This document shows positions 1 to 64,000 of a stretch of 64,000 bases of DNA, piece after piece. This DNA comes from Isoetes taiwanensis (Eukaryota; Streptophyta; Lycopodiopsida; Isoetales; Isoetaceae). The notes beneath the pieces were generated by a model that made no database searches, was not told the origin of the DNA, and worked only from the letters and a program-made list of their open reading frames with translations. A program made the position numbers and the translations under genes. The first letter of the stretch is position 1. Every line of letters begins with the position of its first letter. Location: positions 1,118,001 through 1,182,000 of the forward strand of contig JAJEKV010000097.1 of the NCBI GenBank assembly GCA_021234155.1, read 5' to 3'.

Positions 1-323
1 CAACAAGGGTTTGCCCTTTGGGCAACACAAAAAGATTTAATTGGGCAAGCGCCTCATGTCTATAAGAGCCGATGCTTAGCGACGCAAAGTTTGGGTAGGA
101 GCAATTCTGCCCTTACAACTAATCAAACGACGACACGTGGACAATCTTCTAAACCTGAACGCAATTAGTTTCTTGCTTTTTTTTTACTTAATATTTGAAC
201 TTTTGACAGCTTTTACCTTCCAATCTTCAGCTTTTACCCAGCTTTCTTCGACATTTACTCAACATTCCGACTGTTTCTTACCTGTAAGATCGCATAATTA
301 CTCTTATCACAAATTTCACGTAG

Positions 324-410
324 CAAGAACTTCCTTCTTGTTGCAATTCTTATGTGGAAGATGTGCCGACGCACTACCACTGCAGAATTGCAACAAGAAG
401 GAAGTTCTTG
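324..410. repeat. Perfect 27-bp inverted repeat (hairpin)
   Basis: Bases 324-350 are the exact reverse complement of 384-410, separated by a 33-base loop. The arm begins CAAGAACTTCCTTCTTG. A transcript from either strand would fold into a 27-bp perfect stem. It lies just beyond the 3' end of the ankyrin gene. It could be a small MITE or foldback relic, or a young hairpin RNA. No flanking target duplication is evident. Confidence 0.85.
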
Positions 411-562
411 TATACGGAGAATTTGAACCTCCTTTTTACACCTTTAAGACACAACCAAGCATATCTCAAACCATTTGAGACAAAAGGACATGAAACTTTA
501 TCTCCCAACAAAATATTTGACTGTTACTGCCTTTGTCATGGTACCTTTATACAGAATCTCAA

Positions 563-1857
563 TCAGTCCTCTTTCTTTCTTATTTCATTCAGTTCTGCTT
601 CTATCTTCTTTTCTATTTCACTAGCATCTATTAATTTATGCTCATTATATGGAGCACCTTCAGCAAGTAAATACTTGAACACTTCGTCCCCATCGTCACC
701 TCTTGTTCGAGCAAGGTAAAGTGGGGTAAGGCCATACTTATCTTCCTTTGTAATATTAGCACCAAATTGCACCAGTAAGCCTGACTTGTGGTTAGGGAGA
801 AATGTTTCAAAAGGAAAAAATACTGTAAGAAAACACGTTAGGTAAAAGGATACGAACTATTGGCAAGCTGCCACTTCTAGCTGCCCAATGCAATGCTGTT
901 CTGCATTTTCAAGTTTGAAGTGTCAGTCCTTATAAAACAAATGCATTCGACAAGGAAATATTTGCCCAACGTTCTTTCTAGTATGCTAACTTTATCCAAA
1001 CTAGAATACAACCAACACATGTGAAGAAACTCCTTTATATATACTAAAATGAGGAATGCATTTTATTCAGAGCAAGGTTGTTTACATGTCAAAATGTTCC
1101 TTCTAAAGAGAACGTGAAGTTTAGTCAACAAGAAGAAAAGACCTAGCAAGAAAAACACCTATCTACATCCTTCCCCAATTTAAGTCATTGTGCAGGATGC
1201 CATGGACTGTTATACGATTCCTCTTTCAAATGCATAAACAACCATGGCCAGTTGAAGCTCTTGAGAAAGATACTATTAGACAGGATACCCTTGAGCCCTG
1301 TGCAATAGATCATAGGTATTCTCAAGAATGGCTCACAAATGAATGGGACGAACAATTTTCTTTTTGTTCATTAAGACATCATGATAGGTAAGATCGATAC
1401 TCAAATTGAAGAAGGTAGTTTCAAAACGTTTGAAAAAAGGACTTTAATCATGCCATAGAAGAATTACCTTCCAGTATGCATGTCAGCAACATGAATGCTT
1501 GCACCAAGTCTTATTAGGTTCTCACATATTTTTAAATTCCCGCAATCAGCAGCCCAAATAAGTGGCGTCCTCCCATAACGATCCTGCAATGGCAATATTG
1601 TTTCAGTATGAAAAAGTGCCAAACAAATTTACCAACGATAAGGATAGAGGAACAACTTTTGAATCAACATCGAAATCTTTGTCCTTGGAGAATCTTGCAA
1701 GGGCTCTCAGGTCGCCAGCCTCACATGCATCAAAAACTGTCAATATAGGTCTCTGTACATTTTTCAAATCATAAATGGCAAATTGCCTGCTTGGCGTCGC
1801 ATCCGCTTGTGCTTTCTTTTCTTCCTCTTTTGTAAACTTTTTTTCCTCTGTTGTCAT
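563..1857 (-). CDS. Ankyrin-repeat protein, four coding exons, 193 aa
   Basis: I assembled a spliced gene on the minus strand from exons 1657-1857, 1468-1583, 854-900 and 563-780. All introns are GT-AG and the phases agree (0, 2, 1), giving 582 bp with no internal stop. The first exon starts with a Lys/Glu-rich segment (residues about 1-20) followed by FDACEAGDLRALARF, the first ankyrin-type helix pair. Exon 2 gives DRYGRTPLIWAADCGNLK, exon 3 TALHWAARSGSLPIV and exon 4 DKYGLTPLYLARTRG. These are successive ankyrin repeats with the classic G-x-TPL-x-x-A core. The C-terminus is charged (EIEKKIEAELNEIRKKED) and probably helical. Ankyrin repeats bind protein partners, and no catalytic domain is visible, so the specific role is unknown. 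The ATG at 1857 is chosen because it opens the frame directly ahead of the first repeat. It is the only cellular gene in the window that appears intact. Confidence 0.85.
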
Positions 1858-2855
1858 GGTCCTAGTATACTTGAGATTCCTTATTTAAGTTCCTCAATTG
1901 CAACTAGAGACCAAACTTCAAAGATTGTAACATGTTCATATGTTACAACAAAAATGACAGTTGTACATATTAGTGATAACTGGGGAACTTGATAGTAAGA
2001 ATCCAGTAACAACTATATTACAAATATAGCAACCATCTGCAAAAGACAAGCTCTAGTTAGTGCATTGTGCACAGTACTGGCAGTATCTCTGGTGCAAGCA
2101 TCTAATACAATATTTGGAATTCAAAGATGGCAGTAGCTTGAAAGCAAAGAGAATACACTTTGATTCTGCACAGATATTTGCTTTGTTTGTAAGATATGAA
2201 AATGTAGAGTATTCAAAATATAAGGGGGTGATAAGGAAGAAATATAAGACTAGAAAATTATATATGTATTTGCCAACCAAGCTCAAATAACATCCTTGAT
2301 GCAAATACTTGCTATCTGTCCTAGTTTTAGAATATAGAGGATTCAATAGAAGGGGGTTTGATACAACCATGTCAGGCTCCGGATTCGATAACAACAGGAG
2401 CATATCAATTAACTGTGTTTGCTAAAATAAGAACAAAAAAAAGATGCTTTGTTGCCATTAAAGTTGCTTTGTTTGGCACAACATATTAGGTAGAGGCTAA
2501 GGCAATACATAAGATTCAGAACATTGAGGATGACGTGCAAGAGTAGGAAAATAAACAGAAATGTATTGCCAACCAAGCCGAAAAGACACAGTTAGATTTA
2601 ATGCAAATGATAAGCTCGTTCTCAAACTTATTAGAAAAGATGCTTTATGGGTTGCCAATAATTGCTTTGTTATCCTAGTTTCCAGAATAGCCATGGATTT
2701 CTAAAGAGGCAAATCAAAGAGATGAGTTCAGCTGATCTCCTCTTCTTGAATATATTAGCTACAAAGTCAGCAGAGGCCGATACTTGTATGCTAATGCACC
2801 GTCTTTGGTAGAAATTGATAGACAATAGTAAAAAGAGAAGTATGAAAACCCTAAC

Positions 2856-2960
2856 CTGCAGAAACATTTTGGAAATTGGAGCAACGATGGCGAAGGATGA
2901 TCGACGAAAATCCTCCTAGAATGGGGACGTTGGAACGGCCACCAGCAACTATTTTTTCCC
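2856..2960 (-). other. Possible non-coding first exon of the ankyrin gene
   Basis: On the minus strand a splice donor of typical plant form (TGCAG|GTTAGGGTTTTC) lies at 2855/2856. It is preceded by sequence without a long reading frame. The coding exon of the ankyrin gene has a usable acceptor (ACTAG|GACC) just before its ATG, so a 5' UTR intron of about 1 kb is plausible. The upstream limit given is arbitrary. This is inference from splice-site form only. Confidence 0.3.
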
Positions 2961-3420
2961 GTGAAAGTGTTGATGACAGGTTTTACGTAGTTCGAATTTG
3001 ATTGTTGCATACAAAAATACAATGGAACCTTTAGCACAAATGACCAATGGGCACGTGCCACCTAGGCAATATCACAAGGCATAACATATGCCTACCTCTA
3101 CAGGTGTCCATTTCCAACTCCAATTCAGAGTGAGCTCCAAGCGTGCTCACTGTTATGCTTTGAAATATGTGATGTGATTGTATGATGATGAGGGTGTACT
3201 GATGAGTCGGTCCTCCACCTGGACATACTTGGAATCTTTGTGACACACGTAATGAGAGAGGGCAAGAGATTTCACCCCATTTCAGACCTAGATTACATTT
3301 AATGTAGGCCTGTGTCAATTGGTGGGTCTTGCTGAATGGGCTTCTTGATCTATGCCACGTATCTCCATCTGCCAATGCCACATCATCAAAAATCTCCTGC
3401 CCCCACCCATTACGTGGGGG

Positions 3421-3507
3421 AATGTGCCTAGGTAGGCCCTTATGCGAGGCGCAGGTGACGCAACTCGCCAGGCCGTTACCCCGCGTAAGGGCCTACCTAG
3501 GCACATT
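3421..3507. repeat. 26-bp inverted repeat with one mismatch
   Basis: Bases 3421-3446 (starting AATGTGCCTAGGTAGGCCC) and 3482-3507 are reverse complements with 25 of 26 positions matching, around a 35-base GC-rich loop. This could be a MITE-like foldback or an unrelated hairpin. The surrounding sequence is AT-rich, so the GC-rich hairpin stands out. No gene overlaps it. Confidence 0.8.
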
Positions 3508-4304
3508 ACCTCTACCATCTCTTGCACCAATTTGAAACGTGCTCACTACAAAGCGTGGGAACAATTGTTGCGGCAACATAATTACAATGCATTAATTTTT
3601 TCCCCATGGGGTCTCTAGAGACTCTTATGGAATTGCACAATAATATTGCTCCAACATCTAAGGTTGTTCAAACATGTAGTGACACAACACTGGCACATTA
3701 AAGTTGCCCTTAAAGGGAAGGTCTCTAGCCTCCTCCCCCCCCCCCTTCCCCTTTCATGCCCCCACTCTAGGGGTTGCACCACAAAATGCATTTTCTTGCT
3801 TCATGTAAAGGGGTCGTAGTTCTTATGTGGTGACTTGACATTCTTCTTGAGTAGCATAGTAAAGGGGTCAAGCATTGCTCTTACATATCTTTGAATTTGG
3901 TTAGGGTTATTAATGATTACACTTCATAATAATCGTGCATTCTAGTTGGTTATGGTGTTGGTTTGTGCAGGTTTGATTTGTAGTTCGAGTCTAGCTTGTG
4001 ACGTTATCCTTTTTTGGTCCCATAAGTCTGCCTCCCCCTATTTAAAAAATACTGGCAAAGATGTGCAACAGAAAGTTTGAGTCTTAAGCACAATGTGAAG
4101 CTACCAGATGCAATAAAACCAACACTAAATGCACCACATATTTTATATAACAAACAAAAATTGCATTTCACTCCAACTATATAATCTAAAAATGTAGCAT
4201 GCCTTATGTCATATATTGCCACTCACTTTTATGTCTCCTGTATTGAGAAACTTATGACATATATCAAATGTCATGTTTGGTATGCCATTCGTCTCACTTG
4301 TCAT

Positions 4305-4735
4305 AGAAGTGTTGTTATAGTTGTGTCATGTGTCATACAAACACTAGTAGTTACTTTTATATGTCTTGCTTGCAAGTGTTAATGAATGCAAATATGTCAT
4401 TTTATAACATGGTTGTCGCATAACATATAATACTAGAAGTATTGTTATATATTGTGGTTGTGTCACGTGTCATTGTCGTATGTCATATACTACTACAAGT
4501 ATTGCTATAGATCATGGTTGTGTAACTTGTCATTATCATGTGTCATTATCATGTGTCATTGTCATGTGTCATATACTACTAGAAGTGTTGCTATACATCA
4601 TGGTTGTGTCATGTGTCATTGTCATGTATCATATACTTCTTGTTGCTATATATCATGGTTGTGTCATGTATTATATAATACTAGAAGTGCTATTATGATT
4701 ATGTCACGTATGATATAATACTAGAAATATTGTCC
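4305..4735. repeat. Degenerate ~60-bp tandem repeat
   Basis: About six to seven imperfect units of about 60 bp repeat here. Each carries ATGGTTGTGTCATGTGTCAT and ends near ATACTACTAGAAGT. The best-preserved units are between about 4440 and 4680. Short open frames across it are by-products of the repeat and are not considered coding. Confidence 0.8.
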
Positions 4736-4739
4736 TCCT

Positions 4740-7080
4740 CTTTTGTTTTAACTACTAGTAGGTAGGCTAAGTTTGAGGAATTCTAGGTCATTGATTTATG
4801 AGCCTGAAAGCTATTAATATCGATAAACATCTATTGAAACTCAATTTCCAAAAAAAAAAAAAAACAATTCTATTTCTCTAATTCTATTTAGAATATTGCA
4901 GGCCATATATTGAAAGAATAAGAGACAAGTATCTTATGGCCCATGCCACAAGAGGTAATTTCAAATAATGCTTCTATAGGACAACTATATTTCACTAGGC
5001 TTAGATATTAGAAGTTGTCATGTCTATGCTGATACAGTTAGTAGTACCCAGTCCAATCTTAAAACCCCATAGCTATTTTTTTGTTTCTCATTGTATCTTA
5101 TCTTATTTCACATCTATTTTTCATGTGCTTCAAGAGACAAGAGGCTTTTCCTTTCAATTTTACTAGTTTTTTGTGGTTATAATTGGCCATGTAACAAATT
5201 TCTTAAAACTCCTTTAACAGAAGCTCTGCAGCAGCGGAAGTGAATTTGGAACCTACAAACGTTTGATGGAAATCCTCTCTAGTTATATGTACTGTAATCC
5301 ATAATAGTTTTCGATTCCACGTGAAGAATGGCTATGAAATACTGACTGCTGATCTAAAATGCAATTTTTGTCCTCCTAGAGAGTTTTTTAAGTGGCAACC
5401 TTCGCTTCCGCCTTCTCATCAAGCCCAATATGCTTTTGTTGATGGCCACAAATTGGTATTGAAGGCATATGTTGCGAAGAATTTCAGTCTCATTGAAGAA
5501 GGAAGAAGTTGTAACTTTCAAATGCTAAGGATAATGCTCTGTTAACAGAATGCTAAGGACATTGCTCTATTAACAATTGCCAACCAGCTTTTTAATCCGC
5601 AAAGATGCGTACTTTACAAATCAAATCATGGGAAATCACGAGAGCGCCTTCTATCGAGTGGCCAGTTTGCAACAAATGAACACTTAGAATATGTGGTTTC
5701 TAGACAATTGTTGAACATTCAAAATCATCATGAATTGTGGCAGCCCAGTGGCCACATATTAAGCTTGATAGTTACACACATAGGTTAAAATCCGTGTGCT
5801 TTCGTTTATTTCGAACATTTAACTCGCCTCATTGTCACCAATATATGCTCTGCTATATTTGTTTTCTCATTAGATTTGGTTACACCATACACCCTTCATA
5901 AGAATTTAAGTTGTCTTGGTATATCTTTTAAAACAATGCTCTATAAAGCTAACACTTTGCATTGTTTTCACGCTTTCATGACCTCATTTGTTCTCATATT
6001 ATTTAATTCAATTCCATTCCAAAAGCATAACAAAACTATATCTAATGGATGTGACTACCTTTTCCATTTTACATAGTGAATTCAAGCTTAAAATTGCCCA
6101 AGCCTTCTGCTTCACCTTTTTGCTAGTCCCTTTTTTTTTTTTTTTTTTTTTTGGTCAAGGATACATGTTGCATTTGCTCAAAATAAAAACACACAAGCAT
6201 ATCTTGTTGAACAAGACCCACCAAGGCCGATATTGCAAGATAACAGAAAAGTGGCAACTTATATCCACTACAACCTACAAATGGTGTCAATTGACATGCA
6301 AACTAACTTCAAATTAGCATCGAGCAACAGATAATAATGATGTCAATAGATATGAAACTTTTAGCATTAAAACAGCTCTCGTGTTTCAATCCTATTATCT
6401 TAAGGCCACAACATGGTACAAGTGTGCGCTTATGTTATGATCCGAGATGGTAGTAATCACGACAGAGCATTGTCGCAACAATTGTATTCAGCCACATTTT
6501 GCTGAGATGATTGTTAAAAATGCAACAATACTAGAGCTTTCAAGTCAAGTGCAATACTAGAGCTTTCAAGTCAAGTACTATTGGCGAGTTGACTCGATAC
6601 TTTTTATTCTCTTCTACAGTTCAATATGGTATCTTAGGATATAAGTACGAGATCGAGCATGGAGAACCATGTACGAATTGCTGACAAGTAGAATATGTTC
6701 TAATATGGTGGCATATCAAAATATGGGATGTCCTTGCATCCCATTTGTAACCAAAGTGCCATCAGACCATCACGTGGAGAAGATGATTCTCTTACCATCA
6801 TGTGGAGGAGATTCTATTACACCATATAGGAGGTACGCAATTCCTCGATTTTCTTAATCTGTTACCAAAGGTAAAAGACCTCTAGTTCCCTGGTGAAATA
6901 CAAGAGTTCTATGACCTATAGTACAATCAGCAAATATGAAAAGCTGAAGTCTGAAATCATTATACTTGGCATTTGAAAGTGCGCATTAGGAAAGCTCGGA
7001 TTCCATAAACATAAAATTTACTATGAAGAAGTGACAAAGATTCATTAATTATGCTGTTCGTGAAAGTTAGATTAAACAGC
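4740..7080. other. Intergenic, no gene recognised
   Basis: AT-rich sequence with homopolymer runs (A-run near 4850, T-run of about 22 at 6132-6153). A short open frame at 5321-5545 has no recognisable motif or clear splice context. I see no supported gene. Confidence 0.5.
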
Positions 7081-7090
7081 TGCAGTAAGG

Positions 7091-7152
7091 CATCTAAAAA
7101 AGGAGATTGGAGAATTGAACCCATCTAAAAAAGGAGATTGGAGAATTGAACC
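7091..7152. repeat. Tandem 31-bp duplication
   Basis: The segment CATCTAAAAAAGGAGATTGG and its following bases occur twice head to tail with a 31-bp period and essentially no differences. This indicates a recent local duplication. Confidence 0.85.
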
Positions 7153-8141
7153 CCACGCCCCAGAAGACACATTTTTTCCTCAATCTAGGAAGTCAATAAA
7201 TTTCCCTTCAAAAAGTGGCTTGTTTAAAATAGAACTTTCAAGTTCTAGATCGACGTATACAAGCATTAAAGTCGCCAACAAGACTCTTGTATGATTTCAT
7301 GAAATGATTTGGTACCCCAAACATGAAATGATCTGACACCCAAAATTTAAATATCAAACTGTAATGCCCAGGTTATGAGAGATCGAACAGAATAGTTGAC
7401 GAAGAATTCTAGAAAGGAAGGAGGTTCTTATTTACCACAGCTGGCAGTTAGAGACACAGAGTATGCAATCTTATTTCTGGATAATCCTTGAGCTGGAAAC
7501 ACAGCCACTAAACCAATAGCACAGCCTAATATCATTCATGATCTTAACAAGCCTGACTTCCATAAGCAGCAAGCAACTTGCCTTCCTGAAGATGATCGTT
7601 AATTGACTGAATCCTTTATTTATTTGTTTATCGTAGAACTCCCAACTAATTCATAAGAATTGTTTCTTATCTGCCCAGAATTCATCAAACATGATCTAAG
7701 GTGAATTTTTCTCCTGACACTCAGAACACCCCAAGAATTCAGCCCAACTCACCAAATCAGGCTCTAATGGTATTTTATTAAAAAGTCCTCGACTTCATCT
7801 ATTTGCCATGCTCTGCTTAAAAGCGAAAGCATGCATCTGCAATGATCTGCTAGTGGTCTAAAGAGATAATCTTGTAACATAGAATCAAAACAATGATAAT
7901 TTTCATCAATTAAACCCCTACAACAATGAAATCTTACTTCTTACTCTTAAGTTCTCGTAAACTTTTAGCAATAGCAGGTCGCTCCATGCTCAAGTTCTGC
8001 AAAAAAGCAATATGCATCGTCACGAGACAAGCTAAAGTTAAATGTAAATAATCTTTAAACATCTCCCTCACAAAGCATTGATGTTCTCATTGCATTGTTG
8101 GACTGTATGGCTGAGAGGCCGTTTCTCTCGACCGTTTCTGT

Positions 8142-8339
8142 ACTATTGAGTAGCAGCTTATCCTCTCTGCCCACTAGAAACCAGCATCTCAGTCTCATCT
8201 ACATAAATCTGTCCCATTGCTCATAGTAAACAGTGTGTGCACTATTGAGTAGCAGCTTATCCTCTCTGCCTACTAGAAACCAGCATCTCAGTCTCATCTA
8301 CATAAATCTGTACCATTGCTCGTAGTAAACAGTGTGCGC
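8142..8339. repeat. Tandem 99-bp duplication
   Basis: Bases 8142-8240 and 8241-8339 are nearly identical, starting ACTATTGAGTAGCAGCTTAT, with only a few substitutions. No coding content is visible in either unit. Confidence 0.9.
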
Positions 8340-8591
8340 AACCATATCACCATATCTGGGATTGTATGTAGTTGTACTATGCACTTGTACTGGGCCCTCA
8401 ACTTTTGTTGTTTTCATCATATATCAGGGTTATTTAAAAGCAGGAATTTTTAAAAGCTGCTAGTAGATGTGGTTGCTTTTCTTACTAGAATTTCAATTTA
8501 AGTCATGTATTGGTTTCAATGGCCAGTTTTACCAAGTAAGAACAACCAATGGGCTAAACTATGTAATGACAGGAAAACACAAGAGATTCAA

Positions 8592-9115
8592 ACCAGCATT
8601 TGAACTAAACTTCTCTGGAAATTTTTTGAGTAGCTTCTGCTTGACAGGTTCGTACACACCCGATTAGTTAGTCAAGTTCAATTGCCTCCAGGCATAGGAT
8701 GTAAGACCCCTCTGAACCTCTGATAGAATAGCACTCCCTGTGCCATCTATGATCCTTTACTTACTACGAAGTTCTGAAGGGCATAAATAACTTCACTTAG
8801 GGTCCTCCTTCTCTGTGCCTCCTTCTCTTGCATTCATGCTTAAACATTCGAGCAAAATATGATGCATTCACAAACCTGCTTGTCATAAGCACCAAAAATT
8901 CATGCGGATGTGGATGTTCTTAGCAGTCCTAACAATTGTTTGCTTTGTTTCATAAGTTGTCTAGAATATTATGATTCTTCATATAGTCATGTTTTTATGG
9001 AAATTTATAACCTGTAAATAAACAAGAAAGCACTTACGGTAGAACTCCAGCAAGGTTTCCATTTAAACCAGAATAAAGACCCTTAAGAGATAATCCTTCC
9101 ACCCAATTGAGCTGC
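8592..9115 (-). pseudogene. Mitochondrial S-adenosylmethionine carrier (SAMC-like), two exon relics
   Basis: Two minus-strand segments match the plant mitochondrial/plastid SAM carrier, an inner-membrane exchanger of the mitochondrial carrier family. Bases 9038-9115 have an AG acceptor and a GTAAGT donor. They read AAQLGGRII and then, after a one-base frame change, LKGLYSGLNGNLAGVLP. This corresponds to the segment between the first carrier signature and the third helix. Bases 8592-8660 read GVYEPVKQKLLKKFPEKF, the next stretch of the same protein. The expected short ASALFV segment between them is not recognisable, and an in-frame stop precedes GVYEP. I found neither the first Px[D/E]xx[K/R] signature nor the later repeats in the window. 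The frameshift and missing exons indicate a broken copy or a fragment. Family recognition is strong; loss of function is inferred. Confidence 0.75.
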
Positions 9116-9510
9116 CTGCAAAAACCTACATATGCATAACACGATATCGTCTATAACCGTAATACGAAATCCTCAAACAAGTATCTTAGAAATAGAAGTT
9201 ACAATAAGAAAGAAGTCGATAGTTAGGCATTACCCACCAAACAAAATACGAAGAAAGTTAGCGGACAAGACTGCAGCAGGTTACGGCAGGCTAAGGGTCC
9301 ACTACAGGACTTTCTTGAAGTTGGAAGGGACGAGACTTTCTTGAAAGGAAACAAGCAACTAATTTTCAACATAATTCAGCTAAATCATGCAAGCCTAAAC
9401 CGAGAAAATAATTTCAAACAAACAAATTAAATAATGCCAAATGGATAGTTCACTGTTCCAAAGAGGAATTGTCAATTCTATTGCATCCGTACTCCTTGGG
9501 AATCTGTCAA

Positions 9511-9735
9511 TAGTTTAGAGGATCCCTATGCAGAGGTATCCTATTATACTAAGCATATGCACAGCCCTAAACACGAACAAATATATTCTGAAGCAAATGC
9601 CTGGAATTGGGAAGCTGCCAAACTATAATACTCCATCTAGCCACTAGTTTAGAGGATGTCTTATGGCTAGCCACTAGTTTAGAGGATGCCTATGCAGAGG
9701 TACCCTATTATATTGAGTATAATCACAGACCCTAT
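9511..9735. repeat. Locally duplicated segment
   Basis: TAGTTTAGAGGATCCCTATG at 9511 recurs near 9674, followed in both places by CAGAGGTA(T/C)CCTATTAT and a similar tail. A shorter 28-base unit (CTAGCCACTAGTTTAGAGGA) is also repeated head to tail at about 9637-9690. Nothing coding is associated. Confidence 0.7.
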
Positions 9736-10587
9736 AATCCAAGAGAAGGTAGGAGGCTTACAAAGCAATATGCAGGGTCATAACCTCAAAAACGAACCAA
9801 GAATTGACCTTGTGCCAGCACATATACGTTCTTTACCAGTTTGCAACATTATGTGCTGATAATCATTGATTAAGATAAACCTAGGAAGGAAATGGCAGGC
9901 TGAAGGAACGATGAGTGGCCACATTAGAGATACAGAATGCTGCATTTTCATATAGAATTTTTGGTTCTGCAACATATCAGCAGCAAGGTACGTAGATCAA
10001 AATGTGGATTGACTACAATTATTGTCCTACATCATAGCAAAGGGGAACGTTTTGGTCTTTCAAATTCCAATAATTAATGTAAAAGAGTCGTAGCCATATG
10101 CTGATGCATTAAGTTCAAATCGCCCCTTCTTATTTGATGCATTGAAGGCAGCCGGCAACTTAAGTGACATACAGACTGGCATACCTTTGTGTTGACGAAT
10201 TAAAAGCCATAGACTGTATAATTGTCATATAAAGGCTAGCACCAGAGAAATTATCACTCAGGCCCTGTTCATCAGATAAAACTTTTAATCATGTCATGCA
10301 GAGGTTTTTACTAGAGAATGCATTGCACATGCCTTTGCAGCTAGAACTGACCCCACCACATCTAAACATCAACGTGCACAGATTACAGAGTATAAACTCT
10401 GGCATATAGACATGTTGGTCCATACCAAAGTGAGAACCCGAAATGCAAATGGCATGGCAGAGTAACTCACGTCTCAAATGCCAGAACGTCATTATTCCGT
10501 GATGACGGGAACTAAGATCTTGAATATGAGCTTAATTAAGGCTGGGTAAAGCTACGATAAATAGGAGCTATAAAAACCCCAATTTAC

Positions 10588-10920
10588 TTTTGTGGAGCAT
10601 CTTCTGACCTAACCATAGACGACAATCCATACCTTTGTGGAGCATCTTCTGATCTAACCTAGGCGACGGTCCAAAATGGCCATTGAATTTTGAAAACAGT
10701 CTATTCTAGATCATGATCAAATGGCTTAAGCCACATCCAACTCAAATTATCCTGTGATGAATATGATCTTAATTAAGGGTGAAATAGAGTTACGATAAAC
10801 AGAGCTAACAAAACCCAGATGTATTTTTGTGGAGCATCATAAGGCGTCGATCCATACCTTTGTGGAGCATCTTCTGCTCTAACCTAGGCGACGGTCCAGA
10901 ACGGCCATCGAATTTTTGAA
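10588..10920. repeat. Four related copies of a TTTGTGGAGCATCTTCTG unit
   Basis: Units beginning TTTGTGGAGCATC occur near 10588, 10634, 10826 and 10859. The second and fourth share CTAACCTAGGCGACGGTCCA and the following bases. The arrangement is two duplicated pairs about 225 bp apart. No coding signal is seen. Confidence 0.7.
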
Positions 10921-10924
10921 GGAC

Positions 10925-12885
10925 CGCTTAAGCCATAACCACTCAGATTTTTTGACACGTGGATAGGTTAACCTAAGGGGCCCATTTGTGGTCCGGCTGT
11001 TGCGCTAAAAATAAAAGAGGAAAAGAAAAGCAAAAAGACTAGAGTAGGGTAGGCTTGGGGTGAGGGTAGATGAAGGAAATTAGGGAGTAATGCAAGGCCA
11101 AGAGGAAGATTTAATTAAGATGGGACAATAGATGAGAAGCACAGCATGAAACTATTGTCTTGACAAAGTCATGGAGTTTGGGAGTCCTTTTTTTTTATAA
11201 TTTTGGACGTATATGTCTTAGTGCATTAAACTAATCTTGTCAAGCATCGCAACCACAAAGCACACTTTGCATAGGAAGTTCTAGGTTTCAAAATGTTAGT
11301 GATTGCACTTTCAAAAACTTTGTGGATCTCGAAACGTAGATAATAGTTGCATTTTCAAACCTTTGCATATGTGGGTCACGGCTCCTTTAGCATCCACAAT
11401 CTTGCATACGATTGCAAATAATAATGTTTTGTAATGGTAATAAGCTTCAGAAAATCCAAAAAAAAAAAAGGGGGAATAAAAGACTAACTATATGCCAATT
11501 TCTTAGATGAAAAATGCCATAGTTCAATAACATTTCTAAGCCTTAGCTGCAATATGAAGACCATAGAGTAGTTTCTTCCCTTTGGCTTTACACAATGCAG
11601 TTGCGCAACGTGGGTTCAAAAAGTAATATGATCAACTTGACATGGCCAACAAGCAGTAAGCGAAGATGTTCGTCCATTGATAATTTGGCATGGATAAAGT
11701 TTTCTGCCTTATCCTGCATGAGTAAGAAAATCAATTATAGAAGCATAATGCATGGAATCCGGAGAAACATTGTGATTGCTCATAAAACTAACACGAAGTT
11801 ATGGAGAATTTTTGCGACATTTATGTAAACACTTGATTCAACTAGATAAAATTTCATGTACTATTACGATTTTTTGAAGCATGTTACAATTGTCCCTTTA
11901 TATTGTCTTACAATTGTCCCTTTATACTGTCTAACCTTCAACTAAACAGTGATTTTGTTTTTAGTATTTCAAAGCAAATATTTATACTTACATGTACAAA
12001 AACTCCAAGGCCTATACTCTGTACCTTATAACAACAGAAATGGTGCCCAGAGGCATGTTATGTCCTTTCATCTATTACTCCTTTGTTGTCAAGTTAATAC
12101 ACTAACCTGAACAGATATGAGACAAATTCATGGCTAAAGGATCGATCTCCTTTCAAGTGTAATACCTTTTCAATGATCATTGAAATGGGCAATTTGAAAG
12201 ATATAACTTGCAGAAATTGTATACACAAAGTACTTTGTATCGCTCAATAATTTGCAAAAATTGTTTAGACAATGGCAGACTATTAGAAAAAAGGTTCAGC
12301 CCCTCTTGAAAATCTCCATTCATTCCAGCCAAGACATCTTTCTGAGGATGCCTCATTTTCGAGTGTACAAAAGTTCATCTCCAAACCTTTAACTTCTTTA
12401 TATTGTTCAAAATTTGGTGCCCAGAAAGTGGTGCAAAACTCCCTTGATGAATAACAGCAAAACAAAACAAAGAGCAATAAAGAACATGTGAATCACAAAC
12501 CCACCACTAAAACTAGACTTGGACTACTGAAAAAGTGCAGGAACGGCATATGGTGTAAGCAACAATCAATATGAAAGATTAGTCTAGGAATGTAACAGCT
12601 ACAAATGGGAGTGAATTGGCTCAAGGACAAATAATTTATGGGCATATACAATATACTTTTAACAACACAACATGAGGATTACCAAATGGCAACTATTCTA
12701 GTGAAACTCTATCTAAAGTGATCCCTTTTATTGTGAATTCTATGCTTAATATTAGGTTACATAGTACTGAAATAGAACGATAGGGTCAGATAAGGAATGA
12801 TTACTGGTAAATATTGCCTTTCATGAAAATCCCTTTATTTGTTGCATGTATGAAGCATGAATGCCCTGGTATAAAAACCAAACTA
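10925..12885. other. Intergenic; one weak minus-strand exon-like stretch
   Basis: Mostly AT-rich. On the minus strand near 11638-11715 an AG acceptor is followed by a clean frame reading DKAENFIHAKLSMDEHLRLL, and then GLVGH-type residues and a GT. I cannot assign it to a family. Nothing else can be supported here. Confidence 0.35.
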
Positions 12886-12889
12886 GTCA

Positions 12890-13410
12890 TGCCAAGACGA
12901 TTTAGGACTTGTAAAGTAAGGGTGACAGTTGCTACTAGCCGGGTTAAGAAGGGTGCATGTGGTGTATTCCCACATCCCAACTTCTCGCACATTGCCTGCA
13001 TTTGCTTGTCTAATTGTACCACCATCAGCTTGTGTTTCATCAATGCCTGTGGCACACTCCTCCTCTATACCTATACTTCACAAGGAGCACGTTTATGAGC
13101 TTTTCTTTTTGCCGCAACTGCCAAAACATTGCTTCTCTCAGATGCTCTATGTCATCTTGTCCTCTCAGCAGCCATAGCTGCTGCTTGAATGGGTGTCAAT
13201 CCTTTCATAATATGGTGATTGTCTCCAAGGCAATGAGAGTTGGGGCATCAACATCCCTGTCTGCAACTTTTTCTCGGCAGCAGCAGAGGCAAAAGTACTT
13301 CACAAACTAACAATAGAATGATTGTGAGAATGCCCACCAAGTCGTTTTCCAAATTCTCCAAAATCCTTTTGTAAACCAGTAGCACCCTTTGCAAGAAGGC
13401 CTTCGCTTTC
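12890..13410 (-). pseudogene. WSS1-like WLM-domain metalloprotease, C-terminal half, decayed
   Basis: The minus strand retains the downstream half of a plant WLM/WSS1-type DNA-protein-crosslink protease. From an AG acceptor at 13411 the frame reads ESEGLLAKGATGLQKDFG then GKRLGG, the end of the WLM domain. It continues through an in-frame TGA, where the family has Arg (CGA to TGA), into AAAEKKLQTGMLMP. After a one-base shift it reads LGDNHHIMKGLTPIQAAAMA, the family's conserved P-I-Q-A-A-A-M-A-A-E-R segment, then reaches a stop. Further down (12914-12976), in another frame, WEYTTCTLLNPASSNC is a RanBP2-type zinc finger in which two ligand cysteines have become tyrosine. The HExxH catalytic region was not found. 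Several frameshifts, stops and lost ligands make this a pseudogene. Confidence 0.75.
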
Positions 13411-13419
13411 CTAAAACAT

Positions 13420-15480
13420 ATACTTCGTCAAACTAGTTGGCAACAAAGTTTAATTCCTCTTTAAATTTGGATATCTTATTATTCGGACTCTACACTCAAC
13501 AATGTAACTACTAACTGGTAACTCTATGGGAGATGGACTTTAGCAACATACACATTCACTAAGCCAACATCATTCTGTTGAAGAGGCAAAATCTGATATA
13601 CAATGGAAAGAAATTATGAAGGTAGCCATGTTTTCTGTAGCTTCAATCTCAACTTTGAATTCACTTCTCCCGCAAAATAAAAAAATGCGACAACATGCAA
13701 AATCTTATAAAAAAAAGGGGGGGATTGTTTTCTCCTCCTACAAAACAAATGTGACGTTTTCTACAGAAATCCAGCGTAAAATGGGTTTAGATCTTGAATG
13801 ATAGTAAGGAACTAGACATTTGCTCTAGATGTCGGTGACTCAGGAGTGCCACAGAATAATCTGTAACTAAATTCAAAGTGCAGGCATAATGTAGGCAATA
13901 CACTACCTGTATAAACTTGAAACGTTAATGCCAAAAATGATGCTAGAACTTTGCCAATCTCAAAAGGCTCCATTGTATATTCTTGCAATACAAATATTTT
14001 ATATGCTACCAATTAAACAAAACAGTCTAGATTTAAGATAGAGCACCTTTGCCATAGCCGCTTGCCATGGCCAGTATAAGTTTATCTCAGAAGGACAAAA
14101 AAGAACATGCCAATAATCAAGGTTTAATTATCAGAACATGCTGGACAGACTTTTGAAAGAAGGAAAAACATGTAAGGGATTGGGCCATAAAGCTAAGAAA
14201 AGCCTGAGTTGTAAAATCTAAAGAAATAATGCTTTCTGCAAATAGCACATAATGCCAAGACTGAAAAGATAAAATAAATCCAAAGAAGAAAAATAAGTAT
14301 CATGTATAACAATTTATTTTTTTACAAGAACTCTTCACTTGAAACTCTTTACCTGAAATATGAGCATCTTCATTAATTTAGACAGTTTAAAAGTCAAATG
14401 AATGACTTACTTTGAGTTAAACATTCAATAGGTGTTGGAATTGTAAGCAAAAAAACAATATGAAGTGAGGCTTTTTATAAATTTGGCTCCACTAAGATAT
14501 GTCACCCAAAGAAAGTAAACAGCAAGCCTAGTCAGGATATCAAACTCATCCCTGAAATCTAGCACAAATGCATATTGCAGTTCGAAAGAGCTCGGAACAA
14601 ATAATAGAGGAGAAAAGCTAATAAGAAGATGAACGTATCATCCTTTGAACCTTGGATTGCAATGGTCAATATAGTAGTATAACCTTTGAAGGTGGAGTCT
14701 GCTTATCGGTTGCATGCTCAATCTTCAGGAACCATAATGCCGCAGTGGACTTTCAAGTAAGACCATACTTAAGTAAATCTTTAGACCATGCCTAACTAAA
14801 GCTTTGAAAGCCACATGGCGAAACTCAGCAATCGAACGGTCTGTTTTAGGCATGACTTAGAGGTAAGCCTGAAAATTGGAATGCACTCTCAGTTGCATAT
14901 TTCATGAATGCATGCTCCATTTGTCCACCTTGCATCGATGCTCAAAGAATAGAATATAATAGAATAGAAACACTGAAGTAAAATAACCGTATTGTGCATG
15001 GAACTACCATCAAGAAATTTGGCAAAGTGTTTCCCCTTTAGATGACTCCATGTCATGTTAAAACTACACTGGGCATTCCTAAACCCCTCGAAGCTCGTCA
15101 TCGGAAAAGAAAACTTGAAGAAGGTCGAAGCAAAAACTGGAAGAAGGCCGAAGCTTATTTTCCAGGGTTTTCTATTTTTCTTGGCCGTTGAAAATTAGAG
15201 AATCTAACGACAACCGATCAATTTAGCTCACGTGGACAACCATGTGGATAGGCTAGAAATTCAGGAAATGTTGTATGGGGAGTTAGGCAAGACTGCTAAA
15301 AATTATCCATCATGCATGCATTGCATGCATTGCAAAAAAGAAAAGAAGAAAAAAAAAAGATTATACATCATGCATGCATTTTATGTGTTTTAGCAGGTTT
15401 GTCTAACTCCCCTACAAAATAGAAATAGGGTTACTGCCAAGGGATTGACTGAGGCAGATGTCTGGTCTAGGATTCTAGTT
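13420..15480. other. Intergenic; no gene supported
   Basis: The expected N-terminal WLM exons with the HExxH site could not be found here. A minus-strand frame opening at 15101 (MTSFEGFRNAQ...) sits close to a plant-like 5' leader but has no recognisable domain. The sequence is otherwise AT-rich. Confidence 0.4.
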
Positions 15481-15482
15481 CT

Positions 15483-15485
15483 GGT

Positions 15486-15512
<27 letters not shown>
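15483..15512. repeat. Poly(T) run beside a dispersed repeat
   Basis: About 28 consecutive T. The preceding 50 bases (CCAAGGGATTGACTGAGG and after) recur near 45193-45260. This suggests the two sites hold copies of one dispersed repeat, with the T-run a possible reverse-transcribed tail on the minus strand. Confidence 0.5.
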
Positions 15513-15516
<4 letters not shown>

Positions 15517-16497
15517 ATAAAAAGATTTGATTTATTTAGAGAGAATGATACAAAGCCACATGGCAGGAGTGCACCCATCTATGAATATGAGATGGGGATA
15601 GCTACATGGCTCCAACTTGTACTATTCTCTTTTCCGACCTAGGGCAGATTTAAATATCTGCCCCATATTTCTTCCTTTACTTCTTCTTTACTTTCAAACA
15701 CTAACCTGAATTTTTTAAGTCTTTCTAGTACCATGTGGAATAGCTGGTTTGATTATATGAATTTCTCCTGATTCAGATATCCTAGGTTTCTGACATGACA
15801 GAGCACAATTCTTAAAAAACAGACATGGCTGACACACTTTAAATATGGTTGGATATTGGTGAGCCTTAATGGCAAAGGTTTGAGAGGGATAGTTAGCAAG
15901 CAAAAATGAAAAATATGGAGCCTTACGCGGAAGAGGAGGATTGGGATTTTTCTGATGGGAAGCGCCTAGATATCATCGGGCTTGAGAGAGAGCTTAATTG
16001 GTGCTATCTTGATACCTTGCCGGATTTGCAAGGAATGGAAAGGCAAGGTCGTGGAAGAGGATGTGATCCTAGAAGAGAATATGCTGATAATAATGCTGGA
16101 CAATATGGCAAAAGGACCTATCCATTTAATCGAAACAAGTAGCCTGGTTTTCGACAGGGCAACTATGCCATGGAGCAAGCAGTCACTGAAACACAGATGA
16201 TTACATGCATGAAAATGAGGATACGGTACGAAATCTGTTATATTAGATTGTAAATCATTATTTATCTAAAGAGGGAGATGTGTACAAAATAAGGCAAGGC
16301 TTTAAATACTGTAAGTAGCAAGAACTCAGCAAGTTATGGATGTGCATCATGCTTATTGAGCTTGATGAGATATATCTGATTTATGGGATGCCTTATGGCT
16401 TATAAATATCTGAGTGACCTTATGTTTACGGCAGGTAGCAGGCCAGCATTATTTCTGTAATGCTAACATTCTTAGTGATTTCTAAGCTCAATCTAAA

Positions 16498-16530
16498 CTA
16501 GTTATGGTGCCCGGCATTGCCGGGCATAAC
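16498..16530 (-). mobile_element. Helitron 3' terminus
   Basis: On the minus strand the hairpin GCCCGGCAATGCCGGGC is followed by ACCATAA and then CTAG|T. This is the diagnostic Helitron 3' end: a short GC hairpin about ten bases before CTRR, with T as the next host base. The same layout with a related hairpin occurs on the plus strand at 40507-40534, so both belong to one family. The element should extend to higher coordinates. Its 5' TC end was not identified. Confidence 0.65.
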
Positions 16531-17875
16531 TACAAATTTATTGTAGAATTATATGAATAAGATGTTGGCTTTAGGAACCATGTAGGGTTGTCAATGGTGC
16601 TTCTTTTAAGTTATTGTCCAAGTTGGATGTTAGATTTACAACTATTGAAAGATCTGTACAACAATATGAATCATACGGAGTTGTGCATGTCAAATATATT
16701 GGTCTGGAGGTACGATTTCGTTGCAAGGAATGAAAAGGTTGTCGCGCATAAGTACGGTTTCATTGCAAGGAATTATGAGGCTGTAGATGTAGATCCAATG
16801 TACATGGCAAAAATGTTGGTGTCAGCTGTATTGAGTTGCCCCATATGACAATCATTTGTGTCATTTTTAACTGGCATTAGGCCTCCAACAATGCCAATTG
16901 CAAAGCATGTTGGTCTAGAATGTTGTGTAGTATTTATTGGTTCAGAAAATGACGAACAATGTCCAACAAAGAATATGTAATTTAGATGTCATATAATTTA
17001 GACATCATATCTACCCTGGAAAATATCTAGTCTATTTTAGGTTCTTCCATTTTAACAAAGCAACCTAAGGGAAGGAAGCCTATATCGTGTGCACTGAAAT
17101 ACTCACATTTGGTACTGGATTTGCAGTATGGTAAATCTCTGCTATGTTGATATTGTTGTGATCTTTCTATTTTGTGATGTGCATGTAGGATTACGTTTGG
17201 CTCTTATTTTATTTATTTTCTTAATCAACCCTATATCTTTGAAATCTTTGGATGCTAAAAAGGAATTCGTTTTGCTTATTCATTTGATTGCCCATTTTTC
17301 TTATTATATTAAGCCCTGGCGCCAATAGTTTACCTGAAATACTCATGAAGTTGTGGCTAGCTTTCCAAATCTAAAGGAATTGTATCTAGAAATCTAAGCA
17401 TTAGTACCAATAGTTTATTTGGGGCTATTCGTTAAGTTGTGGCCTGGTTGTCAAATCGTTATTCATTAAGTTGTGGCTTGCTTGTCAAATCTAAAAGAGT
17501 TATCTCAAAATGTTGTGAGGGATAATTAAAGAACATGTGCATGCATCATGAACGAATGCAACAAATGCATGTTAATCACAAAAAAACATGCATCTATTAT
17601 GAACAAACACATGTCCCATCTCTATAGGTCTTTCTAGATGTTCATGACATGTGAATATGGCCTAATGTTCATGACATGTATATTGGAGCATGTGGCACTT
17701 CTCCAATAAACCATTTGCCACACAATTGCAACCTGAATGTTATGTATACAGTATACGTACGTTTCTACTTTTGCAATTTCACCGTAGTCTATTTTGCAAT
17801 TTTATCCTAGTTTGTATTATCTTGCATAACAATTATTGACATTTTATTTATCACGACATTATCTATTATCTACAA
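16531..17875. other. Presumed Helitron body; no gene
   Basis: Adjacent to the Helitron end. A plus-strand open stretch at 16588-16848 contains an imperfect 42-bp duplication (GTACGRTTTCRTTGCAAGGA, near 16710 and 16752) but no recognisable domain. No transposition gene is visible, so the element would be non-autonomous. Confidence 0.4.
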
Positions 17876-18376
17876 GGCTGCTAAGACTAATCTAACATAC
17901 TATCCTAGCTCATTGTTGGGCTAAGAGTCGTCTTTGCACAACAGAATTGCAGTTTACCTGATCCTTGGCTTGCTCCAACTCCTCGAATCGCGTCCATGCC
18001 TTCGTTCTTGCTGAAGACGGTGCTCCTGAGGAATCTAATGTGCAAAGGTGGCTCGGCGACCTGGCAATGCGGAATGGCAGCTTGCCTTGGCCGGAATGGC
18101 TCAGGGAAGCCAAAATGCGAAAATGGAAAAGATTTGGGGTTTTCCCTTTTGTTCCTTATACATGAACTTTAAAGGTTAGGTTAGAAGGGACCAAATGGGG
18201 TATTGCCATTTGGCAAGGGGTTTAATTGCATATGTTTAATACGCATATGCAACATACGAGGTTGCCCCCTAGGCGCAACTCTTTACAGCTCTCAAGTACT
18301 TGTCGTGGTGACATGTACGTGTGACATGGCAGTATAATATACGTATTTAGACCGTATGTTATGCTGGAACGTCACA
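17876..18376 (-). repeat. 3' LTR remnant of the chromovirus
   Basis: This roughly 500-bp segment matches the far end of the 5' LTR, with the same CTAACATACTATCCTAGCTC start region and the shared end GGAACGTCACA at 18376. The remaining kilobase of the LTR is missing at the left. The similarity stops abruptly at 17876, so it is a deletion or a replacement, and no left target duplication can be read. Confidence 0.8.
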
Positions 18377-18392
18377 ATCTCCCCACCTTGAA
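18377..18392 (-). promoter_or_regulatory. Polypurine tract
   Basis: Read on the minus strand, AAGGTGGGGAGAT abuts the LTR start TGTGACGTT, the normal position of the plus-strand primer. The same ATCTCCCCACCTTG (plus strand) recurs about 40 bases to the right, so the tract appears duplicated. Confidence 0.7.
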
Positions 18393-18419
18393 TTGATGTT
18401 GTCCTCAGCATCACGCATC

Positions 18420-19060
18420 TCCCCACCTTGGAAACCTGCATACCCTGCAATATATTTGATGCATATAATTTTACAAGACAATTACCCCAAGGTAATATTT
18501 AAGTTTAATTTTCATAACACATTTTTGTTTAATATCATACTATGGCAAGGGGATCTTTCACCCTCTTGCTTTATCGTCTATTATTCACAAAATTTTATGG
18601 TTTACACCATTATTATTAATATAGTTCCAAAATTCCCTAATTAGGGTTCCATTTGTCTCCTTGCAACACATTATGATAAAACATGTGTTGCAAGTCTTCG
18701 CAGTGCGATCTCCCTGCCGCTAGACTCCCCTATTGGCCTCAGGTCCAACACTACGTCAGTATACATTTAATTATTTTTAAAGTTGGTTATTAGGAAACCA
18801 CCCATTAATTACAATTTATATGGATGCAAGGCTAATCTCCCGGCATATGAAGATTATGTTTCTTCCATCTTGGCCGTGGAGACAGTGCCCTATCATGCCT
18901 AAGATTATCACTCATGCCTACACCTTTAGTTGCCTTTGACGTGAAGGATGGCGTCCTACCCGTAGTAGGCATTGACTAGAAGTGCTTTCCTATCAACACA
19001 TGTCTGAATAACCTCTTATCTCTCAAGTTCATCTACTTCCGTGGGACGGAAGTAGACTTT
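18420..19060. other. Chromovirus 3' non-coding region
   Basis: This region between the polypurine tract and the end of the chromodomain has no open frame of interest on the minus strand. Confidence 0.6.
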
Positions 19061-19327
19061 TTAATCTACCTCACACTCACCTATCGGTTCGGTGTCGACT
19101 ACTTCGGTAACGAGCCGATCCTTGCATTGCTCCATGAATTGGGGGTATTGCTTCTCCAAATCTGATTGTAGTACCCACGTAGCGTCTTCCACAGATAAGT
19201 GCGTCCATTTCACTAGGTATTGGAGAAATTGGGATCTTCTTATCTTCTTATAGGACCTGTCAAGAAGAACCTCTGGGACGATTTCAAGCTGGTCGTCCGT
19301 CATTTCCAGTAACTCTGTTGTCTCCAA
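19061..19327 (-). CDS. Chromodomain at the C-terminus of the gypsy integrase
   Basis: The minus-strand frame contains PEVLLDRSYKKIRRSQFLQY followed by LVKWTHLSVEDATW and a C-terminal LEKQYPQF. This is the chromodomain fold: aromatic-rich strand, VKW, then a helix. In chromoviruses this module is fused to integrase and guides insertion to marked chromatin. It is separated from the integrase body by a frame break. Confidence 0.85.
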   Translation of the reverse strand: METTELLEMTDDQLEIVPEVLLDRSYKKIRRSQFLQYLVKWTHLSVEDATWVLQSDLEKQYPQFMEQCKDRLVTEVVDTEPIGECEVD

Positions 19328-19457
19328 TACTTCCTCTGGATTAGGCGTGTGCCTCTTCAGGAGACTTACATGGAAGACTATGGATTTTGAGATGCGCTGG
19401 CAGGTCCAACTTGTAGGATTGGCTACCTACTCTTTTGGTTATCCTGAATGGACCAGG

Positions 19458-20264
19458 CTATCTTGGAGCAAGTTTCTTGCAATTGCCGATGCGAAGCTTC
19501 GCTTGCTTGATTTTGATCTTCAGCCATACGTTGTCCCCAACTTGGAATTCCCTTACCGTTCTGTGCTTATCAACTATGCTTTTCTGCCTGCTTCTCGCTG
19601 CTAGGAGATATCCTCTCACCTCCTCCACTAGCTGTTGCATATCGGATAACATCTGCTGAGAGACTTCAACTTTGGACACCGGATTGTGCCACGTATATGG
19701 TGTCAAGCATTGATACCCATAATTAATCATGAAGGGCGACATCTGGAAAGATTCTTGCTTGGTGCTATTATAGGCGAACTCCACCAAGTGAATAAAATCA
19801 TTCCATTTTAGACTGCTTATTCCAGACATAGTTTCTCAGCATGTCTTCTATGATTCGATTTGTGTGCTTCGTCTGTCCATCCATCTGAGGATGATATGCC
19901 GTATTCATGGAGAGCTTCGTCTGAATCGTGCTGAACAAATCTTGCCAGAATGCGCTCATGAACTTTGAATCTCTATCCGAGATTATTTCTCTCGGCATCC
20001 CGTGAAGTCTAAAGATCTCTTTAGTGAACAATATGGCGGTGTCTAAAGCCGTGTCTGTGGTCCTGCATGGCATGAAATGTGCCATCTTTGACAACTTCTC
20101 CACCCACCATTAGGGCATCTTTGCCCCTTACGGTTCTTGGGAGCCCTGTGATAAAGTCCATGCTTATTACCTCCCATTTCGCATTCGGCACAGGCAATGG
20201 CTCTAAAGCTCCAAGAATTCGGAGTTGTTCCGCCTTCATCTGCTGACGTAGCTGGCACTCTCAA
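19458..20264 (-). pseudogene. Ty3-type integrase core and C-terminal domain
   Basis: Several overlapping frames make up one integrase. The core gives EVISMDFITGLPRT (first catalytic Asp), then IISDRDSKF (second Asp), TAYHPQMDGQTKHTNR and the FIHLVEFAYNST region. These are followed by FQVGDNVWLK, the GPY/F-type C-terminal domain. In functional Ty3 integrases the third catalytic residue is the Glu of GQTE; here that position is Lys. Frame changes near 19810 and 20100 further break the protein. Confidence 0.88.
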
Positions 20265-20836
20265 ATGTACCTGGCTATTTGCTTCTTCATGCCGGGCCAG
20301 AAGTAGCTGCTTCTGATCTTAAAATAGGTCTTCATAAAACCTGCGTGTCCGGCTATTGGGCTATTGTGTGTGTCATGGAGTATCAATTTCCTGACTCCTG
20401 ATGACTCTACGCACAATTTATTTTTAAAGTACAATAGGTTACTTTCCTTCTTAAAATGTTTGAAGGTTTCCCTCTCTTTGTCCGTTCTTGCCTCTTTAGA
20501 AAGGCGTTCCCATGCTTCCTTGAAGTCTCGGTCTAGAGGCATCGTCTCTTCTATTTTCTTGCCGAACTCACTGGTGAGTGTTGATATGGCATTGCTGTGG
20601 ACTCTCGTCGTCAAGAGATGCCTTGAGAGCGGGTCCACAACCATATTGAGCTTGCCTGGCTTGTACACAATGACAAAATCGTACTCCTCCAGGAACTCCA
20701 TCCATCTCCTTTGCCTCAAGTTGAGATGTGGTTGGGTGAAGACATATTGTAGACTTTGATGGTCTGTATCCAATTGGAACTTCCTTCCCAATAGATAATG
20801 CCTCCATATTCTCAATGCTCTTACCACTGCTAGCAA
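20261..20836 (-). pseudogene. Ty3 RNase H and integrase zinc-binding region
   Basis: The frame includes LAVVRALRIWRHYLLGRKF, DTDHQSLQYVF and QRRWMEFLEEYDFVI, then YKPGKLNMVVDPLSR. This is the RNase H domain that closes pol before the integrase. It continues into HDTHNSPIAGHAG with KTYFKIRSSYFWPGM, the HHCC zinc-binding start of integrase. The CxxC of that motif is degraded (CQLR after a stop). The frame is the longest intact stretch of pol left. Confidence 0.9.
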
Positions 20837-20971
20837 CTCCTAGTCATGGGTTGGGTAGCGCATTTCGGCATCGTTCATCTTCCTTGAATCATACGCTACC
20901 ACCCTCCCTTCCTGCATCAAGACCCCTCCTGTTGCTATCTTGCTGGCATCTGTTGCTACCAACTTATCTTT

Positions 20972-21746
20972 CTATGGATCAGGCAAGACTAAGACTGGCT
21001 CAGTTGTTAAAGCTTCCTTCAATGTCACAAATGCTGCATGGGCCTTCCTTTGCCAATGACTCGCCCAATCTTTTATCTTTTCTGCTTTGGTGAGGTCTGT
21101 CAGTAGTGCTGCTATCTTTGCAAAGTTCTTGACGAACTTCCCACAATACCCTGCTAAGCTGAGGAAGCTGCTGACTTCATGGATATTCTTTGGTGCCGGC
21201 CAATCAATTACCGCTTCAATCTTTGCAGGATCGGTGGAAATCCCTTCTGTTGTAATTACATGCCCCAAGTACTCTACTTCGCATAAAGCTGATGCCTCCT
21301 CAACTTTTCAAGTACCTTCCTCAAGTGTTGGGCATGCTCCTCTAAGGATTTGCTGTAGACTAGAATGTCATCAAAGAAAACTATGATGAATGTATCTAGA
21401 AACTCGCGGAAAACATCGTTCATGAGCCTCAGGAATGTTGCTGGAGCATTTCATAATGGCCATATCTCGTCCTGAATGCAGTCTTATGGATGTCCTCTCC
21501 CTTGATTCTGATCTGGTGGTAGTCTGACCTCAAATCTATCTTGGAGAAAACCTTCGCTCCCTGCAGTTGATTCATCAAATCATCTGATTGAGGTAGCGCA
21601 TACTTGTTCTTGATGTTGTGTTTGTTCAATTGATGATAGTCAATACACATTCTGAGACTTCCATCCTTCTTCTTGACAAAGAGTATTGGCGCTCCAAATG
21701 AAGAGATACTAGGTCTTATAAACCCTAGGTCTAGTAGCTCTTGCAA
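20972..21746 (-). pseudogene. Ty3 reverse transcriptase
   Basis: The RT starts with [20 protein letters not shown] and [15 protein letters not shown], then [18 protein letters not shown]. The catalytic motif is FFDDILVYS, near 21350-21380 in a frame between the two longer ones. The thumb region gives GHVITTEGISTDPAKIEAV. Relative to active elements the polymerase is split by frame changes near 21430 and 21270. Order and spacing are normal for Ty3/gypsy. Confidence 0.92.
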
Positions 21747-22537
21747 TTATTTCTTCAATTCCATCAACTCCTGAGGTGACATTCTGTACGGCACCTTACT
21801 TGTTGGCTTCATTCCTGGCTCAAGTGCTATTTCACACTCGACTCCTCTGTAAGGTGGAGGTTGCTTAATCTCATATGGGATCAAATCATGGAATTCCTTC
21901 ACCAACTTGGCTGTGATTTCTTTATCTGTTATCTCAATGATCTTGCCATCTGGCATCGTTAAGGTTACTTTTCGCTTCCCACAATCAATCACGGCTCCAG
22001 CTGGTCTAAGGTATTTCATGCCTATGATCAAGTCGTACTTGCCGATGTTCATCACTTCTGCTCCCATTCCAACGTTGATACGGGCAAGTCTATATTGAAG
22101 TTGATCCTCTTCCCTGCTGCGTGTCGCATTGCCCCACTTGCCAACACAACCGGTCTAGGCTTGGACTTCAAAGGCTTCAGTTTCAACATCTTTACCATCC
22201 TTGGCGAAGAAAAATTGTGGGTATTCCATGTGTCTATCAACACTATGAAGGACTTGGCCCGGACTTTCCCAATCGTCGAAATGACTTGGTACTGACTCTC
22301 AGCATTCTCGGAGTCTATAGCAGCAAAGATGTGGCACTCACCCTGGATGTAGTCTCGAGCATCTTCTTCGTCGATCTCCGGGGGTGTCTCCCATCCTCCT
22401 AGCTCTGCTAACGTCGCATTCATTACAAATGGGCAGTTATGTGTCCGATGTCCCGGCTGGAAGCACCTGAAACACAACTGCTTTTCAATACATTCCTGCC
22501 CCTTCTCCTTGGGGATGGACTGTAAGAACTGCTTCAC
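21747..22537 (-). pseudogene. Gag zinc knuckle and aspartic protease
   Basis: CFRCFQPGHRTHNC is a CCHC zinc knuckle. It is followed by a spacer and FIVLIDTWNTHNF at the protease active site. Active proteases have D-S/T-G there, and the Gly is lost. Next comes YDLIIGMKYLRPAGAVIDCG, the conserved end of the retropepsin, and the linker to RT. A frame change separates the two halves at about 22060. Confidence 0.85.
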
Positions 22538-22711
22538 TGGTTTGGAGTAGTTTGAACCACCTGCTTGCTCCTTATCCTTCTTCTTGTCCTGTTTGCCGAA
22601 ATTTGCATTGCCTTGCTTTCCATAATTTGCGTTGTACTGAGGTCTGGTAGTTGCTGGGCTTGTTGCTCTTGAATTGTAGCTTCCTGTAGCCCTCCCCTTG
22701 TCCTGATAGTA

Positions 22712-23483
22712 CTATTGCCTCTGCCCACTCTCTTGAGGTCCTGTTCCTTGTAAGTTCACTGCTTTAGACTCTGCTTCTGACACTGTTCTGGGGTTTATTG
22801 CTCTCACCAGCTTCCTGATCTCCTCGTTCAAGCCTTCAATGTACCCCTCTACTACGTGTCTTTCACTCAATTTTGGCACATAGAGCCTCAACCTCATGAA
22901 CTCTTCGGTGTACTTTTGGACTGTCTTATTGCTCTGCTCCAACTTGTAGAACTGTTGCATCATATGGCACTTGTGTTCCCTCGGCACGTAATGACGCTTA
23001 AATGCCTTGGAGAACTTCTTGAATCTGCAGCTATCTCTGCTTAACCCATGGGTTTTGGCATAAAGCCTTTCCACCAAATTCTGGCTACTTCCTTGAGGTT
23101 GGCTGTTGCTATCCTACCCTTGTCCTCTCCTTCATGCTATAAGCATTCCCATACTCCCTCATTTCGTCCAACCAAGCTTCGGCTTCCATTCCAGACCTGT
23201 TGTCCCCTGAGAACTGTTCCAACTTCCTGGCTTTCCACACGTTGCTCAGTGCCGAGTCGACTTTCTTCTGATAGTCGGCTTCCATTTTGCCCCTATGATC
23301 ACGGTTGGGACCCTCCCGGCGGTCATGCCGATCGTTTTCCTGCTCTTCAGATCCGGAGTCGGAGTCGGAACTAGAGTTGAAGGAATCCGTGCTAGGTGAT
23401 CTCCTTCTCCAGCTTCTCTTCTTTGCTTTGTCTGCTCTGTCAGCTGGTGTTTGAGGTAGTTGGACATTCTGGTCTAGTCCCAT
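22712..23483 (-). pseudogene. Ty3 gag
   Basis: The 5' part (from an ATG at 23483) is Arg/Ser/Asp-rich and ends in ARKLEQFSGDNRSGMEAEAW. The next frame has FKKFSKAFKRHYVPREHK and KTVQKYTEEFMRLRLYVP, the retrotransposon gag domain. Two frame changes lie between them and before the zinc knuckle. The ATG at 23483 is about 460 nt downstream of the end of ORF X. Confidence 0.85.
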
Positions 23484-23945
23484 TGCTGCCGCCCCTGCCA
23501 GCGAGGCTCTTATTCATGGATATCCGATCTTATTTGCGATATTTCTTCTTCTGGGGTTGGTGCCTCGAACTCTTGGAACAGGTTCCTTGGTTCAAACTGC
23601 CTTGCGGGTGTCTGGTCTTCCTGAGGTTATCTATCTTGTTCCACATTCCTGGGTGCTCTAGCTGCATACACATTAGATTGCAGTCTGATGATTAGCTTTT
23701 TGTTTGTTATTGCATTGGTTTGTTTGATGATATAGTTATAGGGACAAAATATATCAAAGAACACACATAATGCCATAACTTATATTCATAAAGTGCAATA
23801 TTTTTACAATTGATAAGAAAGAGAGATAAGTTTTAATCTATTCTTGGAATCTTCTATATGCCAGGTTGTCTTCCAAGAACTTCTTCACTTGGGCTATGCC
23901 AATTATTCGCCCCAAGTTTCTAAGGATGTTGGTGGCCGTACCACC

Positions 23946-25135
23946 TTAGAGTGCCGTCACCAGGTCTTCGATCCTTCTATCTGACGTATAGGCTGTAGTG
24001 ACGGCCAACTCTTCTTCGGTTCTGATTCCAGCCCTGTGTCTTCCGGAGTACTCATCTACTGGCACTACTATCATATCTCTGTAGTTGTCGAACATGGACC
24101 TGGAAGAGGTCAAGTTGATGCCGCCTCTTTCTAATCCGACTGGCGCTACTGCTGAGGTGCTGGGCAGAAGTGCGCTTGTTGTTTTTTCCCTGATGCCCAT
24201 CCGCTCTTGAAGTGCGATGAACTCCTCCTCCGAGGGTAGCTCCTGCTGCGTGATCATCTGTTGGATGCCGATGTAAGCTTTGATGTCCGATGACGACTGG
24301 CCAGAGTACATGTAGGCCTCCCTGATGTTGATGGGGAAGTCTTGAGTCTCCCGGTCGATGAAGTCATCGAGGTCGGGCTGCTGACGGAGAAGGTATAGGA
24401 GTTCGTCCACCCTATAACTTCTATCTCTGCACTCCGGGAGGTTCTTTATGTCATGGAGCGTCAGGTACTTCTCCCCTTGGATAATGACCAGGGTTAGACT
24501 GTGATGCCTAACCCAAGTGGGGGTGCTATCCTTGTTACTCTCAACCCTTCTTCGAAGCTTGGGAGATCTTCTTCTGTTTGCTGCCTTTCTTGTATGGGGT
24601 CGATGTCGATGATGTCTTCCATGTCGGATCCCTGTCCTTCCTCGACCTCTTCCTCCTGTTCTGACTCCTCATAGTCCAGGAGCATTTGCTCCGCTTCACT
24701 TCTTTTGTGGCCATGGGTTCAATCTCTAGAGGTTGAACAAAGGATTCCGCTGTCTGGGTTTGGGCTCTTTGGAACAAAAAGATGGCTACAGCTGTAGTGT
24801 AGGAGAAATATCTCTTCCTATTTATGGATATAGTCACGTAATTGGGCATGCGAGCAGCCTTATTTTCTAGGTACTTCTCTATATTTGGGATGTCATTCAG
24901 AACTGCGCGGAGAGCCATTCTAGGTGCAAAATATTCTATGCATGGGGGGGAGTTCTATTAGAGAAGATCCTATCTTGGCAAGGAACTCGGTCATGATCTC
25001 TTGGTAGAAAGGTGTGGCATTTATGGTGGTATCTACATCGATCTCCTTTTGGAAAACAACGAAGATCGAATTGCTGTCAGTCTCAGCCACATGAGCAGTG
25101 ACACTGTACCATCGCCTGAATGCAGAAGTGGCCAT
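23946..25135 (-). pseudogene. ORF X: unrecognised extra gene upstream of gag
   Basis: A roughly 1.2-kb minus-strand coding region starts at ATG 25135 (MATSAFRRWYSVTAHV). It runs through ELPPMH, shifts frame at a G-run near 24950, and continues EYFAPRMALRAVLNDIPNIE and MPNYVTISINRKRYF. It shifts again into an acidic block (EESEQEEEVEEGQGSDMED). After another break it ends with MDELLYLLRQQPDLDDFIDR and a Ser-rich tail. I do not recognise any domain. I choose ATG 25135 over an earlier ATG at 25231 because a TATA-like box at 25244-25256 lies about 110 nt upstream of it, the same spacing as in the neighbouring histone-like gene. It could be an accessory protein of the element or a captured host gene. 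Confidence 0.65.
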
Positions 25136-25243
25136 GATGATGATGCTGCTAGGGTTAATAAACAGATTCTGGAAGCTCCTCTGGGAGCTGAAAGATCGCC
25201 TTGGAGTGAGGAGTGACAAAGTAGAATGCAAATGAGGGTTGTG

Positions 25244-25256
25244 GTCATATTTATAG
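25244..25256 (-). promoter_or_regulatory. TATA-like box upstream of ORF X
   Basis: On the minus strand CCTATAAATATGA lies about 110 nt before the chosen ATG of ORF X. The equivalent position before the histone-like gene carries CCTATAGATAGA. Both follow a pair of stem-loop repeats at comparable distance. Confidence 0.55.
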
Positions 25257-25430
25257 GCAAAACCCTAATCTGAGAAATTTTTAAGGTTTGGGGATATCTA
25301 TGCCTTCAAGGTCCTGCTATGCAATTGATAGGTGATCTAGGTTAAAGAGTACCTTCTGATGATCTTACTGCAAAAGATTTTACCTAATTTGGAGGTACTA
25401 GGGATGAATTTGGGTCATTTTGGTCTGACC

Positions 25431-25498
25431 ACTCACATAGTGCGCGAGAGGCATTCTCAAAACTTTTGGAAATGGTCCTGGCGCACTCTGTGAGGGGT
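25431..25498 (-). promoter_or_regulatory. Stem-loop repeat, copy 1 (upstream of ORF X)
   Basis: The plus strand reads ACTCACATAGTGCGCGAGAG through to GCGCACTCTGTGAGGGG. The outer 14 bases on each side are near-perfect inverted repeats (CTCACACAGTGCGC / GCGCACTCTGTGAG), forming a stem. The interior holds GCATTCTCAAAACTTTTGGAA, also partly self-complementary. Confidence 0.75.
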
Positions 25499-25634
25499 GG
25501 GCTCCTGTTTGGGTCCTAGATAGCTCTAAAATTACAATCTAAGAATGGAATCCTAGTTATCTCACCGAGCTAAGGTGATTTGTGCCCTTACTTTCTACAT
25601 TTGGACAAGTCTAGACATAGATCAGTGGCCAAAT

Positions 25635-25690
25635 ACTCACACAGTGCGCAAGAGGCATTGGAAATGCTCCTGGCGCACTCTGTGAGGGGT
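25635..25690 (-). promoter_or_regulatory. Stem-loop repeat, copy 2 (upstream of ORF X)
   Basis: This has the same outer arms (ACTCACACAGTGCGC ... GCGCACTCTGTGAGGGG) as copy 1 but a shorter interior (AAGAGGCATTGGAAATGC). It sits about 200 bp from copy 1. Confidence 0.75.
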
Positions 25691-25836
25691 GGGGCCCAAA
25701 ATAGTGACTATTTGTCCGATTTAACTAATTCTAAATGCGCATGCCAATATTACAACCTCAACAAACACAATATTACACTTCACACTTGATCAAAACATAT
25801 TTATATTCGCAAAAAGTTTTTACAGGTTACATCAAG

Positions 25837-26984
25837 CTAGCAATCTTCCTTCTTTATAAACCTGGCTAACTTCATGTCTCTAGGCATACAAGTGACTCTC
25901 TTTGCATGGAGAGCACATGCAAGGGAATCTTCGAAATGTTGGACTAACCTTTGCTCTGCTGCCTTCTGCAATGCAAGTAACATATCGTCTGTTACTCTCT
26001 TTGTCTTGTCAAATTCTTGTAGGAGTTCGCGGGTGAGTCTTACGAAGGCAGCTCTTGGAATTAGCAGTCCGTAGCTCCTCTGAAAATGGCGAATCTCCCG
26101 AGCCGCTCTTGCAAAATAGGAGTCCACTTTTCTCTTCATGGGTTTCTTCGGTGGTACTGGTCTCTCCGCGGGTCGACTTCAAGTTATTCTTCTTTGTCGG
26201 CCTTCCTCCCTCCACGTATGTCACCTTATTTCCCTCGTAAAACTTTGAGTACTTGTACATATTCATGTACTCGTTGTACTTCTTCAGCTTCTTCCAGTAC
26301 TCCCACTCGTGCTTGAGTACAAAGGATTCTCGAGCCGGTCTGCCCTTCTTTGGTTCAGTTGTTGGCTTCGGCCACTTCGGGTATGGAGGTGCTGTTGCAG
26401 ATTCATCCTCCTCCTCCTCTGGGTTTGAAGGACCGGAACCTTCTGTTGGGTGGGGCACTCTTGACGCCCCCTCATCCGAGTCTGTGTCCGATGAAGACGA
26501 CAGTGGCCTGTCGGGCTCTCGCTCCCTTATACTCACCCCTTTTGCTGGTGTTGACTTTGTCTTCCTCCGTGTTTTATTGGGCATTTCGGGGTCCTTTCCT
26601 TTGGCCTCTTTCAGCTTTTGCTGCTCCTCCCTTTGTCTTTTTCGCTCCTCCCTCTCTCCAATTCTCTTCCTCTTCGTTGCTCTCTTCTTCTTGGCCATTT
26701 TCTCAGCCGACGTGCTAGTTCTTCTGGGATCGGCTCGCCCTTCTCATCATCCTCTTCCTGGACATTCCCCTGCTCCTCAGGGTTTTCTTAATCATCTGGC
26801 TCCTGGGTTTGCTCTTGGGCATCTTGCTATTGGTCTCCTTCCTCAGCATCTGAATTAGTGTTAGGGTTTTCTGCCCATCTGGCTCGTTCTTCAGCCTCCC
26901 TAGCCTTTTTTGAGCTGCAAGAACTTGGGCGCTGGTATAATTGTCGGGCATAACCACTCGAGTAGTTTGTTTGGTGGAGGCCAT
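25837..26984 (-). pseudogene. Histone H3-like gene inside the chromovirus
   Basis: This minus-strand gene starts at ATG 26984 with MASTKQTTRVV, close to the H3 tail ARTKQTARK around Lys4. After an A-run indel near 26913 it continues as an acidic linker (with TAG and TAA stops at Gln-like positions). A basic, coiled-coil-like stretch follows (MAKKKRATKRKRIGER...), then a region ending YEGNKVTYVEGGRPTKKN. After a further frame change near 26175 comes a full histone fold: PPKKPMKRK, AREIRHFQRSYGLLIPR, FVRLTRELLQEF, LLALQKAAEQRLVQHFED, ALHAKRVTCMPRDMKLARF. This follows H3 helix by helix, from alpha-N through L1, alpha-2 and L2 (HAKRVT.MP.D..LA) to the C-terminus. The product would be about 380 residues, far longer than canonical H3 (135), with a ~250-residue insert between tail and fold. 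The gene is broken here. Homology to H3/CENP-A is clear; function (chromatin mimicry, targeting or silencing evasion) is inference. Confidence 0.9.
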
Positions 26985-27078
26985 ATTTTGAAATATGTCA
27001 ATCGCCTTCCGAGCGCCTAAAAATCGTCTTCTTGGCAGGAGATCGGCTAGCTGGAGAAGAAAGGTGAAAATGAAGGGT

Positions 27079-27088
27079 CTATCTATAG
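27079..27088 (-). promoter_or_regulatory. TATA-like box upstream of the histone H3-like gene
   Basis: The minus strand reads CCTATAGATAGACCC, centred about 95-100 nt before the ATG at 26984. It matches position and flanks (CCTATA...ACC) of the TATA-like box before ORF X. Confidence 0.5.
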
Positions 27089-27198
27089 GTCTGGAAATTT
27101 TAGGGTTTGGACTTGCAATTTCATGTTATACCATTCTGTAAAGCATTAGCGTTTGCTGGATTAATACATTGGGTTCCTTCAGGCAAAAAGTACATAGC

Positions 27199-27265
27199 AC
27201 TCACACAGTGCGCGAGAAGCATTCTCAAAAGTTTTGGAAATGCCCAGGGCGCACTCTGTGAGGGG
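27199..27265 (-). promoter_or_regulatory. Stem-loop repeat, copy 3 (upstream of H3-like gene)
   Basis: ACTCACACAGTGCGCGAGAA ... GCGCACTCTGTGAGGGG, with the interior CATTCTCAAAAGTTTTGGAA, almost the same as copy 1. Confidence 0.75.
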
Positions 27266-27411
27266 TCACACCTTTTTGACTCGAACTTTCATTTTGTAAG
27301 CAGTTTCTTAGTGCTAGAACATACATTCCTAGCTCAAATTTAAGTTTTAAGCTACTCTAAGCTATCAGATTGCTCTAATTATGCATCGAACTAGGTCAAC
27401 ATGGGTCAACC

Positions 27412-27473
27412 ACTCACACAGTGTGCGAGAAACATTCTCGTTGGAAATGCCCAGGGCGCACTCTGTGAGGGGT
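27412..27473 (-). promoter_or_regulatory. Stem-loop repeat, copy 4 (upstream of H3-like gene)
   Basis: ACTCACACAGTGTGCGAGAA ... GCGCACTCTGTGAGGGG, about 210 bp from copy 3. The interior lacks the AAAAGTTTT part, as does copy 2. The long and short forms therefore occur in the same order before both genes. Confidence 0.75.
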
Positions 27474-27672
27474 CACTTCCTAATGGCCATAATTGTTCAG
27501 GGTTTTTTTCTACAATTCTTCCTAACTTAGCATTACTCTACTTTATAGCTCTAAGGATTGGAATTTTTTTTTCCAATTTTTTGAGGTTCATGCTTGGGTT
27601 GCTATTCCCAAGGTTGGAAGTCTACTATTAGTTCTAACAGAGAATGGTCAGTGCCCGATCTTGGTCTACCAA

Positions 27673-27690
27673 GATCATGCTCTGATACCA
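27673..27690 (-). promoter_or_regulatory. Primer-binding site, initiator tRNA-Met
   Basis: The minus strand reads TGGTATCAGAGCATGATC three bases after the end of the 5' LTR. The first 12 bases are the standard complement of the plant initiator tRNA-Met 3' end. This fixes the element's orientation and the 5' LTR boundary. Confidence 0.9.
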
Positions 27691-27693
27691 CTC

Positions 27694-30600
27694 TGATGTC
27701 CCCTATTTCTTCTACGATGCTCCCATCATATCAGAAGGCGGAGTTCATCTCCCCGGCAGTCAAACTGACAGGGGCTACCTCCTGACACAAATCCTTGACA
27801 ATGGATCGATGAGGAAGAATGGATGGGTCATTTGCCCCATCTTCCCTCGGGACCGTCCTAGCTGCGGAGTGTGAGTAAACATAAGCACATGACATCAATA
27901 TATTAACACTACTAGAGTGGTCCCGGGGACTATTCCTGGTCCATGGACCAGAATTGGTCCAGTTGACCCACTGTCACTTAAACCAATATATTTGAGAATA
28001 GAAGTTTCAATTTCGCGATATATCGCCACCATATCAATCTTTACTTGATTCTTAATGAACTTCGAGAATTTCAAGGCCAATGAACTCACCTATATGTTGT
28101 AGTGATTGTTCAAATATTAGAGAATTTGACAGTTTCTGCAACAGTCCAGAACTGCATTCTTGGGTTTTTCTAGCATAAACAAGCCTAAACCTTGCTAAAA
28201 TTGGAAGTATTTGTCTATTTATGATAGAACACATTGATTTGTATGTTTTCAGCTTTGGTTGCTATCATCTAACGTCCGTGGAAGCCGGCAAACCCTATTT
28301 TGTTCAAAAATGCTGCTTGCGGTTTAGGAATTATTTGTCTCTTATTTATTACAAGTTTTTGGTTAATTCTTGTGGCCATGAATTCTTAACTATATGAAGT
28401 ATAATCTTATGTTTTTTTGGAGTGTTTATAAGTTATATCAACTTCAAAATCTAATAGAGAATTTTCAATACAGAATTTAGGTCAAAATTATATGTTAAAA
28501 TGCTCCAAAATCACCAACTGTAAGTATCACAAGGATAATGAATGATGCAGTCTTCTTATATCTACATAGAAAATTACTCTATCAACTTGCATATAGTGTA
28601 ATTAGGGTTTAACCATGTAATTAACTAGATTTAAAGATGATGTACAACCATAGGATTAACACATTAGAGGTTAAAATTTTGAGTTAATTCCAAAATTATA
28701 GGCTGAAAACTCATCATTTACTAGCTAGTGATGTTTATTGATGAATGAAAGTGAAGATTGTGAAGTTTAATTATAAGAATAAAAAATTAAACCATATGAC
28801 CTTTGATGCGTCTTTCTCAGCTTTGTAGAGAACACACTACATTTCTCCAAATAAGCCTTTCAAATCGTTCAAAATATGACAAGGGACATATATATAGGTC
28901 CCTTATATAGGCTATGTGGCTTTCTTGCAAAAATATACGGAGAAACATGGTTTTTACTAGTATAAAACTGGTGTATCCATTGCTGCTACAAAGCATTAGA
29001 GTTCTAGTAGGATAATGTTACAAGTAGGTCATCTTTTATGTATACTATATTTTTCATGAATGCGGGCCTTCCTTTGCAATATAACTCTCAATTTTTGTAT
29101 TGAAATAATATACTATTTGAAAGATATGAATATAATTAAGCATGAACCATTTATGGTCCATAACTAGACCAATTGTATAGAGCATATATCTCTCACTAGC
29201 CCTATCCATTTTGTCCCCATAATGAAACATGGTTTCTTACCTTTAACAATATAGTTTTTGAATGGTAAAAGTGGAAGTCCATGTAGATTCAATTGGCAAA
29301 TAAATACCCCATAAATTCACAGTGATTTGTGCTTAAACATTGCCCTCAAATTATGGAAGCTCGTCTAACCAATTAATTTTACCCCATAGAGAACTCTACA
29401 CATAAACTATATTCTAAAGTTGAGATCAAAATTGATTAAGATGTTGCCTCTATTAATTTTTAAACTTCCAGTCCTGTGGACCAATAATGGTCTGCAAGTG
29501 GAGCTGCACATAGCAGTCTAACTTGACTTTATATAGTCATAAACTTCCATATTTTTCTTTGAATTTTTTTGCATTGATTTCATGACATGGAACATTTTGA
29601 GAATGTGTTTTTTCAAAGTCACATCTCGAGGCATAAATCTAGAATAAATATAGAAGACATATTTGAATTTGATGCTATAAAGTTTAATCCAAATCTCAAG
29701 GTTATGATCAACAAATATTTTCCTTACTAAAGTAAATCAGAAGCTATTCATATCCCAAAATTCAACTTCAGATCAATTAATATAAGGAAGTTATTGATTT
29801 TAAATGGACCTATGGACCAATAATGGGCTCAGGTACAGAAACCTTTCTTGATTTCTTGTGACCATGTTTTTTGCTTTTTTTAAGAGCTTGTTTTTGCATT
29901 GGTTTCATATCATTTTGAACTTTCATATTATGATTTTTTGGAGGACATCATAGAGTAAGTTTTGTTCTATGTGGGGAAATATTAATCATTATTACAAGTT
30001 ACCTAAAATTGAGATCAAAAGTGAAAGTCGAAACATCAAACTCAAGGCCAACCAACATTTTTATGAGATGAAGAAACTTGTCAATTGCTTATATGTCAAA
30101 TACTATCTCAAAATGCATTTCCTTGTAAAAGTTGTTGTATTTAAACTACAACTGCCTTCTGGGAACCATAATTGGTTCTGAGGAGGCAGAAAGCAGTTTT
30201 GACCCTGTCATGTTTGAATGGCCCTATCTTTCTTCACAGTCTTCGGATTGACATGTGATTTTTTTGTGTCATTTTCTCTATCTCGTGTAGAAAAATATCA
30301 TGGTAATCAAAAAAATTGGAAAAATCGTTTTGTCGAGACAGTTTTACTTTATGTAAACATGAAGCTTTTGGTACTTGACCCCCCTGAGTTTGCTAGAGCA
30401 TAACTTACAAGAATGGAGGTGTATATATTTTTAGGTATTTTTCTAGTGGACCATGACTGCCATATATGAACTCCTAGGAAGGGTTTGAATAGATTTTATA
30501 CCATTGATTTTATATGAATTTTAAAGTGAACACTGCAAATGGACCATTTCTGGTCCATCAGTTGACCACTCTAGTGTTAACAGAATCACCTCGAAGGGTG

Positions 30601-31869
30601 ACTACTCCATAACATACATGTAATATCATATCAATAACATCATCATCACATGGGGGATCCTACCCAATGGCTCAGACTCCAGGGTATGGACTGACGGCTT
30701 GGACCTCCAGAAGTCATTACAGACGGAATTCATAAAGAATGAATTGGGCTGGCATAGAAACATGGCTGTTGGGTAGTCCACTCCATCCGCCCCTCCCATG
30801 CACATTTTGCAGAGTAGGTTGAAGAGTCTAGGGACTGGACCGTAGCCTGCCGAGTGCGTAACCAGAGGGGCTACTGCTGGGTTGCATCTCCCCAATCCTG
30901 ATGAGGCAGGAGGAGAGTCTCCTCCCCTCCAGAGGCATGCATGCCCATCACAGGTGGCTAGAGGGCCACTGCCCGTATTCAACTTGAACCTCATTGAAGG
31001 TGACGCATCACCCAAGAGGTGTCGACCTCATGCCTTACCCACACGCAGTGGCAAACCATTAAGCCTAGCCCGCTTAGATTCCCCGTAGGCTTTACACACC
31101 AGATGGATCAGTCAGTGATGGGACAAGTTCCCCTTATTCCATCGGTCTAGCCCCGCCACCCACAACCAGGCAGGCTCTTGTACACGGGCCGCATTAATTG
31201 GGAATTAATGAGGTTATCTAGGATCATCTGCTACTGATACACAGGAGAACATAGAATGGAACATCATCATCATCAAAGAACTGAAATATTGAATAAGATC
31301 TAATCTATCTTACCTAACATACATGGTTAGGTTCCTTCGTTACGACTGGTGATCTTAGGATCTATGAGGCTACTAAGACTGATCTAACATACTATCCTAG
31401 CTCATTGCTGGGCTAAGAGTCGGCTTTGCATAACAGAATCACAATTTACCTTCCTTGGCTTGCTCCAACTCCTTTAATTGCGTCCATGCCTTCGTTCTTG
31501 CTGAAGACGTCTGCTCCTGAGGAATCGAATGTGCAAAGGCGGCTCAGCGGCACCTGGCAATGCAGAATGGCAGCATGCCTTGGCCGGAATGGCTCAGGGA
31601 AGCCAAAATGCAAAAATGGAAAAGGTTTAGGGTTTCCCCTTTTGTTCCTTATACATGAACTTTTAGGGTTAGGTTAGAAGGGACCAAATGGGGTATTGCT
31701 ACTTGGCAAGGGGTTTAATTGCATATGTTTAATATGCATGTGCAACATACGAGGTTGCCCCCTAGGCGCAAGTCTTTACGGCTCTCAAGTACTTGTCATG
31801 GTGACATGTACGTGTGACGTGGTAGTATAATATACGTATTCGGACCGTATGTTATGCTGGAACGTCGCA
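27694..31869 (-). repeat. 5' LTR of the chromovirus, interrupted
   Basis: In plus orientation the LTR runs from TGATGTCCCC at 27694 to GGAACGTCGCA at 31869. It is about 1.5 kb once the 2.67-kb insertion (27907-30576) is removed. Parts such as CACCTCGAAGGGTG, CTCCATCCGCCCCTCCC and GGCTCTTG(T)ACACGGGCCGCATT are shared with the solo LTR at 37741-39367, so both belong to one family. The right end abuts a broken DUF4283-like ORF. Confidence 0.85.
27907..30576. mobile_element. 2.67-kb non-autonomous TIR element in the 5' LTR, flanked by TTAA
   Basis: The left end CACTACTAGAGTGGTC and right end GACCACTCTAGTG are inverted repeats (three-base indel), with TTAA immediately outside both ends (27903-27906 and 30577-30580). 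Host LTR sequence resumes on each side. Subterminal palindromes GGACCAGAATTGGTCC (27947-27962) and GGACCATTTCTGGTCC (30541-30556) extend the symmetry. Related half-sites occur internally near 29150, 29475, 29815, 30165 and 30452. There is no meaningful coding capacity. CACTA-like ends suggest CMC/EnSpm, but TTAA flanks suggest piggyBac-like or, if TA is counted, Tc1-like insertion. The superfamily is unresolved. Confidence 0.75.
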
Positions 31870-33748
31870 GGAGCATGGAGTGCCGGAGGAGCAGATGGAG
31901 GACCTTGTTGGTGAACCTTGCGAAATTGAGCAAAGAGAGGGGCCTCAGGAAACATGAGAGCTAGCTCAGGACCATTCATCACGAACAACTTGAATGGAAA
32001 GAAAATGGGCCCACTCTGGACAACAATTGTTTGAGGCAAATCACGATGAATAGGCCTTGCAACACAAATCTTGGTGATACCGTTACTTATGAAGTGTTGC
32101 AAATGGAGTCTAATCTCATTAGCAATGACGGAAATGAACTTGAAATCCTGTAGCTCGGGAGGGAAATCTTCAATAGCAAACTAGAAGGGGGCACGTAAGG
32201 CATCTGGCTTAGCTGGAAAGGATCCAGGAACATACTGCTGATAGCGCAAGAAGTGTTTGCAAAGAGGATCAACACCTCGTTCTATGAGTTGAGCAGCTGG
32301 CTCAGGAGATTCAAGCATCAAAAGAAAGCAACGTCGATCTTTTGTCACAAGCTTGATAGATTGATAAGCAGGAAGCCCTAGCTTATGAAGGTGCCCAGAC
32401 AACCAAGATCCCACGCGCTTCAGGTCCAAGAAAGGGCCAGTGAAATGGCAGATCACAAAGCACGCAACCAACTGCTCCACATGTCGTCGATGATCTTCAT
32501 GGCTAATCTGCACTACTGGAGCCACAAAATGCTCAAAAGTTGCCCTGCACTCCTGAACCTCATAAAAGATTTCGTCTAATGGGAGCTGGACATCCATGGA
32601 GTCTTGCTTGGCTTGCAATTGTTGGAGATAGGACACAACTTTTTTCCTGTTATTATCCACCATGGTGGCAATGGCCTAACGAGACCGAAATGAACCATGG
32701 CGTCGTCAAATCCTTGCAAAAGCCACTCGGAAAATCGCGACACCAAAACTTCGAGCCAGTTCGACGGATGATGATCCAAGGTGAGGTCGCCGCAACTTCT
32801 GGGGTGGAAGAGGAAGTCAATTTATGTGCTTGGGAGAAGATGGGGAACTCCTCCTCACGCCTACGAGGAACCTCCAACGTGTGTTGGACGCACCACTTGT
32901 CCTTCGGGTACCGGTTTGTGTGGGTTGCACTACCATCCAAGCACTACCTCCACGAGAAGTCCGCGTGAAAGAACTTCCAACCTGTGTTGGAGGTGCCGCT
33001 TGTGCAACACTATTAGGTGCAGCATGTCCAGAGGAGCACTCTACATGCAGGTGAGATCTCGACTGACATGAGACACCTCCAACATGTGTTGGAGATGCCG
33101 ACAGCCTAGAAGCAATTTCAGCAGACAAAGAGGGTCTTGCCTGACCCACAGAATTTCCAATGATTGTCGGAGGTGCTAATTGATCAGAGCACAGCACCTG
33201 ACCCGAGGAACCTCCAACGTGCATTGGATTGGAAGTACAACACTTTCAGAAGAGCTTTCCAATGGCACATATTCAACACGTCTTCCAGTCTCACCAGACG
33301 TGTGGACAGAGGCGTGAACTGTAGTCGAGGCAACTACAGTTGGAATAGAAACTAGAACAAGTAACTGAGAAGAGGAGAGAGATGGATCTCCTATCTCAAT
33401 TGAGACGACCCCACTCATGTCATTAGAAGAGATATTAGGCAACACTAAAGGATTGGGGTGCACCAAAGAAATCAAACTCTCAGGAGCCGAAAGAGCACAC
33501 TCGCGGGCCATTTTGTGTGCATCACATACATTTATTCTTGGAGAATCTGCAGCATATTCTTTTCTAATTCCTCCATGTACTATAGTAGAACTATCAGAAG
33601 AACGTTTTGGCGCATCTCTCCCATGCATGCATGCATTGCATGCATTTTTTGGGGGCTCTGGTTCATTTGGGGATCGTATTTCTTGCAAGTTCTTCATCGA
33701 CTTCTCATCGGCGTTTTCTCCTCTCTCAGCAGTTCCCTTGACTCCCAC
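31870..33748 (-). pseudogene. Retroelement ORF with DUF4283-like domain, cut by the LTR
   Basis: From about 32663 downward the frame reads LDLKRVGSWLSGHLHKLG, LVTKDRRCFLLMLESPEPAA, then a TAG where the domain has Trp (PF*FAIEDFPPELQDFKF). It continues to CVARPIHRDLPQTIVV and FAQFRKVHQQGPPSAPPA, ending abruptly at the LTR boundary 31869. The pattern (G-x-W-L-x-x-H, cFLl.l.spe.A, W-x-x-I-x-x-x-P-x-E, LP-x-x-I) is that of the DUF4283-like N-terminal domain of plant retroelement proteins. The upstream part to 33748 is Ser-rich, frame-shifted and low-complexity. No RT follows because the chromovirus insertion removed or displaced it. Confidence 0.6.
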
Positions 33749-35410
33749 CTACCTCTCTTGATGTTGTCGCGTGGCACGCGTGACCAGCCCCTCGCTTTTT
33801 CGAGGTGTAAGTGTTGTTTTTTTGTCGCATGGCATGCGTGATTAGCCCCTCGTTTTTTCGAGGTTTTTTCTCTATTAGTTTTTTTCTGTTGATGATGTGC
33901 AGGTCCAGGGGTGATGTGCGACTTCGGTATTTTCTGTGGACCATGGGTTTTTTTGTGGGAATGTTTAGCAGGCTTGTGTTGTCCAAGCCCTTGCCGAGAT
34001 TTTATCGCTAGGGTTTTTCCTCGAAAACCCCATAAAGGGCGTGGTTTTTAATCCCAAACACTTCGATAAGCTCTCTAAGCGGTACACTAGCCAACATCTG
34101 TAACACATAATTTTATTTGAGGTCCAGGTGTCATAACTGGATATTCCCTATGTTTTTCATTTTTGAGTAGCCTGCGATGTGCAGCTATCCACTCTATACC
34201 ATTGTAGAAAAACTGCTGAGATGAATGAAAAGCCTAGCTAGAGCTTTTATCTGTTCTCATGCGAGCCCTTATTCGAGAACAGATAATCTGATTTGGCTTA
34301 CGAAAAATAAAATACATTGTGGGTGTGGATAAAGCTGCAAATAATCCACCATTTATATGCCCAAAACATGTAATGGACATGGCCTTGCTAAGGCTTAGCA
34401 GTTCTGACTTCCAAACATCAAGAATGAATAGTGATGAGACAACTACGTATTGCAGCAGGGGATTCAGGATTGCATAAGTAGTGTCATGTTTGAATCATCC
34501 AAATTACCTTATCTCTTAGGCTTGTTCAGAGCACATAAAGGGGACTATAGATGGATTACAAATGCACATGGGACTGTTTTCATAGAAATTGGTCATTCTT
34601 CAACCCTCGACCTCGATCCCGTTTTGATAAGGAAGTTCTCTTTTTATCAGGAGCTTTTGTCTGTTTTCATGCGAGCCTTTATTCGAGAATGCCATCGATC
34701 CGAGCCATCGGATTGGTATTCTCGAATGAGCGAACATGCATCTCTCCCATGCATGCATGCATTGCATGCATTTTCTGGGGCTCTTGTTCATTTGGGGATC
34801 GTTATTTCTTGCAAGTTCTTCATCGACTTCTCATCGGCATTTTCTCCTCTGTCAACAGTTGTTCCCTTGACTCCCACCTACCCTCCCTTGATGTGTATAT
34901 TATTAAAAATGTTGTTTTTTGTCGCGTGGCACGCGTGACCAGCCCCTCGCTTTTTCGAGGTGTAAGTGTTGTTTTTTTGTCGCATGGCATGCGTGATCAG
35001 CCCCTCGTTTTTTCAAGGTTTTTTTCTCTATCGGTTTTTTTCTGTTGATGATGTGCAAGTCCAGGGGTGATGTGCGACTTCGGTATTTTCTGTGGACCAT
35101 GGGTTTTTTTGTGGGAATGTTTAGCAGGCTTGTGTTGTCCAAGCCCTTGCCGAGATTTTATCGCTAGGGTTTTTCCTCGAAAACCCGAAAGGGCGGGGTT
35201 TTTTAATCCCGACGATAAGCTCTCGGCACGTACACTAGCCAACATCTGTAACACACAATTTTATTTGAGGTCCAGATGTCATAACTGGATATTCCCTATG
35301 TTTTTCATTTTTGAGTAGCCTGCGATGTGCAGCTATCCACTCTATACCATTGTAGAAAAACTGCTGAGATGAATGAAAAGCCTAGCTAGAGCTTTTATCT
35401 GTTTTCATGC
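33615..35410. repeat. Tandem duplication of a ~670-bp segment (period ~1.13 kb)
   Basis: Bases from about 33615-34280 recur at 34741-35410. Both start CTCTCCCATGCATGCATGCA and include TTTTTCGAGGTGTAAGTGTT, GTTTAGCAGGCTTGTGTTGT, GGGTTTTTCCTCGAAAACCC and CTATCCACTCTATACCATTG. A third partial copy of the end (TTTTCATGCGAGCC) is at about 34660. The segment's GGGTTTTTCCTC...GGTTTTTAATCC core resembles the 3' UTR of the LINE family elsewhere in the window. Confidence 0.8.
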
Positions 35411-35704
35411 GAGCCTTTATTTGAGAAAAGATCGGAGAAGAACATGTCACAACATGGAAAAGGATGCCAAACTGTCAAATCGAGCAGGGAGAAGCCCCTC
35501 CCTTGCCTGGTATTAAAGAAAGAGAGTCAAGAGAGCTGCTGAGAGAGGAGAAAACGTCGACGAAGTCGATGAAGAACCTGCAAGAAATAACTATCCCCAG
35601 ATGAACCAGAGCTCCAGAAAATGCTTGCAATGCATGCATGCATGGGAGAGATGCATGCTCGCCCATTCGAGAATACCGATCCAATGGCTCGGATCGATGG
35701 CATT
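34688..35704. repeat. ~190-bp inverted repeat with ~640-bp spacer
   Basis: Bases 34688-34877 (AATGCCATCGATCCGAGCC ... CCCTTGACTC) match the reverse complement of 35517-35704 with scattered differences. Each arm contains a CATGCATGCATGCATTGCA microsatellite-like core. The arms could form a long foldback. Confidence 0.75.
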
Positions 35705-36155
35705 ACTAATGGGTCATTTAGTGGCATCCTTGTAGGGTCCTTACTGCATGCTGCCCTACAGATGTTCTTTTGTCACAACCAACAAGATTGAGTAATAAAC
35801 GGCAGCGAATCATCGAAACGAGAGCGAAAAGAATATTCCTTAAAGATTTCCTTATTTTTTACAAAAAGGGGGTAATATGAGGTTATTAATAAAAAGGGTG
35901 CATGAAATTGTATTTTGACCCCTTCCCCCCCCCAATGACTAATTTTTTTATGCAACGATAGAAATGACTTTTTTAAAGTGACACTTTTCCTTGCAAATAG
36001 ATTTTTCTTCAAGTATGTTTTCAGAGAAAACCACCAATTTAAGAAGGTATAATATTTAACAAGAAATTGAAGTAAAGTCTGTAACTGAAATTGTAGTATT
36101 CTCAAAATGTGAAGATAAAATCTTCATATTCACATGCAAAATTTATAGTCTTTTT

Positions 36156-37115
36156 CTAAGACTCAGTTATGTACAAAAGTGTGAGGAGTGATGAGAGAGG
36201 GATCCAGACATCATCATGTTCATTTATGCCATCTTCATCACCTTCATTTTTTTCACTGTCACTCGAAGAAGTGCTTGAGTTGTCTTCCTCATCACTATCA
36301 ACAGATTGTGAAGCATTGCCACCACCACTCCCTTCTTCATCCTCTTCCTCGTAATTATAAGCCCTTTTAAGCAAATTGATAGTCCTATGGCGTAGATGAT
36401 TGTCAGATTTCAATTTGAAATCATAGCACAATATAGTCACGTCGCTTAGGTTCAGCTCATCCCTACAACCCACTTTCTTGGACTTTCTCCCTTTTCCTTG
36501 GCTTCTTATTTCTAACTCATATCTACCTTCAAAAGTATTTTTTGAGCGTGTTCCAAGCCAATGAATCTTGAATTTAGTGACTAAGCCTTCCTCCTTGACT
36601 GTATCAAGTATTTTTACTATCCAGAAAGGTCGATCTTTGTCATCCTCCTCAGTTCGAAGAGCAATCAGCATACCTTTAGCAATTTCTGTGATATTACCTT
36701 GAGGCTCATTCCTGCGTCTTGGTCCGAGGTACATGACTCGATCTTTGTCTTCTTCTACTGCAGGTGCTATTGTAGCATTGCTTGGACCTGCCTGGTACTG
36801 GGGTTGATGGAAGGTGTTAGGCCATTGAAATGGTTCTTGCAACTGTCTTAGAGCTAGGTTTTGCATAACAATTTTCTGTTCAAGAAAGAAATTTCTCCAC
36901 CACATCCGATCTTCTTCTAAGAAGTACTTAAAGCCTGAGGAAATTCCATTTTCAATGGCTTTTAAGGATGTCACTGGGGTACTTTTCTTCTGCTTGGACT
37001 CCTTAGGATTTTTGAGAGGAAGTTGCTCAGCACGTTTTATGAAGCAAGTGTCTGGAATATCTTATATTATAATGTTATACCGTAATTCTTGGATTGGATC
37101 AAGCCCTAATTTGAA
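36156..37115 (-). pseudogene. C-terminal part of a DUF7869-type gene
   Basis: The minus-strand frame includes KLGLDPIQELRYNII (37045-37110), an in-frame TAA, and then DIPDTCFIKRAEQLPLKNP. It continues as a long uninterrupted stretch to 36156. That stretch holds DRPFWIVKILDTVKEEG and FKIHWLGTRSKNTFEGRYEL, ending in an acidic Ser/Glu/Asp-rich tail. The F-W-x-x-K-x-L ... H-W segment is typical of the C-terminal region of plant DUF7869 proteins. Together with the N-terminal piece at 40535-41076 it forms one gene, now separated by a Helitron. The protein's function is not established. Confidence 0.65.
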
Positions 37116-37194
37116 TGTTTGAGATCATCTGAGTGCATCCAAAGGCCGAGATTTATTGCACGACTTACCATCACCATGATTGGTCGTACTTTGA

Positions 37195-40100
37195 TCTCTT
37201 AAGGGGAAAGGGTAAAGGAAAAAGGGGGGAAAGGAAAAGGGAAGAGACAAGAGAGAATGTGAAGGGCGAAAAGGCATGGGAAAGGGAGAAAAGCAAAGGG
37301 AAAAGGGATAAGAGAAGAGAAAAAGGCATGAAAAAATGAAAAGGGAAAGAAGAAAGAAAAGGGAAGGGGGAAAAGGTACCTGGAGAAAGGGCATGAGGGA
37401 AAAGGGAAGAGATAAAGTGGTAAAGGGAAGAGGAAAGGGCACGGAAAAAAAAGGAAGAAGGAAAGATTGAAGTAAGGGGAAAAGGGAGGAGAAAAAAAGC
37501 ATGGAAAAAGGGAAGAAAAAAAGGGCATGGGAAAAGGGAGAAGAGCGTTGAAGAAAGAGGAAAAAGGAAGGGAAAAATGGCATAGGAAAAGGAAAAGGAA
37601 AAGGAAAAGGAAAGGGAAAAGGAAAAGAAAAAGGAAAAAGAAAAAGAGAGAGGGAAATGGAGGGAAAAAAGTGAATCGAGAAAAGGGGAAGAGTAAAAGG
37701 TTGGGAAAATGAGGAAGAGGGAAGGGACCATGAGAAAAAGTGTGACGCTCCCTGAACATATACGACCCTCGGACGTATACATACGGGGACTTTCCCCTCC
37801 CATGGCGACCAACTCGCCATGAGCAGGGCCCTCCGTCTATTCCGGGCCATCTATAATATGATGCCCGAAAGAAGGACACGAAGGGGTCATTCGGCCCACG
37901 CCTTCAATGGGGCTCCTACGTCGCGAAAGCGTGAATACAAGGGTTAGCACACAGCATAAATCACATATAAATAACCACCTCGAAGGGTGGCATATCCATC
38001 CAAATACCAACGGCAAAGAATATGCATCAAACCTAAGAAAACACCCCAAACCCATGGTTCTACCCCTGCCTCGACTCGGTGAGGATCGACCGACGGCTAG
38101 GCCTCAAGAGATCAGCGTGACGTAATCTTGACATGGCGTTATGGCATAGAACATTGGCTAGGGTTGTCCACTCCATCCGCCCCTCCCGTGCACACTTTGC
38201 GGATGGGTCAATTCACGCTATGGCGCCGCTATAGCCTTCCGGAGACGCAGGCTCGAGGCATCACCCTGCTGAGCCTACTCCAGGGTTCATGAAGTCCTGG
38301 TCCGATGAGGCAGGTCGGGGAAGCGCCCCTTCCGTAATCACGGTGGCTCCATGGGCGAAGCTAGAGAATACGTGCGCATCAGCGACCCCGTGATCCGCAC
38401 TTACTTACTCGCCCTAAATCTACTCAAAGTGCAAGGTGCCCCATACGGGTCACACCTTCCCACCCAGGGAGTGTCAGACCCATACCCGGCCCTCTACGTG
38501 ACCGGCTATCAGGCCTAGCTCGCTATAGGAGTCCCAGGAGCCTTTTATGTTCGTGCAAGACCCCACCTCCACTTCACCACTGTGTCCCTTGTCTGGTGCT
38601 AAGCCAGTACCATAGCATCTATGACCCGGTGGGCTCTTGTGCACAGGCCGCATTTAACGGGATAATACAGGGCTCTATCTAGGAGCATACTACAATAAAT
38701 AGCCTCTGAGGTCTCTACCCCCCCCGTAATCCCCCATCTCCAGAGTGCTAACTAAGCAAAGAACTATCAATCCATCCTTTGAGAGCAAAACCAGAATCAA
38801 AATATAAAGAGAACTTACCTTTACAACCAAGGGTTAGTTCCTACGAATACAAGCACAGAGAGAACAGACAAAACACCACAACAAGTGCCCAACAGGGGCG
38901 CTACCCTAGAGTTCACAATCTAACTACTACTAACCAGTGTTTCGGCTGGACCCGTTATCGTGGGGTGCTTCCATCTTGTGGTACTAGGGTGGCAGCAACA
39001 GCTAGAGGATGTTTGGCGATTCGAGAACAATCAGCAACAGTTCTTGGCGCTCAGATGCTCCTTGGGCGCTTTGTTGGGTCGAATTTTGAGTAGGATGAGG
39101 GTGGCGCTTCTCTTAGACGGCTCAGTTTAGCAACCCCTATGCTGACCACTTGGGTTTTGCCAAGTGGCGCCTTCCCACCATTAATTGACTTAATAACATG
39201 TGCTTAGCTAATTATCCTTTATAAATAAGTTAACATAGCTAAATAAATCCCCTTCGGTCAACCCCCTAGGTTACCGTGCCCCATGGTGGCGTACGTTCAC
39301 TGGGTGACGTGTCAATATTTATACGTATACCGTATACGTGTATGGTATAAATACTTGGAACGTCACAAAAAGGGAAAAATGTAAACAAGAAAATGGAAGG
39401 GGGAAAGGGCATGAGATAAAAGGGAAGAGGAAAATGGCGAAGAAATAGAAAAAAGAAAAGGAAAAAAAAAGGGGAAGAAAGAAAGGGTGGGAAAAGGAGG
39501 AAAATAAGTATAGGAAAATAAGAAAAGAAAATAAATGTGGAAAGGCATGGGAAAAGGGAAAAGGAAAAAGGAAAAGGACAAGAAGGAAAAAGGGCACGAG
39601 GAAAGGATCGGGAAAGGAGGAAAACAAGAAAAAAATCCATTAGGAAAGGGAAAAGGGAAGGGAAGCAGGGGAGCGAGGGAAGAGGGGAAGAAAACATGGG
39701 AAAAGGAAAAGAGAAAATAAAAAGGAAGGGGGAAAAGAAGAAAAAATCGCACGGGAAAAAGGGAAGTGGGAAAGGGTGGGAAAAGGAGGAAAAGGAAAGC
39801 ACAGGAAAAATAGAAAAAAGAAAGGGGTGGAAAAAAAGGGAAGGGAAAAAGAGCGTAAGAGAAGAGAAATGGAAAAGAAAAAGGGAGGGAAAAGGGAAAA
39901 AGGTGGAGGGGGTACGGGAAAAGGGAAAAGAGGAAAATAGGAAAAGGGAAGAGAAAAAGGGAACATAGAAAACGGGAAGGGAGAAAGGGTGAGGAGATGG
40001 GAAAAGGGAAGGTAAAAAGGGCATGAAAAACGGGAGGGGAAAAAGAAAAAGGGAGGAGAAAAGGGGACCCAAAAAAAGGAAGAGCGAAAGGCTGGGAAAT

Positions 40101-40470
40101 GGAGGAAAAGATAAGGGAAAATAGGCATGGAAAAAAGCGACAGACTAAAAGATTGAGGAAAAGGGAAGACATGGAAAAAGGGTGGGGAAAAGAGAAGGCA
40201 TGGAAAAAGGTGAAGGGAAAGGGAGAAGGGCATGGAAAAAGGAGAAGAAGGAAAGGGTGGGGAAAGGAGGAAAAGGAAAGGGAAAAAGGTTATCGGAAAA
40301 AGGGAAGAGGGAAAGGAAGGAAAGGGGTGGGGAAACAAGGAAATATATGCGAAAAAACGGGAAAAAACTGAAAAGAAAAAGAAAAGTGTATAGAAAATAA
40401 GAAAAAGTGAAATACGGGATAGAGCAAAACGGAAAGGGAAACAGAAAGGGAAAGGTATAGGGCTTTTCTC
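37195..40470 (+). repeat. Polypurine (GGGAAA-like) tract, interrupted by a solo LTR
   Basis: Nearly pure G/A sequence at 37195-37740 and 39368-40470, about 1.65 kb in total, in irregular (GGGAAAAGG)n, GGCATGG and GAAAAAG units. The long Phe/Pro/Ser/Leu or Lys/Glu/Gly open frames here are by-products of composition. Such tracts can form triplexes or other non-B DNA. Confidence 0.9.
37741..39367. mobile_element. Solo LTR of the chromovirus family, 1627 bp
   Basis: TGTGACGCTCCC at 37741 and GGAACGTCACA at 39367 form TG...CA ends with inverted TGTGACG/CGTCACA. The 5-bp target duplication AAAAG is perfect (37736-37740 and 39368-39372). Internal stretches (CACCTCGAAGGGTGG, CTCCATCCGCCCCTCCCGTG, GGGCTCTTGTGCACAGGCCG) match the LTR at 27694-31869. 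There are no internal retroviral genes, as expected after LTR-LTR recombination. Confidence 0.9.
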
Positions 40471-40534
40471 ACTACAGCCAAAAACATTTATAGGCTCTCA
40501 ACTTACGCCCAGCAACGCTGGGTACCATTACTAG

Positions 40535-41076
40535 TATTTAAGGAAGCGCAATCCCTCTGGTGGACTCCAGTCCTTAGTTGTGGTGTACTTCTTCCCCTAT
40601 AAGAAGCTTTGTCCATCCTTCAAGTAAAACCTGATGTGATATTGAAAGGTGAGATCATTCAACTTGTTCAAAGCTTGTTCTCTGTCTGAACGTTGAGAGA
40701 AAACAAACTCTCTGAAGTCAGCAGTGTCTTTAAGAAGCTCAATCATTGAAACGAGAGTGTAAGAATCTTCAATAATTCGAACTAAAGTAGGAAGAGAAAA
40801 AGCCTTCTTCCTTCTAAGGCGCACAGAAAATCTGCTGAACATTTGGTCAATCTGATCATGAGTGTGGCCTACAAGTAAGAATCTGAGCTTCACTTTTCTA
40901 AAGATCCCTAGCTCCACTAACATGGCGAATTCAACTAGGGTTGCAACCATGGATTTGGTTGTGGTATATATTTCTAGTTGTGAACTCAACTAGGGTTGTA
41001 GCCATGGATTTGGTTATGGTATATATTTCTAGTTGTGAATTCAACTAGGGTTGCAATCATGGATTTGATTGTGGTA
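40535..41076 (-). pseudogene. Conserved core of a DUF7869-type gene
   Basis: Reading on the minus strand: VATLVEFAMLVELGIFRKV, KLRFLLVGHTHDQIDQMFSR and FSVRLRRKKAFSLPTLVRI. Then FYLKDGQSFL, an in-frame TAG and YTTTKDWSPPEGLRFLK, which runs into the Helitron end. The VGHTHxxIDQxFS signature is characteristic of DUF7869 proteins, a plant/fungal family often linked to mobile DNA. The upstream side has decayed into 55-bp tandem repeats. No start codon can be chosen. Confidence 0.75.
40927..41076. repeat. 55-bp tandem repeat, about 2.7 copies
   Basis: Units starting GA(A/C)TCAACTAGGGTTG begin at 40927, 40982 and 41037. The repeat has copied part of the DUF7869-type coding segment, and the period is not a multiple of three. 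Confidence 0.85.
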
Positions 41077-41250
41077 GACTTGCCATATAATTCCTTGATC
41101 GAGGACGATCAATCCCGGGAAGGGAAGGAATTGATACGGTGGTGCTCGGGGGAGCGGCTCAGGCGCATCACAACCGGAATTAATATTTCAAAAGTTAGTC
41201 AATAATTTGTCAAGGGTTGCTTCTCGAATTATGATATTTGGGTCTATATA

Positions 41251-43270
41251 GGAAGGAAGAAAGGAAGAAAGGAAGGAAGGAAGGAAGGAAGGTTCTTTTA
41301 TCGTCCGCGGAGGCCAATCGGCCTATGGGACCCAAATTACACGGGTGCAACAAGCCCATTGCTACCCGGATTAAAAAACCCCCCCTTAGGAGGGAAAACC
41401 AAGAATAAACAAGCCTGGCAACCGTACAAATATATATATACACATTGAATTCCTAAGACCTCGTACCTCCGGGGCGCAGGTGAGTCCGCAGATCCAAAAC
41501 CTCCTGGAGGTAGGAGCCAAGGGATCGAACTGACGGCGTATTGAGTAGCTCGCGGCAGGGGGCGTACCAGTCGCACTAAGAGAATGTAGCGAGCCCGACC
41601 TGACTATAGGTCGGATACCGGAAGGCATGGCTTTCATCCTCAACAACCCCGGGCAACACCGACAAAGCTTGGCCTGGCGCTGCTCTCCAACCCACCAATT
41701 CGCCTCAAGCCGAAGATGGTGGGCCCCTCGTCAATGGATGGCGATGATCCCGCGCTTCTTCATGGGCAACCGAGAACGCAGTAGAGTTGTGGGCCTCGAA
41801 CCGTGGTGGGGTTTATGTGTTGTTTGTAGTGTGCCATCTTTACCTGTTCCAGAGCATGGTGGTCCCAGATCTTCCCTAGGAAACAAGAGTCTAAGTACCC
41901 CCCAGCCCTTATCCCGCCGGCGCTCGTAGGCACCGGACGCACCTATGTGCGTCTACGTTCCAGCCAGCCGCCCATCGGGCTCTCTTTGTCCTTCCAACAA
42001 GTCCGAAGTCGCTATGGGCTCATCGCCACGGCGTAAGCCAAGTGCGGGTCGCCCATGCTGGCCACCTTCTGGAAGTAAACAATGTGTCTATCGAGGGCCG
42101 CATGCTGCAGGGGCATGAATCCTGTCTCCTGCAACAAGATCTGATATGGAACTGAGGACTTGACCCCAAGTGCCCGTGTCAAAAATGCCTTCGGACCTCG
42201 CCCAAGTCGTTTCCAAGTCGCCAAAGACACCCGGGCCCCACATCTCGACCCCATACGTAAGAACCGCTCCACTAGTGCCCGGAACAAATGTGATCGTGGC
42301 CCTGGGCCATACGCTACCGCCCGCGGACTATTGTTTTGCATTGCGTACAGCGTCTTCAACCTGCGATCACCAGAAGGTGAATGGATGAATCCCAATACAT
42401 TGAGGATGGAAATTCCACCCCCAGGTAATTGTAGCTGAGTGTGACCTCTACCATCTGCCCCTGATAAGTGAGCGCCAGAGGTGCCGGATGACGGAGGAGG
42501 ATATGAGGACCACCTTAGTCTTGGCCGTGTTGACATGCATGTCCGTCGCTGGCGTATCGTGTCCGTGGCATCTAGGGTGTGCCTCGCATGCCCTCCGGGT
42601 CCGCATAGATGAGCCGCCGGATGACCCGTGCAAGAGCCGTGATACCGTTCCCCCATTGGCAGCAAGCCAAAGCTTCCAACCGGTCAATGTAAAGTCCAAA
42701 GAGTGTGGGTGAGAGAGGACAACCTTGCCTAACTCCAATGCTACTGGAAAATGACCATCTATCCGGTTGCATGCGGTTCAGGTAACTCTCGCATACCGCA
42801 TTAATCGCATTCTACAGATCCATAGGGAGCCCAAATGGTGCGCCTCGCCCCTTTTTCCCGGTAATCGTGGTCGAAAGCTTTTGCAAAGTCCACAAAAAAG
42901 AAGATAAAGTCCTCCCGACGGTTCCCCGCTGTCCCCTCGACAGTGCCCATGAGTGTGAAGATGTGATCAATGGTCGAAATGTCGGTCGGAAGCCCGCCTG
43001 GTAAGTGCCCGACCGCCTCTGCCCATCCGGGTTACCTCGCCGCTGTTCGAGAATGCCCGCGCTAGACGCCTTAGCAAACACCGAAAGGACCATGATGGTT
43101 CGGTAATTGGTCGGACATTGTGGGTCCCCCGCCTTGTAGATCTGGAACAACCCCGCTTTTGTGGTCCATGACCGGGGAAAACCCTCTTGCAAATACTGTT
43201 GAATAGTGCAGCGAAGGGCCGGGCACCATGGGTCACATCCCGCCCACTTGAGCAACTCGCTGCGTGCCGT
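41251..43270 (-). mobile_element. 5'-truncated LINE (L1-type) with (TTCC)n tail
   Basis: The minus-strand RT shows FPRSWTTKAGLFQIYKAGD, the frame-shifted GVRQGCPLSPTLFGLYIDRL and RRLIYADPEG at the YADD position. A C-terminal region (to about 42012) and a 3' UTR follow. It ends in a GGAA microsatellite at 41251-41293, i.e. (TTCC)n on the sense strand, right after the motif GCCTCCGCGGACG. The other copies (near 56636-56842 and 61700-61848) share this 3' end. Truncation near 43270 removes the endonuclease and ORF1. Multiple frameshifts make it inactive. Confidence 0.85.
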
Positions 43271-43299
43271 CTAAGTCTGCTGCCTTCCTATAGGAAGTT

Positions 43300-43660
43300 A
43301 ATACTTTAAAGCCACGAACCATTGATGTTTAAATAAAATATTAATGCTATGGTTGATAACGGGTCGCGAACCCGTTGAAAGGAATTTGGTCGAAGACTGT
43401 AACGAGCCAAAGAAGGCTCCTGGATTCTGAAATAAAGGGCCGATCTTGCTCTAAAAAAGGCCGAAATCAAGCTAATAGCAGCTGAACCTCTGATATTTCC
43501 ACTTTCTTGCCTTTTTAACTAGCTATTTGCATCCAATAAAGGCCCATCCGGAAAAAGCTGATTCTTCCTATAAATGTAACTATTCTCCTTATTCTATTTT
43601 AGAGAGTCCTCGGCTCAATTCTGAGCAGCGTCTTTAGTATGCTGTCTTAGCTGGTTGAAT
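43300..43660. other. Intergenic, no feature recognised
   Basis: Lies between the LINE truncation point and the next coding relic. No repeat or gene signal was identified. Confidence 0.5.
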
Positions 43661-43665
43661 TTGTC

Positions 43666-44942
43666 TTAAAGTCTGAACTCTTGTATGCGGTTGTGGTTGT
43701 GGAGGCAAGATAACGATTTCTTGCTGAGCCTGGGCCCGGTTGTGTGGAGAGCATAGCCGTGAAGGCTGGAATCTGAAGTTAATTGTTGGTAGTTTACACT
43801 CTTTGGTTCTTGTTTTACTGTATATCTTGCAGCCGTATCAGTTTCACAGTAAGCAAAGAGTGTTTGATTCTTGTTCTCCCTTGTAGTATTGTCAAAGAAG
43901 GTGTTGCGGTTTGGTCTTACATGATAAGCCAAGTAGGAATTCTGGTCTGCCAATGTCATTGAACTGTAGTTGTCTCCAATTGCTCGTAATTTAGACATGC
44001 TAAATTTGTTGATGCAAATGAGCAGCATTTAGTTCTTAAAAGTCTCTTCATTTTGTGCTCGTCCATAAGGTTTCTTCTTCTTACAGAGGAGCATGCTCTC
44101 GAACTAAAATCCACCTTGAATTTCTTGGAGGACTGGCTGGAGAATGTGTAAATTTGTTGCATCTCGTTGGTGTCTTCATCTTCTGATGAGAGTTCTACTC
44201 TAGGGGTGACCTCCTCTGCCCTTAGTGGTGTGCTTGTAGAGGAAAACAAACCAGTGAAGCTGTACCCGGATAAGGCAGAGGTACAGTGTTGAATGAAGGA
44301 GATGAGCCACAAGACGCCGTGCCAGCAAAAGTTGTTGCAGCTTCTTCACGAGGACATGTCCCTTAGATTCGACTTAAATTCTACAAACCCATGTGTCACC
44401 ACGGTTGTGTGAAGAGGAGTAGATACTGCGAGGTCGTCTTCATTTGTAGTGAAGTCGTGGTGGGAGAAGCGGTGGAGAATCTCGCAGTCTTCTGAGCATG
44501 CTGCATTCCTTGTTTGTCTAAGTGAAGAAGGAGAAACTACAAATGGCTGGGGTAGTCTGTTCCGAAAAACTTGCTGAGGTCGAGCCTCTGTAGTGTCGGG
44601 GGATGGTACAAAAGGTAGTGGAAGATTGCTACGTGCAACATGTGAGGCAATGAAAGGAGGTGGCAGCCTATTTCTTACTGGACTTAGAGAGGGTTGGAAA
44701 GGTGGTGGTAGTCTACTAGTTACTGGACTCGGAGTGTCTTCGAGGAGTAACAAGGACCTTGACGAGGTAGGAGTCGGAGAAGCATCTGCGTCACGTGTTC
44801 CATCTGAAGTAGAGGTACTAGGGGAAACAAAAGGTGGTGGTAGTTTGTTCACGATGCAGTTAACCATCTTAAATAATTTCAAACAATGGGGACACATAAG
44901 TAACTCAGTGGTCGGTTGTGCAATTGCTATTCGAGAATACAA
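43666..44942 (-). pseudogene. Unknown proline-repeat protein gene, broken
   Basis: A minus-strand frame from 44942 to 43956 is interrupted only by one TGA (44346-44348). It contains CPHCLKLFKMVNC near the start, then at least five copies of a repeat of type N/K-L-P-P-P-F-V/I-x-S (KLPPPFVSPS, RLPPPFQPS, RLPPPFIAS, NLPLPFVPS, RLPQPFVVS). A shift near 44000 gives a further stretch to 43666 (YLAYHVRPNRNTFFDN ... TLFAYCETDTAARYTV). I recognise no family. The repeat could be a docking motif. It lies beside the ParB-methyltransferase block, and its 5' end abuts three of the palindromes found there. Confidence 0.5.
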
Positions 44943-45409
44943 ATAGCTATTCCGGAATACTGTTTGGTGTGATGCATTTGTTGTGTAAGTCCACGAAACC
45001 TATTCTAGAATACACTAGTTCAGCCTGTCTAGACAAGTCGTATTTCACTTTACATAGAAAAAGAGAGCGGACCATAGTCTACCTTTAAAAAGGAAAATTT
45101 AGCGGGCTTTAAAAATAGAATAGAGGATTAGATTCTGATACCATAGGAGTGGATATGTCATTTTAGGCTAGCTCGGCCTATGTATGGGATGATAACAGTA
45201 CCAAGGGATTGACTGAGGTATGTAACAGGTCTAGTACGGCTTTTGTCAAGGTTAGTTCTGGCTGAGGATTTTTTTGACACTTCATCTCATTGGTCTTATC
45301 AGTGAAATATCTCTCTTTGGTTTATAGGTTGAGCCAACTCTGAATAGTGCTATAATAGCATGATAAATCTGGTATATTATACTAAATGAATGTTGTTTAT
45401 GTTATATTA

Positions 45410-46980
45410 TAACAGGAATCATTTGACGCACAGGCTGATAATGTAACAGAATATGTTCAAGCTACATGGAACACGGAATTGTTGGCCATTGGATATGGTA
45501 ATGCCAAAATTGAACGTCCAAATAAGGTTGTTCAAACACTCTTGTATTGCCTAAAGAATGGGAACATACATCAACTTATATTAGAGAAGGAATCAACAAA
45601 CACCAGAGCAGTTCTCAGCCATATTCCTGGGATTCAATGAATGGTTGGGACTTATACCGAAAATCAGCAAGGTTGGTAATGTTTGGGATGACGTTATGAA
45701 GATGGTTGAGGCCATACCTAATAAAATTTATGAATTTACACGCCAAGAAGATACAACAAAGGAAAAGTTCTTCAAAGGGGTAGTTGCCTTGGAGGCTGCA
45801 AACAATATTAAAAAATCAGATGATAATAAGGTAATTGTTTTGCATAATACTGAAATGTCTATGCCTACTAATGTAGCATGAGATGATAACGATCCCTTTG
45901 ATGAGGGATTGCTGTTAAAGCATGATAAATCCACACTATAGGCCCCAAAACAGGAGAGCTCAAATGGTGTGGATAATGATTTCGAGTTCAACTTGTATAA
46001 CTGTCAGTGATTTTCGCTTATCCGTGAAAGATTGGTAGAGGGGCATGCAGCCTTTTGTAACCAAGGAATCCAGAGAATGAAGAACTTTGGTGCTTTGGCC
46101 CCAATTAATAGAAAATCTTGGATTACTTCGGGCGAAATCTCTGAGGATCAGATAAACATGGCAAATGCAGCAGCCTTTAAGTGTGAGAAGGTAATTAAAA
46201 AGGAAAGACTTAAATTAAGGTTTGATCACAGTTTTTTCGACCAAATCTGCAACAAGGATGATTGTATTTATGTGAAACAAAAAGGGCATATGGCTTATCC
46301 AAATGAACCAAGAGGTGATTTTTATCTTAAGCGAATATGGAGGACAATATGTCTGTATTTCATGTGAACAAATGGCAAAGGGGAATACATGTAAGGAAAA
46401 TATGATTTGGCTGGACCAAGGGATTTGGTGCATGTTCAATAACTTGGACAAGATTTATCCAGAAGTATCTGTTGCTGGACAAATGTTTTTATTAAGGAAA
46501 TTCTTGAAGACTACACTCAAATCCAGCACCATAGCCTTTATCTCTTATTTGAAAATAAGAAAAATGCTTATTGGGATGGCCTTGGACTATGCTGCTGACA
46601 AATGGGCAGATCTAAAGGTGAATTACCCTCAAGGCAAAATGGCTGAAGTATGTGAAAAAACAATCAAATCGGTAAGTCTCTGGACTAGTACTGAAGACTC
46701 GGCCAATAATAGTGATAGTAAGGCAATAGAAAAACATGAAGATCTAAGTCTAAGTCATCATATAGTATGCCTAGTGCTCGAAGAATTACAAGGCCACCAT
46801 ATCTTGAGGTAACTGATTTAACTAACAGCTCATCTCTTGAAGCTTTGGGAATACCAAGTAATGTGGGACACTCAAAATAATGATGAACAGAAGAACGGAG
46901 TCGATGAAGTAGTTCGAAAGCTCAAATTATGAAATTATGGTATGTCCAATATCCACATATAAATTTTACTTATTCTTGCT
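45410..46980 (+). pseudogene. Unrecognised plus-strand gene, decayed
   Basis: After an AG acceptor at 45415 the frame reads NVTEYVQATWNTELLAIGYG and KVVQTLLYCLKNGNIHQLIL. It shifts to VGNVWDDVMKMVEAIPNKIY and then stays in one frame from about 45700 to 46340 despite three stops (TGA, TAG, TGA). A further shift gives YGGQYVCISCEQMAKGN and LDQGIWCMFNNLDKIYPEVS, ending near 46812. I cannot assign a family. Cysteine pairs (CISC) suggest a possible metal site. Stops without frameshift across about 640 bp suggest decay mainly by substitution. Confidence 0.5.
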
Positions 46981-47225
46981 CGTAAATTTTACGAGTCTAA
47001 TAGATGTTATGCTAAAAGCACGTGGCATTAAGTATACTCATATATTTTCAAGATACCACAGGGTTTGATCAAATGACCTGCTTGTGAGTTTGAAAGCGCA
47101 TAAGCTTATAGGCCACTAAACGTATGAAAATTTTCTAATACCAAGCAGCCAGTCTTAGGCTACATACTTTAAATTTTAACTTTAATTTGTATTTTAATAT
47201 GTAAATTAACCATATGTCTTCTCAC

Positions 47226-49820
47226 CTTGCAGCCTGTCAGATCCACTCATAAGATTTGAAGGGCTGGTCGTCATAGCGGCTATATTTTAGCTTAAAGCCG
47301 TAGGGTAGGTCTGCAAGTACTAAAGTGAAGTCCTGCGGCTTAACCGTTCTGACCAGTTCCGTGCAATCGTCATGAATGATCGAAAACAGGTTGTTTTGAT
47401 CAAACATGCAAAATCTTTCATAATCGAAAGGTTCTGCATCAACAGTCCTTCTTTCAGCTAACGACCTCTCTTCCCATGCAGTTCTAATTGTTCTTTTTCT
47501 TTCTCTGTAAGAGGAAGAAAAACTACAACTGTTAACAACATCGCAGGTTAAGAGGAAACAAAACGAGCAGACTTACCCAGCCCTCAAAATTTGGAGCGTA
47601 TTGTACAATGCGCTCGTCGGAGGTGGCAATAGGGTAGAGCTTTTTGCACATGTCCCATGTTTCAATGTTTAACTGCTCCATTAAATATGTTTGACATGTT
47701 ATGACGTTCCTCTGGCTGCAAGACATTCAGAAAACACTGTGTCAAAAATTAAGAAAAACACAACAAGACACAAGAAAAACAATTCTCAGTAAAGCAAATT
47801 ATATTCTGGAATACACAACCGATCCACAATGTTGCTATCTTGAAAAGAAATATGCTGCCTCAAGGAAAGGATTGTGTATTCCGGAATACTGTTTTGATTA
47901 GTCATATGAGTGAGTGTTTGTTCTGAAACACAAATTTTAAATTTTAAAAGTTTTTTCTGCTCGAAGACACTATTGTATATTCCGGAATACACATTGCTCG
48001 ACTACAATAAAGCATGTGTATTCTGGAATACACAGTTTACACAAAATGTATTCCAGAATATACCGATGCTACTAGATCAACAACAACCAAATAGTTAATC
48101 TTGACAGAGGACTTACTTGTGCAATTCCTTGGACATTTCTTCAAGGCTAAACTCCTTGTCGACAACCTTCTGGAGCAGCCGCTCTAGTAGCTCGGTGTCG
48201 GAGAAGCTTGCATTTCCCTCCAGACGGTAATGGTCATTTCTTTTTTAGGCACGTCAGAGGTTTTCTTCTTGGATGTCTCCTTGCCTTTGCTCTTCAACTC
48301 CCCGCGTTCGAACATCATAAATATTTCGTCCTGGAGTTTCCATATCTGTTCAGAAAAATTTTACGTCACTTCGTGGACAAGTAAAACTAAACACAAAAAA
48401 TCTTAACAAAACATTAGCACGATTTGTTATTCTGGAATACAGAATGTGCGTACCTTGCTATCTCTGAAAGCCAATTGGAACCAGTTGTCGTGGCCAATGA
48501 GTGACTGCCTTTTGTTAGCTTTGTCATATTTCAGGCAGCATTCAATGGCGCACGCCTCCTTAAGCTCCAAGGAGTACGCTGACTTCTTCAAGTTCTCACC
48601 GTACTTTTCCTTAAAAATGACATATTCCCTGTGCATAAACCTGATCTTGTTGACAAAGCTCATCTTCAATTTATACTCGTTGTCAGCATTGTGAATGTTG
48701 GCAATGATCTTTGCTTCTTCATCTATAAGACCATAGTAAACAGCACACAGGACGGAGAGGTACCTTGGGTTCTTTTTCTCTTTGTAGAGTTGCCTTCTTG
48801 CCTTGAAGCTGTGATTACCTCCCAAGACATAATGTGTATAGGTATCCGCATTTTCCCTGTCATAATCTTGGGGGGTTGTGCACTGCTTCCTGTCAACAAG
48901 GACAACTATTGGGGCCACATGAGCATTTGGATTGCTCCTTATTCTGTCTTTCAGGTTTCTTAAGTGGTCTGCGTAGATTTTTCGAACCTGAAGTGGCCTT
49001 TCACCAACTTCAATTTTAGGGGGCAGCCTCATGCAAGTTACTGGAAGATATATCACCCCTTGTACAAATGTTTTCCTGTTTATTACCTCCATTCTTTCGA
49101 AGGTTTTATCTAGTTTCTTCTCTTTTATTGCTACCCCGGGTGCTTTTCCTTTTCTTTTTCTTTCTTTGTGCTTTCCTTGGGGAGATCCACTATCTCGAGT
49201 TGTTGTACCTTCCTTTTTTTTGGTTCCTTAGCAGCAACAATGTCTCTAGGCCTGCTAAGTTTTTTTGGTTGCTCCTCTTCCTCTTCTTCTGAACTTCCAT
49301 CCTCCTTATCCTTCCCAGAAGTGCTCTTGACAGGTCACCCACTTTCTTCTTGCTCATGCTCGGACTCACTGACAGGGAAGTCCTCGCTTTGACTGGAACA
49401 ATCCCTTCTAATGATGGAAGCGAGGCTTTGTTTGTTCTGGTAGTGTGCGACACACTTGTACAATGTTTCTGGTTGCACGCTGACGATTCTAAAAAATGCA
49501 ATGTCAACCACAATGAAGCCCTGGGAGGTCTTGAAAGAAAGCCTCCCCACTTGACCATCTTGTTCGGCAATTTCAGAAACATCTTTCATTGTTCCGAGGT
49601 TGACGAACTCGGAGTCGTCATAGCGCTTCTGTCCAGGGCTTTTGCAAACATGGAGGAAAGTCAATGTGCTATATTTTCCTCCTGCATCTCTGGTTATAAA
49701 TACTAGGTTTGGAAGTTCTCGTAAATCGCAGTCTCTACAGTGTCCTGCGACTTTCTCTGAGGGTGTGGTTGTTTGACTATCTTGAGCAGCTCCTTTGGTG
49801 CCCTCTTGCTTCCTTCTTGC
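47226..49820 (-). pseudogene. ParB-like domain fused to DNA amino-methyltransferase motif, spliced
   Basis: Minus-strand exons, chosen from GT-AG sites: 48454-49820, 48117-48345, 47577-47715 and 47226-47504. Exon 1 begins with a charged segment and a Cys pair (GHCRDCDLRELPNL). A globular region follows (RYDDSEFVNLGTMKDVSEIA ... FIVVDIAFFRIVSVQPETLY), then an acidic and a basic linker. After a frame change comes a ParB/sulfiredoxin-like domain: PLQVRKIYADHLRNLKDRI, APIVVLVDRK, YTHYVLGGNHSFKARRQLY. Exons 2-3 are helical. Exon 4 has DFTLVLADLPYGFKLKY, corresponding to the (D/N)PPY catalytic motif of N4-cytosine/N6-adenine methyltransferases, with one Pro changed to Leu (CTA for CCA). ParB-methyltransferase fusions are known from phages and prophages. 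The SAM-binding FxGxG part was not found. Frame breaks in exons 1, 2 and 4 suggest decay. The domain calls are by motif and not certain. Confidence 0.6.
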
Positions 49821-49981
49821 CTGCCAAATTCATGTTTCAAACAACTCTGTCAAGAGTAAAGAAAGATAGAAAAACGTATTCCGAAATAATTATTGCTAAT
49901 TTGTGTGTAAAATGCGGGCAAAAATAAGGAAAAGCAGTCAGAAAAAAGTCCCACGAGCTGTCTTTTTTACACTTTGCCTAG

Positions 49982-50101
49982 AGACAAAAGCCAACGTGTA
50001 TTCCAGAATACACTTTGCCTTTTGTGTTTGGGCAAAGTGTATTCCGGAATATACTTTGCCTTCTTTATGAAGGGCAAAGTGTATTCCAGAATACACTTTA
50101 G
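49982..50101. repeat. Three-unit array of a ~30-bp palindrome
   Basis: GGCAAAGTGTATTCCGGAAT and its mirror (to ACTTTGCC) form a near-perfect 30-bp palindrome centred at 50046. Two flanking units centred near 50005 and 50088 share most of it. The period is about 41 bp. It lies upstream of the first recognised exon of the ParB-methyltransferase gene. Confidence 0.8.
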
Positions 50102-50229
50102 CCCTCGATAAAGTTCTAAATTCTTATTCTGAAATAAAAAAGTAAAATCTAACATATCTAAAAGACATACTATATACTTCACATGCTTACCTGTCCATAT
50201 TTTTCGCTATGTGATCCAGAATACAACAA

Positions 50230-51840
50230 CTCTGAATAGAATAGAAGGCACTCGGGCTGGCGACTGAAGCTCTACAATCGGGATACGCAACTAGGCAACA
50301 TGTTTTTATGTAGTATCTATGTGTTAGAATAGGCTACATATGGAATTTATGAAATTGTTACACTTACACTTGCTTATTCATTATTTTTCACGGCCATCAA
50401 TCCAGCACAATTGCCAAACCTATGTGCCTTGCTATAGCCAGTTTACAACAGTGGAAATGACATCATTATTCATGTGCCAATGAAGTAACTTATGATTTTC
50501 CATGTAGAATTGAATTGTTTGATTATTTCAGATATAATCATGCACCATTCTTATCACTTAAATGCATCCTAAGATCTTTGATGTCTCAGTCATTCTAATT
50601 TCATTCATAAAATGAATTTAAAAAATTTTTGCAAGAAGACAACACCATATTCTATTCAGTCATACACTTCCAGATTAGTCTTTGTTGTTTGAAAACAGGA
50701 TGTCGTTTTCGATTTCGATCAAGGCAGGTAACTTTTTCCAATGAGGGCATGTAACTTTAATTTGGAGCCGACGTGGCCATCATTGAGCCACTAATTGAAA
50801 AAACATACATGAGTAACTTTACTTTATCATCGAGCATAGAAGAGTTGTTTCAACTCTATTTAGGAGTATCGACAGCGGGAATGATATAACTGGATCAATC
50901 ATCCTTTCCAACATATTGATGATGGAATTGATTGGTTTATTGCAGATTCAATAGGGTCAATCAAGAAATTTTAACAAGAGATGCCATAATTTAGTTAATC
51001 TGTCTTATCCATGAACATCCTGGTACAATTCTGAGATGGTGTTACTAAAAGATATTATGCTCCAATGTTCTGGCCACTCCGTTTGATATTCACACATGTA
51101 AAAATAGTTGGATCCTTCACGAAGCTAAAAGTAGACTAAGTTTCCATCATCATATGGATCCAGCAAAACCTTTTGCCTTTAATATTAACCTGTCCCATGA
51201 TGGATCTTTTGCAAGTTCTTCAAATTATCAAATAATGTAGCCCTTCCATAATGCACTTAAAAATGCAAGACCGTTCTTCAACAAGGTCATTTTATAATGT
51301 TGTGGACCAGCATTCATGAAGAAAACAAAATAATTAGTTGCACTTGTTGCAGTCCAACTAAGGAGACAAATAAATAGGCTGAAAATGTAATCCATTTGCA
51401 AATCCAGGTTGTGTCATGGAAATGGAGATGTGCAATGTCTTGTAAGATTCTCAACGATTCTATTACTTCTGCCATTCATGGCAAGATACCTCGAGGTTCA
51501 AGTTTCCCTGGTGGAAAAATACTTGTCCATGCTGCAAAACTAAAAAGAATAATTAGTACAAACAATCAAATCTCCTAGATTAGTAGCTAGAACAGAAGTT
51601 CTAAAGCCCAAGTAGTCATTTAGAATATCATTTGTACCAGCAGCATTGATGCTTGGAATGTGAGCTAATAGCATGTCAAAATCCAACAACTCGATACTAC
51701 AGTCTTGCAACATTTTGTTCCCAAACTAAAGAAGTTGTACTAGAGAAATGCATACAATTTTGAATACACTATTGAAAAGGAAATGTGCTGGCAAGTTGTG
51801 CAAGACCTTGTTCCAAGGCAATTGATGATATCAATAGTTA
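50230..51840. other. Intergenic, no gene supported
   Basis: AT-rich. Short stretches with coding-like composition exist on both strands near 51390-51720, but none gives a convincing domain or splice structure. Confidence 0.5.
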
Positions 51841-52607
51841 ATGTACTACGCTTGTCTTAGGGTTTCAGCCCTGCTCTTTTGCTCATAACTCGGGATTCCG
51901 GTGTCAGATTCAGGTCTTCTTGGGCTCTTTGGAAAGCTTATCGAACGAGCTTTCCGTCGGTGTATGATTTGTATGGTGTTTCCTCTGTTTTAGTCGCCGG
52001 AATCCACCTGACAGTCCCGGCCCTCTATGGCGACCCCTGACAGCATGCATGCGCTGAAGAAAAGAGCCCGCAATTTGGATACCTCGTCCCCATCGAAAGG
52101 TGTATCACAAAGCTGAGGCAATCGGGGTTGTACAGAACAGGCGGTTCCCTCCGTGCTAAGGTCGGGCAAGCTTGGAGGCATCACGGGACCATTCGCGGGG
52201 GGGGGGCGCTCAAGAAGCAGCTTCTCCAACAGAAGGAGAAAATTTCCCTTGTGGAAGTTCGGCTCGGGGATTATGATTGCAGGGGAGCCCAAAAGGCTAA
52301 TGACCAGATAAGAGGGGAGATACAAGCAACAACGCAGCCTAGTCACGAGATGGGGCACCGCTTTGATAAGGTCCACCAAGCAGGTGGATGGAAGACATGG
52401 CGCAAGCAACGGGCCGACATGAAGGGGTTGCCGCAGCAGATTGTACAAGTCACAAGCATGGCTGGTCGAATAGATGCTAAGGAAAAGGATGTGGAAGCGG
52501 TGCGGGCAAAGGCTCCAATTCCTTGATGAAGCAAAGGCGCATGTGCAGGAGATGTCGAGGAAGATGCTTACATATAGAGAACCATATGGCCCACTTACAA
52601 AGAAGAG

Positions 52608-53213
52608 ATGCGGGACCTCCGAATGGAGGTGCAACGAGTCCCGAGTGCACCAGTCATTCGGCACGGCACCCCTATACCAGAGGCCGAGGTGGCTCAGGGA
52701 ATCAGGCGGGTACTTCGTGAGGAGCAAGACATCCAGGCACGCCGCCTCAACCTTATTGTGCGGGGATTGCCGGAGGAGCAAGGCGAGGATTTGCCAGGTA
52801 AGCTTACCACCCTGGTACTTGCAAAGCTCCAATTACAGTATTTGGTTATCAAGAGTCCAATCAGGGTCGGAGGACCGAGCATGAGACCTCGGCTAGTTAA
52901 GTTTGCAGTCTTGGATTGGGAGGCAAAATCTTTGTTGTTGCACCGCACCAGTCGCTTGAAAGGTACGTCCATATACCTGGATCTGGATCTCACGCCACTG
53001 CAACAACGGGAAAGAAGCCAAGAGTTGGTCAAGATAAGAGAGATTCGACAAGCTGGAGGGGCTGCTGGTTTGGTTAATGGCAAGATGAAGGTATATGTGC
53101 CTCCTCGTCGTCGGGCGAGCCAGCGAGGCAAAGATTCTAACCAACAAAACATCATCGCAGGGCAGAGAGCGGTCCAGAACATCAGGCCGCATGCCGTGGA
53201 GAGGGCGGATTGA
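52608..53213 (+). CDS. LINE ORF1 protein, RRM/CTD part
   Basis: The frame reads VLREEQDIQARRLNLIVRGL, PEEQGEDLPGKL, IRVGGPSMRPRLVKFAVLDW, LLHRTSRLKGTSIYLDLDLT, PLQQRERSQELVKIREIRQA and KVYVPPRRRASQRG. This is the L1 ORF1p nucleic-acid-binding region: R-x-x-N-L-I-V-R-G-L-P-E, then R-P-R-x-V-K-F and L-K-G-T-x-I-Y-x-x-x-D-L-T-P. It is preceded by a broken coiled-coil-like region from the ATG at 52027 (MATPDSMHALKKRARNLD). It remains open for 201 codons, the longest intact LINE frame here. Confidence 0.85.
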   Translation: MRDLRMEVQRVPSAPVIRHGTPIPEAEVAQGIRRVLREEQDIQARRLNLIVRGLPEEQGEDLPGKLTTLVLAKLQLQYLVIKSPIRVGGPSMRPRLVKFAVLDWEAKSLLLHRTSRLKGTSIYLDLDLTPLQQRERSQELVKIREIRQAGGAAGLVNGKMKVYVPPRRRASQRGKDSNQQNIIAGQRAVQNIRPHAVERAD

Positions 53214-53779
53214 GGCCTTCCACAACCGCAAAGACATCCATCGTGGTCCCATCGCCAGGCCGCCCGAAGTTGTTCCAACCACAAAGAACGCCCTCGTGCA
53301 CTCGATGGGTCCACAAACCCTTAGCCAAGATAGGGAAAGTGTCTTCGCATTGTTTCTCGAATTGTAGGGGCTTCCCGTGGCGTATGGGCAAAGGGTTTGA
53401 ATGGGATCGCGATGTATTATGGACATCGCCTTCCCGCAGGAGACATGGGAGTATGAAGGGCATCGATTGCCGACATTCGAGGATATCGGCATTTCTCACT
53501 TGCTAATGAGCCATGGCGACGCGGTACGGTGGAGTGGCTTGCTACTTTAGGGACGCCTTTAGCATGCAAGATCACACTTCGTAAGTCCGATGCATTTAAC
53601 CGCTACATGTGGGTAATGGTATTAGAGCCCGGTCATGTCCCATTGTTTCTTGCTAGTCGCTACATTCCCCATGCGGGGCTCTAAGTTCTACCGTGTACAT
53701 GATGCGGGGACACGGATGTCCGTGATGCCGTATAGGGAAATCAGATGATGACATAGACCGCTATAGACAGCAGGGACAG

Positions 53780-55540
53780 GTGTTTTTGCTAGGAGATTTC
53801 AATGCTCCTACGGCGCAGTTGCAGTCGGTGACCTTCCAAGGTGACGCTAATGCTGATCCGCTTTGGCTTGAGACACCGCTATTCAAAGATACACGGCACC
53901 CCGTGATATGGTGGCTAGACCATTTGGCGGCGCTGGTCCAGCTCGCTGTGTTTTTGACATGGTCATTTGTAATGGTATGCGGCCGATGGCCACACTCTCG
54001 GGGTGTTACTTGCTGTGAGTGATAGGCGGGATGGGGGAGCTAGTGTGTTGGATTACCTTCTCACCCGTAGCAAAGACTTGACATGGTTACACACTTCTCC
54101 ATTGGCACAAGCAATGTGGGATGAGGAGGCTTTGTCGATCACTACCCGCTTTATGTCACGCTGAATTGGGAGCACTCAATAGTGGAGACACCGCAAAGGG
54201 GGGTGGAGGGTTACCATACATTCCACGCCATCGAGCGGGGATGCGATGAATCGTGTTGGTGCGGGAGTTATAGGGGTTTGATAGCTTTTACATAATCGCA
54301 AGACAGGTGTGCATGGTGGTGAGGGCGCCGCTTGCGCCGGGCCGGGGCTTCCTTTGTAAAGGAAGGGCCCTCCAAGGAGGGACACCGCGCGATTTTCCCC
54401 GAGAACCCGTGGGTTTGATGTCGATTGCAAGTTTCTAAAGAGCCACCGCTTGGTCATAGATCCACAGCTGCGCCACAGCCCCGCAAGACTATAAGCTCTT
54501 CCTAAAAGCCAAGAAGGGGAGATACATGGCGTAAAACCCGAGAGCTCGCTTGATATGCTCATGGCGAGCCAAAAGCTTTTTGGCGAAGGTGTTATACCGT
54601 AGCGCCCTGTGTGGTCGGTAATGTAAGTGTGGAGCAATGGATGCACCAAACTGCGGAGAGTTATATGACCCCCGTGAGGTAATGCGAGTGGTCCCTGATC
54701 GTAGGAGAGGTGCTGCAGCTCACGCGGGAGGATGTCGGCCAGGTCTCGTGCATCCGGGCTAATGGCAAGGCAAAGGATTTACGTGGACCGCAGCCGAAGC
54801 CGTTGAAATGGGGTGGCCCATCCGTGGTAGGGCCCCCCGACGGTGATCATCAACCGTGCTCGAGCGAGGGGGGCCCCCACCGTGGATGGTTAGTAAGGTT
54901 GTTCCCCGCGGAATAAAGCCGGGTAATAAGGATGAGCCGTAATTACCGGATGATTATGGTAAGCTCGCCGTTTGCAAAGCTCCCCGGCGTGGGTGGTGGA
55001 GAAGAAACTCACTAAGTGGGCCGAGGAGGCGGGGTGCGGGCAATTGGCCAGCAAAGCTTTAGCCCAGCCTCACCCCACGACCACCATATCTTCACTTTGA
55101 GAGTGTTGATGGAGGCAAGCCGGAATGCGGCGACAGACTTGTATTGTCGCTTTGTAGATTTTAATATCGCATATGATACCGCCCCCGAGACATGCCGTGG
55201 GCGAGAGGTTGCAAGACTTGGCGAAGTTCCACAGAGTTGCAGAATGGGGTGCAGCAACTTTATGATGGGATTCATGCCGCACCGCCTTATGAAGATCGGC
55301 GGGTAGCTAGCACTATGGGAGTTGGGGGGCTGCCCGTTGTCTCCAACGCTTTTGGGTTGTACATTGATAGCTTGGAGGCATGGATGCACCATGGGGGGAG
55401 CCGGGTGCAATTATCCGAGGCGACCCTCGCGGAGCCGCTTGCTATATGCGGATGATGTAGCTTTGCTAGCCCACACGCCCGCCAGAAGATGCAAAGAAGA
55501 TTTGGATGCCCCCGATTGGGTTCGTGGGGCAACGGAATGA
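53780..55540 (+). pseudogene. LINE ORF2: endonuclease and reverse transcriptase remnants
   Basis: MFLLGDFNAPTAQLQ is the APE-type endonuclease G-D-F-N-A motif. The RT A motif is YCRFVDFNIAYDTAP (about 55142), with the expected F-V-D-F-x-x-A-F/Y-D. The region corresponding to Q-G-x-x-x-S-P is damaged (GVGGLPVVSNAFGLYIDSL). The C motif is LLYADDVALLAHTPA (about 55437-55480). At least four frame changes separate these, so no functional polymerase is encoded. Confidence 0.85.
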
Positions 55541-56949
55541 CAAATGAACTTGCACAAAACTAAGCTTTCGCGATCCCGTCCTCGCAACACCCTATCCCTG
55601 AGTTATATTACGAGGGGACGTGAAGTGGAGATGGAAAGTGGAGCTTCAAGTATCCGGGAATTGATTTCACTACTAACATGCCGTGGGATGAGTGTGTGGA
55701 GAGGAGAGCAGTGCAGGCCGGAAGGCTTTATATGCAATTGCAAAACGCGTGTTTAGGATAGATCTCTGCGGATCGGGCGAGGAGAGCACACTGCTTAGGG
55801 CTTTGGTCGAGGTCTTTGCCGCTATATGGGGTGGAGGTTTGGGGCCCAACAGGTTAGCAAAACACGTGGGATAGGTTGGAAAGGGTGCGTAAAGCTTTCT
55901 TGACATATAGCTTGGGAGTGAAGGACACCGCATCGTATCGATTTTGTTGTATGAGACGGGGTTCGCCTTTACAAAGATTCGCTATGCGCAGCATCTTACT
56001 TGCTTCCATAAGGTGGATGGGATGGATGAGCATCGCTTGCCCCCACAGTGCCGTGTTGTTAACGCAGGCCCCCCAGTTGAAGAGGGTGTGGCACGAGCAA
56101 TCGTAAGGGATGGTTTAGGAGGTGGTCTATGGATTACCAACCGATGGTGGCACCGGGCGCATTCTCGATCGCTTGAGAATGGGCAATTGGATGCGGCTAT
56201 GCCGCCACCCCGTGGGATGCCTCTACTCTTGCAAAGCCCAAGACGAGCACTATCACGCTCAGATTAATCCCGCCTTGAGCATGGACCCCATCGGTACTTG
56301 AAAGCACACATCTCTCGTGGAAGAAACGGAGAGCTATTGCTGCCATAAGGACGGGTTCCCATTACCTCGTAATTGAAACAGTCATTTGGGGGTGAATGGC
56401 GGGCACGGGATCCCCGAGAGAGGAGAGGATATGTCAGTGTTGTGAGATGCACGTGATAGAAGATGAGCACCATGCCCTCCAGCGGTGCCCAGCACATGCC
56501 CATGTCCGAGCAGTGCACACTGATCTTGGATGCTCTGACACACCGCTACATCAGTTACTCGCGTCACCTATGGTAGCGCGACTGGGAGCTTACATCCTGC
56601 AGATTTCGGCCGTCAGACTTGTTCTTCAGGGGCATGGTATTTGAGAGCCTACTGTTAGGGTTTTTCCTCCCAAGTGGGGGGTTTTTTCATCCCAGTAGTA
56701 GGGTTCTACTGTACAGTTACATTGTTTGTTTTTGGTGTTGGGGTTTTTGGCTTTTTGCCTGTTCTCTGCATGTACCGTCTCATAGGCCTCTGGCCTCCGT
56801 GGACGTTAAAATAAACTTCCTTCCTTTCTTCCTTCCTTCCTTTTCAAATGCTTCTACTGCTGCCGCTCTAACCAAGAATGAACCAGCTGTAATAATCAGA
56901 TTACATGGATAACATGGCACTTAAAAACCTTTGATTCTTCATGTCATTC

Positions 56950-58100
56950 TTTACCTGCACATTTATATAAAACTTCCATCTCCATCAATATCAATGACAT
57001 GAATCTTTGGTTATGTGGCCTTATGTCTGAGCATATAGAAACATGTGGCAGCTTGTTCTTACCAATTTCTGCAGAGTCAATGTTAATATGCACTATATTG
57101 GCCCTGCTAGTAAAAATCCAACTTCCCTGTCACACGGTCATCAAAACGTACTCCAAATGCAAGCAAGAGGTTAGAATGATCCACTGCATAGTTCAAGTAT
57201 ACAGTCCCATGCATACAAGCATTTGCGATCATCAGATTGTGGGAACACACCCAAACCCATCAATGTTGATGTCACTAGAATTCCTGTAAGCTCGACGAAT
57301 TCTCTTACCTCCTCACTTGAATTAATCCAACCTCCACCACAATATACCACATGCTTCATAGAGCTTCCTAAAATTTGCCCCAACTGTGAGCTCTCTGGCA
57401 AACGGGGTAGACGATGTGTGTATCATCCAATTTCATAGGTTAAGAATAGCAAATTGTTGTTGCACATCCTTTAGAAATATCGATAAGTACAGGACTCAGT
57501 CTGCCAGATGATACTAAGTAAAAAGCCTCTCGTATCACTCTCGGTATATCATCTATATTCATTACAAGATCATTATGTTTAGTAATAGATCTTGTGACCT
57601 CTACAATAGGAGTTTCCTGAAATGCATCACTTCCAATCATCTGTCGAGGGACCTGACCTATGATTGCTACAAGTGGAACACTATCAGGTAAATCAGCCAA
57701 ACCAGTTACCAAGTTAGTGGCACTAGGATCAGATGTAGCAATGCACACTCCAGTCGTTCCAGAAGCCTTGGCATACCCCTCTGCATCAAATACCTCCCCT
57801 TGCTCATGTCTGCATAAAATGTTCCGAATGGTAGTGGAACGAGTTAACGCTTGATGAATTTCCATTGATGCTCCTCCTGAATAAGCAAAAACTGTCTCAA
57901 CTCCTTCCCTTTCCCATGCCTCAACAAGTATACTACAACCTCTTCTGCACTCATTATCCCCATATTGAGACTTGAAAAGCTTAAGTTCAGGCTCAAGCTC
58001 AAATGTATCAATAGATGAGGATTCCGATGCACAAGAGGGTCAGATGGTCCCGTGCTTCCATGCTTCCCACTTAGTGACCAGACCGTTTGATACAAGCTCC
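56950..58100 (-). pseudogene. Acetohydroxyacid synthase (ALS/AHAS) catalytic subunit pseudogene
   Basis: AHAS is the plastid enzyme that starts branched-chain amino acid synthesis with ThDP. From about 58030 downward the minus strand reads [74 protein letters not shown] and [20 protein letters not shown]. After a one-base shift near the K-D-V-Q-Q-Q segment it continues with [47 protein letters not shown] and [20 protein letters not shown]. It then jumps to [11 protein letters not shown] before a GT donor at about 56965, skipping roughly 150 conserved residues. Other lesions: the PGGAS proline is Ser, GPGATNL is DPSATNL, two residues are lost before DSVP, and a stop follows in GSFI. It cannot encode an enzyme. 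Confidence 0.93.
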
Positions 58101-58109
58101 GTGCTTGAT

Positions 58110-60350
58110 GAAACCCACTACAAAATCTTGCATTTTCTACAACTTGCTCAGTCTTTCTTAACCCAAAAACCGTCGAGGAACTGGTTTTGCATGCATTGTA
58201 TCTATTGGTGCCAAAAGCTCTTACCTTGATCATCCCATGTATGCAATAAGAAGTGATTCCAGATATTTAGGAGAACTTGTATCAGATGCTTGATTTGCTA
58301 AATGGTAAGCCCTGAGGCTTTAATGTGTGTTAGGAATTCATGAACAAAAAGGTAGGAAAATAAATGAAAAACAGGAGAAGCTTACCTGCATAAGAGCTTC
58401 GATTCTACTTGACCGGCCTTTATGTTTTTTATCCTGCTTGACCAACCTTTTTATCTGTCATATTCCCATCTCGAAAATATTCTCTAGTTATGCAACATAG
58501 AACATTACAAATTATGAACATGAACCTGTGTGACAAACCGAAAGTCTGGGTTTGCTTGCTATGTTTCATCGAATCGATTGAGCAGAGTGCTACATTTATT
58601 TAGGATTTGTCGGTTAGACGGTTTTAGAGTGGCTGCCCAGCAACAAGGGCAATTGATAGTTAGGCTATTGGGAGTTTGAAGCAACCAGGAATATGCCGAA
58701 AACCCATATAAGCAAGGGATTGCCCTCCTAGGGGAAACCCAAAAAGCACAGATTCAAACTGCCATTATATCCAATTTAAAATGTTATTTTTAAATGCCAC
58801 CACTTGTATACAATGACCTCAAGTAACAAATGTATATAGGAGGATGAACAGTGCTTTAGGCTCGTGTTCCAATGACATCTTCTTGTGCTTACATAGGTAA
58901 ATAAGATATTTACATTCTATAATTTTTACTCTTAATTAGCAAACTTTTTTTAGTCTTTCAAAAAAGGTCTATATATAGGAGGATGCCATAAAATTAACTT
59001 TTGAGAAAAGAGCATTGTCTTTTATGTTGACAGATGTATTGCGCAAGCTTGTACGTTTGTATAATAAAGCCAAGAAGATGCCAAAATGAGGGTGACAATG
59101 AGCCCCTAAAAGTGTGCATAAGATTGTATTGGGATTGATGTTCTATTTTGGCCGTTCCTTCGTTAAAAATCTATTAACATCATAGATGTAAACAATCCCA
59201 TATCTTATATCTCTATTTCAGTAGACTAGATTGATGAGAAAGTGGGCCGATTTGAGCAAGAATCAGCCAAAATAAACAAATATGCATGTGTAGTTATGTA
59301 TGTGCTTGTGTACCTGCATGCATTGTGTTATTGTTTTTGCCCAACATACGAGAAATATAGGCGTCATTTTTATTTCTTAAAGGACAACGAATAATTAAAA
59401 TATTTCGCCTAGAAATTTGACATCACTCAACTGGCATATGGATTATATGGTGAAGTTGCTTTCCAAATTGGCCACGTTTGGTTGCATGCATGCAAGTTCA
59501 CAGTAATAATCTTGTGAACAACAGGAGTCTACATCTTCAAGCTATAAGATTCCAAGAGGAATAATACCTGACAAAACCTAAGAGGGAATTTGTGATGTGA
59601 AAAATCATATTATATTTATACATGTTGGGACATCAACTAAGAGGCATCTCGAAAGTTCATTTGGATATGAACTTATCATGTCAAAAAGCCATATATTATA
59701 TTCTAACATCTTGGAACAAGTAACATCCTTTACGCAAGAGTAATGTTTCTATTTTACTTTTATTTATTTTATTTAGCAAGTATTAGCAAGTTCGCCCAAA
59801 TGCGAATGCAACTATCCATGTTGCAGCCAAAGGGAGTTTTTCTATACAGGAATGATCTTTTATGTTCATTCCAAGGAGAAACATGCACTTGTACCATCAA
59901 TGGCCATAAAAATTCAAAGGAAATTAGAGTTTGTTATGATAGTTTTTCTATCTAATGACCTTTAACTTTCTCAACTAGCTTTTGGTATGTTCATGGACAT
60001 TCAACATTATTGTGCAGGCTAAGATTTGGTAATCCAGCATTATTGTGAAGTCTAGTAGTTGTAATATATGATCTTTATAAAAATTTGATTTTCAATAACA
60101 TTCCGTAGCTTGAGGTGTTAATAAAATTAGATTCTCTACAAAGAAGTAAGTATCAAAATGTTTTCGGAATATATGTGGTCCCAAGTTCTTGTGGCATATA
60201 AATGAATAGAAATAGACGGCTTTTGCCATGCGATAGTACAGTGTTCTCTTCTCTAAAAAGGAGTTCTACAAACATGCAAGAGAAAATTGAGGTAGTCTAA
60301 TGTTTCTTTTCTCCTATTATGGACATTTCACGTATTTAATTTTCGTAGGT
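58110..60350. other. Intergenic, no gene supported
   Basis: AT-rich sequence. A plus-strand open stretch at 59743-59955 has no recognisable motif. No repeat larger than short AT runs was noticed. Confidence 0.5.
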
Positions 60351-60355
60351 TACTT

Positions 60356-60920
60356 TAGAATAGAATAGAATAGAATAGAATAGATTTTTTAGCGTCCACG
60401 GAGACCGATTGGCCTATGGGACCCAAACAAAAAGAGAGCAGCAAGCGTATTACTGACAGGATTAAAAAACCCTCGCCCCGAAGGGTTTTCGAGGGAAAAA
60501 CCTTAGCAGTAATAAGTATGCTGGCACGCCGGCTGTACAGTTGTATAGGACAGTTCAATACCGTCCCGGAGGACACAGCTGAGTCCGTGCATCCATAATC
60601 TCTTGGAGGTATGACCCCAATAAACCCACTGACCCCAATAAAGCAATCATATTTTTTCTTTATTATTGAGGAATATTTTTTGTTGTTTCTTATCTAGGTA
60701 ACGGGGTCGAGGAAAAAATTGGATTGGCTTGGTTTTTCCTTTCCATAGAGAGCAAAACGGACCATAGAGTCCAACTTTAAAAAAACCTGCCCCGAAGGGT
60801 TTTCGAGGGAAAAACCTTAACAATAATAGGCTTACTGATAAACTATACATTTTATACATTTTAATGTAGTGACGGGGGACACAACTAAGTTCGTATGTCC
60901 ATTACCTCTTGGAGGTATGA
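60356..60920 (-). mobile_element. Two LINE 3' UTR fragments in tandem, minus strand
   Basis: The first copy starts with a (GAATA)n microsatellite at 60356-60384, then GCGTCCACGGAGACCGATTG, ATTAAAAAACCCTCGCCCCG and GTTTTCGAGGGAAAAACC. The second (from about 60740) repeats the AAAAACCTGCCCCGAAGGGT core and CTCTTGGAGGTATGA. They match the LINE 3' UTRs at 41.3 kb and 56.7 kb. The pentanucleotide tail differs from the (TTCC)n of the others. Confidence 0.75.
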
Positions 60921-61329
60921 TGCTAGTACATGCAATTAAGCCGCCTCCAACATCACATGTAGTGGTTGGTTAGGTGAAGCCAACCTCCTTGATAGACTTG
61001 CTGGGCAGTTCTGAAGAGTGTGGCACTCATCATGAATGATCCCAGCTGGCAACATTGGCAGAGCCTATCTGCACGTTCTTCCCTGGCCCCATTTGCATGT
61101 CTCAATTTTGAGGCGGTGTGCCCCTGTGTGAATGGACAGAATCATTCTAAGTTCTTCATGGGCAAATGCGTTAACTGGTACTTCTATTGACTTTTAACAA
61201 ACGTGGGATTAATCTGAGTTTTGTAGTGTGTTATCTTCACCAATTCAAAAACCTAACATCTCAAAGCTTACGAAGCATATGTCTAGATACTGCTTCAGGT
61301 AATTGGCGTCCTTATTGTTGTCTATTTGT

Positions 61330-61848
61330 ATGCACTCTCCCGCACATTCGATCTGGAAAACCAAATGGCTCGTTTCTCATTCCAGTGTGCTTTAAGGCAT
61401 TGCAGACCCATGGCCATTGTCAGCGACTATCCCCGGCATGAGAGAATATGCCAGTGTTGCCACATGCAGACAGTAGAGGATGAGCACCATGCTCTGCAAG
61501 AGTGTCCGGCATATACGCATATCCGAGCAACACATGCTGATCTTAGATGCTCTGAGGCACCGCTGCATCAATTGCTGGCATCGCCAATGGTTGCACGTCT
61601 CGCATCCTACATTTTGCAAATCTCTACCGTTAGAGAATCCCTTACAGGACAAGGGATCTGAGAGCCTACTACCAGGGTTTTTCCTCCCATGTGGGGGTTT
61701 TTTCATCCCAGTAGTAGGGACACATTGTATAGTAGCATTTGTCTTTTTGGTGTGGTTTTATCTGCTTTGTGTACTGCATGTACCGTCTCATAGGTCAAGT
61801 TTGACCTCCGCGGACGTTAAAATATACTTCCTTCCTTCCTTCCTTCCT
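61330..61848 (+). mobile_element. LINE 3' fragment with zinc-knuckle C-terminus and (TTCC)n tail
   Basis: The frame RHERICQCCHMQTVEDEHHA followed by LQECPAYTHIRATHADL and LLASPMVARLASYILQIS matches the C-terminus of the LINE at 56.4 kb. The same 3' UTR follows (GGGTTTTTCCTCCCATGTGG, GACCTCCGCGGACGTTAAAA) with a CTTCC array at 61825-61848. The frame is open for 111 codons. Confidence 0.85.
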
Positions 61849-61854
61849 ATATTG

Positions 61855-62180
61855 ACCACATTCTGAAAGTATCTGATGCGACGTTCAAGCGCAGCCCTCT
61901 AAAGGGGTATGAACCCTGCCTCTCCCAGAAGAATTTGATATGGAACTGTGGACTTGACTCCAAGCGCATGAGTTAAAAGGGCTTTCTGAACCCCCCCTAA
62001 GTCATCGGAGGTGACAAGTGATATAACCGATCCCTATACTTCCATTCCATATGAACAAGTATGACTGGACAAGTATGACTGGTGGGACCAGTTGTAAAGC
62101 TCCACTTGATGATAGTTGTTCTGCATTGCATATAAAGCCTTTCAACCTGTCGTCACTACTGTCGAATACAAGTATCCTAA
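61855..62180 (-). mobile_element. LINE ORF2 C-terminal fragment, antisense
   Basis: The plus strand TCTCCCAGAAGAATTTGATA and TGGAACTGTGGACTTGACTC match CTCCTGCAACAAGATCTGAT / ATGGAACTGAGGACTTGACC in the LINE at 42.1 kb, which is minus-strand. It is therefore another 5'- and 3'-truncated copy next to a plus-strand one. It includes a local 14-bp duplication (ACAAGTATGACTGG) near 62055. Confidence 0.6.
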
Positions 62181-62299
62181 AACGTAGTAGTAGTGAACTC
62201 CACTTCCAAGTACTTGTATGCCTCTATTTTTTTCACATTATGACCTTAAGTGGAGCAAGATTGTCATTGTTTGTTGCGAAGACTATATGAAAAGCACCT

Positions 62300-64000
62300 T
62301 GGTTTTGGTTTGGTGAGTGCATTCAGATGCTGCTGCATACTGGCTTGGGTGTAAGTACAACTTATGAAGTGTAATCTTTTTCATGCAATTTTCTAATGTG
62401 AGGTGCAATCATCTTTTGAGATACATAATCACGTACACTAATAGGTGTATCAGGTCAATCATGTTCGTGGATATTTCAATATTCACACCAATCTATAATG
62501 TGCTTAAACTATCTTTCCCTTTTTTTTTTTTTTTTTTTTTTTTGTATATGCATGTGTATTGTTGGCATATCTTACAAACATAGTAATTATATTGGTCCCT
62601 AGTGGTTATACTTGGAACATGGGTAACCCCAAAATTTATTCTATTGGCGTGAATGGTACCCATATAAGTAGAAAGGCCATTGGATGCGATTATGTTCACA
62701 GTATCCAGTTAGCTCATGTATCAAGTTAACTCACAGTATCCAGTTTGCTCATGTTCTCATGTATCCAGTTTGCTTAGTGTGGGTTGATCTAACTTGCATC
62801 TGTACTGTATTGCCTCCTAATGGTGGCAATACGTGGATAGAATGTAACCCAATAACATTCTCTTGAGGGACTTACTAAGAACTTAAGGGATTAGTTACCG
62901 TTGGGTGCTTAAGACCTTGTAGTTGTTGGCCTCAAAATTACTTCCAGACTTGTATTATTTCCATGTAGTTTGGAAAAAGAGTTTGTCATCTATAGTGCAA
63001 TGTCCGTTGGACACAGTGAATTCCATTGTGCACATATGGATACTTGTAGTGGGCTGTATACCTTACATCTTTAAATATAACCTTGGGGTTTATGTTACGT
63101 TCTCTCAATTGTTTAGATAATTCCATAATGTATACAGAAGTTGGAATATTGTCAAAATTGGCTTTTTGCACATGCACATTTATGGTAGGAGGCTTTTCCA
63201 AAATCTGGCCGATCTTGGAGTAATTTCCCTTGGCTTATGCATGCCGTATTCAAGTGAGGAGGCTGCCTTGACTAATTTTCCCGGGCAAATTAGAGCGTAG
63301 ACCTCTGGGCTGTGTACTCTGTAATGATGTCCTCTCCTAAGCTTGCATGCTTACGAACCATATTTTCTTCAGAAGTTTCCCTTTGATATTTAAGATTGCT
63401 AGCACAATTGCGAGGCATGGCATCTCATATGCAAACCAGGGAGATGGCAAACGAAGCTAGGTGGACTATGGCGGCCATCCCGGATTCTTAAAGTTATGGT
63501 GAAGCTTCCCATTTTCTACCGTTAATCAAAATGGATGGTGCCTTGGGTCTAACTACGAATTTCACCAGGTATGGCAGCGCATTTGTCATCATTCAAGATA
63601 AATTATTGATAGTAGAGAAGGGATCTGCTATGACATAAAAGCTGGACATATAACAGTTTCAAACCTAAAGGTTAGAGCAAGAAATTAATTCTAGCATCTA
63701 AAAGCTTAAAATTGTGATTACCTTTCAGAAGTGATGCTAGTTAATCAAATAACTCTTGCTGAAGAAATGTGACAGATATATGAGTTATGTTTGCTTATCT
63801 AATACATGTTTCTTGCCTAAGAGATTGAACAGCATTTAATATCTTCTGTTTTAAATGCCCATAACTGTATGTTTCTTCTCTGAACAGTTTATATGAAAGG
63901 TTCCTTTGCTTTTGCTCACTATGATTACTGAAATAATATTGAGCTAGATCTCTCTCATTCGTTTAAATTTGTTTTATATTTTACTATGCTCATTTGATCT
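62300..64000. other. Intergenic; T-run, short tandem repeats and a small unknown frame
   Basis: A run of about 23 T lies at 62521-62543. GTATCCAGTT(T/A)GCTCATGT recurs three times at 62700-62775. On the minus strand at 62986-63201 a frame reads KPPTINVHVQKANFDNIPTS and SVYIMELSKQLRERNINPKV, which looks protein-like but matches no family I know. No other gene is supported. Confidence 0.45.

Follow-up and report, generated by a model that had tools for sequence, protein, structure and literature searches.

Transposon silencing works largely through histone-tail marks. Among the described systems closest to the locus reported here, Gypsy elements of Phalaenopsis encode an AlkB m6A demethylase (PMC9289625, in the sections covered), and single core histones occur in viruses, namely H3 in a xenomavirus, a prasinovirus-related virus and a sylvanvirus and H4 in a bracovirus (PMC9145170, in the part covered). 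In plants, the variant H3.15 is described in the excerpted text as lacking a methylatable K27 and as removing H3K27me3 (PMC10426802). A search of titles and abstracts in the open PMC literature returned none on a retroelement-encoded histone, in agreement with the first-pass annotation of this locus, which knew of no described LTR retrotransposon carrying such a gene. The word ‘histone’ occurs 0 times in the excerpt of a review on the extra ORFs that plant LTR elements carry (PMC7264820) and 0 times in the excerpted main text of two Isoetes genome papers (one of them PMC8566536). Likewise, no histone domain is named in section 12 of a screen for extra domains in 121 angiosperm genomes (PMC9289625), and the word ‘retrotransposon’ is absent from the excerpted text of the viral-histone review (PMC9145170). 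Here we describe an LTR element with an H3-like gene from the lycophyte (not fern) Isoetes taiwanensis, found in a 64,000-nucleotide stretch of genomic DNA hereafter called the window.

The window element and its two leader genes

The window carries on its minus strand a Ty3/gypsy element comprising LTRs, a PBS, the H3-like gene, a second gene designated ORF2, gag, RT, RNase H, integrase and a chromodomain; judged by its LTRs, PBS, domain order and chromodomain, it is a chromovirus. Unless stated otherwise, all element features below lie on the minus strand. The 5' LTR (27694..31870) is about 1.5 kb long, adjoins the PBS with its end and is split by a nested insertion (27905..30580, no strand assigned) of ∼2.7 kb, which carries short inverted repeats at its termini and TTAA at either edge. 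Positions 31306-31869 are repeated at 17818-18376 with 88.7% identity over 566 bp, and the core of this LTR pair shows 91.8% identity over 512 bp between the 5' LTR and the truncated 3' LTR (17868..18376), just before which lies a purine tract (PPT). The PBS TGGTATCAGAGC (27679..27690), which we assign to the initiator Met tRNA, is the sole exact match to this sequence within the window. Gag with its zinc knuckle (22300..23690, limits approximate; domain at 22715-23113) matched PF03732 (2.7e-13), the zinc knuckle giving a weak profile match below the cut-off. Pol, with protease, RT, RNase H and integrase (19440..22300), was delimited by Pfam matches and a frame trace (PF00078, 2.3e-9; PF17917, 2.4e-15; PF17921, 9.5e-14; protease PF08284 weak and below the cut-off). 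Gag, protease, RT, RNase H and integrase follow one another in chromovirus order, with reading frames broken in this copy, and the chromodomain forms the integrase C-terminus (19064..19426; PF00385, 9.2e-10). Compared with HP1, the chromodomain lacks the first and third aromatic cage residues and was therefore read as group II. When gag-pol pieces of the element were compared with the window by tblastn, nothing besides the element itself was found. Elsewhere in the window, positions 57443-58039 (minus strand) encode the N-terminal portion of a chloroplast acetolactate synthase of plant type (PDB, 2.8e-75), and low-complexity, purine-rich tracts in the region 37200-40500 contain several long ORFs that overlap one another and are probably spurious.

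The H3-like gene (25837..26984), recognized by PF00125, by solved H3 chains, by its multiple copies and by selection, lies in sense orientation between the PBS upstream and gag downstream, which agrees with the position between 5' LTR and gag first proposed for it. An open frame spans its last 113 codons (25840-26178) and includes the H3 histone fold from αN to α3 (25840..26106); these codons matched PF00125 with 1.3e-21 in a profile search and solved H3 chains with 1.2e-20. The start, MASTKQTTR, shares six of eight residues with ARTKQTAR, against at most three of eight for the remaining 2,910 Met starts in the six frames of the window. Thus the original claim of an H3-type start and a complete H3 fold inside a chromovirus was confirmed, and the profile search that had been proposed for it gave a significant histone-fold match. 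Tail and fold are separated, as also claimed, by an insert that is first acidic and then basic, and another copy shows that the acidic reading indeed continues from the H3-like start. Frameshifts, together with in-frame stops in a reading that another copy keeps open, bear out that the window copy is broken. Gapless matches of the insert to the H3 tail were weak (scores reached by 50 and 103 of 5,000 shuffles) and were discounted because the insert is rich in Lys and Arg and one match lies in a reading now thought to be wrong. An AlphaFold model of the fold, of low confidence (pLDDT 55.6), showed αN, α1, α2 and α3.

In a joint alignment, the window fold is identical to plant H3.3 at 49 of 100 positions, the H3.3 reference agreeing with the solved H3 chain that aligned to the window fold. 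With six other H3-type sequences as a yardstick, identity to H3.3 was found at 21 of 29 invariant and 25 of 65 variable positions (Fisher p 0.002), and the same contrast with database proteins alone as the yardstick gave p 0.002-0.003. Such a concentration of identity at invariant positions would not be expected of a randomly decaying pseudogene of an ordinary H3. Searches of the H3 region against ∼5.8 billion proteins (116 and 6 candidates) yielded no member of the family by sequence and only three divergent H3-like proteins (P0003-P0005), with 43 of 96 to 47 of 99 identical positions in the joint alignment. Two of these (P0004 and P0005) are Lupinus proteins starting with MVRAMQTAR, with divergent H3 folds and without a normal tail. 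Neither IMG/VR scans with the fold, RNase H-integrase, ORF2 and chromodomain pieces and the hairpin pattern described below, nor one scan of a prokaryote genome, revealed relatives.

Beyond what had been annotated earlier, a second accessory gene, ORF2 (23841..25134), is present in the same element unit; it is broken in the window and under purifying selection across copies. Its pieces matched no Pfam family above the cut-off, its best relative in PDB had an E value of 0.14, a protein search gave no relative among 1,229 candidates, and a single-sequence structural model was uninformative (pLDDT 33.7). Four related hairpins are arranged as one pair ahead of each accessory gene, at 27405..27480 (distal) and 27190..27275 (proximal) upstream of the H3-like gene and at 25625..25700 (distal) and 25420..25505 (proximal) upstream of ORF2. 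Immediately before the two genes lie a candidate TATA-like core promoter with 5' UTR for the H3-like gene (26985..27130) and a candidate internal core promoter with 5' UTR for ORF2 (25135..25300). These regions upstream of the two start codons resemble each other around the TATA-like motif to a degree reached by 1 of 400 shuffles. Similarity between the two modules was not found in the inter-hairpin spacers (171 of 400 shuffles), and that between the segments preceding the first hairpins (44 of 400) or between the 3' UTRs (43 of 400) was no better than about 1 in 10. The arrangement suggests a duplicated internal promoter as a candidate for driving each accessory gene.

Copies, selection and related elements in the host genome

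In the host genome (1,658,258,908 bases in 1,110 contigs), 43 pieces matching the H3-like gene, with identities of 75-93%, were detected at at least 40 places, namely the window and 39 others, 40 having been scored of 781 first-look candidates; identity at the 39 other places was 75-90%. Stretches of 5.3-5.7 kb were fetched around all 39 other places and their neighbours counted, a missing neighbour possibly reflecting a truncated copy, a nested insertion, divergence or the limit of the stretch. Hairpins precede the H3-like gene in 29 of the 39 copies (two or more in 20), follow it within 1.5 kb in 32 (two or more in 28) and flank it on both sides in 24; the region before ORF2 was present in 27, ORF2 itself in 25, an LTR end with PBS in 22 (exact PBS in 12) and gag, by blastn, in 14. 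The gene therefore recurs in this genome, the one in which recurrence was assessed, and many of its at least 40 places share the same neighbours; the refuting outcome named in the first-pass annotation, a gene occurring once and outside LTR elements, was thus not seen in the host genome. The copies of this family (family 1) look mostly dead.

N-termini were found for 29 of the 40 (28 copies and the window), the remaining 11 giving none. ARTKQTAR is exact in 11 of the 29, and positions 9-10 read VV in 20, MV in eight and VI in one, so that K9 is replaced by V or M in every family-1 N-terminus found; one further N-terminus with K9 was left out of this count, as it belongs to a nested second element in the fetched copy L028. 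With K9 in 0 of 29 N-termini found, the suggestion that the protein baits readers of H3K9 is unlikely for family 1.

Selection was assessed by pairwise Nei-Gojobori estimates, copies covering too little of a segment being left out (4 of 40 for the fold, 24 of 40 for the central piece of ORF2 and 29 of 40 for gag). The fold gave a dN/dS of 0.09 (36 of 40 copies, 630 pairs, mean dS 0.62), and the same alignments read in two shifted frames gave 1.23 and 1.67; pairs are not independent and a shifted frame is not a strictly neutral reference, yet within these alignments the readings differ widely. Thus the dN/dS test proposed at the outset returned strong purifying selection. Values for the middle insert were 0.19-0.20 and those for pieces of ORF2 0.17-0.28 (16, 19 and 23 of 40 copies), while gag gave 0.25 (11 of 40 copies; shifted frames 0.69 and 0.87), with a lower dS that makes it not strictly comparable. 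The closest pairs, with dS up to 0.15, had higher ratios (0.45 in eight fold pairs and 0.80 in seven ORF2 pairs), a pattern to be expected if single copies decay freely once inserted and constraint acts on the replicating lineage.

In-frame stops are absent from 24 of the 36 projected folds. R49, R52, R69, R72, R83, C110, H113, K115, R116, T118, D123 and R128, which we take to be, with the other sites examined, positions of DNA, H4 and H3-H3' contact, each persist in 28 or more of the 36. R63 is lost, being Pro in 30 of 35 folds; Arg replaces K56, K64 and K122 and Asp replaces K79, each in at least 31 of the 36 folds, and most family-1 folds have Asp at position 87 and Leu at position 90. In plant H3.3, H87 and L90 are contacts of HIRA (PMC10426802, in the text covered). 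The H3-like gene is almost certainly an element gene under selection; many copies and selection, the marks by which conserved additional ORFs are told apart from one-copy captures, are both present, and the data show that this amplified chromovirus family carries it as an accessory gene under selection.

The nested element of L028 represents a second type (family 2, one copy seen), with a similar LTR start and its own PBS. It contains a 350-codon ORF starting with MARTKQTARKFG and matching PF00125 (1.9e-15), whose product keeps K9, aligns with family 1 over 147 columns that take in the region preceding the fold, and stops before α3 in this copy. The next ORF is a homologue of ORF2 (39% over 148 aa, 2e-24) and is followed by a zinc knuckle and then a protease motif; the exact hairpin motif was not found in this nested element. 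In another fetched copy (L019), positions 4078-4564 in gene sense show 68% similarity to the nested element of L028, and a second family-2 relative may be nested there.

When the plant H3.3 fold served as the query against the host genome, 9,037 first-look candidates emerged, a loose figure and no copy count. Of 150 that were scored, 15 matched at 97-99% and were taken as host H3 genes; the other 135 matched at 85-89%, with open frames of 111 to 567 aa and a stop in three of the 135. Three copies of this third type (family 3; L049, L050 and L051), picked for their long frames, were fetched, and all three have a frame of 473-477 codons that starts with MANTKSA or MAPTKST, without an H3 tail, and ends in an H3 fold identical to plant H3.3 at 86-87 of 99 positions. 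This fold keeps K56, K64, K79 and K122, and pairs among the three copies gave dN of 0.000-0.009 against dS of 0.09-1.21. An ORF2-like gene lies downstream of the H3 frame in all three, open in one and broken in two, and an exact PBS lies upstream in two. Positions 37741-38733 of the window match all three copies at 83-86%, in L049 and L050 within the stretch that precedes the PBS and in L051 within the corresponding part, and since all three match, this segment was read as a family-3 LTR, solo or truncated.

Two other element types in this genome thus carry a related module, an H3-fold protein followed by ORF2. The scores of the family-1 and family-2 ORF2 against that of family 3 were each reached by none of 500 shuffles. 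In a small tree families 1 and 2 grouped together (support 94/93); with family 3 added, which fell on the H3.3 side, the same split was weak (76/81). That ORF2 is common to all three argues for one ancestral module, but as the divergence of the H3 fold differs greatly among the families, re-capture or differences in rate may also account for the pattern.

Possible roles of the element-encoded H3

We propose, with a probability of about 0.45, that the element encodes a tail-swapped H3 variant which enters nucleosomes and may thereby resist tail-based silencing. The H3 fold would pair with host H4, and the normal modifiable tail would be replaced by a long element-specific extension, family 1 retaining a recognizable H3 head, ARTKQTAR, with K9 lost. 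Incorporated at the new DNA of the element or at its own loci, the protein would form nucleosomes that the H3K9/K27-based silencing loop could not mark in the normal way, much as with H3.15. Histone-like constraint over the whole fold makes incorporation with host H4 the best explanation, and entry into nucleosomes is therefore probable, an estimate that draws on residue conservation and not on the low-confidence model. The most natural benefit to the element would be anti-silencing, for which the host variant H3.15 sets a precedent (PMC10426802); we put this forward tentatively. A single ‘cannot be modified’ logic fails for the three families, because families 2 and 3 lack the lysine losses of family 1; common to all three types are the H3 fold, a replaced tail and ORF2 downstream. 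As ORF2 follows the H3 gene in each type examined and has a similar candidate promoter in family 1, it may act as its partner, and from linkage and co-selection we would guess at a chaperone, a deposition factor or another partner of the H3-like protein.

An unlikely alternative role is that of an integration tether, in which the H3-like protein would mark chromatin for the integrase through the group-II chromodomain. The element does carry a chromodomain read as group II, and the partner of such chromodomains is given as unknown in the text covered (PMC3350952, PMC6317226). A tether alone, however, leaves the histone-like constraint over the whole fold unexplained. Moreover, to our knowledge, other chromoviruses manage without such a gene.

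The protein might also package or protect cDNA in the particle or on the way to the nucleus, as preloaded nucleosome-like units. Residues for DNA contact and H4 pairing are mostly kept and the gene is part of an amplified element, as this role would have it, yet host H4, H2A and H2B would be needed inside a cytoplasmic particle, and we consider packaging quite unlikely.

That the gene derives from CENH3 and mimics a centromeric H3, acting at centromeres, had been raised in the first-pass annotation. The motifs LLIPxAxF and RxT..LLALQ resemble plant CENH3, and seven of the 32 sites that distinguish H3.3 from maize CENH3 match the latter; nine of the same sites, however, match H3.3 and 16 match neither, the family-3 fold is identical to H3.3 at 86-87 of 99 positions, and loop 1 has the canonical H3 length, without the two-residue extension of CENH3/CENP-A. 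With diagnostic residues so mixed, a centromeric identity is improbable.

That the H3-like gene and ORF2 make up a mobile element of their own, or a piece of a virus, inserted into the chromovirus leader is most improbable: the leader is long (∼4 kb) and has candidate promoters of its own, but copy after copy shows the order PBS, H3, ORF2, which is common to three element types, and no convincing bounding terminal repeats were seen among the matches listed (20 of 23 direct families). Gene capture by LTR elements is known (PMC3726574; PMC7264820, in the parts covered), but passive carriage of a host H3 pseudogene caught once, and hence chance capture in a single dead copy, is refuted by the at least 40 places scored, by the fold dN/dS of 0.09 against 1.23 and 1.67 in shifted frames, and by two more element types that share this gene order.

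The proposed tail-swapped H3 could be part of something wider, though this is doubtful: lycophyte chromoviruses might run a parasitic histone system, old, diverged and widespread, in which a cassette of H3 and ORF2 writes element-owned, unmarkable nucleosomes. The cassette would then be of an age that let it diverge among three element types, and so successful that H3-fold sequences might number in the thousands across the genome (150 having been scored of 9,037 first-look candidates). Whether parasites rewrite the histone itself becomes directly testable with an H3 that is supplied by an element and under selection, and the element H3s offer natural tail-swapped H3 variants for study; they may also account for some of the Gypsy content in Isoetes.

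Comparison with known systems

The window element shares with chromoviruses the LTRs, the PBS and the order gag-PR-RT-RH-INT-chromodomain, and adds to them ∼4 kb of coding leader that contains the H3-fold gene and ORF2; the literature covered describes no such leader. Its histone would be the first core histone known from a retroelement, as far as the open PMC literature shows. Like plant H3.15 and H3.10, which the excerpted text ties to removal of repressive marks or to reprogramming (PMC10426802), its product is an H3 variant; those, however, are host genes, whereas the H3 described here is encoded by the element and has lost K9 in family 1. As in the viral H3 cases, a selfish agent carries a single core histone (PMC9145170, in the part covered), but there the carriers are DNA viruses, and here the carrier is a retroelement and the histone bears a long non-histone extension. 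As in the Gypsy elements of Phalaenopsis, a host-type gene, selected or functional, has become fixed in an amplified Gypsy family (PMC9289625, in the sections covered); in contrast to those elements, the cargo in Isoetes is a core histone, belongs to a two-gene module and occurs in three element types.
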